Source of the DNA: Planctomycetaceae bacterium
Lineage (GTDB): Bacteria > Planctomycetota > Planctomycetia > Planctomycetales > Planctomycetaceae
Assembly: GCA_021732415.1 (NCBI GenBank)
Contig: JAKFVC010000066.1
Location: 1 to 43,848 of the forward strand
Length of the DNA: 43,848 bases
Direction: 5' to 3'
Shown: positions 1-43,848 of the stretch, piece by piece
Numbering within the stretch: the first letter of the stretch is position 1
Layout: each line of letters begins with the position of its first letter
Position numbers and translations under genes: made by a program
Notes under the pieces: model-generated
The model's input: only the letters and a program-made list of their open reading frames with translations
The model's database searches: none
Told to the model about the DNA's origin: nothing

Positions 1-112
1 CATTTTACAGCGCGACACTTCGGTCAAAGACAACATCCGCGGCAAACGACTCCGCGCCGGCTGGGACGAGGACGTCCTCGAACAAATTTGGACCGCTTTT
101 TCCGCGGTTTAA
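1..112 (+). CDS. ISAs1-family transposase, C-terminal end (partial)
   Basis: An open frame runs in from the left edge (first full codon at base 2) and stops with TAA at 110-112, giving about 36 residues with the core SVKDNIRGKRLRAGWDED. From memory, transposases of the ISAs1 (H-repeat) family end in a similar pattern: a short basic stretch of the type KGKRLKAGWDD followed by about ten residues. If this is right, it is the last part of a DDE transposase that mobilises its own insertion sequence. Only the tail is visible, so activity cannot be judged. A possible terminal repeat lies just downstream at 117-127. It could instead be the end of another basic protein. Confidence 0.6.
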   Translation, partial: ILQRDTSVKDNIRGKRLRAGWDEDVLEQIWTAFSAV

Positions 113-116
113 CATG

Positions 117-127
117 CAATTGCCCTG
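117..127 (+). repeat. Possible right terminal inverted repeat of the ISAs1-like element
   Basis: CAATTGCCCTG lies 4 bases after the transposase stop codon. Its reverse complement begins CAGGGCAATT, which resembles the CAGGG-type ends I associate with ISAs1 elements. The matching left end is outside the window, so this rests on position and resemblance only. Confidence 0.35.
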
Positions 128-227
128 GGTGCGGAGCGGCCAATTGATGATTGTATCCTCGTAAGGTGATTATGGCAGCCGACAGGAGTTTTTTGACGCT
201 TTGACGCGTTGTCGGATCATTCTGAAA

Positions 228-623
228 TCAATTTCGGACATGGTCGTTGTGACCCCGATACCGTTGATCAACTGTAGGTCGATTGAATGATCCACCGTAT
301 CCGACGCTGGAATTCGGATGAAAATCGCCATGCACTGGGTCGTAGGTTCCCCGTGTCCGGATCACCGGCGTGACCGGACGATATGCCCATTGGCCAGGAT
401 TTGAAAGAGCGTGACTGTTACCGATGCCGTAGTTCGAGCCCGAACCAAATCCGTTCCCCGAATGTGCGTTCAAGTACCCAGTGCCGCCATAATTCTGGTA
501 CCCATTTTCGTAACGATTGTTCGGCCCACAGTTATTGGATTGTGTGTTGCCGTATCCCCAGCCTTGCGCCAAAACCGGAGTACCAGCGGAGGCCAGAATG
601 GCGGCCAATAAAAAAGTCTTCAT
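228..623 (-). CDS. Small secreted Gly/Asn/Tyr-rich protein
   Basis: The 131-residue product has a clear Sec signal peptide (MKTFLLAAILASAGTPVLAQ, cleavage after VLA likely). The mature part is low complexity and rich in Gly, Asn, Tyr and Ser (about residues 20-80), with a His/Asp/Arg-containing tail (HGDFHPN, YRGHNDHVRN). The ATG at 623 has an AAGGAT ribosome-binding site about 8 bases upstream. I recognise no domain. It is probably a periplasmic or cell-surface protein, and the scattered His and Asn could bind metal weakly, but that is inference from its neighbours. It is transcribed away from the similar low-complexity protein at 1066. Confidence 0.6.
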   Translation of the reverse strand: MKTFLLAAILASAGTPVLAQGWGYGNTQSNNCGPNNRYENGYQNYGGTGYLNAHSGNGFGSGSNYGIGNSHALSNPGQWAYRPVTPVIRTRGTYDPVHGDFHPNSSVGYGGSFNRPTVDQRYRGHNDHVRN

Positions 624-1065
624 TGCTTACATCCTTCAGCGGTTTGAGTCGAGTTTGCACCGCACATCGCGGCGAAACCCTGTCATGGCGAAGCATATGC
701 CAACGAAGAAATTTCCAATCTGCATTGCGTTTACTGCGAATTCTTGCGAATCGCGTTAACACCAGACAGCCATCACAGGCATTTCGAAGTCCAATTGATT
801 TACTCGAAGTCTCTCTGACGACGGAAGTCGATGTTGGATTGATCGCTACGGAAATTGTCATCAAAGTGACATCACACTTGTCATTCTGACAACGCTAGAA
901 GCGAAGTGGGGAGACAGCGCTGTCGCTTGATTTCTCGACAAAGCGACGCATACCGGCTAATTCGGCGGGAGGGCACACCGGTTGCGTATCGAATTGCTGA
1001 GAGGCCACCTTGGTCGCGAAAAAGGGGTCGTGAAAGGAACTGTTCTTCAAGACGGAGATTCGACG
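624..1065. promoter_or_regulatory. Divergent intergenic region with two TGTCA/TGACA dyads
   Basis: About 440 bases separate two divergent small secreted-protein genes, and I see no convincing gene inside. The clearest structure is at 855-892: TTGTCA (855-860) faces TGACA (867-871), and TTGTCA (878-883) faces TGACAA (887-892) with a 3-base centre. Two dyads of the same half-site about 20 bases apart look like paired operators for a dimeric regulator. I could not match the site to a named regulator, and no clear -35/-10 pair was recognised. Confidence 0.35.
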
Positions 1066-1479
1066 ATGAAAGCGGTTGTTACAGCGGGCTTGTTGTTGAT
1101 GGTTAGTATTGTTGCCGCGCCGGGAGAAGCCCCGGCTTCCGATCACCACGGTCACTATTCATCTCATCATCATGGGCATGGACACTATCACCACGGTGGG
1201 TATGGCGGCATCTCGTTTTACGCACCGAGTTACGGTGGGTCAGCCGGGTACTATTCGCCGCAGTACTACCCCTCGACGACGGCGTACGCGCCTTCGTCTA
1301 TCTACTCAGCAGCACCGGTCTATGCGCCCGCGCAAATTTACGGACCCGCTTATCCCGCTTATAGTTCGCCACAGTTTTATGGCGGCTGGCACGGTCTCTA
1401 CTCCGGGCACAGTCACCACGGCGGCCACGGGTATCACGGCGGGCATGGACATGGTCACGGTGGGCATGGCCATCATTAA
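1066..1479 (+). CDS. Secreted His/Gly/Tyr-rich protein
   Basis: I chose the ATG at 1066 because a GGAG ribosome-binding site precedes it and it opens directly into a signal peptide (MKAVVTAGLLLMVSIVAA). The upstream in-frame ATG at 982 would put 28 charged residues before that. The mature 137-residue precursor has an N-terminal His cluster (DHHGHYSSHHHGHGHYHHGG), a Tyr/Pro/Ser/Ala-rich middle and a C-terminal tail of His-Gly repeats. Such His clusters suit a periplasmic buffer for Ni, Cu, Zn or Co, which agrees with the metal-export genes nearby. No catalytic domain is visible, and function is inferred from composition and context. Confidence 0.65.
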   Translation: MKAVVTAGLLLMVSIVAAPGEAPASDHHGHYSSHHHGHGHYHHGGYGGISFYAPSYGGSAGYYSPQYYPSTTAYAPSSIYSAAPVYAPAQIYGPAYPAYSSPQFYGGWHGLYSGHSHHGGHGYHGGHGHGHGGHGHH

Positions 1480-1548
1480 GTCATGCACGTGAATAAAACA
1501 AAGTATGGCTGGCAATCGCTGATGGACACTTAACCGTCATAGGCGTGT

Positions 1549-2691
1549 TCAAGCCATTCTTAGCGCGGGCACGATTTCCGCTCGGGATGCTTGCCAGGCT
1601 GGGACAACGCCCGCCAGAAGGCCAACCAGCAAAGAGGCTATGACCCCTATCATTGCGAGCGATAATGATGGCATGAACGCAATCAAGATTCCTTCAGTAC
1701 CCAATGCCAAGCTCCCTGATTGAAGAATTGCTAAAGCGGTACCCGTGCCGAGGATGCCGCCGACTAGGCTGACAACGAGGCTCTCGCTGATGATGAACGC
1801 GAAAATGTGCCAGCCTGTAAAGCCGATCGTTTGCAGGACCGCATGCTCGCGGAGACGGTCTTGCACACCCATCACAGTCGTCGTGGCAACGAGTCCTAGA
1901 ACCATCGCGACGCAGGCCAGACCCAGATAGCGAGTGAAGCCAACCAGTTCGACAAGATCACCCACAGCTTTCGCCTGAAAGGCTCCTTTTGTGCGCGTAT
2001 TGGTCGCGATGGGTCCGCTGCGATAGAGATCATCGATCTGCTTGCAGGCCGCTTGAGCATCAGCGGTTTCATCCAGCAAGACTTCCACTTGCGTGGCCGT
2101 TCCCACAGAGTTCAACCCGCGGGTCCGTTGCAGGAATTCCAGGTGGGTGTAGATCATGCTCTCCTCCGTTGGCACGGACGACGAGAAGATGCCTGCGACA
2201 GTGACGGTCAGCGCGCCGATCGAAAATTTCTGCCCAACGGACAACTTTCGCCGTTGGGCGACCCCTCGACCAACCAAGGCGGCATCGCGCTGGTGCTCGA
2301 ATTGTGACCAGTCGCCTTCACTCAGTGCGATCGGTCGGACACTCCGGAGCTTTTCGGCGGGTAGGCCGTTGAAGACTACGACATCGAGGCTCGCCCGGCA
2401 GTTGTTCATGTAGACCTTGATTGGCACCGCGTCTTTCACTCCGGGCAACTTACGGATGCGGAGCGCATAGTCTTCGGGCAACTTGCTCGTGCTGGGGCAG
2501 AAACGATTCGCCTGAAAGACGATCAAAGATCGATCCTGACGCTGTTCATAAAGCAGGCGATCCAGTCCTTCTTGAACTGCCCCTACAAAGGAGAATACGA
2601 ACATCGCCACGGCTGTCCCGCTTACGGTGAGCAGGGTTCGCGTGCGATGACGCCACAGGGTCTTCAGAATGTAGGGAATGAAGCGCAGCAT
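1549..2691 (-). CDS. ABC exporter permease, MacB/FtsX type (second permease)
   Basis: This 380-residue inner-membrane protein has the MacB/LolC/FtsX layout: one N-terminal membrane segment (about residues 17-40, TLLTVSGTAVAMFVFSFVGA), a periplasmic domain of roughly 200 residues, then three C-terminal membrane segments starting near residue 255, ending with a charged tail (ASRAEIVPALRMA). It starts 3 bases after the stop of the ATPase gene at 2695-3405, so the two are translationally close. These permeases transmit ATP-driven movement to periplasmic partners rather than forming a classic channel. It differs from the permease at 5637-6806 at the same locus, suggesting a heterodimer. The substrate is unknown; metal or metal-complex export is inferred from context. 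Confidence 0.85.
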   Translation of the reverse strand: MLRFIPYILKTLWRHRTRTLLTVSGTAVAMFVFSFVGAVQEGLDRLLYEQRQDRSLIVFQANRFCPSTSKLPEDYALRIRKLPGVKDAVPIKVYMNNCRASLDVVVFNGLPAEKLRSVRPIALSEGDWSQFEHQRDAALVGRGVAQRRKLSVGQKFSIGALTVTVAGIFSSSVPTEESMIYTHLEFLQRTRGLNSVGTATQVEVLLDETADAQAACKQIDDLYRSGPIATNTRTKGAFQAKAVGDLVELVGFTRYLGLACVAMVLGLVATTTVMGVQDRLREHAVLQTIGFTGWHIFAFIISESLVVSLVGGILGTGTALAILQSGSLALGTEGILIAFMPSLSLAMIGVIASLLVGLLAGVVPAWQASRAEIVPALRMA

Positions 2692-2694
2692 GTC

Positions 2695-3405
2695 TTATTT
2701 CCCTCCGACAGCGGTCAGTGACCCCATCGGCGACGACTCGACGAACACACCCTTTTCCAAACGAAGGCGGCGCGTAGCAATCAGTGCCGCATGGGGGTCG
2801 TGAGTGACCATTAGCAAAGTTATCCCCAACTCAGTGTTGAGTCGTTGCAACAAGGCGAGAATTTGCTCAGTTGTTTCCGCGTCGAGATCGCCCGTCGGTT
2901 CATCGGCCACGATGATGGTAGGATTGGCGACGAGTGCCCGCGCGATACCCACGCGTTGTTCTTGACCGCCAGAAAGTTGCCGGGGATAGTGGTCGGCCCG
3001 ATCCGTCAGACTCACCGCTTCCAAGGCAATATTGACGCGTTTCTGTCGGTCGCGGGATGACAGGCCCAAGAGCAGCAGCGGCAGTTCGATGTTCTCGTAG
3101 GCCGTCAGCACCGGCACGAGATTGTGCATCTGGAAAATGTATCCGACGTTCTCGGCCCGCCATCGGGCGAGGCGTGTGCGCGACAATTGAGTGATGATTT
3201 CGCCATCGACGCGAATCTCCCCTGATGTTGGCCGGTCGATACCTGCAATCAAATTGAGCAGCGTGCTCTTGCCTGAACCGCTGGCTCCCATCAACGAGAT
3301 GAAATCGCCACGCTCAATCGTGAGGTCGGCATTTTTGAGCGGCGCGATCTTCTGGTCGCCCTTGATGTACTCTTTGGTGATTTGCCGGACTTCAACCAAG
3401 GACAT
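2695..3405 (-). CDS. ABC exporter ATP-binding protein, MacB/LolD type
   Basis: This 236-residue cytoplasmic nucleotide-binding subunit has a full motif set: Walker [10 protein letters not shown] (about residues 40-48), the Q-loop in IFQMHN, the signature [15 protein letters not shown] (about residues 143-157), Walker [13 protein letters not shown] (about residues 164-175) and the switch His in [10 protein letters not shown]. The signature has GGQEQ rather than the usual GGQQQ. It sits between the membrane-fusion protein gene (10-base gap) and the second permease gene (3-base gap) in one minus-strand operon, so it should power that exporter. Length and motifs fit the LolD/MacB subfamily well. 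Confidence 0.9.
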
Positions 3406-3415
3406 GTTCCCACCT

Positions 3416-5041
3416 TTACTCTTTCGCGCCGTGGCGATGAATCTGTGACGACTTGACGGCGGGCTTTTCGGCCGAAGACGCCGTCAACGAGTCGCGGCCC
3501 AAGGTCGGGTCTTGGCCCGTAATGCGAATCCGTGCGCCGTCGACGAGGGTTTCACGCCCTCCGGCAATCAAGCGATCGCCGACGTTTACCCCGGTGACGA
3601 CCTCGACCTGGCCATCGGCTGTTGACGAGCCAACTGTGATACGGCGCACTTTAGCGGTTCCCGAGGTTTGATCGGCGAGCCAGACGGTGGCTTCGTTTCC
3701 CGATCCTTGAATAACCTCACGCGGGACGAGTAAACGCAGCGGCGGCGTGCTGCCTTCATTGCTCGGTCGCGGCGGCGCGAGAAAGGTAACCTGCACCAAC
3801 ATGTCCGGCTTGATTACCGCCGGTGGGTCATCGATCGTCAACTTCACTTGCAACGTGTTCTTCTGGATGTCCGTCAGGGCGGTTGCGAAGAGCACGTGGC
3901 CAACCAGTGCTTTCGGACTGGCGGGGGTTTCGATTCTCACAGCCTGACCGGTCAGAACTTGCGGGACATCATCCAACCGCACGTCCGCCCGAACCTGCAA
4001 ACTCTTCGGATCGTACATCGTGACGACCGTGCTGGCGTCGTATGCTGCAACCTGCGTGATCCCCATCAGTCGACTCCCCGGTTTAGCCACCAATGCCAGG
4101 ATGTGACCCGCCGACCGGGCCTTTACTTCGGTCCGTTCGAGTTTGAGTCGAGCGGCATCACGCGCGGCACGGGCCTGTTGGACCTGGGCTTCCGATGCCT
4201 GCACTTTGGCCTGCATCTCGGCAACTTGGCGCGTTTCATCAACTTTGAGTTCCAACTGCCGGCGCAGCACATCGCGTCGCTTTGCCGAGGCTTGCCGTTC
4301 TCGTTCCAGCGAAATGGCTTGTTGCCGATACTCATCGAGTCGGGCGGAGGCAGTCTCCAATTCACTTTTGACTCGTTGGACGGTGATGGCCGGAACAGCT
4401 TCACCCGCTTTCTGCTTGCTCGCCAGTTCGGCCACAGCAAAATCCCGCTGCGCTTCGCCCGCGCGAGTCAAGGACGGCAATCGAGCCAGTTCTGTTTCTA
4501 TCTTCGACAAAGTCGCTTCGGCATCGGCGAGTGATGCCTGCAACACAATTGGTTCGTCGAAGAGGGTCTTTGCCGCTGCTAAGGCGGCCCGCGCCGAAAG
4601 GACTTCCGCTTCACGTAAGCGAACATCCGCCTCGGCGCGTTCCAGCTCGATTTCCGAATCGCGGCGAATCAGGCGGGCAACCACTTGTCCGGCCTCCACA
4701 GCCTGGCCTTCGACGACCAGCATCTCCTCAATGATCCCTTCCGTCAGGGCGGACACGACGACCGCTTGGGGACGCGGTTCGACCCAGCCTGCGGCTTGAA
4801 AGAGCGGCGTGTCCGCGGCAACGACTTCAGACCGACTGGCCATGACGGAAACAATGGTTACCGGCTGCGCTGGCCATAAACTGTCGCGCAATGACCAGCC
4901 CAACACTCCGGTGAAACCGGCGAGGATCACCGCGGGCGCAAGGTACCGCGTCACAAGGTTTCGCGGACGACGAACGACGTGCCCCGCAGTGCGCGGGGCA
5001 CGTTGAACCGCCAATTCCTGAAGATTCACCGGCATCGTCAT
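3416..5041 (-). CDS. Membrane-fusion (HlyD/MacA-like) periplasmic adaptor of the ABC exporter
   Basis: The ATG at 5041 is preferred over the in-frame TTG at 5059, since an AAGGA ribosome-binding site lies about 10 bases before it. The 541-residue protein has a short cytoplasmic N-terminus, one membrane anchor (near residues 34-55), a first lipoyl half ([24 protein letters not shown]), a long alpha-helical hairpin rich in Glu, Arg, Ala and Gln (about residues 125-290), a second lipoyl half and a beta-barrel domain. It would bridge the MacB-like permeases to an outer-membrane channel. No channel gene lies in the operon, and the TolC-like protein at 9515 is the only candidate in the window. Confidence 0.85.
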
Positions 5042-5061
5042 CGGACGAGTCCTTGCCAAGA

Positions 5062-5607
5062 CTATTTCGATTCTGCTTCGGGCACGATGAACACACCGCT
5101 GGCCAATACGGTCAAGTTTCCGGCTTCGTCGCGTTTGGCTTTCCCCTTCACAACGACCGTCTGCAATTCTTTCACCCCCAGAAGTTTCCGGGCATCCTGT
5201 TCGACCGTGCCGCCCGCGGCGTCGACAACTTTAATCATCGCCCGGTTCTTGGGGAGTTGATCCGTCGAGCAGCAGTAATCCCAAGGGGTCGGGCAACCTT
5301 CGCTCGGTTTGCACGGCTCCAGTTTTGGATCGACGATTGTAAAAGCCGCACGACCATCGACCCACGGACTCGTCCCACCCCCGATGCGACCCAGGATTGT
5401 CACGTCAACGCCGTCTTCGGCTGACTCGCGCACTTCGGCGACGGGTTTCGCATCTACCGGTTGCTCGCTCAACAGCATGTCCGTGCCAGCCGCGGAAGCG
5501 GCGGCTGGGGTAGTGGTTGTTTGCGTTGTCGGCACCGTGGCGGAGTGCCCGCAACCCACGATGGCCAACGTCAGACTCATCAATGCTGTCCAAATTCCCT
5601 TAGCCAT
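5062..5607 (-). CDS. Lipoprotein with Cys cluster, exporter-associated
   Basis: A much longer open frame covers this gene, but the real start is the ATG at 5607: it has an AAGGATGAGACA leader and begins a lipoprotein signal (MAKGIWTALMSLTLAIVGC) with lipidation at Cys19. The 181-residue product continues with a Thr/Ala-rich linker, then a compact domain with the Cys pattern CKPSEGCPTPWDYCC and a C-terminal beta-rich segment (LQTVVVKGKAKRDEAGNLTVLASGVFI) that resembles an OB-like fold. It lies between the first permease and the adaptor, so it is likely an accessory of that exporter. The Cys cluster may bind metal. No named family was recognised. Confidence 0.7.
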   Translation of the reverse strand: MAKGIWTALMSLTLAIVGCGHSATVPTTQTTTTPAAASAAGTDMLLSEQPVDAKPVAEVRESAEDGVDVTILGRIGGGTSPWVDGRAAFTIVDPKLEPCKPSEGCPTPWDYCCSTDQLPKNRAMIKVVDAAGGTVEQDARKLLGVKELQTVVVKGKAKRDEAGNLTVLASGVFIVPEAESK

Positions 5608-5636
5608 TGTCTCATCCTTCGGTTGAAAGTGAAAAA

Positions 5637-6806
5637 TCAGATGGCCTTTAGGCCATCCACCACCGGCATCCGCAGCGCCCGCCAGGCGGGAGGGAGCGAA
5701 CCCAATACGCCAATCGCGAGCCCCGTTGATAACCCGTACAACAACGACACGCTGTCCAATCGCAGCGTGAAAGCTCCCATCGTGAACCGCACGGCCAGCC
5801 CGTTGAGCAGGGGCAACGCCGCCGCCGCCGCCAGCAGTGAGCCTGCCGCGGCCAACAACACGCCCTCCTGCACGATGCTGAGAGCGATTGCCCGCCGCGA
5901 GAAGCCGATCGTTTGAAGCATCGCCAACTCGCGCACCCGCCCCACAACCGCTCCATACATCGTGTTGAGACCCGCGAACGCACCGGCCCCCGACACCAGC
6001 AGCACGATCAGCCAAGCCACGCTGCGAACCGGTCCATAGTGCGTTTGCAGCGATGCGTAATAGCTCAACTCCGGCGTGGCTTCCCATTCGAGATCGACGC
6101 GTTCTTTGCAGAACTCGCTAACATCGGCGAGACCTTTGAGTTCACTGACCGCGACCGCGACAAGACTCAAGTCCTGACGCTTCATTGCCTGTTGCAGGTC
6201 ATCGACGAGGCACCAGATTTCCGATTCGAATGCCGCTCCCGCGGCGGCGAAGCGACCGCTGATTTTCCAGGGGCGGCCTTCAATCCGCACCGTTCGACCG
6301 ATCACCAATTCCGCGGGATCACACCCCAACTTGGCCGCCGCCAGTCGTCCCACGATGGCTTCCCCCGCGGCTGGCCAGGTTCCTTCGATCAGTTGGAATT
6401 GGCGACGGACGAGCGGGGCGGCGAGCGTGACGCCCCGCACGAGTCCCATCGCGGGCTCTTTCACGGATTCCGTCGTGATCTCCGTTCCGAGGTACAACTC
6501 GGGAGAAACGTGCTTCTGGCGGTAGCGCGTCTCGACCCGTCCCAAGCTGGCGGAGAGCACTCCGGCCCCTTGACCGGGAATCGTGGAATTTTCAATGTTC
6601 TCGCCCGCACCGAGCGAATGCACAAGAACGACCAGCGGATCACCGCTGACCGCGAGCGATGTCTCCAAGCCACGGACGAATGCCACGACGAGAAAGACGA
6701 GAAAGACCACCGTTCCCAGTCCCAGCAGCGTGAGCGCACTGCGACCGGGTCGCCGCAACAGATTGCGAATGCCGTAGTCCCACGGGAGCGGTCGAAACAT
6801 CAACAT
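5637..6806 (-). CDS. ABC exporter permease, MacB/FtsX type (first permease)
   Basis: This 389-residue protein has an N-terminal membrane segment after a basic start ([20 protein letters not shown], then [14 protein letters not shown]), a periplasmic domain, and three C-terminal membrane segments beginning near residue 265 ([17 protein letters not shown]) with the FtsX-like sequence [19 protein letters not shown]. Two in-frame ATGs (6806 and 6800) are possible starts, and neither has a strong ribosome-binding site. It is the first exporter gene of the minus-strand operon 6806 to 1549. Together with the second permease it probably makes a heterodimer served by one ATPase. Confidence 0.85.
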
Positions 6807-6870
6807 GGAGATCGATCAAGTGGAAGCGGTGTATCTGACGCAGAAGTTAAATTCGCGTGGCAGGCAGTTT

Positions 6871-7209
6871 CTAGGCTTTGGGTTTAGACTTGAACGTGCC
6901 ACTCGGTCCGGTGAGAGAGGTTGGTGTCTTACCAATGCTCTCCATCGCCTCCCACAGCGTTTTCGGGGACAGTGTCTTCCCGGCGGCCGGGGTTACGGTG
7001 ACCGTTTTCGTGGGAATATCGCACGTAATCTTGCCCACCTCAGGCATCAGCTTCAGCTTTGCCGTGATCTTGGTGACACAGCCCCCACACATTTCTCCCA
7101 CGGCCATCACCGTCTCTTGACTCTTCACAACCGGTTCCGCGGCCGTGTTCACTTCCACCAGACCAACCAACAGGAGACCAATCGTCATCAACCACTGTTT
7201 TGCGAACAT
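6871..7209 (-). CDS. Secreted HMA-domain metal-binding protein
   Basis: The ATG at 7209 follows a GAGG-containing leader and opens a signal peptide (MFAKQWLMTIGLLLVGLVEV); the longer upstream frame has no signal. The mature part of the 112-residue protein is one ferredoxin-like HMA domain with the metal loop EMCGGCVTKI, in place of the usual GMTCxxC. The rest fits the family (PEVGKITCDIPTKTVTVTP, LWEAMESIGKTP). Being exported, it should carry Cu(I), Ag(I) or Zn(II) in the periplasm rather than deliver it in the cytoplasm like CopZ. It sits just upstream of the ABC exporter on the same strand and may hand metal to it. Confidence 0.8.
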   Translation of the reverse strand: MFAKQWLMTIGLLLVGLVEVNTAAEPVVKSQETVMAVGEMCGGCVTKITAKLKLMPEVGKITCDIPTKTVTVTPAAGKTLSPKTLWEAMESIGKTPTSLTGPSGTFKSKPKA

Positions 7210-7427
7210 GCGTAGCGTCCTCTTGGAAGAGAGTGAAGATAATGCTGGAAACTGAAGGCGCGGTGACGTGCCGCGGCGACTTCTGATGCAGCAGGGCTGA
7301 GCTTCGTCACCGCGGGATGTGACCCCATAGCAACGCAAGCGACAACGGGGTGAGACAAGGCGATTAGAAATCACCGCCAGTGAGATTCACGGGTCGATGA
7401 GAAACCCGCGAAACAGGTCTTTGTGAA

Positions 7428-7844
7428 TTAGACCTGCAAAGAATGAAGCGCGAGATGCAGCGACCGCCCTAGTCGCAGTCGGCTTATCGCCGAACGATTA
7501 TCCTGGCTCTCTTCCGTGTGGAAGAGCAGACCGGGAGCGACAATCAGGAGAGGACCGACGTGACAAGACGACGGGCAATCCAAATTGACCACCACACTAT
7601 CGGTGATTAACGCACCGTTACAGATGCAGTCGCAGCGCTGCTCAGTAGGATGCGTCGGAGTCGGCGTGTCCGAATTGGTTTGATGGCGTGAACAGCAACA
7701 ACACCGACCGGAGCAAGTGTCCGTAACACCGCCAGCAGTCATCCGGCCCATGCAATCGAACGGGCAGGCAATGAGGCTCACAAGCATCAGAAGAATGAGT
7801 GTCCACTCGCGCATGACAACGACATTAGCGATTTGAGGCGGCAT
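7428..7844 (-). CDS. Small secreted Cys-rich protein (recurrent family)
   Basis: I placed the start at ATG 7844, which has GGGA about 8 bases upstream; a later start at 7814 would give a tighter signal peptide (MREWTLILLMLVSLIA). The roughly 138-residue product has a hydrophobic leader, then CPFDC, a dense cluster (CSGRCCCC), a Ser/Thr/Pro/His spacer, CDCIC, and a further CPSSC before a hydrophobic stretch. The same plan recurs at 9071, 11357, 21905 and 36533. No known domain was recognised. Periplasmic binding of thiophilic metals is a reasonable inference. It lies upstream of the HMA gene on the same strand, 218 bases away. Confidence 0.55.
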   Translation of the reverse strand: MPPQIANVVVMREWTLILLMLVSLIACPFDCMGRMTAGGVTDTCSGRCCCCSRHQTNSDTPTPTHPTEQRCDCICNGALITDSVVVNLDCPSSCHVGPLLIVAPGLLFHTEESQDNRSAISRLRLGRSLHLALHSLQV

Positions 7845-8048
7845 CAAGCAATCCCAGATTCTATTCGGAGACTAGTCCCGGCGCGAGATAACCACCAAGC
7901 ACCAAGGTCGCCAAGCTCTTATTGCGTAAGATTTTCGAGAGGGTTTTGACTCATCAAAAACAGTCCGCGCAGTCGATTAAAAAATAGAGCGAGTCGGGGG
8001 CACTTGAGCCGCAACATTTCAAATGGTGAAAACGGAAGAAGAAAAACC

Positions 8049-8924
8049 ATGAGCGTTTGTTGCCGATTCGCCATCGCGCTGCTGTTACTGACGACCTCCC
8101 TCTCGCAGGCAGAAGAGCGAGTGACAGGTTTCTCGCCCGACGCGGAGAGTCTCTTTTCGTGGCGAGAGTCCCCCTGGGAATCGCCTGCCGTCGAGCGTGA
8201 TCGGTTGGTCACGGACCGGCCGCATCTTTGTGAGGCCACCAGTCTTGTGGGCTTGGGGCGCGTGCAATTGGAAACGGGCTATTCATTCTTCAATGATGAC
8301 GATGGAGGCAATCGGTCCCAGACTCACTCCTTCCCCGAACCGCTATTGCGCTGGGGGATCTTTGCTGAATGGTTCGAGCTGCGGCTGGGATACAATTACT
8401 TGTCACAGGCGGAGAAACCGGCTGTCGGCCCCACCGCACGCGTCTCCGGAAGTGACGACTTTCTGGTCGCGGCTAAGGTCGCGCTGTTTAAGCAGCACGG
8501 TTGGCTGCCGGACTTCACCGTGTTTCCGCAACTTAAAGTTCCGACGGGTTCGCCAGGGATTACGGCCGGCGAACCGCTGCCGGGAGTAAACCTCGCCTAC
8601 AGTTGGGCAGTGACTGAGGTCATTGAGATCGAATGCAATACGGTGCTCAACCGTCGTCGGGATGATGCTTCCGACTTCTATCTCGAAGTCTTTCAAGCGG
8701 TGAACTTCGAGTATGACCTCGGGGATCGATGGTTGCTGTTTACGGAGTACGCCGCCTTTGTGCCGTCGGGTAGCGATATCGCCCCGTTCCAACATTATTT
8801 CCACTACGGTGCACAGTATTTTATTACCCCCAATGTTCAAGTCGACGTTCATTCGGCCGTCGGCTTGAATCGTGCCGCCGACAACCTTGCATTCACGGGC
8901 ATCGGACTGTCCTTCCGGCGGTAG
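8049..8924 (+). CDS. Outer-membrane transporter-like protein, MetA-pathway (PF13557) type
   Basis: The ATG at 8049 has a purine-rich leader (GGAAGAAG) and starts a signal peptide (MSVCCRFAIALLLLTTSLSQ). The 291-residue protein has the family opening VTDRPHLCEATSLVGLGRVQLETGY, a HSFPEPLLRWG segment, and alternating beta strands ending in an aromatic-free GLSFRR. This matches proteins annotated as putative MetA-pathway of phenol degradation or simply transporter, which are predicted outer-membrane beta-barrels of unproven substrate. In metal islands they often accompany efflux genes. It lies first in the plus-strand group leading to the TolC-like channel. Confidence 0.75.
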   Translation: MSVCCRFAIALLLLTTSLSQAEERVTGFSPDAESLFSWRESPWESPAVERDRLVTDRPHLCEATSLVGLGRVQLETGYSFFNDDDGGNRSQTHSFPEPLLRWGIFAEWFELRLGYNYLSQAEKPAVGPTARVSGSDDFLVAAKVALFKQHGWLPDFTVFPQLKVPTGSPGITAGEPLPGVNLAYSWAVTEVIEIECNTVLNRRRDDASDFYLEVFQAVNFEYDLGDRWLLFTEYAAFVPSGSDIAPFQHYFHYGAQYFITPNVQVDVHSAVGLNRAADNLAFTGIGLSFRR

Positions 8925-9070
8925 CTGGTCGCGTGAGTCCGCCTCTAGTCGGATCGTTCCGCAAACTTTGCCGATTACACAGAGTCTCGCGGTTGCGTCC
9001 ACATAGTTGGGCTGACGACCTCATCTCGCCGATGACGGTATTGATGCGAATCGTTTGGTGAAGCGATGGA

Positions 9071-9442
9071 ATGGAAGCCATGCTTCGGGTCATCCTTTCT
9101 TTGTTGCTACTCGTTCCTTGCCCAGCCTGCTGGCTGCATGGGATGGTCAGCGCGCCCGTTGTTCAGGTTTCAGAAGCCTGTGCGGAAGGTTGCGACTGCG
9201 GCGACCACGAAGGGATGGATGGTCCCGTCAAGCCGCATACGCCCCGGCCACGATGCAATTGCAAGACGCCTTCGATCATCTCGTTGCATGATCAACCAAC
9301 CTTAGCTGGCCCGTGTCTGCTTGGCTGCACCGGCGTGGTTGTGAGCGAGTCGCCAATGCTCTCGGGGAGCATCGCGCGCGACCGTGACGTGTTCGCACTC
9401 TGCACAACCGAACTCGGTAGAACCTCTCCCTTGCGCCGATGA
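9071..9442 (+). CDS. Small secreted Cys-rich protein (recurrent family)
   Basis: The 123-residue product starts at ATG 9071, or at ATG 9080 (MLRVILSLLLLVPCPAC), which has GGAAG close by. After the leader come CPAC, CAEGCDC, a His/Pro spacer (PVKPHTPRPRCNCK) and CLLGC. This mirrors the Cys layout of the proteins at 7428, 21905 and 36533: cluster, spacer, CxC, then a CxxxC before a hydrophobic turn. No named domain was recognised. It is followed 72 bases later by the TolC-like gene on the same strand, so co-expression is likely. Confidence 0.55.
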   Translation: MEAMLRVILSLLLLVPCPACWLHGMVSAPVVQVSEACAEGCDCGDHEGMDGPVKPHTPRPRCNCKTPSIISLHDQPTLAGPCLLGCTGVVVSESPMLSGSIARDRDVFALCTTELGRTSPLRR

Positions 9443-9514
9443 TCCGCCTGCTGTGGTATCGCATAGCCACGGTTGGGTCTCGGACAATTCCTTTTCGTTC
9501 CCAGGGAGGGGCAC

Positions 9515-10792
9515 ATGTTCTCCATTCACAAGCACATCGTTTTCAGCGGTGTCTTCAGTCTGTTATTGATTCTTTTTACTGATCTGCGAGCCGACGAGCC
9601 GGAGGAAGTCCCGCCGAGTCCGGAGATTGAAGTGCAATCGAGCTTCACGCTAGAGGCGCTAACATCCATCGCAGAATCGACCAGCCCGAACCTCACCCAG
9701 GCTGCGGCAGAGGTGCAGGCCTCACGAGGCCGTGCCCATCAAGCCGGTCTCTATCCCAACCCCGTCGCGAACGGCGGGGCGTTGCAATTGGGAGGCCGCG
9801 ACAGCCAATACTTCGGCCAATTGAGCCAGGAAATCGTCACCAAACACAAGCTGCAACTCTCGGAAGCGGCCGCGAGCCGAGAGGTCTTTCAAGCCGAGTA
9901 TCGATTCGTGCGGACGCGCTTCGACCTGCTGACTTCCGTTCGTCAAGGTTACTACTCTGTTCTTGCCGGTCAAAAACGGGTTGCGGTTTTGCGGCAGTTG
10001 GTGGGAATTGCCAACAAATCGCAGGTCGCGACCGCGCGCCTTCAGGACGCTGGCGAAGGAACTCGCGGCGACTTACTTCTGTTTCAAATTGAACTGGAGA
10101 AAGCGGAAGTCGCCTTGGAGAATGCCGACGCCACGCTGGCTGCGGCGTTGCAGCAATTGACAGCGAGCCTCGGCACACCCGAAATGGCTTTACGGCAGGT
10201 TGTCGGAGATTTGCGAGTCTCCTTAGCTCCCTTCGCCGAGCAGGTCGTCATTGACAGCTACATTCCCTACAACGCCGACATTTCAATGGCCGAGCAGGAA
10301 GTTGATCGGAATCGACTGCTCCTGAAGCGGGCGCAAGTGGAGCCGTTTCCCAACGTCACAGTGAATGCCGGCTATATGCGGCAATATATCGGGAATGACA
10401 ATATCGCAATTCTAAACTTGTCCGCGCCACTTCCGCTTTGGAACAGGAATCAGGGGAACATCAACGCCTCCGCGGCCAATGTGACGAAGGCTTCGGCCAA
10501 CGTCTCGACGGTCAGGAACAACATTGCCAAGCAGATGGCCTCGGCGCGGGGACGTTATCGAGCCGCCGATCAACTCGTGGTGCGTTACGAGGAGAAAATC
10601 ATTCCGCTCGCTCAAGAAAGTGTGAAGCTGATCCAGAAGGCTTTTGATCAAGGGCAATTCGACTTCCTGCGACTGTTGCAGGCGCAGCGGGCGTTGGTGG
10701 AATCTCAGTTGGGATACATCGGCGCTTTGGAAACCCGCTGGATGACTGCCGCCGAATTAGCTGGGTTGGCGCAAGTGGAAGCGTTTCCTTGA
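9515..10792 (+). CDS. TolC/CzcC-type outer-membrane efflux channel
   Basis: The ATG at 9515 has a very strong ribosome-binding site (GGGAGGGGCAC). The 425-residue precursor has a signal peptide (about residues 1-25) and two OEP repeats: LTLEALTSIAESTSPNL-like helices with ASRGRAHQAGLYPNPVA, then the second repeat with AEQEVDRNRLLLKRAQVEPFPNVTVNAGYMRQ. The repeat phrase GLYPNP/EPFPNV is typical of the family. Trimers form a barrel plus a long periplasmic tunnel that docks on RND or ABC adaptors. It is the only such channel in the window, while there are two RND pumps and one ABC exporter, so it may be shared. Confidence 0.9.
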   Translation: MFSIHKHIVFSGVFSLLLILFTDLRADEPEEVPPSPEIEVQSSFTLEALTSIAESTSPNLTQAAAEVQASRGRAHQAGLYPNPVANGGALQLGGRDSQYFGQLSQEIVTKHKLQLSEAAASREVFQAEYRFVRTRFDLLTSVRQGYYSVLAGQKRVAVLRQLVGIANKSQVATARLQDAGEGTRGDLLLFQIELEKAEVALENADATLAAALQQLTASLGTPEMALRQVVGDLRVSLAPFAEQVVIDSYIPYNADISMAEQEVDRNRLLLKRAQVEPFPNVTVNAGYMRQYIGNDNIAILNLSAPLPLWNRNQGNINASAANVTKASANVSTVRNNIAKQMASARGRYRAADQLVVRYEEKIIPLAQESVKLIQKAFDQGQFDFLRLLQAQRALVESQLGYIGALETRWMTAAELAGLAQVEAFP

Positions 10793-10938
10793 GCCGCCGA
10801 GATCGTCCGAGCTGCTTTCAAAATTGCTGACGCTTCTTCGCGATGTTTGGCCATCGGCTGGCTCGCGACGATGGCCGGCAATAGAAATGAGACGGTGGTC
10901 CGATCGCCTATCCATCCTGCCTGCGAGTCGATTGCAAA

Positions 10939-11265
10939 ATGAATACAAATGAAATTTATGAAGTCGCCCAAATCCGAGAAATGCTGAGCCAAGCGGGTCT
11001 CCAGACCACTGCTGTGCGCCTGGCCGTAATGCGGTTGTTACTTCAGACAAACTCGCCGATCTCGTGTGCGCAGATTACAAAAACAATCGTTCCTTTCGGA
11101 TTCCAGCGGTCAGCGTTTCCGAAGGTGCTCGGACGGTTGGTGGAAGTCGGCTTGATTCAGCAGTTGAAGCACGGAACGGCGGCGACGCAGTTTCGATGGA
11201 CGGATCCTGCTCTAAATCACTTCGACTTTGAACGCAACGATTTTGCGATTACAGATGTTGCGTAA
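10939..11265 (+). CDS. Fur-like winged-helix protein lacking the metal-sensing domain
   Basis: The 108-residue product matches the N-terminal DNA-binding half of Fur/Zur/PerR proteins: REMLSQAGLQTTAVRLAVMR, LLLQTNSPISCAQI, then a recognition region (FQRSAFPKVLGRLVEVGLIQ) where Fur proteins have a similar helix and the LVEAGLI strand. Normal Fur proteins run to about 140-150 residues and carry His/Cys metal sites and a dimerisation domain. Here only about 25 residues follow the wing and they lack the HHHDH and CxxC motifs. It could be a metal-blind repressor, a competitor of a full Fur, or a decayed gene. The ATG at 10939 has a weak ribosome-binding site. Confidence 0.7.
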   Translation: MNTNEIYEVAQIREMLSQAGLQTTAVRLAVMRLLLQTNSPISCAQITKTIVPFGFQRSAFPKVLGRLVEVGLIQQLKHGTAATQFRWTDPALNHFDFERNDFAITDVA

Positions 11266-11301
11266 CTGGGTGGAATAAAAAGAGATGCGCTGGATTCCCT
11301 C

Positions 11302-11329
11302 TTGACCTACCACGGTCTATGACGATAAT
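11302..11329 (+). promoter_or_regulatory. Candidate sigma70-type promoter for the 11357 gene
   Basis: TTGACC (11302-11307) and GATAAT (11324-11329) are separated by 16 bases and lie 28 bases before the GTG start at 11357. The spacer contains GACC and GGTC half-sites overlapping the -35 side, which could be a repressor or activator dyad, but I could not assign it to a known regulator. The match is by eye. Confidence 0.45.
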
Positions 11330-11356
11330 TCACACGCAAATACAAGGAATTGTTTC

Positions 11357-11752
11357 GTGCGTACCTGGTTCACACTGCTTGCACTCGCTTGCTTCTTGCC
11401 ACAGCAATTTACTTGCTGTGCGCAAAGCTGCGCGACCTGCGTGGAACCTGAAGAAACCCATGAGGAAGGTTCGTCGTGTGAGCATCATGGTGAGCACGGC
11501 CACGAAGCACCGTCGGCTCCTCATGATCATTCTTCCCACCATCTCTGCGTCGCCACACACCTGTTCTACCTGGCGCGAAGCGATGCCGGTTCTCAGTTGC
11601 CCGATTTAAGTTGGATCCATGCGATCCTTCCCATTCAGGAGGCCGTGGTCGATCTGCACTTCGGCAGCCCCCGCGTGGTCATGGCTTCCCATTCGGTCCC
11701 GCCACCCGAAGCGGGTGAAGCCCGCGCTCTCCTGAGCGTGTGGATTATCTAA
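11357..11752 (+). CDS. Small secreted Cys/His-rich protein, head of first RND cassette
   Basis: The GTG at 11357 follows AAGGAATTGTTTC, a good ribosome-binding site. The 131-residue product has a signal peptide (MRTWFTLLALACFLPQQFT), then CCAQSCATC, and a His-rich loop (CEHHGEHGHEAP, PHDHSSHHLC). The tail is hydrophobic and ends in VWII. The Cys cluster links it to the proteins at 7428, 9071, 21905 and 36533, while the His-rich part resembles 26601. Binding of Zn, Cu or Co in the periplasm is inferred. It lies ahead of the CzcB/ATPase/CzcA genes and probably belongs to their transcription unit. Confidence 0.6.
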   Translation: MRTWFTLLALACFLPQQFTCCAQSCATCVEPEETHEEGSSCEHHGEHGHEAPSAPHDHSSHHLCVATHLFYLARSDAGSQLPDLSWIHAILPIQEAVVDLHFGSPRVVMASHSVPPPEAGEARALLSVWII

Positions 11753-11990
11753 TCGCGCCCAGGCCCGCTTACGCCTGCGAGCTGCGCTCTGTCGCATGAC
11801 GGACCCCGAGTCGGTTTCGCCTGCGCTCATCCTTCGCTGACCGTCTGTAACGGCGGTCGGTGGTTGCTATCGCCTCACGGATCTTGTGATCCGTTGATGG
11901 CACGCTTGAATACTCATTGTGTCTACAGCCTTCAGCCGTCACTTGGTAAGCCTTACTGGTTTCCGTGTGTGGCTGTGAAAGGACTCTTTC

Positions 11991-12239
11991 ATGAATTGGC
12001 TTTTGTTGTCTGCTCATGTTCACGAGGATCTTAAACTCCTAACACTGGCTACGGCCGCCCTGCTGTTGGGGGCGGCTACGCTGGTTTATTTAGCTCCAGC
12101 GGTCGCCGAACACGCTCATCGCGGGAAGCGTCCCTATGGCGGTCCACTACTGGAACGGAGTGATCAAGAGCCTCATATGGTGGTCATGCCTAATGAGACT
12201 GCCGCTTCCAAACTCTCCAAACCGAACAGCGATTCGTAG
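11991..12239 (+). CDS. Truncated paralogue of the following His-capped periplasmic protein
   Basis: The 82-residue product starts at ATG 11991 after GAAAGGACTCTTTC, almost the same leader as the next gene (GAAAGGACTCTCTC). It has a membrane/signal segment (LLTLATAALLLGAATLVYLA), then AEHAHRGKRPYGGPLLERSD and HMVVMPNE, which align with AGHAHPEKGPHGGPLLELGD and HIEVMLDE of the 12346 product. After that point it ends within about 15 residues, missing the beta-rich domain. It looks like a tandem duplicate that lost its 3' part. It may be non-functional, or a short metal-binding peptide. Confidence 0.55.
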   Translation: MNWLLLSAHVHEDLKLLTLATAALLLGAATLVYLAPAVAEHAHRGKRPYGGPLLERSDQEPHMVVMPNETAASKLSKPNSDS

Positions 12240-12345
12240 TCATCTGCCTGCACTACCTGTTTTGAACTGAAACCGAATGCCGCCTGCGGACACATGCCGC
12301 GGCGTCCATTTAGTGTGGCCTAGTTTCCCTCGAAAGGACTCTCTC

Positions 12346-12837
12346 ATGGCTGGAATTTTGTTGTCGCAACGCGGCCTTCTGGACCGCGTTCTCGTCGGGA
12401 TCGTGTTCTCGCTCGCAACGGTTTCTTATGTTTGGTCAGCCCCACCCGCCGCGGGGCACGCGCATCCCGAGAAGGGACCGCATGGCGGCCCCCTGCTGGA
12501 ACTGGGTGACGAAGAGTTTCACATCGAAGTCATGCTCGATGAGAAGACGAACGTACTCACGCTCTATGTTCTCGATGCCGCCGCCAAGGCGTCGGTGCCG
12601 ACTGAAGCCAAGGAAGCGGTGATCAATCTCAAGCATGCCGGGAAACCGGAACAGTTCAAGCTGAAAGCGGTGCCATTGAAAACCGATCCCGCGGGCATGG
12701 CTTCGGCGTTTCAGTTGAAGGACGAAGAACTGGTGCATGATCTGCACCACAAGAATAACGATGCCCGGCTGTCGCTGAAGATCAAAGGCAAGCCCTATAC
12801 CGCCAAGTTCGAGCTGAAGCACGACCACAAGCACTAA
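12346..12837 (+). CDS. His-capped periplasmic protein (HxHPEKGPHGG family)
   Basis: The ATG at 12346 has the leader AAAGGACTCTCTC. The in-frame ATG 69 bases upstream lacks one and would bury the signal. The 163-residue product has a signal segment (about residues 8-30), the motif GHAHPEKGPHGGPLLELGD, then FHIEVMLDEKTNVLTLYVLD and a beta-rich domain ending in a His tail (HDHKH). Two lipoproteins in this window (22512 and 27240) share the same plan: His-rich cap, Gly-containing turn, xHxE strand and beta domain. It precedes the CzcB-like adaptor and may deliver metal to it, by analogy with CusF, which it does not resemble in sequence. Confidence 0.65.
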   Translation: MAGILLSQRGLLDRVLVGIVFSLATVSYVWSAPPAAGHAHPEKGPHGGPLLELGDEEFHIEVMLDEKTNVLTLYVLDAAAKASVPTEAKEAVINLKHAGKPEQFKLKAVPLKTDPAGMASAFQLKDEELVHDLHHKNNDARLSLKIKGKPYTAKFELKHDHKH

Positions 12838-12871
12838 TCGTTGAGGGCACTTGTTGACGCGCCCGGTTCTG

Positions 12872-12902
12872 CCCGGTGTCGACGATCAGTCGTCGCGCCG
12901 GG
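12872..12902 (+). other. Intercistronic hairpin before the CzcB-like gene
   Basis: CCCGG (12872-12876) pairs with CCGGG (12898-12902), and inside it CGACGA (12880-12885) pairs with TCGTCG (12890-12895) across the loop TCAG. The stem lies between the 12346 gene and the adaptor gene. With no T-run after it, it is more likely an mRNA-stabilising or expression-ratio element than a terminator. Confidence 0.4.
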
Positions 12903-12996
12903 TGGCGCTGGGATTTTTCCCGCAGACCACGGATTGCTGCCAGCAGCCTCCGAGGCAGCGATTTGCACAACAGAAACTTGTCAAAGAAACTCGATC

Positions 12997-14457
12997 ATGC
13001 GTCTGCCCAAACAACTGCTGACCGTTGGAGCGTTTGCCATCCTGGCGGGACTCACCGCCGGAGGGACTCTCGCCACGCGCAACCGCTGGCTTCCTTTGCT
13101 CACCGCGAAGAAGCTCCCTTCCGCTCACGAGGCGGGCCATGATGAGCATGCCGGTCACGATCATGGAGCCGAGGGGCACGGAGGAGGCAGCGATCAAAAC
13201 AGTGTCGCTTTGTCAGAACAGGCGCGGGCGAATCTAGGGCTGAAAGCCGGTCCGGTAGAACTGTCAGACTACACCAAGAACCTTGTGATTCCCGGTACGG
13301 TCGTCGAACAGCCCGGACACAGTGAACGCCGCATCACGACCTCACTCGCCGGAGTCGTGGTCAAGGTGCATGCTTTCCCCGGCCAAGCCGTCAAACCGGG
13401 CGATCCGCTGCTCGACATTCAGCCGACGGGCGAATTATTGACCAATGCTCAAGCCGAGTTGCTCAAGTTGCTGCAAGACATTGAGCTGGTCGATATCGAA
13501 CTCAAACGACTCACCCCCTTGGTGGAAAGCGGTTCAATCCCTGCACGTAACAAGCTGGAGAAGGAATACGAGCGCAAGCGGCTCGATTCGCAAAAGCTGG
13601 TGCAGATTCAAGAACTCTTGGTCCGCGGGCTGTCTCCGTACCAGATTACCGAGATGGTCGAACACAAGACCTTGCTCCGTGAGTTCACGATTCATGTGCC
13701 CGGCGGCCCTCCGAAGGCACCATCCAAAGAGGAAGGTCACAATCATCCTTCGATTGTGCCAACGGGAATGCGCCGTGCTCCCGAACGATTGGAATCCGTG
13801 ACTGCCGACACGGTCTACACGGTCGAGAACATCGACATTTTCCCCGGCAAGCTCGTGCAACCGGGCGATGAGTTGTGTGACCTCGGACTGCATACGGAAC
13901 TCTATCTGGAAGGTCATGCCTTCGAGCGTGATAGCCGAATCATTGCCCTCGCTGTTCAAGAGCAGCGTCCCCTGACGGCCCTGTTCGAGGGAGAAGGCGA
14001 CGAGCCCGAATTGCGGGACGGCCTGCATATTCGTTACGTCGAGAATTCACTCGATGCGGCCACCCGGACGCTGCGGTTCTTTGCCCCGCTCAAGAATGAA
14101 GTCGTGCGTGATGCTCAGGCGGATAACGGCGTGATCTATCGTTCATGGCGGTTCAAGCCGGGTCAAAAAGTGCGACTGCTGGTTCCGGTTCAGAAACTCA
14201 CTGAACAAGTCGTTGTGCCCACGGAAGCCGTGGTCAGCGAAGGACCGGATGCCTATGTCTTCCGGGTGAACGGCAAGCTCATGGAGCGAGTTCCTGTGAT
14301 CGTCGAGCATCGCGATCCGCGATTCGTGGTTCTCCGCAACGACGGCAGCGTATTTCCTGGTGACGAGATCGCCATGAATCAGGCGTATCAGATCAGTCTC
14401 GCACTGAAAAAGCAGCAAGGCTCCGGCGTCGATATGCACGCGGGCCACAATCACTGA
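12997..14457 (+). CDS. CzcB/CusB-like RND periplasmic adaptor with His-rich ends
   Basis: The ATG at 12997 opens a signal/anchor (LLTVGAFAILAGLTAGGTLA). Residues about 45-65 form a His-rich segment (HEAGHDEHAGHDHGAEGHGG) seen in Czc-type adaptors. After that come the adaptor core: RITTSLAGVVVKVHAFPGQAVKPGDPLLDI (lipoyl half), a helical hairpin (about residues 150-230), a second barrel region and a C-terminal domain, ending in MHAGHNH. At 486 residues it is longer than most adaptors because of an insert around PPKAPSKEEGHNHPS. It lies just before the P-type ATPase and CzcA-like genes and should join this pump to the outer-membrane channel. Confidence 0.85.
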   Translation: MRLPKQLLTVGAFAILAGLTAGGTLATRNRWLPLLTAKKLPSAHEAGHDEHAGHDHGAEGHGGGSDQNSVALSEQARANLGLKAGPVELSDYTKNLVIPGTVVEQPGHSERRITTSLAGVVVKVHAFPGQAVKPGDPLLDIQPTGELLTNAQAELLKLLQDIELVDIELKRLTPLVESGSIPARNKLEKEYERKRLDSQKLVQIQELLVRGLSPYQITEMVEHKTLLREFTIHVPGGPPKAPSKEEGHNHPSIVPTGMRRAPERLESVTADTVYTVENIDIFPGKLVQPGDELCDLGLHTELYLEGHAFERDSRIIALAVQEQRPLTALFEGEGDEPELRDGLHIRYVENSLDAATRTLRFFAPLKNEVVRDAQADNGVIYRSWRFKPGQKVRLLVPVQKLTEQVVVPTEAVVSEGPDAYVFRVNGKLMERVPVIVEHRDPRFVVLRNDGSVFPGDEIAMNQAYQISLALKKQQGSGVDMHAGHNH

Positions 14458-14545
14458 TCCTTTCTCGTTTAAGTCGAGGCTTGCGTGCGGAAGACATTCC
14501 GATCTTGAATCGCCCGCCCGTTGGAATTGGAAGAAAGTCGGGATT

Positions 14546-16729
14546 GTGCCAACTGAGTTGAAACCAGTCACTTATGCGTTTCGTGTCAATGGCATGGACT
14601 GCGCCGAAGAGGCGGACCTACTCCGCCGGGAATTATCCCCCGTCGTCGGTGCGGATGTTTTGGCATTCGATTTTCTCAACCGCAAATTGACGATTCACGC
14701 CGTACCGATCGGCATGACGCCAGAGGCTCTTATCGCGATTATCGCCCGCACCGGTCTGCGAGCTGAGCCGTGGCGCGATGCCTCGCTACCGTTGAGTTCA
14801 CCACATCCTTTTTGGTTGGGCACGCGAACGGCCAGCACGGTCCTTTGCGGTCTTCTTTGGTTGATCGCTTGGGCCATTCAACTGTGGTTCTACCGTAGTG
14901 AGTGGGGCAGTGTGTCTACCGTTGCATTGTGGACGTTTCGAGCGATCTGTCTGGCTTCGATCGCAATTGGCGGATGGCCCATTGCACCGCGAGCATGGGC
15001 CGCGGTGCTTCGCCTGCGGTCGGATATGAATCTTTTGATGACGGTCGCCGTAGTCGGTGCCGTGTTACTCGACGATTGGCTCGAAGCGGCCACCGTTACC
15101 TTCCTGTTCGCCGTTTCCCTCGCCCTGGAAAGCTGGAGCGTCAGTCGCGCCCGCCGCGCGGTGGCGGCCTTGCTGGAGCTGACACCGGCCGTCGTCCGCA
15201 CGGTGGACGAGACTGGAAATGAGCAATCACGTCCCGCGGCAGAGATTTCCGTGGGAACGCTGTTCGTGGTGAAGCCCGGCGAAAAGTTTCCATTGGACGG
15301 TGAAGTCACCACGGGCCGAAGCGATGTCAATCAAGCCCCCATCACCGGCGAAAGTGTTCCCGTTCCCAAGCAGCCCGGCGACGGCGTGTATGCGGCCACG
15401 ATCAATGGCGATGGCCAGTTGACGATTCGGGCGACGAAAACGGCCGGTTCCTCCACATTGGCCCGCATCATCCATCTCGTGACCGAGGCCCAAACGCAAC
15501 GGGCACCTTCCGAACAGTGGGTGGAGCAATTTGCCCGGATCTACACGCCCGTCATGTTCGTGGCGGCGATTCTCCTCGCGATCATGCCACCTCTAGTGCT
15601 GAGTCAACCAGTCGCACCGTGGGCCTACCGCGCGCTTGTCCTGCTGGTCATCGCCTGCCCGTGCGCGCTGGTAATCTCCACGCCGGTGACCATCGTGGCA
15701 GCGCTCGCGGCCGCAGCTCGACAAGGTGTGTTAGTGAAGGGGGGAGCGCACCTAGAGCAAGCCGCGCACATTCAGGCGCTCGCGCTCGACAAAACCGGAA
15801 CGCTCACACTTGGACATCCGCAGGTTGTTCAGATCATTCCCCTGAATGGACACTCCGAAGCAGAACTGCTCCAGCGCGCCGCGGCTTTGGAAGCGGGCAG
15901 CCTGCATCCGTTAGCGATTGCCATCGTGGAATACGTTCGCCAGCGCGGCCTCGCTTACGAGCCGGTTACAGACGCCCGATCCATTCCCGGTAAGGGAGCA
16001 GAAGGACGCTGGGATGGCCGCCTGTTCTGGCTTGGCTCGCATCGTTGGTTGGAAGAACGCGGACAAGAAACGCCAGAAATCCATACGCAACTGGAGTCTT
16101 TAGCTAACGCGGGCAAGACGGTCATAGTCGTCGGCAATGAACAGCACGTCTGCGGACTGATCGCACTCGCGGACACCGTGCGGCCCGGCACGCGAGAGGT
16201 TCTTCAGTCGCTGCGAAATGTCGGTGTCGCATCCATCGTGATGTTGACGGGAGACAATCAGGGCACGGCGCAGTCAATCGGCCGCGAAGTGGGAATCGAT
16301 GAAATTGAGGCCGAGTTGCTCCCCGAAAACAAAGTCGCTGCCATCGAGCGGCTCCTGGCCCGGCACGGAACTGTCGCGATGATTGGCGATGGTGTCAATG
16401 ATGCGCCGGCTCTGGCCCGCGCGTCGTTGGGAATTGCGATGGGAGCCATCGGGAGCGACGCCGCGATTGAAACGGCCGATGTGGCGTTGATGTCGGACGA
16501 CCTCACGCGATTGCCGTGGTTATTCCAGCATGCGCGACATGCCCTGTCCGTGATTCGTCAGAACATCATTTTCTCGCTCAGCATTAAGGTTTTATTTGCC
16601 GCGCTCACGTTTTGGGGCTGGTCTTCGATGTGGGGGGCGATTGCGGCCGATGCGGGGGCTTCGTTGCTCGTCGTCATGAATGGTCTGCGGCTCTTGCGTA
16701 GTTCAACGACATTCAAAGCTCCGAACTGA
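14546..16729 (+). CDS. Zn/Cd/Pb-type heavy-metal P1B-ATPase
   Basis: The 727-residue inner-membrane pump starts at GTG 14546. An N-terminal HMA-like domain has GMDCAEEA, with one Cys and a Glu pair in place of the second Cys, as seen in some Zn/Co-transporting relatives. Further along are the A-domain TGES motif (PITGESVPVP), the membrane metal site CPC (residues 371-373, IACPCALVISTP), the phosphorylation site DKTGTLT (Asp415), the His-Pro motif in SLHPLAIAI, and GDGVNDAP (about residues 614-621). The CPC context with STPVTIVAAL fits ZntA/CadA rather than CopA. It should export Zn(II), Cd(II) or Pb(II) to the periplasm, where the adjacent RND pump can take over. Confidence 0.92.
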   Translation: MPTELKPVTYAFRVNGMDCAEEADLLRRELSPVVGADVLAFDFLNRKLTIHAVPIGMTPEALIAIIARTGLRAEPWRDASLPLSSPHPFWLGTRTASTVLCGLLWLIAWAIQLWFYRSEWGSVSTVALWTFRAICLASIAIGGWPIAPRAWAAVLRLRSDMNLLMTVAVVGAVLLDDWLEAATVTFLFAVSLALESWSVSRARRAVAALLELTPAVVRTVDETGNEQSRPAAEISVGTLFVVKPGEKFPLDGEVTTGRSDVNQAPITGESVPVPKQPGDGVYAATINGDGQLTIRATKTAGSSTLARIIHLVTEAQTQRAPSEQWVEQFARIYTPVMFVAAILLAIMPPLVLSQPVAPWAYRALVLLVIACPCALVISTPVTIVAALAAAARQGVLVKGGAHLEQAAHIQALALDKTGTLTLGHPQVVQIIPLNGHSEAELLQRAAALEAGSLHPLAIAIVEYVRQRGLAYEPVTDARSIPGKGAEGRWDGRLFWLGSHRWLEERGQETPEIHTQLESLANAGKTVIVVGNEQHVCGLIALADTVRPGTREVLQSLRNVGVASIVMLTGDNQGTAQSIGREVGIDEIEAELLPENKVAAIERLLARHGTVAMIGDGVNDAPALARASLGIAMGAIGSDAAIETADVALMSDDLTRLPWLFQHARHALSVIRQNIIFSLSIKVLFAALTFWGWSSMWGAIAADAGASLLVVMNGLRLLRSSTTFKAPN

Positions 16730-16751
16730 TGGCAAAAGGATTGGCGTTTTC

Positions 16752-19700
16752 ATGAACTGGCTCATTCGCTTTTCGCTTCATCATCGTCTGCTGGTCGTTT
16801 CCCTTGCGATGGTTGCAATGGTGCTCGGGACACGGACGATGATCGGGCTGCCGATCGACATTTTCCCGAATCTCACGCGGCCGCGTGTGACCGTGATGAC
16901 CGAGTGTCCCGGTCTCTCGCCGGAAGAGGTCGAAACCCTCGTAACGTTTCCGTTGGAAACGGCCTTCAACGGCGCGACGGGAGTGGAAGCCGTTCGCAGT
17001 TCATCTGGGATCGGTTTATCGGTGATCTATGTCGAATTCGGCTGGAACACCGACATCTACGTCGCACGGCAGACGGTCAATGAGCGCCTCGCAACGGTGG
17101 CCAGCCGGATGCCAGAAGGGGTGAAGCCGGAACTCGCACCGATCAGTTCCATCATGGGCCAGATCATGATGATCGGCATGTATAGCGAAGGAGGCAAGAC
17201 GCCGCCGTTGGAAGTCCGCACCCTTGGGGATTGGGTTGTCCGGCCGCGGCTGCTGACGATTCCCGGTGTCGCACAAGTCATCACGATGGGTGGCGGGCGC
17301 AAGCAATTTCAGGTGCTGGTGAATCCCGAACAACTCACCGCTTTCGGCGTGACACTGCAAGAGGTCGAAACCGCCCTTCGCGAAAGTAATGTCAACGCCA
17401 CGGGGGGCTATGTCGAGCAAGGCTCCCTGGAATTTCTGGTCCGTGGCGTGGGACGCATTCAGTCGGTAGCCGACCTGGAAGAGTCGGTGGTAAAAGCGAC
17501 GGCGGGTCGTGCCGTTGTGCTCCGCGACGTGGCCAAAATTCGGGAAGGCGCACAGCTCAAACGGGGTGATAGCTCCGTCAACGGTCACCCTGCGGTCGTT
17601 TTGACCATCGCGAAACAGCCACAAGGGGATACGCGGCATCTCACGGATGCCGTGATCGCGGCGGTCGAAGAGGTCAAGAAGGCGCTTCCTCCTGATATCG
17701 TCATTGAAACCGAAATCTACCAGCAGCGCGAGTTCATCGACCGGGGCATCGAGAACGTACTGGAAGCGCTGCGTGATGGTGCGATTCTCGTGCTGATCAT
17801 TCTGTTTATGTTTCTGCTCAACTTTCGGACGACCTTCATCACACTGACGGCCATTCCGCTGTCCATCGTGTTGACGGGACTGTTCTTCTATTGGACCGGC
17901 ATGTCGATCAACGTCATGACGTTGGGAGGACTAGCCGTGGCGATGGGTGAACTGGTAGACGATGCCATCGTCGATATCGAAAACGTGTTTCGGCGTTTGG
18001 GACAAAACGCGGCTTTGCCCAAACCGCGACCCGATCTGACCGTGATCTACGAGGCGAGCATCGAGGTCCGCAGCGCCATCGTCTATGGCACGATGCTCGT
18101 CATTCTGGTGTTCGTCCCCTTATTCGCTTTGTCCGGTGTCCCGGGCCGGTTGTTTGCTCCACTGGGTGTGGCTTACATCGTATCGATTCTAGCCTCCTTG
18201 CTGATCTCGCTCACTGTGACGCCGGTGTTGGGGAGCTTGCTGTTGTCGAGCAAATCCTCTCAATCTCACGGAGCCAAAGACAGCCCACTGTTGCGGTTCT
18301 TGAAAGCACTCGCCACCCCCATCGTGCGGACCAGCATGCACCCGTGGGGATTGACGGCGATTCTGCTGGTGGTGGGAGCGGCAATGGTGGGCAGCGGCAT
18401 TCTGGTCATGCAACTCGGAACCGATTTCTTGCCGAGTTTCGATGAAGGGGCCGCGCAGGTCAACATTGTCTTGCCGCCGGGCTCATCGTTGGAAACCTCA
18501 AACCGTGCCAGCCAAATGGTCGACAAAGCATTTCGTCGTCACATGGTGGACAAGGAGCATCCCGCCGGCCTCGTGCTGCATTGGGTCCGCCGCAGCGGGC
18601 GTGCGGAACTCGACGAACATGCCGAGGGTGTGAACATCACGGAGTACATCGTCACATTCAACCCGCAGAGCGGTGTTTCGCGCGTGGACGGCTTGGCCAC
18701 CCTCCGCCAAGAACTGGAAGAGATTCCGGGCATCGAATACGAAGCCGAACAACCGCTGGCCCACCTGATTAGTCACATGTTGTCCGGGGTGTCAGCACAG
18801 ATCGCAATCAAGCTCTACGGCGATGACCTCGATGTCCTGCGGCGCAAAGCGCAGGAGATCAAGACGGCGATTGCGGGAGTCGAAGGTCTTGCCCCGCCGG
18901 TCGTGGAGCCGCAGCAGTTGATCCCCCAACTGCGCATCGATCTGAACCGCGAGCAACTGGCCGCATATGGATTGACGGCGGGGTTCGTCAACGAATTCAT
19001 CGAGACGGCCCTCAACGGCCGCGTGGTCTCGACGGTCCTAGAGGGGCAGCGGACCTTCGATCTCATGGTCCGTTTGGAAGACGAGTACCGCACCGACTTT
19101 GAACAGATTCAGCGATTGTCGATCAACCTGCCGCAGGGGGGACGGATTCCCCTCTCCACCGTGGCGCGGATTTATGAAGCGGGTGGCCCGAACACGATCA
19201 ACCGCGAAAATGTTCGTCGTCGCATCACGATTCGCTGCAACACGACCGATCGCGATCTCGGCGGCGTCGTGGCCGATATCAAGCAGGCCATTGAGGCCAA
19301 AGTGACGTTGCCGGAAGGGTATTTCGTGCAATACGGCGGGCAATTCGAGGCCCAGCAAGAAGCCACGCGCATGATCACACTGCTCAGTTTCGTGTCGGTG
19401 GGCGGCATGTTTCTGGTGCTCTATACGCTGTTCCCCTCGGCCCGCATCGTATTGCAAATCATGTTCGCACTCCCCACGGCCTTCGTCGGCGGCGCGATCG
19501 CCCTCTGGTTGACCGATCAGACGCTAACCATCGCCAGCTTGGTCGGCTTCATTTCGCTCGGCGGTATTGCCGCACGGAATGGCATTCTGCTCGTCTCCCA
19601 CTACATGCACCTGATGCGCGAAGAAGGTGAAGGCTTTACCGCGGACATGGTGCTTCGCGGCAGTCTCGAACGTCTCGCTCCCGTCCTGATGACCGCTCTC

Positions 19701-19943
19701 ACTGCGGGAATCGGCCTGGTACCGCTCGTCATTGGCGGCCATCAACCCGGCAAGGAAATCCTTTACCCCGTGGCGACGGTGATCCTCGGCGGCCTCATCA
19801 CCTGCACAATCTGCGAATACGTCGTCCACCCCGGCTTGTTCTTCCAATTCAGCGGACAGGACGCCAGCCGACTGACGAGTGGAGAGGAGATTGAAGCGGA
19901 ACAGAGTCCAGCACCGGCTAATTCCATGATTGAGGGATTGTGA
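16752..19943 (+). CDS. CzcA-like heavy-metal RND efflux pump (first)
   Basis: The ATG at 16752 (AAAGGATT upstream) begins MNWLIRFSLHHRLLVV, a typical CzcA/CusA start; an earlier frame overlaps the ATPase gene. The 1063-residue pump shows the RND plan: TM1, the porter domain with GLPIDIFPNLTRPRVTVMTECPGLSPEEVE, TM2-6 with the proton-relay segment GELVDDAIVDIENVF (about residues 397-411), a second periplasmic loop and TM8-12 with GGIAARNGILLVSHY. The first half carries RRSGRAELDEHAEGVN, shared with the second pump at 30061. It likely takes Zn, Cd, Co or Cu from the periplasm or inner leaflet to outside. Its stop codon overlaps the next start (TGATG). Confidence 0.92.
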   Translation: MNWLIRFSLHHRLLVVSLAMVAMVLGTRTMIGLPIDIFPNLTRPRVTVMTECPGLSPEEVETLVTFPLETAFNGATGVEAVRSSSGIGLSVIYVEFGWNTDIYVARQTVNERLATVASRMPEGVKPELAPISSIMGQIMMIGMYSEGGKTPPLEVRTLGDWVVRPRLLTIPGVAQVITMGGGRKQFQVLVNPEQLTAFGVTLQEVETALRESNVNATGGYVEQGSLEFLVRGVGRIQSVADLEESVVKATAGRAVVLRDVAKIREGAQLKRGDSSVNGHPAVVLTIAKQPQGDTRHLTDAVIAAVEEVKKALPPDIVIETEIYQQREFIDRGIENVLEALRDGAILVLIILFMFLLNFRTTFITLTAIPLSIVLTGLFFYWTGMSINVMTLGGLAVAMGELVDDAIVDIENVFRRLGQNAALPKPRPDLTVIYEASIEVRSAIVYGTMLVILVFVPLFALSGVPGRLFAPLGVAYIVSILASLLISLTVTPVLGSLLLSSKSSQSHGAKDSPLLRFLKALATPIVRTSMHPWGLTAILLVVGAAMVGSGILVMQLGTDFLPSFDEGAAQVNIVLPPGSSLETSNRASQMVDKAFRRHMVDKEHPAGLVLHWVRRSGRAELDEHAEGVNITEYIVTFNPQSGVSRVDGLATLRQELEEIPGIEYEAEQPLAHLISHMLSGVSAQIAIKLYGDDLDVLRRKAQEIKTAIAGVEGLAPPVVEPQQLIPQLRIDLNREQLAAYGLTAGFVNEFIETALNGRVVSTVLEGQRTFDLMVRLEDEYRTDFEQIQRLSINLPQGGRIPLSTVARIYEAGGPNTINRENVRRRITIRCNTTDRDLGGVVADIKQAIEAKVTLPEGYFVQYGGQFEAQQEATRMITLLSFVSVGGMFLVLYTLFPSARIVLQIMFALPTAFVGGAIALWLTDQTLTIASLVGFISLGGIAARNGILLVSHYMHLMREEGEGFTADMVLRGSLERLAPVLMTALTAGIGLVPLVIGGHQPGKEILYPVATVILGGLITCTICEYVVHPGLFFQFSGQDASRLTSGEEIEAEQSPAPANSMIEGL

Positions 19944-20174
19944 TGAACGAAAAACGTCTCCGCGGCCGCCCCCCCGACATATTCCGCGGCATATCGCCAG
20001 CACTTTGCTGAATTGGTTCTGCAATATGGAATTCGGGGCACATTGCGGATCATTGAGACGGCCATCTCACCCCCCACTCTATCTACCATCGCACGTGAAT
20101 TCGGCATTTCATTGCGTCCGGGACGGCGCAGAAGTCGCCGGTTTACGCCATCACAAAACACTCGTACTAGCTAA
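19943..20174 (+). pseudogene. Small helix-turn-helix protein gene with a frameshift at a C7 run
   Basis: An ATG at 19943 shares one base with the CzcA stop (TGATG). It reads MNEKRLRGRPP and then runs into a C7 tract (about 19969-19975). In the present frame it stops soon after. With one C fewer, the frame continues through TYSAAYRQHFAELVLQYGI, an HTH-like part (LSTIAREFGISLRPGRRRSR) and ends at TAA 20172-20174, for about 76 residues. The long sensible continuation suggests a real DNA-binding protein that is frameshifted. A sequencing error, slippage at the C run, or gene decay would all explain it. It lies just before the sigma factor gene. Confidence 0.6.
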
Positions 20175-20194
20175 GGTGCTACTGAGGACAACAC

Positions 20195-20767
20195 ATGGCC
20201 GCAGACCAATCGGAGCCGGTAGTCGCCCGGCTTCTTGCGAACCACCGGCGTTTTCTGGATTTCCTCACAGCCCGCGTCCGAACGCGCCAGGACGCTGAGG
20301 AAATTCTTCAAGACGCATTCGTTCGAGTGATCCAAAAAGTCGGCGACATTCGTGACGATGAGAGTGCTGTCGCTTGGTTCTATCGGTTGTTGCGAAACGC
20401 GATCATCGACCACTACCGCCGCGTCGCAACTGGTGTGAAGGCGCTTCAGGACAAGGCGCGCGATGCGCCGGAGTTTGATCCCGGATTCGACGCCGATTTG
20501 GAGCGAACGGTCTGCGCTTGCGTCGATGATCTCGTTCCACTGCTCAAGCCGGAATACTCTGATCTGATCCGTCGCGTTGATCTCGGCGGGATCGACGTAA
20601 CGGTCGTCGCGGACGAAATCGGAATTTCACCAGGGAATGCCCGTGTGCGACTTCATCGAGCGAGAGCCGCACTGCGAGCCGAACTAGAAAGATCCTGTCG
20701 TACCTGTGCCACGCACGGATGCCTCGACTGTACCTGCTCGCGCAGTGGACCAGCCTCGTCTGGGTAG
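20195..20767 (+). CDS. CorE-like ECF sigma factor with C-terminal Cys-rich domain
   Basis: The 190-residue protein has a region 2 (residues about 15-80: LDFLTARVRTRQDAEEILQDAFVRV, WFYRLLRNAIIDHYRR) and a region 4 (about 112-165, with VADEIGISPGNARVRLHRARAAL). Beyond region 4 lies CRTCATHGCLDCTC, with Cys168, 171, 176, 179 and 181, plus Cys107 and Cys109 in the linker. In CorE of Myxococcus xanthus (ECF44) such a Cys-rich tail senses copper redox state directly, and CorE2 responds to Cd and Zn. No anti-sigma gene is adjacent, which fits a self-sensing factor. The ATG at 20195 has GAGGAC upstream. It probably controls metal-export genes here. Confidence 0.88.
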   Translation: MAADQSEPVVARLLANHRRFLDFLTARVRTRQDAEEILQDAFVRVIQKVGDIRDDESAVAWFYRLLRNAIIDHYRRVATGVKALQDKARDAPEFDPGFDADLERTVCACVDDLVPLLKPEYSDLIRRVDLGGIDVTVVADEIGISPGNARVRLHRARAALRAELERSCRTCATHGCLDCTCSRSGPASSG

Positions 20768-20809
20768 CCAGTCAGATTTTTCCATCCGGCACATTTTTTT
20801 GCGATTGAG

Positions 20810-20835
20810 TGTAACGCACCATCAAGTCGGCCGTC
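20810..20835 (+). promoter_or_regulatory. Candidate ECF-type promoter before the HMA-MauE gene
   Basis: TGTAAC (20810-20815) and CGTC (20832-20835) are 16 bases apart, the usual spacing of ECF promoters with an AAC core at -35 and CGTC at -10. It lies between the CorE-like sigma gene and the next gene, as expected for a promoter used by that sigma factor. I found no clear second copy upstream of other genes, so this is tentative. Confidence 0.35.
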
Positions 20836-20941
20836 TGCTCCTGTGTGCGACCCGACTTTGCATGTTGGGTCTCCATCGGGCGGGACTCGCCCATGTCTCG
20901 ATCAAGGTCGGGCGGCACTAGCCCGCTGCGGAGCATACGCG

Positions 20942-21682
20942 ATGACGGCTATAAGACAGTTTCAAACCAACTTACGTTGCGGCAGTTGTGTCGCGGTAAT
21001 CAAACCCCATTTGGACGATACGCTGGGAGTGGGCCGATGGACGGTGGATATTGAGTCCGCTAACAAGACGCTGACCGTCGACGCTGACGCCCCTATCGAG
21101 GCAGTCAAGGAGGCCGTTGCTCAAGCCGGTTACCAAGTTATTAGCGAGGTCACGACACCCTCTCCGCCGGCCGTTGCTGAGCAGCCCACTGAACAAGAAT
21201 CTGCTACGACGTACTATCCGCTGCTACTCCTCGTCGCTTTCCTGGTTGGGGTAGTGGCTCTGGTGGAGGTGCGTGCCGGCACCGCTATCTGGGGCCGAGC
21301 AATGGCGAACTTCATGGGGGCGTTCTTCCTCGCCTTCTCGTTCTTCAAACTGCTCGACCTACAAGGATTTGCTGATAACTACCGCAGCTATGACGTAGTA
21401 GCCAAACGAGTGCCAGCTTATGGGTACGTCTACCCCTTCATCGAATTCTTACTCGGCGTGGCTTTTATCACTGGTCTCCAGCCATTCGCAACAAACTTCG
21501 TAACGCTTGTTCTGATGTCAGTGAGCAGTGTTGGCGTGATCCAAAGCCTGCTCAACAAGCGGAAGATTCGCTGCGCGTGCTTGGGTACGGTATTTAATCT
21601 CCCTATGTCGACCGTGACCTTAGTTGAAGACGGACTGATGGTTGCAATGGCGGCGATTGCGCTCCTGGGCACAGGACACTAG
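20942..21682 (+). CDS. HMA domain fused to a MauE/DoxX-like membrane protein
   Basis: ATG 20942 has GGAG 10 bases upstream. The 246-residue product begins with an HMA domain (residues about 1-70; metal loop LRCGSCVAVIK, without a signal peptide, so cytoplasmic). After a Pro/Glu linker, four membrane segments follow from about residue 95. They contain DVVAKRVPAYGYVYPFIEFLLG and KRKIRCACLGTVFNLPMSTVTLVEDG, a CACLG motif typical of the MauE-like branch of the DoxX-like superfamily. A cytoplasmic metal-binding head on a Cys-bearing membrane part suggests metal or thiol transfer across the inner membrane, similar in idea to MerT, but the function is unproven. It follows the sigma factor gene by 174 bases. 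Confidence 0.75.
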   Translation: MTAIRQFQTNLRCGSCVAVIKPHLDDTLGVGRWTVDIESANKTLTVDADAPIEAVKEAVAQAGYQVISEVTTPSPPAVAEQPTEQESATTYYPLLLLVAFLVGVVALVEVRAGTAIWGRAMANFMGAFFLAFSFFKLLDLQGFADNYRSYDVVAKRVPAYGYVYPFIEFLLGVAFITGLQPFATNFVTLVLMSVSSVGVIQSLLNKRKIRCACLGTVFNLPMSTVTLVEDGLMVAMAAIALLGTGH

Positions 21683-21904
21683 TCGTGCAGCAACTCGTTA
21701 CCTTTCGGAAGTGCAATTGTCACGCTCCGTTGCAGTTCCTAGCGCCCGCAAAACGACATGAACAGCCTGGGACACATGGCAGCCTGGATCTGACGCCTGT
21801 CTCGCGAGTTTCTGGGCACTCGTGGAAAGCCTCTTGCTAAACTGGGCTTCTTTTCCTTGACTAGCAATGATATGAATTAGAGTGGACGCAATGCCCCGGA
21901 GGCG

Positions 21905-22339
21905 TTGCCCAAAAAGAGACTAACCGTGTGGCGCTACTTGCTCGTGCTGTGGCTGACGACGACGATCCTTGCCGGATCGTCGGTGTGCTGTTGCACGCTG
22001 GCGGCGTTGAACGTGACGGCATCGGCTGGATCCACGAAGGATTGTTGCTGTTCGTCCTCTTCGGATTCAACGGAGGGATGCCCCCGTCGCTCCAATGGCG
22101 AGAAGCACGACTGCCCATGCAAAAATGGCAAAGCGGCGTCGGCACTAGCGGGCACGGAGCGAGTTCTCCTGCCGACGGCCCCAACGAGTACATCCTGGCA
22201 GTTCTCGATTGGTGAAGTCGTTACCCCAATCCGGGTTGAGCGGACATTGCTTGGTCACTCATCTCGATTTGGTTCCTCTGCATTTCCCCATTTGGATCGC
22301 AGGGGAATTTTGCGCGCCGTGAATTCATTGCGCTGCTGA
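21905..22339 (+). CDS. Small secreted Cys-rich protein (recurrent family)
   Basis: The start is uncertain: TTG at 21905 (GGAGG just upstream) or GTG at 21923. The product of about 144 residues has a hydrophobic signal (LLVLWLTTTILAGSS), CCC, a Ser/Thr spacer, CCC again (KDCCCSSSSDSTEGCP), then HDCPCKNGK and a hydrophobic tail. It shares the Cys cluster, spacer and CxC order with the proteins at 7428, 9071 and 36533. No domain was recognised. It precedes the TRASH-like lipoprotein gene at 22512, placing it again at the head of a metal-handling block. Confidence 0.55.
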   Translation: MPKKRLTVWRYLLVLWLTTTILAGSSVCCCTLAALNVTASAGSTKDCCCSSSSDSTEGCPRRSNGEKHDCPCKNGKAASALAGTERVLLPTAPTSTSWQFSIGEVVTPIRVERTLLGHSSRFGSSAFPHLDRRGILRAVNSLRC

Positions 22340-22511
22340 TTCTTTGGCCTGGGTGAGGCTCCTCTGCTGAGCAGAGTTGATGCGTACGCCGCTCTGGCCG
22401 TTGTCGATGACGGACGCAGGGATTGCCCCGTCTTCGTTTTCCACCCGCTTTCCTGCTAAGTGCTTGGTCTGCGCCAGTTTGTGCTGCGCGACCATCACGA
22501 AGGAATCTTTC

Positions 22512-23378
22512 ATGCCAATTCGATCCTGGTCTTTAGTCGTTGGAATTATGGTGGTCGGCGCTGCACTTTCGCTGATTGCAGGTTGCGGACAGACTCAAGT
22601 CGGTCAATCGCCCACAGTTCCTGTTCCCACCCTAGCCGCTACCAGTAATCCATCGCCTGCGTCGTCCGAAGGCGAGCATGGCCACAAACCGGGTGCGCAT
22701 GGCGGCACGATCATCTCCATCGGTCTGGATAGCTATCACGCGGAAGCCATCGCCGAAAAGGGCGGACGATTGCGGTTGCTGATGTTGGGAAAAGATGAAT
22801 CCCGCATCCAGGAAGTCGATGCACAGACGCTGACCGCCTATGTGAAAACAGTTGGTGATGCGGAAGCAGTCCCTATCGAATTGCCTGCTGTCCCACAGGA
22901 AGGCGATGCAGGGGGCAAGACATCGCAATTCGTGGGACAACTCCCAGAGAGTGTTGTCGCGCGCGAGATTGAAGTCACCATTCCGATGCTGCGCATCGCC
23001 GGCGAGCGGTTTCGGGTCGGCTTTACGACGGCGATTCCAGCACACGATGAAGCGATTCCGGATGGGTTGCCACCGGTTGAAGAACAGGCTCTTTATCTCA
23101 CACCCGCTGGCCTATACACCACGAATGATATCGCAGCGAACGGCAACGTCACGGCAGCCCAAAAGTTCCGCGGCGTCATGGCCTCTCACGACATGAAACC
23201 GAAAGTCGGCGACCGCATCTGTCCCATCACTAACACGAAGGCCAACCCAAAGTTCACTTGGGTGGTGGACGGCAAGCCCTACGAATTCTGTTGTCCTCCT
23301 TGCGTGGATGAATTCGTCAAACTCGCGAAAGAAGATCCCGGCGCCATCCGAGCGCCGGGAGATTATGTCCGTCGTTGA
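22512..23378 (+). CDS. Lipoprotein with His cap and C-terminal TRASH/YHS-like Cys motif
   Basis: The ATG at 22512 has AAGGAATCTTTC upstream and begins a lipoprotein signal (MPIRSWSLVVGIMVVGAALS, LIAGC). The 288-residue protein has a Pro/Ala/Ser linker, a His cap (GEHGHKPGAHGG), and YHAEAIAEKGGRLRLLML, which align with the 12346 and 27240 proteins. The C-terminus carries CPITNTKANPKFTWVVDGK and YEFCCPPCVDEF, a YHS/TRASH-type metal site. Lipidation places it on the periplasmic side of a membrane. It probably captures soft metals and passes them on. No transporter gene is in its immediate block. Confidence 0.75.
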   Translation: MPIRSWSLVVGIMVVGAALSLIAGCGQTQVGQSPTVPVPTLAATSNPSPASSEGEHGHKPGAHGGTIISIGLDSYHAEAIAEKGGRLRLLMLGKDESRIQEVDAQTLTAYVKTVGDAEAVPIELPAVPQEGDAGGKTSQFVGQLPESVVAREIEVTIPMLRIAGERFRVGFTTAIPAHDEAIPDGLPPVEEQALYLTPAGLYTTNDIAANGNVTAAQKFRGVMASHDMKPKVGDRICPITNTKANPKFTWVVDGKPYEFCCPPCVDEFVKLAKEDPGAIRAPGDYVRR

Positions 23379-23593
23379 AACGCTGACTGATCGGCTTGGA
23401 GCTTGGAAAGGGAGGCTGCCCACCTCGGAGACGACACGACTCGCACCGGGAATGAAACGAACCAAACCGATACCTGATATGGACCGACGATCTGGATTGT
23501 CGCCTGCTCCATGCCATCATCGGGCTCAATGAAATCGAAATAACAGCGGGCCGTCCGGCCCTCTGTTCTAACTCATATTAAGGAATCTTGATC

Positions 23594-24055
23594 ATGAATC
23601 GTCGACAAGTGATGGGAACGCTGGGGGCCGGTGGTATCGCAATGCTCGCCGCTGGGACGGCTTCCGCCGCACAACGCGATCAGGGTGCGCACGGCGAACA
23701 TTTCGATATGTGCGCGAAGGCATGCGCCGACTGTCAAATTGAGTGTCAGAGCTGCAATCACCACTGCGCCCAGCTTTTGGTGGATGGTCAGAAGCAACAC
23801 CTGCAAACGATGAAACTGTGCGCTGACTGCGGTGACATTTGTGCTGCCGCAGCGAATATCGTGGCCCGTCACGGTGCGCTTTCGGCCACGATCTGCGAGA
23901 GCTGCGCTAAAGCCTGCGATGAATGCGGCAAGGCGTGTGAGAAATTCCCGGACGACAAGCACATGAAGGCTTGTGCCGAGGAGTGCAAGAAATGCGCTAA
24001 GGCATGTCGCGAAATGATGAAACACGCCGGCGCGCACCACGCTGAAGAGAAATAG
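23594..24055 (+). CDS. Tat-exported Csp-type copper storage protein
   Basis: ATG 23594 (AAGGAATCTT upstream) starts MNRRQVMGTLGAGGIAMLAAG, a twin-arginine signal (NRRQVMG). The mature part has about 18 Cys in CxxxC and CxxC repeats along helices: MCAKACADCQIECQSCNHHC, LCADCGDIC, ICESCAKACDECGKAC, CAEECKKCAKACREMMKH. This is the four-helix-bundle Csp pattern (the old DUF326), in which Cys thiolates line the core and store many Cu(I) ions; Csp1 of Methylosinus trichosporium is also Tat-exported. It should act as a periplasmic copper sink. It sits between two TRASH-like lipoprotein genes, which might load or unload it. Confidence 0.9.
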   Translation: MNRRQVMGTLGAGGIAMLAAGTASAAQRDQGAHGEHFDMCAKACADCQIECQSCNHHCAQLLVDGQKQHLQTMKLCADCGDICAAAANIVARHGALSATICESCAKACDECGKACEKFPDDKHMKACAEECKKCAKACREMMKHAGAHHAEEK

Positions 24056-24062
24056 CGGACCG

Positions 24063-24133
24063 CCCGGCGATGCGCTCGTCGCCGGGATGAACGATGAGTG
24101 CCCCGACGGCATTCGCGCAGTCGGGGCACTCAT
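24063..24133 (+). terminator. Two strong hairpins after the copper-storage gene
   Basis: CCCGGCGA (24063-24070) pairs with TCGCCGGG (24079-24086). A 14-base stem follows: ATGAGTGCCCCGAC (24094-24107) with GTCGGGGCACTCAT (24120-24133) around a 12-base loop. No clean T-run follows, so it may be a weak terminator or a 3' stabiliser that raises Csp mRNA relative to the downstream genes. Confidence 0.45.
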
Positions 24134-24172
24134 TCAGTTCTCTCCATTCGACTCGATCAAGGACGTTTCTTC

Positions 24173-24508
24173 ATGGTTAGCAAGTCAAAGCTCTGGTGGA
24201 CGCTCGCAGGTGTTGTTGGGCTGGTAGGCTGTCAGCAAGGCGTCGCCCCACGTGCCGGTGGAAACGCGGATTCACGCATCACGTCGACATTGGCGCAACT
24301 TAACGAGACTGACCGCCCACTCGCCGAAGAGCAAGCGTATTGCGCTGTGCAAACGCACGAACGGCTCGGATCAATGGGAGTGCCGCTCAAGCTCGACGTG
24401 CAAGGGGAACCGGTGTTCGTCTGCTGTAAGGGGTGCGAAAAGAAAGCCCTTTCGGATCCCCAAGCCACCCTTGCGCGGGTCGAACAATTGAAAGCACGGC
24501 CCAAGTAA
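24173..24508 (+). CDS. Small lipoprotein with TRASH/YHS-like motif
   Basis: ATG 24173 (AAGGACGTTTCTTC upstream) gives a 111-residue lipoprotein: MVSKSKLWWTLAGVVGLVGC with lipidation at Cys20. The mature protein has EEQAYCAVQTHERLG and FVCCKGCEKKAL, spaced like the YHS/TRASH site at the end of the 22512 product. That pattern, CxVxxxxLG..., then CCKGC, recurs in periplasmic copper-handling proteins near cus/czc genes. It probably binds Cu(I). Placed directly after the Csp gene, it could exchange copper with it. Confidence 0.7.
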   Translation: MVSKSKLWWTLAGVVGLVGCQQGVAPRAGGNADSRITSTLAQLNETDRPLAEEQAYCAVQTHERLGSMGVPLKLDVQGEPVFVCCKGCEKKALSDPQATLARVEQLKARPK

Positions 24509-24572
24509 ACGCTTGATCCCCCTTATCCGATCACGGTCTCGATCGACACAGCCGTTCACAAGAGGATTATTT

Positions 24573-25694
24573 ATGTCTGCTCGCATTGTGATCGCCGCAG
24601 CGGTTGCAGCCGGAATGTGGTGTGCGCTACCTGTGGTTGCCGCCGAGCCGGTGACCATTGCTCGTGAAGAAGGGAAACAGCCCTTTAAGCAGCCGCAAGT
24701 CGCTTGTGCCTCCGATGGCTCGATTCACGTGGCCTATGGTGCCGGCGACGCCGTGTTTTACAGTCACTCCAATAATGGCGGCCAATCGTTTGCCCCTGCG
24801 ACGGAAGCCTTCCGCTGCCCCAATTTGTCATTGGGCATGCGCCGCGGACCGCGCATCGCTCTCGTCGGCGTGACACCAGTCATCACCGCGATTGGCGGGC
24901 CGCAAGGCAAGGGACGCGATGGTGATCTTCAGGCTTGGCGGTTGAGTTCCGAAAGTGGCTCGTGGTCAGGCCCCGTCAATGTGAACGACACCCTGGCGTC
25001 CGCGCGGGAAGGTCTGCACGGCATGGCGGCTGGTCCCGACGGCAGCGTGTGGTGTACCTGGCTCGATCTCCGCTCTGGAAAGACCGAAATCTACGTCGCT
25101 CGTTCGACAGACGCTGGGGCAACTTGGGGGGCGAATCAACTCGTCTATCACTCACCGAGTGGCAGCGTCTGCGAGTGTTGTCACCCTTCGATCGCTGTGG
25201 ATGTCGCAGGCAAGGTCTCCATTCTGTTCCGCAATTCCGTGGGCGGTAACCGCGACATGTATGTGACCACTTCAGCAGACGGCAAGCCGTTTACACCTGC
25301 CAAGAAATTGGGGACGGGAACCTGGAAGCTGGATGCTTGTCCGATGGACGGCGGCATGCTCTCGGTGGATGGTAAGGAGCGACTCTATACCGTCTGGCGT
25401 CGGGACAAGTCGCTCTTCCTCACGAGCGGTGGTCCCAAAGAGACATCGGTGGGGTTCGGCGAACAACCGTGGCTGGCCGCGACCGCCGCAGGACCGGTCG
25501 CGGTCTGGACCAGCCGACGCGAGGGGGATTTGTGGATGCTGCGCCCGAGAGCCAAAGAACCAACAAAGATCGCGTCAGACGCGCGCGACCCGGTTGTCAT
25601 CGCTGTACCGGGCAAAGATCAAGCTGTGGTCTGCTGGGAAGGCCGGACTGGTGGCCAGCGAGCTTTGCTAGCGTCCGTCGTCGATATCAAGTGA
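24573..25694 (+). CDS. Secreted BNR/sialidase-like beta-propeller with CECC motif
   Basis: ATG 24573 (AGAGGATTATTT upstream) opens a signal peptide (about residues 1-24). The 373-residue product has Asp-box style repeats (SHSNNGGQSF, STDAGATWGANQ) and repeated IHVAYG/WCTWLD/LYTVWR blades typical of six-bladed sialidase-like propellers. It lacks the usual Arg triad of a true sialidase as far as I can see, so enzymatic sialidase activity is doubtful. A Cys pattern unusual for propellers, SVCECCHPSIAVD, and a later DACPMDGG suggest a metal or haem site. Located between metal-binding lipoproteins, it may be a periplasmic metal-binding or sensor protein. Confidence 0.7.
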   Translation: MSARIVIAAAVAAGMWCALPVVAAEPVTIAREEGKQPFKQPQVACASDGSIHVAYGAGDAVFYSHSNNGGQSFAPATEAFRCPNLSLGMRRGPRIALVGVTPVITAIGGPQGKGRDGDLQAWRLSSESGSWSGPVNVNDTLASAREGLHGMAAGPDGSVWCTWLDLRSGKTEIYVARSTDAGATWGANQLVYHSPSGSVCECCHPSIAVDVAGKVSILFRNSVGGNRDMYVTTSADGKPFTPAKKLGTGTWKLDACPMDGGMLSVDGKERLYTVWRRDKSLFLTSGGPKETSVGFGEQPWLAATAAGPVAVWTSRREGDLWMLRPRAKEPTKIASDARDPVVIAVPGKDQAVVCWEGRTGGQRALLASVVDIK

Positions 25695-25723
25695 AACACC
25701 ACGAACTGGAAGGCAGGCTTGTA

Positions 25724-26545
25724 ATGCTCTCGCATCGATTTCTTTCCGCCGCATGCTGTGTCTGCGTGCTGACGGCTGCATGCGCTCCCACTCCGAAGCC
25801 CCCTGCGTCAACCGTCGACCATTCGGCACATGAGCACAACCACGCTCATGGCTCATCCACTCCGGCGCTCGTCGTCTTTGAGGACTTGGCGGGCGAATTG
25901 CCAGCGGGGCAACCGACTTTGGTCACTTTCCATCTCGAACAAGACGGAAAGCGAGTAGAGAAGCTCGAACCCACGCACGAAAAGTTGATGCACCTGATCC
26001 TCGTTCGCGATGCGCTGGATGAATTCCTGCATCTTCATCCTCAAGTGTCCGACGAGGGTCAGGCTGAGATTGAACTGACCGTTCCAGAGCCGGGTTCTTA
26101 CCACGTCTATGTGGATTTCCAGCCGAAGGGAGGACAAGCGGGCACGGCACGCACGACGATGAAAGTCGCGGGGGATGCTCGACCCGCAACTGAGTTGAAG
26201 ACCAACGCTCCCGGCGAAGTCATTGCGGGCGAACTCCGCGCCGAGATTGCGATCACTGCTGGTGATGAGGGGAAGTCGCAAACCATCACATTCCATCTCA
26301 AGGATGGACAAACCGGCGAACCAGTGAAAGACCTGGAGCCGTATCTTGGGGCGATGGGACATCTCGTCGTCATTCAGGCCGCAACAAAAGATTACATTCA
26401 TGCCCATCCCGAGCATGGAGCCGCCGCAACATCCAATGTCGCATTTGAAGTTCACACGCCGGCTTCGGGTCAGTATGTCGGATGGGCACAGTTCCAACGC
26501 GGAGGTGATGTTATGACAGTCCCGTTTGTGTTTGCCGTGCCTTGA
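25724..26545 (+). CDS. YtkA-like lipoprotein with paired His motifs
   Basis: The real start is ATG 25724, which opens MLSHRFLSAACCVCVLTAAC, a lipoprotein signal; the longer upstream frame overlaps the propeller gene. The 273-residue product has a His-rich linker (HSAHEHNHAHG) and two similar beta-sandwich halves. Each holds a GxxMHLxxxxxxxxxxxHxHPE-type motif (KLMHLILVRDALDEFLHLHP; MGHLVVIQAATKDYIHAHPEHG). These His/Met sets resemble those of YtkA-like and other periplasmic copper proteins and could bind Cu. It ends the transporter-free periplasmic block. Confidence 0.7.
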   Translation: MLSHRFLSAACCVCVLTAACAPTPKPPASTVDHSAHEHNHAHGSSTPALVVFEDLAGELPAGQPTLVTFHLEQDGKRVEKLEPTHEKLMHLILVRDALDEFLHLHPQVSDEGQAEIELTVPEPGSYHVYVDFQPKGGQAGTARTTMKVAGDARPATELKTNAPGEVIAGELRAEIAITAGDEGKSQTITFHLKDGQTGEPVKDLEPYLGAMGHLVVIQAATKDYIHAHPEHGAAATSNVAFEVHTPASGQYVGWAQFQRGGDVMTVPFVFAVP

Positions 26546-26600
26546 TTCTGCGAGCGCTCCTTGACGCGATCACTCCGCCGAAGCGAGAATTGAGGGTTGT

Positions 26601-27131
26601 ATGAATGGTTGCTGCCCATCACTGACTTGTCGATGCGTCCGAACGACGTGTGTTTCGGCTTTCGTCGTCTGGTTTGCGCTGCTGGCCGTAGCCCCGCCGA
26701 AGATTCGGCATGAGCATCCCGTCGCCGAATCATCTCAATCCGCTGCTCAGCACGTCCATCACGATCATTCGCACCACGGGCATCACCACCATCATGCTGG
26801 CGAGGCGAATACAACCACGATTCTAACGCGGCCGTTCGTGCATTGGCATGTGTGGTTAGCGGGTGTCGAGTGGACGATTCCCGCGAATCACAATCCAAAC
26901 GATGGACCCGAGGATGAGTCAGCACGGTTGCTTATCGTCGTGGTTCTGGGTCATTTTACACCCACCATCAGCCACGGGGGTGATATTGCTCCGCCGGGGC
27001 TGATGGCAATCTCGCAGGAGTCCTATCCGACTCCGGTGCCTCCTGCATTACTCTGGCGCGATCCCTGGCGAACGGGTCCGCCCCTGTGTGATGTCGCGCG
27101 CGGACTGCGGTCCGGTGTGCAACGGGTCTAA
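26601..27131 (+). CDS. Secreted His-rich protein, head of second RND cassette
   Basis: ATG 26601 follows GAGGGTTGT. The 176-residue product begins with Cys-rich MNGCCPSLTCRCVRTTC, a hydrophobic segment (VSAFVVWFALLAVAP), then a dense His stretch (HVHHDHSHHGHHHHHAGE) and a hydrophobic C-terminal part with Pro and Trp. The N-terminal Cys lie before the membrane segment, so they may face the cytoplasm or be removed. It occupies the same place as the 11357 protein, just ahead of a His-capped lipoprotein, an adaptor and a CzcA pump. A periplasmic metal buffer is inferred. Confidence 0.6.
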   Translation: MNGCCPSLTCRCVRTTCVSAFVVWFALLAVAPPKIRHEHPVAESSQSAAQHVHHDHSHHGHHHHHAGEANTTTILTRPFVHWHVWLAGVEWTIPANHNPNDGPEDESARLLIVVVLGHFTPTISHGGDIAPPGLMAISQESYPTPVPPALLWRDPWRTGPPLCDVARGLRSGVQRV

Positions 27132-27239
27132 TCTCCCTCCACGAAGCTGCGCCGAGCGGACGCGCCCGATCCAGTGATCGCGCTGCGCGCCGGAATTCTC
27201 GGTTTTCGCGCGTTCTTCGTCTTCTTCAGGGAGTTTCTC

Positions 27240-27785
27240 ATGCGATCCTTCACGATTGCGTTCGCGTTAACAGTCTTGACGGCCCTTCCGATGGGGTGTG
27301 CGCCGAGTGCGCCCGCCCCATCCCCCACGGTTCCGGCCACCGCCCCGTCTGCCAGTGGTACAACACCGGCGACCAGCGATCACGGCCACAGTCACGAGAA
27401 AGACAAAATGCTGATCGCCGACGCCGGCGATTACCATTTTTTGCTAACCGCTCACTTGGCGAAAGCCGGGAACGAACTGGACATTTTCGTCGAGACGCCC
27501 GTCAGCAAAGATCCCCAGCCAGTGGCCTTGCTGCTGAAGTCTTTTACGGCTCAGGCGACCGTGGGCGACGGGGAGGCCCAAACGCTGACCTTTGAACCCG
27601 CGCCGCCGGAAGAGCGGCCCACCGGTGAAGGCGACGACAAGTGTTCGCACTTCGTCGCCAAGGCGGGATGGATGAAGCCCGAAGACACCCTCTATATCGT
27701 CGCGCGGATCACCGTCGACGGGAAGGAACTGACCGCCCGCTGGGAGAACTTCCTGCCCAGCAAATATGCCCATCATCACGAGTAG
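27240..27785 (+). CDS. His-capped lipoprotein preceding the double adaptor
   Basis: ATG 27240 (GGGAGTTTCTC upstream) opens MRSFTIAFALTVLTALPMGC, a lipoprotein signal with Cys20. The 181-residue product has a Pro/Ala/Thr-rich linker, the cap DHGHSHEKD, and DAGDYHFLLTAHLAKAGNEL, matching the turn-and-strand part of the 12346 and 22512 proteins. A single later Cys (DDKCSHF) and a His tail (HHHE) follow. The usual partner is the next gene, an RND adaptor 57 bases downstream. It probably feeds metal to the second pump. Confidence 0.7.
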   Translation: MRSFTIAFALTVLTALPMGCAPSAPAPSPTVPATAPSASGTTPATSDHGHSHEKDKMLIADAGDYHFLLTAHLAKAGNELDIFVETPVSKDPQPVALLLKSFTAQATVGDGEAQTLTFEPAPPEERPTGEGDDKCSHFVAKAGWMKPEDTLYIVARITVDGKELTARWENFLPSKYAHHHE

Positions 27786-27842
27786 CTCGGTTGTTTCGCC
27801 GGGAGGCGCAGCGCTTCCCGGCTTCTTGGCGAAAGGCGCACC

Positions 27843-30053
27843 ATGCGTGCAGTTTTGTTGTCGATCTCCGCAGGGTTGTTGCTCGCCGGAATGACCGCGG
27901 CGCACGAAGGACATGCTCCGCTCCCCACGCGGGGGGCAGCACTCGATCCGGCCACCGGAGTGCTGCGTCTCAGCCGCGAAGCGCGCGGGACGTTGGGATT
28001 GGAAACCGTCGAAGTCGAATCCCGCGAGATTTCCGAATCCACCTTCGCTTACGCCACGTTGTCGGCTCCGTGGCTTGGGCAAGCCTTGGTCAGTTCCTTG
28101 CTGCCAGGACGAATCGTGCGGCTGCATGTTCGCGCCGGTGACTCCGTGAAGCAGGGACAGGTGCTCGCCGAAATCGACAGCCAAGAACTGCAAACGCTGC
28201 GGATGGAATTGCTGACGGCCCAAAATGAGGCCCAGCTTTCCCGAAAACTCGTCGCGCAACTCCGACCGGCGGCCAAGTCCGGGGCCGTTCCTGCGCAACG
28301 ATTGCTCGAAGCCGAGACGAAGCTGCGGCAGGAAGAGAACGCGCTGACCCTTGCCAAGCGCCAATGGCAGAACTTGGACTTACCTGCGGATCGACTGGAA
28401 AAGCTCCTTGCCGGGGAGGATCGCGAACCGCTGCTCCTGGCAGTTCGGTCCCCCCTCGATGGCACCGTCATTCATGCCGATCTCTCGGTCGGAAAGATTA
28501 TCGATCCGAAAGAACATCTGTTCGAGGTGGTGAACCCCGCGACCGTGTGGGTCCAGGTCGATGTGCTGGAGAAAGATTTGCAGCGCGTCAGCTTGGGACA
28601 GTCCGTGGAACTCAGCCTCACCGCGTTCCCTGGTAAAACGTGGTCGGCCACGATCGATAAGCTGGGACAGTCACTGGATCCGGCCACGCACATCGGGCGG
28701 GCTTGGGCCACACTGCACAACCTAGCGGGGGAGACTCCGCAACTTCTGCCCGGCATGTCGGGGCAGGTCCGTTTGCAGCAGACGATGGCGGCCAAACGTC
28801 TCACCGTCCCCCTGGCGGCAGTGTTACGCGATGGAGCCGAACGCTACGTGCTCGTGGAAACGGCCGCGACCAAAGAGGGCTCGGAATTCAAAAAGCAGAG
28901 CGTTATCCTGGGGCGGCGGATGGGCGTCTACGCCGAAGTCCGCGGCGGGGCGCTCCTGCCCGGCGACCGGGTGGTCACCAAAGGCAGTCATGAGCTGTCG
29001 AGTTTCTACGTCAAAGGCTCGTTACGGCTCTCGAAGGAAACCGCAAAAGATATCGGCCTCGAAGTCCAATCGGTCGGGCCACAGATCATCGCGGATGTCT
29101 TTGAGGCGGATGGCATGGTCGACGTGCCGCCCGACCGACGTTCCATTGTGGCCTCGCCGTTGTCCGGAACGATCGTGCGGATTCTCGTCGACCGCGGGCA
29201 ATCCGTGCGAGCCGGAGACGTGATCGCGGAAGTTCGTAGCCTCGAACTTCAATCCCTGCAAATGGAGTTGCTCAAGGCCCGCTTTGACGCGGAGCTTCAA
29301 ACCGAAGTGCTGGCGAATTTGCAGACCGCGGCCGAAAACTTGCCCCAACGCCGCCTGTTGGAAGTCGAGTCCGCATTGGCGGCGGCCCGGATTCGCCAAG
29401 AGGGCTTACAGCAACGGCTGCGGACATTGGGATTATCGAGCACGGAATTAGACGGGCTAGTCGAACGGGGAGAACTGGTCTCCGGGCTATCCTTACGCGC
29501 ACCCATTGACGGAGTAGTGGTGCGTTTCGACAAACTTCTGGGGCATGTGGTCCGGGCGGATGAACCCTTGTTTGAACTGCACGATCTCTCCCGCTCCTAC
29601 GTGCAGGCGTTCGTGTCCGAACGCGATGTCAGTCGGATTGAGATCGGACAGTCGGCACGACTCCGCTTCGCCGCTCGGCCGGGAGAAGTGCTTCTGGGCA
29701 CGATCGCTCGCAGCGGCCAGATTCTCGGCGATACGTCCCGCACCCTCTCGGTCTGGATCGAAACTGCCAGTCCGAGTGATGCTCCGCTCCCTCATAACGC
29801 CCTGACACGAATAAGTCTCAGCGGTGAGCAATTTTCCGCTCCGATGGCTGTACCCCGCACGGCATTATTGCAAGAGGGAAGCCGCAGCTACGTCTTCGTG
29901 CAGTTACCGGAAGGTCTCTTTCAACGGCGACTGGTCCAGCTTGGTCGGAGAGATGACTTGTTCGTGCAAATCCTCGCGGGACTCAAGAACGGCGAAGTGG
30001 TGGCCATACGCGGCGTGTCTCAACTCCAAACCGGCTATGCCGCGATTCGATAG
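27843..30053 (+). CDS. Tandemly duplicated CzcB/CusB-like RND adaptor
   Basis: The 736-residue product (ATG 27843, GAAAGG upstream) is about twice the usual adaptor size. A signal peptide (about 1-20) is followed by two full adaptor modules. Residues 41-128 (LRLSREARGTLGLE ... MELLTAQ) align with residues 394-480 (LRLSKETAKDIGLE ... MELLKAR), and each is followed by a helical hairpin and a lipoyl half with the DGTVI/DGVVV strand. Each module carries a barrel region with the GQSVELSLTAFPGK / GQSARLRFAARPGE phrase. One chain would do the work of two, changing the usual six adaptors per pump trimer to three. The CzcA gene follows 7 bases later. Confidence 0.85.
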   Translation: MRAVLLSISAGLLLAGMTAAHEGHAPLPTRGAALDPATGVLRLSREARGTLGLETVEVESREISESTFAYATLSAPWLGQALVSSLLPGRIVRLHVRAGDSVKQGQVLAEIDSQELQTLRMELLTAQNEAQLSRKLVAQLRPAAKSGAVPAQRLLEAETKLRQEENALTLAKRQWQNLDLPADRLEKLLAGEDREPLLLAVRSPLDGTVIHADLSVGKIIDPKEHLFEVVNPATVWVQVDVLEKDLQRVSLGQSVELSLTAFPGKTWSATIDKLGQSLDPATHIGRAWATLHNLAGETPQLLPGMSGQVRLQQTMAAKRLTVPLAAVLRDGAERYVLVETAATKEGSEFKKQSVILGRRMGVYAEVRGGALLPGDRVVTKGSHELSSFYVKGSLRLSKETAKDIGLEVQSVGPQIIADVFEADGMVDVPPDRRSIVASPLSGTIVRILVDRGQSVRAGDVIAEVRSLELQSLQMELLKARFDAELQTEVLANLQTAAENLPQRRLLEVESALAAARIRQEGLQQRLRTLGLSSTELDGLVERGELVSGLSLRAPIDGVVVRFDKLLGHVVRADEPLFELHDLSRSYVQAFVSERDVSRIEIGQSARLRFAARPGEVLLGTIARSGQILGDTSRTLSVWIETASPSDAPLPHNALTRISLSGEQFSAPMAVPRTALLQEGSRSYVFVQLPEGLFQRRLVQLGRRDDLFVQILAGLKNGEVVAIRGVSQLQTGYAAIR

Positions 30054-30060
30054 GCTTCCC

Positions 30061-33000
30061 ATGCTTAATACCATCATCTCCTGGTCTCTGCACAATCGCG
30101 GCATCGTGTTAGTGCTTGCACTCGCAGTGCTGGTCGGCGGCAGCTACCAGTTGTCGCAAATGCCCGTGGACGTTTTCCCCGATCTCAACCGGCCGACAGT
30201 GGCGATTATGACCGAAGCGCCGGGCCTCGCTCCGGAAGAGGTCGAAGTCCTTGTCACCCGGCAATTGGAATTTCTGCTGAATGGTGCGACCGGTGTGCAA
30301 CGGGTCCGCTCCGCATCCGGCATCGGTCTGTCGATTGTGTGGGTCGAGTTTGAATGGGGCACGGACATCTACCGGGATCGACAGATTGTCGCCGAAAAAC
30401 TCCAGATCGCCCGTGCGCAATTGCCACGTGATGTCAATCCTGTGATGGCTCCCATTTCGTCGATCATGGGAGAAATCATGCTGCTGGGTTTGCGCTCCAC
30501 CAAGCAAGCCGTCACTCCCGCCGAAGCGGCGGCGATCGCGATGGAACTCCGCACGCTGGGCGAATTCGATGTCCGCAACCGTTTGCTGGCGGTGGATGGG
30601 GTTTCGCAAGTCACGGTGATGGGAGGTTTGTTCAAGCAGTATCAGATCGTCACGTCACCGGCCCGCTTGGCAGCGCAGAGTGTCTCCTTGCAACAACTCG
30701 TGGATGCGGCCGGGAAAGCCAACGTGCTGGCCGGCGGTGGGATCGTTGTGCGGCCGCCCCGTGAGGCTTTGATTCGGATCAGTGGGCAAAGTCTCGCGCT
30801 GGAAGATTTGGGGAACACGCCCGTGGTGTGGCGCGAGCCCCGGCCCGTCCTCATCAAGGACGTCGCCGATGTCCGATTTGATGGTCCTGTGAAACGCGGT
30901 GACGGCAGTGTGCAAGTCAAAGAGGGCGACCGGATCGTCGGCGGCCCCGCCGTGATGATGACGGTGCAAAAGCAACCGGGGGCCGACACCCTGACCTTGG
31001 ATGCGGCAATCTCGAAAGTGCTCGATCAAATGGCCGAAGACCTGCCGGACGGCGTGGTCATCGAACGCCGCATCTTCAAGCAGGCGGACTTCATTACCGC
31101 CGCGGTCGACAATGTCGTGGAAGCCATTCGCGACGGCGCAATCTGGGTCATCGTCGTGCTGTTCCTGTTCATGTGGAATTTCCGCACCAGCATTAGTTCG
31201 TTGACCGCGATGCCCCTGTCGATCCTGCTCACCGTGCTCTGCTTTCATTGGTTCGGCATCACGATCAATACCATGACGTTGGGCGGCATCGCGGTGGCCA
31301 TTGGCGATCTGGTCGACGACAGCATCGTCGACATTGAGAACATCTATCGCCGCCTTAAAGAAAACCGGCACAAGCCGAATCCCGAACCGGCGCTGAAGGT
31401 GGTCTACGACGCTTCCTGCGAAGTCCGCAATTCGATCGTCTATGCCACGCTGATCGTCATTCTGGTCGTCTTTCCACTGTTTTCGATGGCGGGATTGGAA
31501 GGCCGCATGTTCGCTCCGCTAGGGGCGGCCTACATCACGTCGCTGCTGGCGTCGCTCGCGATTTCTCTGACAATCACTCCGGTCTTGGGCTACTACCTGC
31601 TGCCGGGGGCGAAGTTTCTCGATGAGGCCGGCGATCCTTTCTTGTTGCGATGGCTCAAGCAAATCTCAGCCAGGGTGCTCAAGCTCACGCTACGGCACGC
31701 CAATTGGGTTCTGGCTGTGACCGCGGTTGGCGTCGTGATCTCGTCAGCCGCCATGTTCTGGATGGGGGGCGAGTTTCTGCCGCCGTTCAATGAAGGGACG
31801 CTGACGATCAGCTTGCAGACCGAACCGGGGACGAGTCTCGACGAAAGCCAGCGGGTCGCCGGCCGTGCCGAAGCCTTGATTCTCGAAGTGCCGGAAGCGC
31901 TGGCCGTCTCACGCCGCACGGGTCGCGCGGAACTGGATGAGCACGCCGAAGGAGTCAACTCTTCCGAGATCGACGTCCGGCTCGTCGAACACACCCGCCC
32001 CAAGCCCGGTTGGTGGCCGGGGGCGCTCCGGATGATTCCCATCGCCCATCTGTGGGGTTATGAGACGGAAGGCCGTCCGCGTGACGTGGTGCTCGCCGAT
32101 ATTCGTGACCGCATCACCGCGATTCCTGGCGTGAAGGTCAACATCGGCCAACCGATTTCGCACCGCATCGACCACATCATGTCGGGGGTGCGAGCCCAGA
32201 TTGCCGTCAAGGTCTTCGGGACGGATCTACAAGAGTTGCGAATCGCCGCCCAGGACGCTTTCACCGAGATGAGCCAGGTGCGTGGCGTCGTGGACCTGCA
32301 AATGGAACCACAAGTCGAGATTCCCCAGGTGCGGTTGCAGGTCCAGCGCGAAGCCGCAGCCCGACATGGTCTGGCTCCCGGCGATGTCGCCACGCTGCTG
32401 GAAACCGCGTACAAGGGCCAGGTCGTCTCACAAGTGCTGGATGACGATCGCTATTTCCAAATGATGGTCTGGTTTGATGAGGAATCACGCAGCGATCCCG
32501 AGGTCATCGGCCAGACGATCCTTGATACGCCATCCGGCCGTAAGGTGGCACTCAGCGAAGTCGCCGAAGTGCTCGACACCACCGGCCCCAACACGATCAA
32601 CCGCGAGCATGTCCGCCGCCGGATCGTCGTGTTCTGCAATGTCGAGGGCCGCGACTTGGTCAGTGTGGTGCGCGACATCCGCCAACGACTGCTACCACTC
32701 GAAGACCGACTCCGCGAACTCCCCGGTAACTACTACGTCGAACTCGGCGGCCAGTTCGAGGCGCAACAGGATGCCAATTTCCGCCTGCTAGTCCTCGGCA
32801 GCGCATCGGTGATCGGGGTCTTCCTGCTGTTGTGCAAATGTCTCGAATCCTGGCGGGCCGCCCTTCAAGTGCTGGTCAACATTCCCTTGGCCGCGATGGG
32901 ATCGGTCATCACACTCCTGATTGTGAATCAACCCACATCGGAAGCCCTGGCAGCGGTGCCGTGGTGGGAATGGCCGCGGGTATGGATCGGCGCGACGAGT

Positions 33001-33465
33001 TTGTCGGTGGCTCACTGGGTGGGGTTCATCACGCTGATCGGCATCGTCAGCCGCAATGGCATCATGATGATTTCCCACTACATTCATCTGATGCAACACG
33101 AAGGCGAACCCTTTGGCGAAACGATGATCATCCGCGGTACTTTGGAACGGCTCGCCCCGGTGATGATGACCGCCGCCACGAGCTTCATCGGCTTGCTGCC
33201 GTTGCTGTTCGGGGCGGGACAGACGGGCAAGGAAATCCTGCATCCGCTGGCACTGGTGGTCTTTGGTGGCATGCTGACGTCGACGCTGCTGGACCAACTC
33301 GTGACCCCTGCGCTGTTCTATAAATTCGGCCGCAAGGTATATCAAGCGGGGCGGTCTTCGACGATCGTCCTCAATCCCGATGCGGTGTCGTCTGTTCTCA
33401 TCGAAAACGACACGCCAATGGTCAGGCCACCATCGGACCGACCGATTACTCCTCCGCCGGGTTAA
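30061..33465 (+). CDS. CzcA/CusA-like heavy-metal RND efflux pump (second)
   Basis: ATG 30061 (MLNTIISWSLHNRGIVL) lies 7 bases after the adaptor stop; the much longer open frame starting upstream overlaps it. The 1134-residue pump has the RND plan with PVDVFPDLNRPTVAIMTEAPG near the N-terminus, the proton-relay segment GDLVDDSIVDIENIYRRL, SHRIDHIMSGVRAQIAVKVF in the porter domain and GIVSRNGIMMISHY in TM11. It has two insertions relative to the first pump (1063 residues): one around KPGWWPGALRMIPIAHLWGY and one around VPWWEWPRVWIGATS. Divergence from the first pump suggests a different metal preference. Confidence 0.92.
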   Translation: MLNTIISWSLHNRGIVLVLALAVLVGGSYQLSQMPVDVFPDLNRPTVAIMTEAPGLAPEEVEVLVTRQLEFLLNGATGVQRVRSASGIGLSIVWVEFEWGTDIYRDRQIVAEKLQIARAQLPRDVNPVMAPISSIMGEIMLLGLRSTKQAVTPAEAAAIAMELRTLGEFDVRNRLLAVDGVSQVTVMGGLFKQYQIVTSPARLAAQSVSLQQLVDAAGKANVLAGGGIVVRPPREALIRISGQSLALEDLGNTPVVWREPRPVLIKDVADVRFDGPVKRGDGSVQVKEGDRIVGGPAVMMTVQKQPGADTLTLDAAISKVLDQMAEDLPDGVVIERRIFKQADFITAAVDNVVEAIRDGAIWVIVVLFLFMWNFRTSISSLTAMPLSILLTVLCFHWFGITINTMTLGGIAVAIGDLVDDSIVDIENIYRRLKENRHKPNPEPALKVVYDASCEVRNSIVYATLIVILVVFPLFSMAGLEGRMFAPLGAAYITSLLASLAISLTITPVLGYYLLPGAKFLDEAGDPFLLRWLKQISARVLKLTLRHANWVLAVTAVGVVISSAAMFWMGGEFLPPFNEGTLTISLQTEPGTSLDESQRVAGRAEALILEVPEALAVSRRTGRAELDEHAEGVNSSEIDVRLVEHTRPKPGWWPGALRMIPIAHLWGYETEGRPRDVVLADIRDRITAIPGVKVNIGQPISHRIDHIMSGVRAQIAVKVFGTDLQELRIAAQDAFTEMSQVRGVVDLQMEPQVEIPQVRLQVQREAAARHGLAPGDVATLLETAYKGQVVSQVLDDDRYFQMMVWFDEESRSDPEVIGQTILDTPSGRKVALSEVAEVLDTTGPNTINREHVRRRIVVFCNVEGRDLVSVVRDIRQRLLPLEDRLRELPGNYYVELGGQFEAQQDANFRLLVLGSASVIGVFLLLCKCLESWRAALQVLVNIPLAAMGSVITLLIVNQPTSEALAAVPWWEWPRVWIGATSLSVAHWVGFITLIGIVSRNGIMMISHYIHLMQHEGEPFGETMIIRGTLERLAPVMMTAATSFIGLLPLLFGAGQTGKEILHPLALVVFGGMLTSTLLDQLVTPALFYKFGRKVYQAGRSSTIVLNPDAVSSVLIENDTPMVRPPSDRPITPPPG

Positions 33466-33512
33466 CGACCGACAACGCATCCGCGCCCTCTTCATCCTCA
33501 GGATTAACCATC

Positions 33513-33860
33513 ATGCTTTGGACACTTGTTAAAGCCGGCATCGCCGCGGCAGTTATCGTCGCGGTATCCGAAGTGTCGCAGCGCGCGCCCCGCCTCGGAG
33601 CGTTGCTGCTCACGCTCCCGCTGGTCAGCATCCTGGCGTTCGTCATGAGTTGGCAACAGCATCACGATTTGGCGGCCATTTCCCGTCTCGCCCGAGAGAC
33701 ACTAATTCTCGTGCCCTTGGGGCTTCCTTTCTTCGTGCCCCTGGCTTTTGCGGAACGGCTGGGGCTGAGTTTCTGGAGCGCCGCGGGCTTGGGTGTGATT
33801 CTTGCCGCTGCCGCGATCGGAATCTGGTTTGTCGTAGAACCCCGTTTTTTCCGGTCGTAA
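33513..33860 (+). CDS. DUF3147-type small membrane protein
   Basis: The 115-residue protein has four predicted membrane segments: LVKAGIAAAVIVAVSEVSQ, LGALLLTLPLVSILAFVMSW, LILVPLGLPFFVPLAFAE and SAAGLGVILAAAAIGIWFVV. The phrase SEVSQRAPRLGALLLTLPL fits the DUF3147 family, whose function is unknown. It follows the CzcA gene by 47 bases and is probably co-transcribed. It may be an accessory of the efflux cassette, but nothing in it shows a metal site. Confidence 0.75.
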   Translation: MLWTLVKAGIAAAVIVAVSEVSQRAPRLGALLLTLPLVSILAFVMSWQQHHDLAAISRLARETLILVPLGLPFFVPLAFAERLGLSFWSAAGLGVILAAAAIGIWFVVEPRFFRS

Positions 33861-34057
33861 ACTCTGCCGCCGCAGCGTATCCGTCGGCGTTCCTCGCTCG
33901 GATACCCGTCGCGGGCTCAATGCGCCGAAGTAGCGTGACCTTTATCGAGCGGCCAAAAGTGTGAGCAAGCTGATCATCCGCGGGGGGCGGACACGCCAAG
34001 TTGCGGCTTGTGAATGATGCACCTGTTTCGATAGAGTGCGGGTTGAGGAATTCAATT

Positions 34058-34486
34058 GTGCGATCGTTGCTGACATGGTTGACGTTGCTACATGTTCTCC
34101 ACCTTCCGGTGCCTGTTCCGGATTTAGATGGCGAATGTCGGGGTCGACCTATCGAAAGTTTGTCCGAGTGTCACGCTTGGCAGATTCTGTTGATCGGCGT
34201 CGAACCGAGTGATGATATAGACCGCGGACCGCTCCGAACATCGGGGGAAGCGCCGACGGATTCTTCGTATTCGTCTCCGTGGGGCGATGCCGCGATTCAC
34301 TCACGCACCGTTTCCACAGTGCCCCATTTGGCACTGTCGCTCGATCAAGACGGGCTCTCCGTCGACTGCGATCACGCTAAATGTGGATTCGCGAGCCTCA
34401 ATGATCACGTGGCTGATGCCAATCGCTGGAAGCCCCGTACTCTCGCGCACGGTGTTCTCTCACGTCTCTGTCGATGGCAAGTCTAA
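34058..34486 (+). CDS. Hypothetical protein
   Basis: I took the GTG at 34058, which has GAGGA 8 bases upstream, over the ATG-type start at 34001. The 142-residue product starts MRSLLTWLTLLHVLHLPVPVPDLDG, a hydrophobic leader that may be a signal peptide, followed by a Cys pair (ECRGRPIESLSECHAW) and a middle rich in Ser, Asp and Pro. It has two further Cys (VDCDHAKCGF). No family was recognised. Its order (leader, Cys pairs, spacer) recalls, weakly, the small Cys-rich proteins heading the other blocks. Confidence 0.45.
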   Translation: MRSLLTWLTLLHVLHLPVPVPDLDGECRGRPIESLSECHAWQILLIGVEPSDDIDRGPLRTSGEAPTDSSYSSPWGDAAIHSRTVSTVPHLALSLDQDGLSVDCDHAKCGFASLNDHVADANRWKPRTLAHGVLSRLCRWQV

Positions 34487-34678
34487 CAGCAGGGATTCCA
34501 TCCTGTTGATGGGTTCGGTCTTTTGTCCCGTCCAGTGATGGTTCTCACCGTTCTTTAGCGTCTGGCCAGCAAAGCTGCCGGAAATGCGTTGACGGTTCTG
34601 CACGAGCGGCGCTGTGCGATTCGGCAGCCCCTCGCGCTGACTCTCAAACCAATACTTAGCCATCACGGAGAAAGTTTC

Positions 34679-35578
34679 ATGTCCTGTTTCCATGCTTCTA
34701 CGATTCGACGCGCCTTCACCTTGATCGAACTCTTGGTGGTCATTGCGATCATCGCCGTTCTCATCGCGCTGCTACTGCCGGCGGTCCAGCAGGCCCGTGA
34801 AGCGGCCCGCCGCACGCAATGCCGTAACAATCTCAAACAAGCGGGCTTGGCACTGCACAATTATCACGATGTTTCTCAAACACTTCCCCCTGGTTGGGTT
34901 GGCGTGACGTCCGGTCAACCGGACGTGGGGGGAATCAATGGCTGGAGTTGGTCGGCGCGGTTGTTGCCGCAGATCGACCAAACCCCCTTATACAACACGA
35001 TCGATTTCAACTCTCAAGTTGCTGCCGCATCCAATCTCAAGCCGCGGACGACAGTGGTCACGGTGTTCCGCTGCCCTTCTGACGTGGGGCCGCAAACATG
35101 GGTGATCCCGGCCGCGGGAACATCTACGCCGCTTGCCATGATCGCAACCGCCAGCTATTCGGGAGTGTTCGGCAAGGATGAAGTCGAACTCTGCAACGTG
35201 TTAGCGCCAGGATCGCCCTGCTTGAGTAACGGCCTCTTCTTTCTGAATAGCCGGGTACGGTTTGCGGATGTCACCGACGGACTCAGCACGACGCTGATGG
35301 TGGGCGAGCGGATCACCCGCGAATCTGCGGGTTGGTTTTACACTTGGACAGGAGTCATCGCAGGCGGTGACGACGCCATTGTACGGATTGTCGGCGATAC
35401 AGATGTCACGCCGAACCGCGACCTGATCCGTATGGACGAATTCGCGAGTTACCATACTGGGGGAGCACACTTCGTCCTGGGAGACGGCGCGGTCCGCTTC
35501 ATCAGTTCAAATATCGACCTGGGCGTCTACCGCAACATGTCATCGCGTGCGAGTGGCGACATTGTGGGAGAGTTCTGA
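34679..35578 (+). CDS. DUF1559 prepilin-like protein (planctomycete type)
   Basis: ATG 34679 (CGGAGAAAGTTTC upstream) gives 299 residues. The N-terminus is a type III prepilin signal: RRAFTLIELLVVIAIIAVLI, with the T-I-E site at about residues 14-16. After it comes the DUF1559 core (QQAREAARRTQCRNNLKQAGLALHNYHD) and the C-terminal motif H-TGGAHFVLG-DG, i.e. H-x9-DG. These proteins are a large, diverse family in Planctomycetota, with poorly known function, thought to be pseudopilins or secreted surface proteins. The gene is a good taxonomic marker and has no visible metal motif. Confidence 0.9.
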   Translation: MSCFHASTIRRAFTLIELLVVIAIIAVLIALLLPAVQQAREAARRTQCRNNLKQAGLALHNYHDVSQTLPPGWVGVTSGQPDVGGINGWSWSARLLPQIDQTPLYNTIDFNSQVAAASNLKPRTTVVTVFRCPSDVGPQTWVIPAAGTSTPLAMIATASYSGVFGKDEVELCNVLAPGSPCLSNGLFFLNSRVRFADVTDGLSTTLMVGERITRESAGWFYTWTGVIAGGDDAIVRIVGDTDVTPNRDLIRMDEFASYHTGGAHFVLGDGAVRFISSNIDLGVYRNMSSRASGDIVGEF

Positions 35579-35603
35579 TCAAGCCGCGGACCAGAATCGC
35601 CGT

Positions 35604-35637
35604 AGCCGCTGGTCGGTCCTGTAGCCGACCAGCGGCT
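35604..35637 (+). terminator. Hairpin after the DUF1559 gene
   Basis: AGCCGCTGGTCGG (35604-35616) pairs perfectly with CCGACCAGCGGCT (35625-35637) around an 8-base loop, 25 bases after the stop codon. No T-run follows, so it is either a non-canonical terminator or a 3' stabiliser. Confidence 0.5.
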
Positions 35638-35697
35638 CGACGGGATTGGAGGTCACGTCGATGTTCTACGAGTTTGACCGCAAAGTGGATCAGTTGA

Positions 35698-36306
35698 CGA
35701 CTGAGAGCGGAAGGGCAAACCGTCATGATCGTGGCGATCAACAGTCAGGTCGCGGGACTGCTGGGAGTCGCCGATCCCATCAAATCCACCATGCCGGAGG
35801 CACTCGAACAACTGCACGCCGAAGGACTACGAGTCATTATGCTGACCGGTGGCAGCCGGACGACTGCCGAGGCGGGCGCTCGCAAGCTGGGTATCGACGA
35901 GGTCATTGCGGAAGTGCTGCCTGAGCAGAAGAGTGAAGTGGTTGCACGCTTGCAACGAGAAGGTCGGCGGGTGGCGATGGCCGGTGACGGCATCAACGAC
36001 GCTCCGGCACTCGCCAGAGCGGATGTGGGAATCGCGATGGGGACCGGAACAGACGTGGCGATGGAAAGTGCCGCCGTCACGCTGGTCAAAGGCGATTTAC
36101 GCGGCATCGTGCGCGCCCGACGGCTGAGTCGGGCGACCTCGAAGTCGATCCGTCAAAACCTGTTCTTGGCATTTGTTTACAACGGTATCAGCGTCCCGCT
36201 GGCGGCATTCGGAATGATTTCGCCAATGTGGGCCAGTGCGGCAATGAGTTTGAGTTCGGTGAGTGTGATCGTGAACTCGCTGCGATTGCGAGGTCAGAAG
36301 CTGTAG
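35698..36306 (+). pseudogene. C-terminal fragment of a CopA-type copper ATPase
   Basis: Homology to CopA begins abruptly near [14 protein letters not shown] (35698), right after an in-frame TGA, and continues to the end. The fragment has part of the P-domain ([50 protein letters not shown]) and the last two membrane segments with MSLSS, the MxxSS copper motif of TM8. It lacks the HMA domain, six membrane segments, the A-domain and the DKTGT site, so it cannot pump. An ATG at 35725 could still express a 193-residue HAD-like piece. Rearrangement or insertion seems to have removed the front. Confidence 0.8.
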
Positions 36307-36532
36307 TGGTCGGGCATAAAATGTCGCGTAGTGCCTGGAGAATCCGGCTTCGGAGCGAGTGTCGGGCGCTGGGGTCGGAGCATGAGTTGTTGTGAATCGG
36401 CAACGGCCCGTGCCAGTTTGGCGAGATTGCAGTGATCATGCGGTGCCGGATTGTTTAGCAAGGCCCTGCGAAGTAATCTTTACAGTCAGCCGCCGCGCGC
36501 AATGACCGTGATGCTATCGAAAGGGACAACGG

Positions 36533-37009
36533 GTGAATCGTCGACAAACTTTGCTTCGGACCTTTCTGGTCTGGGCTATGGTGCCGTTGACGGTGTTGAG
36601 CGGTTCGCCGCGGACGCTTTGCCGTTGCGCGATCCGTGGTCAGCAATGCTGCTGCACCGCGACGCAAGAGGAGCACTCCTGTTGTTCGGACAACGAAGAC
36701 TCGGAGTCGCCTGTTCAGCCGAGTTTGCCTCTGAAATCGAAAGGCTGTCGAGGATCTGGCAGCGTCCCCATCGCCTTTACCAATCGTCGCACGATTGAGT
36801 GTCACTGCACGCCGATCGTCGTACCATCCGAAGCCTCGCCCGCGACGAAAATCTCGACGACACTCGAGTTGGACGGCGTTTTTGACTTTTGTCTTGGCAG
36901 GAAGATATGCGGAACTCTGCGCCCGTCGAAGTTCACGATGGGCATCACACCCGCTCGATCAGAGATTGGTCGGGATCGAGTGATCTTGTTGGAACGCATG
37001 CTCGCGTGA
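36533..37009 (+). CDS. Small secreted Cys-rich protein (recurrent family)
   Basis: GTG 36533 follows AAAGGGACAACGG. The 158-residue product has a leader (MNRRQTLLRTFLVWAMVPLTVLSG, with NRRQ possibly Tat-like), then CRC, QQCCC, HSCC, a Ser/Pro spacer, KGC and ECHC before a hydrophobic turn. Cys order matches the proteins at 7428, 9071 and 21905. The C-terminus is basic (GRDRVILLERMLA). No known domain was recognised. It is the nearest upstream gene of the globin-coupled kinase, again heading a block. Confidence 0.55.
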   Translation: MNRRQTLLRTFLVWAMVPLTVLSGSPRTLCRCAIRGQQCCCTATQEEHSCCSDNEDSESPVQPSLPLKSKGCRGSGSVPIAFTNRRTIECHCTPIVVPSEASPATKISTTLELDGVFDFCLGRKICGTLRPSKFTMGITPARSEIGRDRVILLERMLA

Positions 37010-37224
37010 GGCCTGCGCCTGAGAGTTGCGCTGCGAGCTGAGGCTGCGTTCTCCGCGTTTCTGAGCTGAAAGCTGTCGCAAGACACTGTCTGCTCGCGAC
37101 TCCATCCCGTTCGCTTTCCTCAATCACTGACCCTTTGGGATTGAGGCTGGCATTCTTCGCTGCGCCGCGAGCGTTAGTCCGATCGATGTCCTGCGTCCAT
37201 CCCGTTTGAGGGGAAAGGTGCGTC

Positions 37225-38541
37225 ATGCCTGGTTCGACAAAACTGACCGACGACAGCGATGGTCTGAGTAGCGTGCAGATGGCTGAGCCCGATCACAGCT
37301 CGTCGCACGCCAGTGACTCAAGACTCTCAGACCGGCTGGCCTTTCTGGGGTTCGGTGTCTCAGACTGCGACCAACTCAAGGGCCTTCAAGAGCCCTTCGC
37401 GAAAGTGGCGGACGAGTTCTTCGGCGAGTTTTATCGACGACTCACGGCCAATCCGCAGGTGGCAGCCCTGTTACAAACTCCGGGGACTATTGACCGGCTG
37501 ATGGGATTGCAAAGGACGTATTTTACACAGTTGCTCTCCGGTCCCTATGACCAGAATTATGTAGAGAGCCGTCTCAAAATTGGCGCTACGCACGAACGCA
37601 TCGGTTTAGAGCCGACTTGGTATCTGGGTGCGTACTGTCTCTACACGCAACTGTGTTTCCCTGGATTTGCCGCGGAGTTGGGAGCAACCTTTCCGCCCGC
37701 GCTTCTATCCTTACTCAAAATCATCTTCGCCGATATCAGCTTGGTACTCGATACCTACTTTGCCTCCGCGACGCAACAACTTCGGGAACGCAACCTGGAA
37801 CTCGAAGTCGCGCTCAAGATGTACTTTCAGGCGGAAATGCAATTGCAGCACCACGCCCAATTGGCGAGCCACGAGATCCGCGGCACGTTAAACGCGCTCG
37901 CCAATGCGTGCGACGAATTGTGTGATGACTTGTCTGACAGCGTGCCCACGGATGTGGCATCGATTCACGCACAGATGCGCGGCAAGCTCTGGCAACTTTG
38001 CGGTGTCGTGGATGAAATTCTCCAGCCTTCATCCCAACCGGGAAAGCCGGTCGCCGTTTCCCTGGACAGCCTGTTCAAGGAAATCCAACGGCGAACCAGT
38101 CTCTACAGTGAAGGGCGGTCTCTGTCGCTCGTGATTCCCGACGCGACCCAGGCGGTGCTATGGGGCGATCCCGTCGCCTTGCGGGAGGCCGTGGCCAACC
38201 TCGTCGCCAATTCTTTTCGCCACCATCACCGCGACGCCGGGACGATTAAAATCACCTACACACAGCGAGAGTGCGGGCATGAAATTGAGGTCATCGACGA
38301 CGGACCCGGAATTCCTGAAGCGGTTCAAAGCCGAATCTTTGAGCCATTTGTTCGTGGGGCCGCCGTTCGCCCGTCAGGCCGCGGCTTGGGCTTGTACTTC
38401 GTCAAACGGATCGTCGAAGATCACGGTGGCCATATCCGTCTCTGGTCTCAACCGGGAGTGGGAACGAAGTTCACCATTCAGCTTCCGCTCCAGAGCTGTC
38501 ATCCTGCCCCTACTGAAGCCGATCCCGTTCCGGAGATGTGA
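37225..38541 (+). CDS. Globin-coupled sensor histidine kinase
   Basis: The 438-residue protein (ATG 37225, GGGGAAAGGTGC upstream) begins with a protoglobin domain (about residues 50-185: LKGLQEPFAKVADEFFGEFY ... IGATHERIGLEPTWYLGAYC). His123 in IGATHERIG is the likely proximal haem ligand. After a coiled-coil-like linker (about 183-210) is the HisKA H-box ASHEIRGTLN with His216, then the ATPase boxes N (REAVANLVANSF, about 320-331), G1 (DDGPGIP), F and G2 (GRGLGLYFVKRI). No membrane segment is visible, so it is cytoplasmic. It should sense O2, CO or NO and phosphorylate the regulator encoded 3 bases downstream. Confidence 0.88.
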   Translation: MPGSTKLTDDSDGLSSVQMAEPDHSSSHASDSRLSDRLAFLGFGVSDCDQLKGLQEPFAKVADEFFGEFYRRLTANPQVAALLQTPGTIDRLMGLQRTYFTQLLSGPYDQNYVESRLKIGATHERIGLEPTWYLGAYCLYTQLCFPGFAAELGATFPPALLSLLKIIFADISLVLDTYFASATQQLRERNLELEVALKMYFQAEMQLQHHAQLASHEIRGTLNALANACDELCDDLSDSVPTDVASIHAQMRGKLWQLCGVVDEILQPSSQPGKPVAVSLDSLFKEIQRRTSLYSEGRSLSLVIPDATQAVLWGDPVALREAVANLVANSFRHHHRDAGTIKITYTQRECGHEIEVIDDGPGIPEAVQSRIFEPFVRGAAVRPSGRGLGLYFVKRIVEDHGGHIRLWSQPGVGTKFTIQLPLQSCHPAPTEADPVPEM

Positions 38542-38544
38542 GCA

Positions 38545-39927
38545 GTGCATTTATTGCTGGTCGACGATGACGCCGAATATCGCGCCACGATTGCGCGTCG
38601 ATTGCAGCGACGGGGACACACCGTTCAGGAAGCGGAGAATCTGCAATCGGCAATGGCGGTGGCCCGCGCGGAACAGTTTGATGCCGCGGTAATCGACCTG
38701 GAGATGCCCGACGGCTCCGGCGTCACCTTGCTGCATCAACTGAAAGAAGATGACCCCGCGCTGGAAGTCCTGATCCTGACAGGGCACGGCTCGATTGAAA
38801 CCGCCGTGGAAGCGATGCGGCAGGGGGCCTACGACTATCTCACGAAGCCGTGCCGGTTTGAGGAATTGGATACGCGGCTGGCCAAAGCCATTGATCGCGG
38901 TCGACTGAGCCGCGAGAACCAGCGGCTGAAATCCCTCGTGGAGAATGCCACAGCGACAACCGATATGATCGGCCGGTCACCCGCGATGCTGGATGTGCTC
39001 GTCTTTCTGCGGCGGATTGCGGTCACCGACCATCCCGTCATCGTCTATGGGGAAAGCGGCACTGGCAAAGAATTGGCGGCTCAGGCCCTGCATCGCTTCA
39101 GTCCGAGGGCCGAACGGCCTTTAGTGGCGATTAACTGTGCAGCGATTCCCGACGCGTTGCTGGAGAGTGAACTCTTTGGACATGAGCGGGGGGCTTTCAC
39201 CGGTGCCGACAAAGCAAAGATGGGATTATTTGAAGCAGCCAGCACCGGGACGTTGTTCATCGACGAGCTGGGAGAATTGGCGCTGGGACTCCAAGCCAAA
39301 TTGCTGAGGGCGCTGGAAACACGCCGTATTCGCCGGGTGGGGGCGATCAAGGAAACGCCGATCGATGTCAGGATTGTCGCCGCGACCAATCGTGATCTTG
39401 TGCAGGCTGTGGCGGCGGGGCGTTTTCGCGAGGATCTGTACTACCGACTGAACGTGTTGTCCGTCCAACTACCGCCGTTGCGCGAGCGCCGTGATGACAT
39501 CCCGCTGTTGGTCGAACACTTTCTCAAGCGACCGCCTCTCCGAGACTGGACCATTGTCCCAGCGGCATTGGAGAAGCTGGTAGACTATCCGTGGCCGGGC
39601 AATATTCGCGAACTGGCCAATGTGATCGAACGGGCAAAAATTCTGGCCGACGATCTCAAGATTACGCCTTCCCAACTCCCGGACAACATTGTCCGGCCTG
39701 CCCCGCCGATTCGCGTAGCAAGCTCTGGGTTCGTGACTGAGGCGACCAAGCCCGACAAGTTGGTCACCATCGAGCGTGATCACGTCGTAGCCGTTCTCCA
39801 GCGCGAGGGTGGAAACAAATCCCGCACCGCCACCGCCTTGGGCCTGACGCGCCGGAGTCTATACCGCCTGTTGGAGAAATATGGGTTAGCACCAGATTGT
39901 CCAACGGATGCCAATGCTGATTCTTAG
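38545..39927 (+). CDS. NtrC-type sigma54-dependent response regulator
   Basis: GTG 38545 lies 3 bases after the kinase stop. The 460-residue protein has a receiver domain (Asp51 phosphorylation site in VIDLEMPDG; Thr/Lys switch near TGHGSIETA and TKPC), then an AAA+ domain with Walker A GESGTGKE (169-176), the sigma54 contact loop GAFTGA (216-221) and Walker B TLFIDELGE, and a C-terminal Fis-type HTH (KSRTATALGLTRRSLYRLLEKYG). It should activate sigma54 promoters once phosphorylated by the globin kinase. A strong candidate target lies at 40644. Confidence 0.92.
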   Translation: MHLLLVDDDAEYRATIARRLQRRGHTVQEAENLQSAMAVARAEQFDAAVIDLEMPDGSGVTLLHQLKEDDPALEVLILTGHGSIETAVEAMRQGAYDYLTKPCRFEELDTRLAKAIDRGRLSRENQRLKSLVENATATTDMIGRSPAMLDVLVFLRRIAVTDHPVIVYGESGTGKELAAQALHRFSPRAERPLVAINCAAIPDALLESELFGHERGAFTGADKAKMGLFEAASTGTLFIDELGELALGLQAKLLRALETRRIRRVGAIKETPIDVRIVAATNRDLVQAVAAGRFREDLYYRLNVLSVQLPPLRERRDDIPLLVEHFLKRPPLRDWTIVPAALEKLVDYPWPGNIRELANVIERAKILADDLKITPSQLPDNIVRPAPPIRVASSGFVTEATKPDKLVTIERDHVVAVLQREGGNKSRTATALGLTRRSLYRLLEKYGLAPDCPTDANADS

Positions 39928-39980
39928 CCAACCGATGATGAATCAGAGCTAAGCCTAATCAATTTTCTCGGTCCAAGCCC

Positions 39981-40364
39981 TTATTTAGGTTGGGTCGTCG
40001 GTAGGACTAGCGCGGCGGCAACTGCGGCAGAGATCGCACTGAACCGGACCGGCTTGTAGAGCTGACGGCCGGACGGAATTCCAAGTTCCTCAAATTGACG
40101 GCCAAGACGGCCGTTCAAATGAGCGCTGCAAATAATGACTGGCAGGGCTGGTAACCATTGACGCAGGCATTTCAACGTCTCAATGCCATCCATCCCTGGT
40201 AACTCCAAATCGAGTAATGCCAGCGCTGGATGGATATCTCGCGCCACCCGAAGCGCAGCCTCGCCTGAAGCAACCGCCGTGACGTCGTGTCCCAATCGCC
40301 GCAGCCGGTTTCCCACTGACTGGCGCGTCAAGTCATCATCTTCGACGTAGAGAATCGAGGACAT
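39981..40364 (-). CDS. Single-domain response regulator (CheY-like receiver)
   Basis: I took the ATG at 40364 (MSSILYVEDDDLTRQ), though a longer frame starts at 40427 and neither has a clear ribosome-binding site. The 127-residue receiver has the acid pair (VEDDD), phosphorylatable Asp52 (LLDLELPGMDG), the switch Ser (CSAHLNG) and the conserved Lys (YKPVR). It lacks an output domain, so it is a phosphate sink or adaptor. It is convergent with the NtrC-type regulator gene (53-base gap) and may share the globin kinase as partner. Confidence 0.85.
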   Translation of the reverse strand: MSSILYVEDDDLTRQSVGNRLRRLGHDVTAVASGEAALRVARDIHPALALLDLELPGMDGIETLKCLRQWLPALPVIICSAHLNGRLGRQFEELGIPSGRQLYKPVRFSAISAAVAAALVLPTTQPK

Positions 40365-40481
40365 CGTCGTGCTTTGGTTCGCGGAAGGACACCACTCTCG
40401 GCAGACATCATGACGGCGGTCACGCAAAGCTCATTCCTCAACACCCTCTCCAGCAAAATCGGCTGGGATTCCAAGAACACC

Positions 40482-40499
40482 CTTTCAATTCCTTGAAAG
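40482..40499 (+). promoter_or_regulatory. Palindrome, candidate activator binding site
   Basis: CTTTCAA (40482-40488) faces TTGAAAG (40493-40499) around TTCC, a perfect 7-base dyad. It lies about 145-165 bases upstream of the sigma54 promoter at 40644, a usual distance for an NtrC-type enhancer site. Binding by the 38545 product is an inference. Confidence 0.5.
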
Positions 40500-40643
40500 C
40501 AGGGATGATGCGACGGGTAAAGTGGGCGGCCGCGCGCGCGGTTTCGCACACCGCACACAGCAACACAATCAAGTCTTTGCTTGCCAGACCTGGGATTCGT
40601 CAACAACAGGCTGCTTTTCAGTGATCGCGATGGATTCCGCACG

Positions 40644-40660
40644 TTGGCACAGGTCTTGCG
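40644..40660 (+). promoter_or_regulatory. Sigma54 (-24/-12) promoter
   Basis: TTGGCAC-N5-TTGCG places GG (40646-40647) and GC (40658-40659) exactly 10 bases apart, as in the sigma54 consensus YTGGCAC-N5-TTGCW, with a mismatch only at the last base. It points to the gene at 40864, giving a 5' leader of about 190 bases. An NtrC-type activator is encoded nearby, which supports it. Confidence 0.75.
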
Positions 40661-40745
40661 AATGTGCTCAGTCAAGCACCACACAACACGATTCTTCACC
40701 GACCCGATGTCCTGATGAGACATCAACCGGTGGTTAGCCGCGGGT

Positions 40746-40821
40746 GTTCGCACCGTTTAGCGAACGTGATGCGAGGATTGAGTTGTTCAACAAAATCAGG
40801 ATCCTGAGCATGTGGCTCAGG
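40746..40821 (+). other. Structured 5' leader of the 40864 gene
   Basis: Within the presumed leader, GTTCGC (40746-40751) pairs with GCGAAC (40760-40765). CCTGAGC (40803-40809) pairs with GCTCAGG (40815-40821). TCAGGATCCTGA (40796-40807) is an alternative palindrome overlapping the second hairpin, so two mutually exclusive folds are possible. It does not match a riboswitch class I know. Confidence 0.4.
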
Positions 40822-40863
40822 CCGGTTGAACGTCATTGGACAGTCTGAACGAAGGACAGGATC

Positions 40864-41370
40864 ATGAAAGTGTCAGCAATGTTTGTCGTCACTGCGATGG
40901 CATTCGCAGTGATGGGGCAGTCGGCCTCTGCGCAAGCGACCGGTGGATCGAAAGCGCGCGGCGATGTTTACAACTTCTGGCAAGCGCAGGGCTGGCAACA
41001 GCAGACCCACAGCCAAGCTCGGGCGCTCTATTACTACGGCCAAACCGCGCAGCCGACGCCAGCCCAGTCCAAGGAACACGCCACCGCCGCTCGCCAAGGC
41101 ATTGAGAATGCACACAAGAGCCTCGCCGAGCTGAAGAAATCCAACCCGGACAATAAGGAAGCCTTGGCAGCCATCGCCAAGATTGAAGAGATTCAGAAGA
41201 AAGTGTTGGGGCATTGCGACATGATGGACAAGGCCCTCGCCAAGGGAGATCACGTCGAAATGTGTTCGTGCTGTGCGGACATTGTCCACGAAGTCGATGC
41301 TGTGAATGCAGAGATGACGAAGCTGCAAAAGGCCCTGAAGATTGAGAGCCCGGCATTGCCCAAGCGGTAA
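40864..41370 (+). CDS. Secreted helical protein with Cys/His/Met motif
   Basis: ATG 40864 (AAGGACAGGATC upstream) gives 168 residues. A signal peptide (MKVSAMFVVTAMAFAVMGQSASA) is followed by an Ala/Lys/Glu-rich helical body and a metal-like stretch: LGHCDMMDKALAKGDH and VEMCSCCADIVHEVD. The pattern suggests a small helical bundle with one soft-metal site, distantly like a Csp unit but with few Cys. The sigma54 promoter at 40644 and terminator at 41424 make it a single-gene unit, likely the main target of the globin kinase system. Confidence 0.7.
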   Translation: MKVSAMFVVTAMAFAVMGQSASAQATGGSKARGDVYNFWQAQGWQQQTHSQARALYYYGQTAQPTPAQSKEHATAARQGIENAHKSLAELKKSNPDNKEALAAIAKIEEIQKKVLGHCDMMDKALAKGDHVEMCSCCADIVHEVDAVNAEMTKLQKALKIESPALPKR

Positions 41371-41423
41371 TTTCATCGCGACAGTTCTTGAAGGTCGCTG
41401 TTGATCGAAACGATCACATAGTC

Positions 41424-41463
41424 AACGGGGTCGTCCGACAGGGACGATCCCGTTCATTTTGTT
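41424..41463 (+). terminator. Rho-independent terminator after the 40864 gene
   Basis: AACGGGGTCGTCC (41424-41436) pairs with GGACGATCCCGTT (41442-41454), one G-T pair included, with a 5-base loop and a T-rich tail (CATTTTGTTT). It would end transcription before the convergent recombinase gene. Confidence 0.8.
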
Positions 41464-41591
41464 TGCAGTCCTACAGAATCAGAGATCGATCATTGCCTGT
41501 TGTTTATTGCCCCACTGGCACTGAGGGCGGCCCAAATCGCCTGCTGATTGGATCCGGGCACGCCTGTAAGATTCTTATCACGGAGGGCGAC

Positions 41592-43544
41592 TCATTCCGT
41601 GGTCGACGGTGCTTGCCGATCCTGATACTGCTGAATATGCCGAGTGACGGTGGGGCTCGACACATTCACTGCCGCAGCAATTTGCCCCGTCGGCAATCCC
41701 TGCTCGTGCAGCGCCATAATTTGCTCAATTACAGATCGTTTCGTGTACGCTTGGGGCTGAGGTGAAAATGGGGCACTGCCAGCTTCGGCGAACACTGGGC
41801 CGAGGTACGTCTCGACGACGCGGATCGCGCGAAACACTTTTCCGAAGGGGCGGTTCGTATATGCGTCCGACAGCGAGTCCGTTTTGACCGGTTCGCCGTG
41901 GCAGTCAAACACGCCCGCAATTTCCCCGTCCGAGTGGCGCTTGATCAGATCGCTTGCCGTCTTGCGAAGTTTACCGAAGGACAAGGGGCGAATTTCCTGC
42001 CCGTCATCGCGGATGCGCTCGATGAGCCGTGCGAATTGGTTGGGCACGGCTTGATTAGAATTGCTGCCTTTAGTTTGTTGATCGAGCGGCGTTCCCCTCT
42101 CATTGAGAATCAGGCGGGACGACTTGGCGAAGCCCGGAAATTGCTGTCGACGTTCTTGAGCCCATTCCAAGCCTTGAACCGTAAGAGGGAAGAGGATGTG
42201 TTCGCCATAGACGCCGCTCTTACGGCGGATCCGCTTGATAAAGCTGTCGTTGTCGTTAGTGGTGAACCCGAGGATTTCCTGTTCGCGGGGCGAGTGTCCT
42301 TTCCGCAGATGGACTTCGCCCACGAGCAACGAAGCGATCTCGGCTCGTCCGAAGCCGCAGTTCAATCCGAGTAGTAGCAACAGTCGGTCGAACGGTTGGC
42401 CGTAACGCATCAACAGTCGCAATTCTTCCAGCGAGAAAGTATCGACCTGCTCCAAACCGCGTTTGGCATGGTCGCTGGGGAGCCGACGAATGCGACGATC
42501 AAAATCGTTGAAGGCTTGGGGCTTCGTCCATTCAAATTCACTTGTAGCGTGCAGCCACGTCAGAAAACGCATTAGCGTCCCGAGGTAATGACTGGCCGCT
42601 TTCGCGCTGATGGGCTCGGTACTCCCGAGCTTACACGGACGACGACGCCAGTACCCGATCAATTCACCAACCGCTGTCGCGTCGAGGTTATTCAGCAATT
42701 CATCAGAGTGATGCCGTTGCAGGTTCTTGATCTGCCGGACTTGGGTACGGCCCCACGGAGAAATATGGCCCGTTTCCTGCCGGAAGAATTCCTTTTGCAA
42801 ATAGGCTTGATAGCGCTTGAATGCTTGGTGAAGAGTTGCCGATGGCGACTTCATTGCGGAGATGGATGGGTTGGAGGCACCGGTTCTTGACGCAGCCGTC
42901 ATCGAGAGCGGCTGCGCGCTTTCGGAGGAACGAACCGCGGCCGGATCACTTGGCTTGAGAATCCCCAGTTCGTGGAGGGGACTTCGAGAAACTTTCCGCA
43001 GGGCTGGCGCGATTCCGAGAGCGGGATCAACCGTGATGCCTGCCTCTCGTGCGAGATGCTGAATCTTTTCCTGTGCCAGCACTTGGTCGTCCGTTAGCGG
43101 TTCGACCTTGAAGTCTGGGACGGTGATCGGAACGGCCTCAAAAAGTTCGAGCGCCGCCTGCCCGATCTCATAAGCGTGTTGGTCTTCAGGAATGAAGCAA
43201 ATCACCGGATACTTCGCCTGCATCCGCTGGAGACGAGCCGCATACTGGTGCTGCATCTCACGTGGCGCGCGGGGGACTGGGATATCGGGGATCCCTTTGG
43301 CAATCCGCGCGGCAATTTCTACTAGTGCTTCCGGCCAGAGAGGGCGGGGTTCTGTGCTGGACTTCTCAAACTGGTCCCACAGTTCTCGAAGTTTTCGTTC
43401 ACGGATTTCCGCCTGCTTGCGGTCCGTCCCGAGGAGGAACTTGTGTTGTTGGAGCTTGCCCGACTTGCTGCGTTCCCAGCCGATCTGGCGGGTATAGTAA
43501 CCGCGGGAGTCCGGAGCCCAATTGAGGCGGCTGCGAGTGGCCAT
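41592..43544 (-). CDS. Tyrosine recombinase (island integrase) with C-terminal HTH
   Basis: The longer frame starts at 43709, inside the ssrA terminator, so I placed the start at ATG 43544 (MATRSRLNWAPDSRGYY), giving 650 residues. The N-terminal part looks like a DNA-binding AP2-like/arm region. The core-binding region is near 236-345 and the catalytic part near 365-585. The likely catalytic Arg is Arg400 in GLNCGFGRAEIASL, the second box is LSFGKLRKTAS (Arg527, with Gly/Lys where His is usual), and the nucleophile is probably Tyr562 (DAYTNRPFG). A homeodomain-like HTH at about 600-640 (GLPTGQIAAAVNVSSPTVTRHI) extends the C-terminus. It should insert the island at the ssrA 3' end. Confidence 0.8.
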   Translation of the reverse strand: MATRSRLNWAPDSRGYYTRQIGWERSKSGKLQQHKFLLGTDRKQAEIRERKLRELWDQFEKSSTEPRPLWPEALVEIAARIAKGIPDIPVPRAPREMQHQYAARLQRMQAKYPVICFIPEDQHAYEIGQAALELFEAVPITVPDFKVEPLTDDQVLAQEKIQHLAREAGITVDPALGIAPALRKVSRSPLHELGILKPSDPAAVRSSESAQPLSMTAASRTGASNPSISAMKSPSATLHQAFKRYQAYLQKEFFRQETGHISPWGRTQVRQIKNLQRHHSDELLNNLDATAVGELIGYWRRRPCKLGSTEPISAKAASHYLGTLMRFLTWLHATSEFEWTKPQAFNDFDRRIRRLPSDHAKRGLEQVDTFSLEELRLLMRYGQPFDRLLLLLGLNCGFGRAEIASLLVGEVHLRKGHSPREQEILGFTTNDNDSFIKRIRRKSGVYGEHILFPLTVQGLEWAQERRQQFPGFAKSSRLILNERGTPLDQQTKGSNSNQAVPNQFARLIERIRDDGQEIRPLSFGKLRKTASDLIKRHSDGEIAGVFDCHGEPVKTDSLSDAYTNRPFGKVFRAIRVVETYLGPVFAEAGSAPFSPQPQAYTKRSVIEQIMALHEQGLPTGQIAAAVNVSSPTVTRHIQQYQDRQAPSTTE

Positions 43545-43566
43545 TGCACCTGAATCCTGACTCGCC

Positions 43567-43618
43567 TTATCGGAACATTCAGTCCGAAAACGGGCCTTTA
43601 TCGGAACAATTATCGGAA
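43567..43618 (+). repeat. Three direct TTATCGGAA repeats in the recombinase leader
   Basis: TTATCGGAACA occurs at 43567-43577 and 43598-43608, and TTATCGGAA again at 43610-43618. The starts are 31 and 12 bases apart. They lie between the recombinase start and the ssrA 3' end, where integrases and excisionases bind arm sites. Binding or autoregulation by the recombinase is inferred. Confidence 0.5.
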
Positions 43619-43687
43619 ATCCGGAGGTCGGCAGGAAAGGAGCCGCTTGCCGAAACCCCAGAAAACACAGGATTTCCAATAAAAATA

Positions 43688-43714
43688 GCCGCTTGCGCGA
43701 AAAACGCAAGCGGC
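43688..43714 (-). terminator. Rho-independent terminator of ssrA
   Basis: GCCGCTTGCG (43688-43697) pairs with CGCAAGCGGC (43705-43714) around a 7-base A-rich loop. Read on the minus strand it sits 7 bases after the tmRNA end and is followed by TATTTTTATT, a T-rich tail. It would end ssrA transcription and insulate the recombinase gene. Confidence 0.8.
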
Positions 43715-43721
43715 TTTCAGA

Positions 43722-43848
43722 TGGAGGCGGCGGGAATTGAACCCGCGTCCTGTTGTCCCTCGGTGATGGCCTCTACGTGTGTATCAGGCTGATTAATCTC
43801 GTTGTGGTCGGCTCAAACTTGCGAAGCCTTCCACAACCAGGTCCCCAC
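43722..43848 (-). ncRNA. ssrA: tmRNA (ssrA), 3' end, partial
   Basis: On the minus strand, the sequence ends with a tRNA-like 3' part: GCGGG-TTCAATT-CCCGC forms a T arm (5-base stem, 7-base loop), followed by the acceptor strand CGCCTCC and A, with CCA not encoded. Before it are GGACAACAGGAC and a stem GTTGTGG/CCACAAC typical of the pseudoknot region. No tRNA anticodon arm fits, and the phrase GGACGCGGGTTC is common to tmRNA ends. tmRNA rescues stalled ribosomes with SmpB. The 5' part and tag codons lie outside the window. Confidence 0.88.

Follow-up and report, generated by a model that had tools for sequence, protein, structure and literature searches.

What controls the gene for a small secreted protein at positions 40864–41370 of this planctomycete contig, and through which upstream site, is the question that the locus raises. 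The window, by which we mean the whole stretch of DNA analysed, is contig C58 (43,848 nucleotides) of a 9.87-Mb genome (G000), and the loci of relatives were found in MAGs named Planctomycetaceae and Schlesneria. The studied region sits between the kinase and regulator genes (37225–39927) and the secreted-protein gene. From sequence comparison we favour, at a probability of about 0.75, a reading in which 40535–40863 is the control region of a sigma-54 unit, on which the regulator encoded in the window, itself controlled by the globin kinase, would act through 40535–40550. The features are as follows.

37225–38541, plus strand: globin-coupled histidine kinase, a candidate oxygen/gas sensor (Pfam Protoglobin 3.5e-31, HATPase_c 6.6e-29)
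38545–39927, plus strand: NtrC-like response regulator (Pfam Response_reg, Sigma54_activat, HTH_8)
39981–40427, minus strand: lone receiver-domain protein (Pfam Response_reg 5.8e-18)
40482–40499, no strand: palindrome CTTTCAA-TTCC-TTGAAAG of the earlier sequence-only reading, judged not to be the operator
40535–40550, no strand: predicted operator (UAS) CGCGCG-GTTT-CGCACA for the response regulator, the top motif match in the window
40645–40659, plus strand: sigma-54 -24/-12 element TGGCACAGGTCTTGC (consensus match, ortholog conservation)
40671–40863, plus strand: predicted 5' leader of ~193 nt, its transcription start site (TSS) placed by spacing from the -12 box
40746–40765, plus strand: small hairpin GTTCGC-N8-GCGAAC, kept in ortholog L007
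40803–40821, plus strand: small hairpin CCTGAGC-ATGTG-GCTCAGG, kept in L007 with one U-G pair
40864–41370, plus strand: secreted 168-aa protein, a predicted four-helix bundle (ORF, hydrophobic N-terminus, structure prediction)
41424–41454, plus strand: terminator-like hairpin followed by a T-rich stretch, ~50 bases past the stop codon (consensus scan only, which gave 10 sites against 5.5 expected in the scanned region)

The kinase matches AfGcHK (5ohe) and HemAT (1or4), and His 123 in its IGATHERIGL segment aligns with a histidine of both, which we take to be the heme ligand. It carries an H-box-like SHEIRG with His 216, and no HisKA match was returned by Pfam. The regulator combines a receiver, a sigma-54 AAA+ domain with GAFTGA and a Fis-type HTH with RRSLYRLLEKY; RRSLYRL is found in 13 of the 16 regulators compared, reads RRALYRL in L134 and L135, and the end of L136 differs. 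Globin kinases resembling that of the window (P0003, E ≤ 1e-30) occur in 30 of 397 genomes. We took 20 stretches from such genomes, one of which is a second G066 stretch without the kinase, leaving 19 planctomycete kinase contexts; in 14 of these a regulator like that of the window (P0002) stands close to the protoglobin kinase, with linked regulators 49.7–55.6% identical over at least 435 residues. Regulator and promoter adjoin in both the window and L007. In the divergent locus L064 (G003:C682), kinase, regulator, a gene of the secreted-protein family, dyad and sigma-54 element lie together in 12.5 kb, a stretch that also encodes a two-receiver protein and a receiver-PAS-kinase hybrid. Compared with the window, these last two proteins matched nothing beyond its kinase, regulator and lone receiver; no hybrid kinase or two-receiver protein was found there. 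By eye, the Nmp-like set of L064 adjoins hydrogenase-like ORFs.

A dyad was first seen by eye among promoters that included those of the window and L078. A palindromic model allowing zero or one site per sequence was next trained on 13 promoters of related globin-kinase/regulator loci, excluding the window and L007. The learned motif, TGnGCG-N4-CGCnCA, reaches a log-likelihood of 60.7, where 60 dinucleotide shuffles gave no value above 39.3. Across the 43.8-kb window it matches best at 40535–40550, with CGCGCGGTTTCGCACA, which scores 16.4 bits (the next reaches 11.7) and ends 94 bases ahead of the -24 box. It is the sole window dyad of at least 13 bits, and it stands before the secreted-protein gene. 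This position, together with the 14 of 19 contexts and the L064 set, bears out the link between secreted protein and globin kinase that the sequence-only reading had drawn. The left half of the window dyad (CGCGCG) is weak. L007 keeps the right half and three of the four centre bases, and a second CGCACAC copy (within 40545–40559) is identical in the window and L007. In the ortholog copy of L078 the dyad scores 7.9 bits (rank 6 in its locus) and falls inside the 3' end of the regulator reading frame. The sequence evidence makes 40535–40550, and not 40482–40499, the most likely operator of the response regulator. The published NmpR consensus GCGCA-N5-TGCGC was also tried as an operator and rejected, having no exact match in the window; with up to two mismatches it gave 47 window matches against 53.8 expected, two of which (each with two mismatches) are in the region, at 40647–40661 (inside the sigma-54 element) and 40760–40774.

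We followed the dyad across 64 members of the secreted-protein family, comprising 59 of 73 profile matches plus five added homologs; the 14 profile matches left out were partial, duplicate or without a retrieved sequence. Profile matches occur in 48 of the 397 genomes of the class. L007, L009 and L078 represent one place, and only L078 was used in family counts. Dyads of at least 12 bits occur in 19 of 63 family upstreams and 14 of 410 controls, and a dyad in order with a sigma-54 match (≥8.5) in 9/63 and 1/410, respectively, where the 63 include the window and leave out the training locus L064; thresholds and gap range (40–185) were chosen after looking, such that p-values overstate the case. 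The ordered pair is absent from 54 of the 64 members. Fifteen other members score 8.5 or more for sigma-54, and 10 of these were scanned as held-out promoters. In eight of the 10 (L059, L062, L074, L075, L077, L149, L150 and L177) the locus-best dyad is no more than 260 bp upstream of the sigma-54 match; L063 and L151 have good sigma-54 sites without a dyad. The remaining five (L156, L158, L162, L165 and L184) lack a correctly ordered dyad that reaches 12 bits. In the family upstreams of L152, L154, L155, L162, L165 and L170, very strong dyads of 18.4–21.0 bits are seen with no good sigma-54 site downstream under our scoring, which suggests divergent -24/-12 boxes or another promoter type.

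The dyad is also found before some of the regulators. It occurs in 7/26 held-out regulator promoters compared to 6/125 control tiles (Fisher 0.0017), although dyad plus sigma-54 match occurs in only 3/26; of 30 regulator loci, 26 entered this count and four, either used in training or at L064, did not. In other genomes, a dyad paired with a sigma-54 match stands ahead of regulator genes and of ATP-synthase-type and universal-stress-type genes (types read by eye). At the genome level, the regulator is not significantly commoner in genomes with the dyad (11/14 vs 18/33, p 0.19), and G072, G267 and G342 have dyads and no such regulator at 1e-115. The genome of the window shows no surplus of the short dyad pattern (220 occurrences vs 376 for the reversed control), and the combined dyad and sigma-54 pattern gives seven matches, two of which are the window site, against six for the control.

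The same genome encodes a second candidate activator on contig C29 (loci L207 and L242). This regulator is 55% identical to that of the window, with nearly the same recognition segment (VNRRSLYRLLEKY vs LTRRSLYRLLEKY), and is accompanied by a receiver-PAS-kinase hybrid and a two-receiver protein; a globin kinase that shares 84% identity with the L064 kinase lies ~6 kb past the two-receiver protein. Together these proteins make up an apparently complete Nmp-like set, and the window pair represents another system. On this stretch of C29, dyads scoring 12 bits or higher occur at five places, several of them strong, near cytidylate-kinase-like, PEP-synthase-like, universal stress and other genes. 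It is possible, if clearly not what we would bet on, that the promoter in the window is sigma-54-dependent but activated mainly by the C29 regulator, or by both, with the window pair as one input among several; the presence of a globin kinase on C29 strengthens this alternative. A paralog of the secreted protein in the same genome (L059, G000:C14) fits such cross-regulation, having a perfect dyad (TGTGCGAATTCGCACA; own -24/-12 match weak at 8.9) while its 14-kb stretch encodes no P0002-like regulator. Against activation from C29 stand the neighbouring regulator and promoter in the window and L007, and the conservation of regulator, globin kinase and family gene together in L064. The earlier proposal that the secreted protein is the main output of the globin kinase thus keeps its link to the kinase, while 'main output' is plausible locally only, because the dyad also precedes the C14 paralog and several genes near the C29 regulator. 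A third protoglobin ORF of this genome (L241, G000:C108:13723–14247, a 220-aa open frame) has no similarity to these globin kinases at 1e-3.

The promoter element itself, TGGCACAGGTCTTGC at 40645–40659, has GG-N10-GC spacing and is the sole full match to TGGCACN5TTGC in the window, in agreement with the near-consensus -24/-12 box of exact 10-base GG-GC spacing first read there. It is identical in ortholog L007 (90% protein identity), at equal distance to the gene. With one mismatch allowed, the window has three matches against 3.9 expected; as such matches are at chance level, the sigma-54 match alone is no proof. Across the genome the exact pattern is seen 36 times, compared to 22 for a reversed control; such genome-wide counts, like those of the dyad, were uninformative. 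The genome encodes rpoN (PF04552 at G000:C56, 8e-63). Sigma-54 scores of at least 13.5 within 400 bp upstream were found for 9 of the 64 family members, among which the window and its ortholog make up one pair, and for 4 of 420 other ORFs from the same loci (Fisher 3e-6, a value that overstates independence as the family rows are partly related).

A chance match, with the gene transcribed from a nearer promoter, is unlikely on these data. This alternative draws on the absence of excess among one-mismatch matches in the window and on a sigma-70-like match at 40837–40865, which overlaps the start codon and is one found against 1.9 expected in the region. It also draws on L006, the nearest other homolog (82% identity; 4998–5540), which has neither dyad nor sigma-54 element and yet keeps the proximal leader, and where a nearer promoter may be in use. 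It does not account for the identity of the element in L007, the family-wide enrichment or the ordered pairing with the dyad (9/63 vs 1/410). Sigma-54 promoter control of gene 40864–41370 is supported.

Transcription is predicted to start at ~40671, which with translation start at 40864 leaves a leader of ~193 nt. The length agrees with the folded leader of about 190 bases proposed earlier, but the folding does not stand out: leader plus first 30 coding bases gave z -1.08, matched in stability by 27 of 200 shuffles; for the ortholog leader, whose predicted minimum differs, z was -0.35 (63 of 200). We consider it quite unlikely that the leader is a structured regulatory RNA whose two mutually exclusive folds provide a second control level. 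Some conservation is in favour of such an RNA. First, L007 keeps most of the leader, including the two short hairpins. Second, the 40803–40821 hairpin retains six of seven pairs in L006, two via double changes, with one pair broken. Lastly, approximately the last 75 leader bases are conserved in L006 despite its lack of a sigma-54 element. The covariation rests on three alignable sequences, which give little power either way. On the other side, stability does not exceed that of shuffled sequence, the orthologs do not share their minimum folds, and tmRNA is the only Rfam family at gathering score in the window; a two-state, riboswitch-like leader was rejected on these grounds, and with it the second control level of the sequence-only reading. 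The kept hairpins are a lead, not a second control level, and the leader needs none.

The palindrome at 40482–40499, first taken to be the regulator's enhancer, is very improbable in that role: it is unique in the genome and plausibly distant from the -24 box, but is found nowhere in the 6.2 kb of L007 or the 15 kb of L078 (both of which keep promoter and regulator end), scores -11.7 bits with the family operator motif, and is of a kind frequent in the window (43 dyads with 7-bp arms and 3–8 base spacers, or 0.37 per 382 bases), and hence is not a conserved part of the promoter. Described at first as perfect, it has 7-bp arms around a four-base centre (TTCC) that is not palindromic. In L007 the regulator reading frame ends within 57 bases of the -24 box. 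The palindrome lies upstream of the lone receiver gene (39981–40427), which is divergent from the promoter, and could belong there. That gene is absent from the corresponding place in L007, and its product has no match at 1e-5 in L078; it is possibly a phosphate sink.

The proposed target is encoded, as first read, by an ORF at 40864–41370 with a hydrophobic N-terminus, which points to export. AlphaFold2, run on 24 sequences, predicts a four-helix bundle (pLDDT 84.9) with residues 1–26 at low confidence. The protein matches no Pfam model above cut-off and no NCBIfam model at 0.001. A fold search of the PDB gave nothing at E ≤ 0.001; the Foldseek matches (best E 0.005) are generic helical bundles, several of them designed proteins, and a PDB sequence search returned weak, mostly coiled-coil matches (best E 0.017). 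With no known family or close fold found, these predicted four-helix proteins would constitute a new family. An alignment of 59 of the 64 members (without L071, L163, L164, L182 and L006) shows Cys 137 in 51/59 and Cys 136 in 41/59, but at three other Cys/His columns (His 47, His 110 and Cys 125) the prevailing residue is missing from the window protein. Efflux-type membrane-fusion, RND or P-type ATPase genes are nearby in seven of nine loci read by eye (L006, L059, L060, L062, L063, L074 and L077), and CusA/CzcA-like RND and heavy-metal P-type ATPase genes are further upstream in the window. From the partly conserved Cys/His residues and these gene neighbours we infer that the secreted protein may bind metal and have a part in handling metal or redox state in the envelope; this stays at the level of inference because fold and PDB searches gave generic or weak matches.

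The closest known system, as described in excerpts of two papers (PMC11841059, PMC6211767), is NmpRSTU of Myxococcus xanthus, in which a hybrid kinase and a two-receiver protein accompany the globin kinase and the NtrC-like regulator. According to these excerpts, NmpR binds GCGCA-N5-TGCGC, raises oxygen-utilisation genes and is proposed to be on at low oxygen, and nmpSTU homologues in Planctomycetes were already mentioned in 2018. To the extent of that text, the likeness is that an NtrC-like regulator coupled to a protoglobin kinase acts on sigma-54 promoters through dyad operators and controls its own operon, with a universal stress protein and a P-type ATPase among the targets. All parts are present in L064 and on C29 of this genome, as likened by domains and published description. 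In contrast, kinase and regulator of the window stand without S (hybrid kinase) and T (two-receiver protein), the half-sites of the planctomycete operator TGnGCG-N4-CGCnCA are in opposite order to those quoted for NmpR, and the same excerpts (PMC11841059, PMC6211767) name no secreted four-helix protein as a target.

For individual components, the globin domain aligns with that of AfGcHK from Anaeromyxobacter sp. Fw109-5 (5ohe; E 2.1e-7; excerpt of PMC8697598), sharing the histidine, while identity is low and heme/gas binding and activity of the window kinase are putative. The regulator has the receiver, AAA+ and Fis HTH domains of ZraSR/NtrC-type regulators, from which the system differs in its sensor, here a globin kinase, and it falls under the NCBIfam cut-off of every model among the best 25 of 115, including AtoC, NtrC and ZraR. 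In the portion of PMC12316311 available, predicted planctomycete regulators are called ZraR-like, and predicted sigma-54 targets in Planctomycetia/Planctomycetota include universal stress and ZraR-like regulator genes, in agreement with the wider regulon seen here. The region is best read as a planctomycete Nmp-like sigma-54 output promoter whose operator differs and whose target family is new.

In the reading that we favour, the protoglobin kinase (37225–38541) would control phosphorylation of the regulator (38545–39927), which would bind the dyad at 40535–40550 (family consensus TGnGCG-N4-CGCnCA) and, by DNA looping, activate sigma-54 RNA polymerase at 40645–40659, with the transcript from ~40671 encoding the secreted four-helix protein. 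Adjacent kinase and regulator would thus form a shortened NmpRSTU-like pathway responsive to oxygen. A more specific version, put forward tentatively and with rather low expectation, is that the pathway is short-circuited: the globin kinase would act directly on the regulator, with no sign-inverting hybrid kinase between them, and the secreted protein would be made when oxygen is bound, not when it is lacking. If true, this short-circuit would couple how the planctomycete envelope handles metal to oxygen or redox state, by way of an operator that recurs in several planctomycete families. To our knowledge, little work exists on oxygen-responsive regulons outside the Proteobacteria and Actinobacteria. 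The titles and abstract openings that we surveyed in the open literature include Myxococcus work and none describing the operator TGnGCG-N4-CGCnCA or its target family.

The analysis provides a concrete predicted operator for the globin-kinase-linked sigma-54 regulator of several planctomycete families, directly testable with one purified protein and one DNA probe. Candidate targets are the regulator gene itself, universal stress protein and PEP-synthase-like genes, and the new secreted four-helix family, several members of which are near efflux genes.

Metal-efflux genes are abundant in the window itself, in the same genome that has the apparently complete Nmp-like set on another contig. Those for heavy metals form two sets (9473–19943 and 27843–33465), which include genes for an outer-membrane efflux protein, CusB/HlyD-like and CusA/CzcA-like RND proteins and a heavy-metal P-type ATPase, the second RND gene of the window being slightly under its NCBIfam cut-off. 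At the window end, the 3' part of a tmRNA gene (43719–43848, minus strand, Rfam) lies beside an ORF of 705 aa (41592–43709, minus strand) with only weak helix-turn-helix matches, and the two could mark a tmRNA-associated genomic island.
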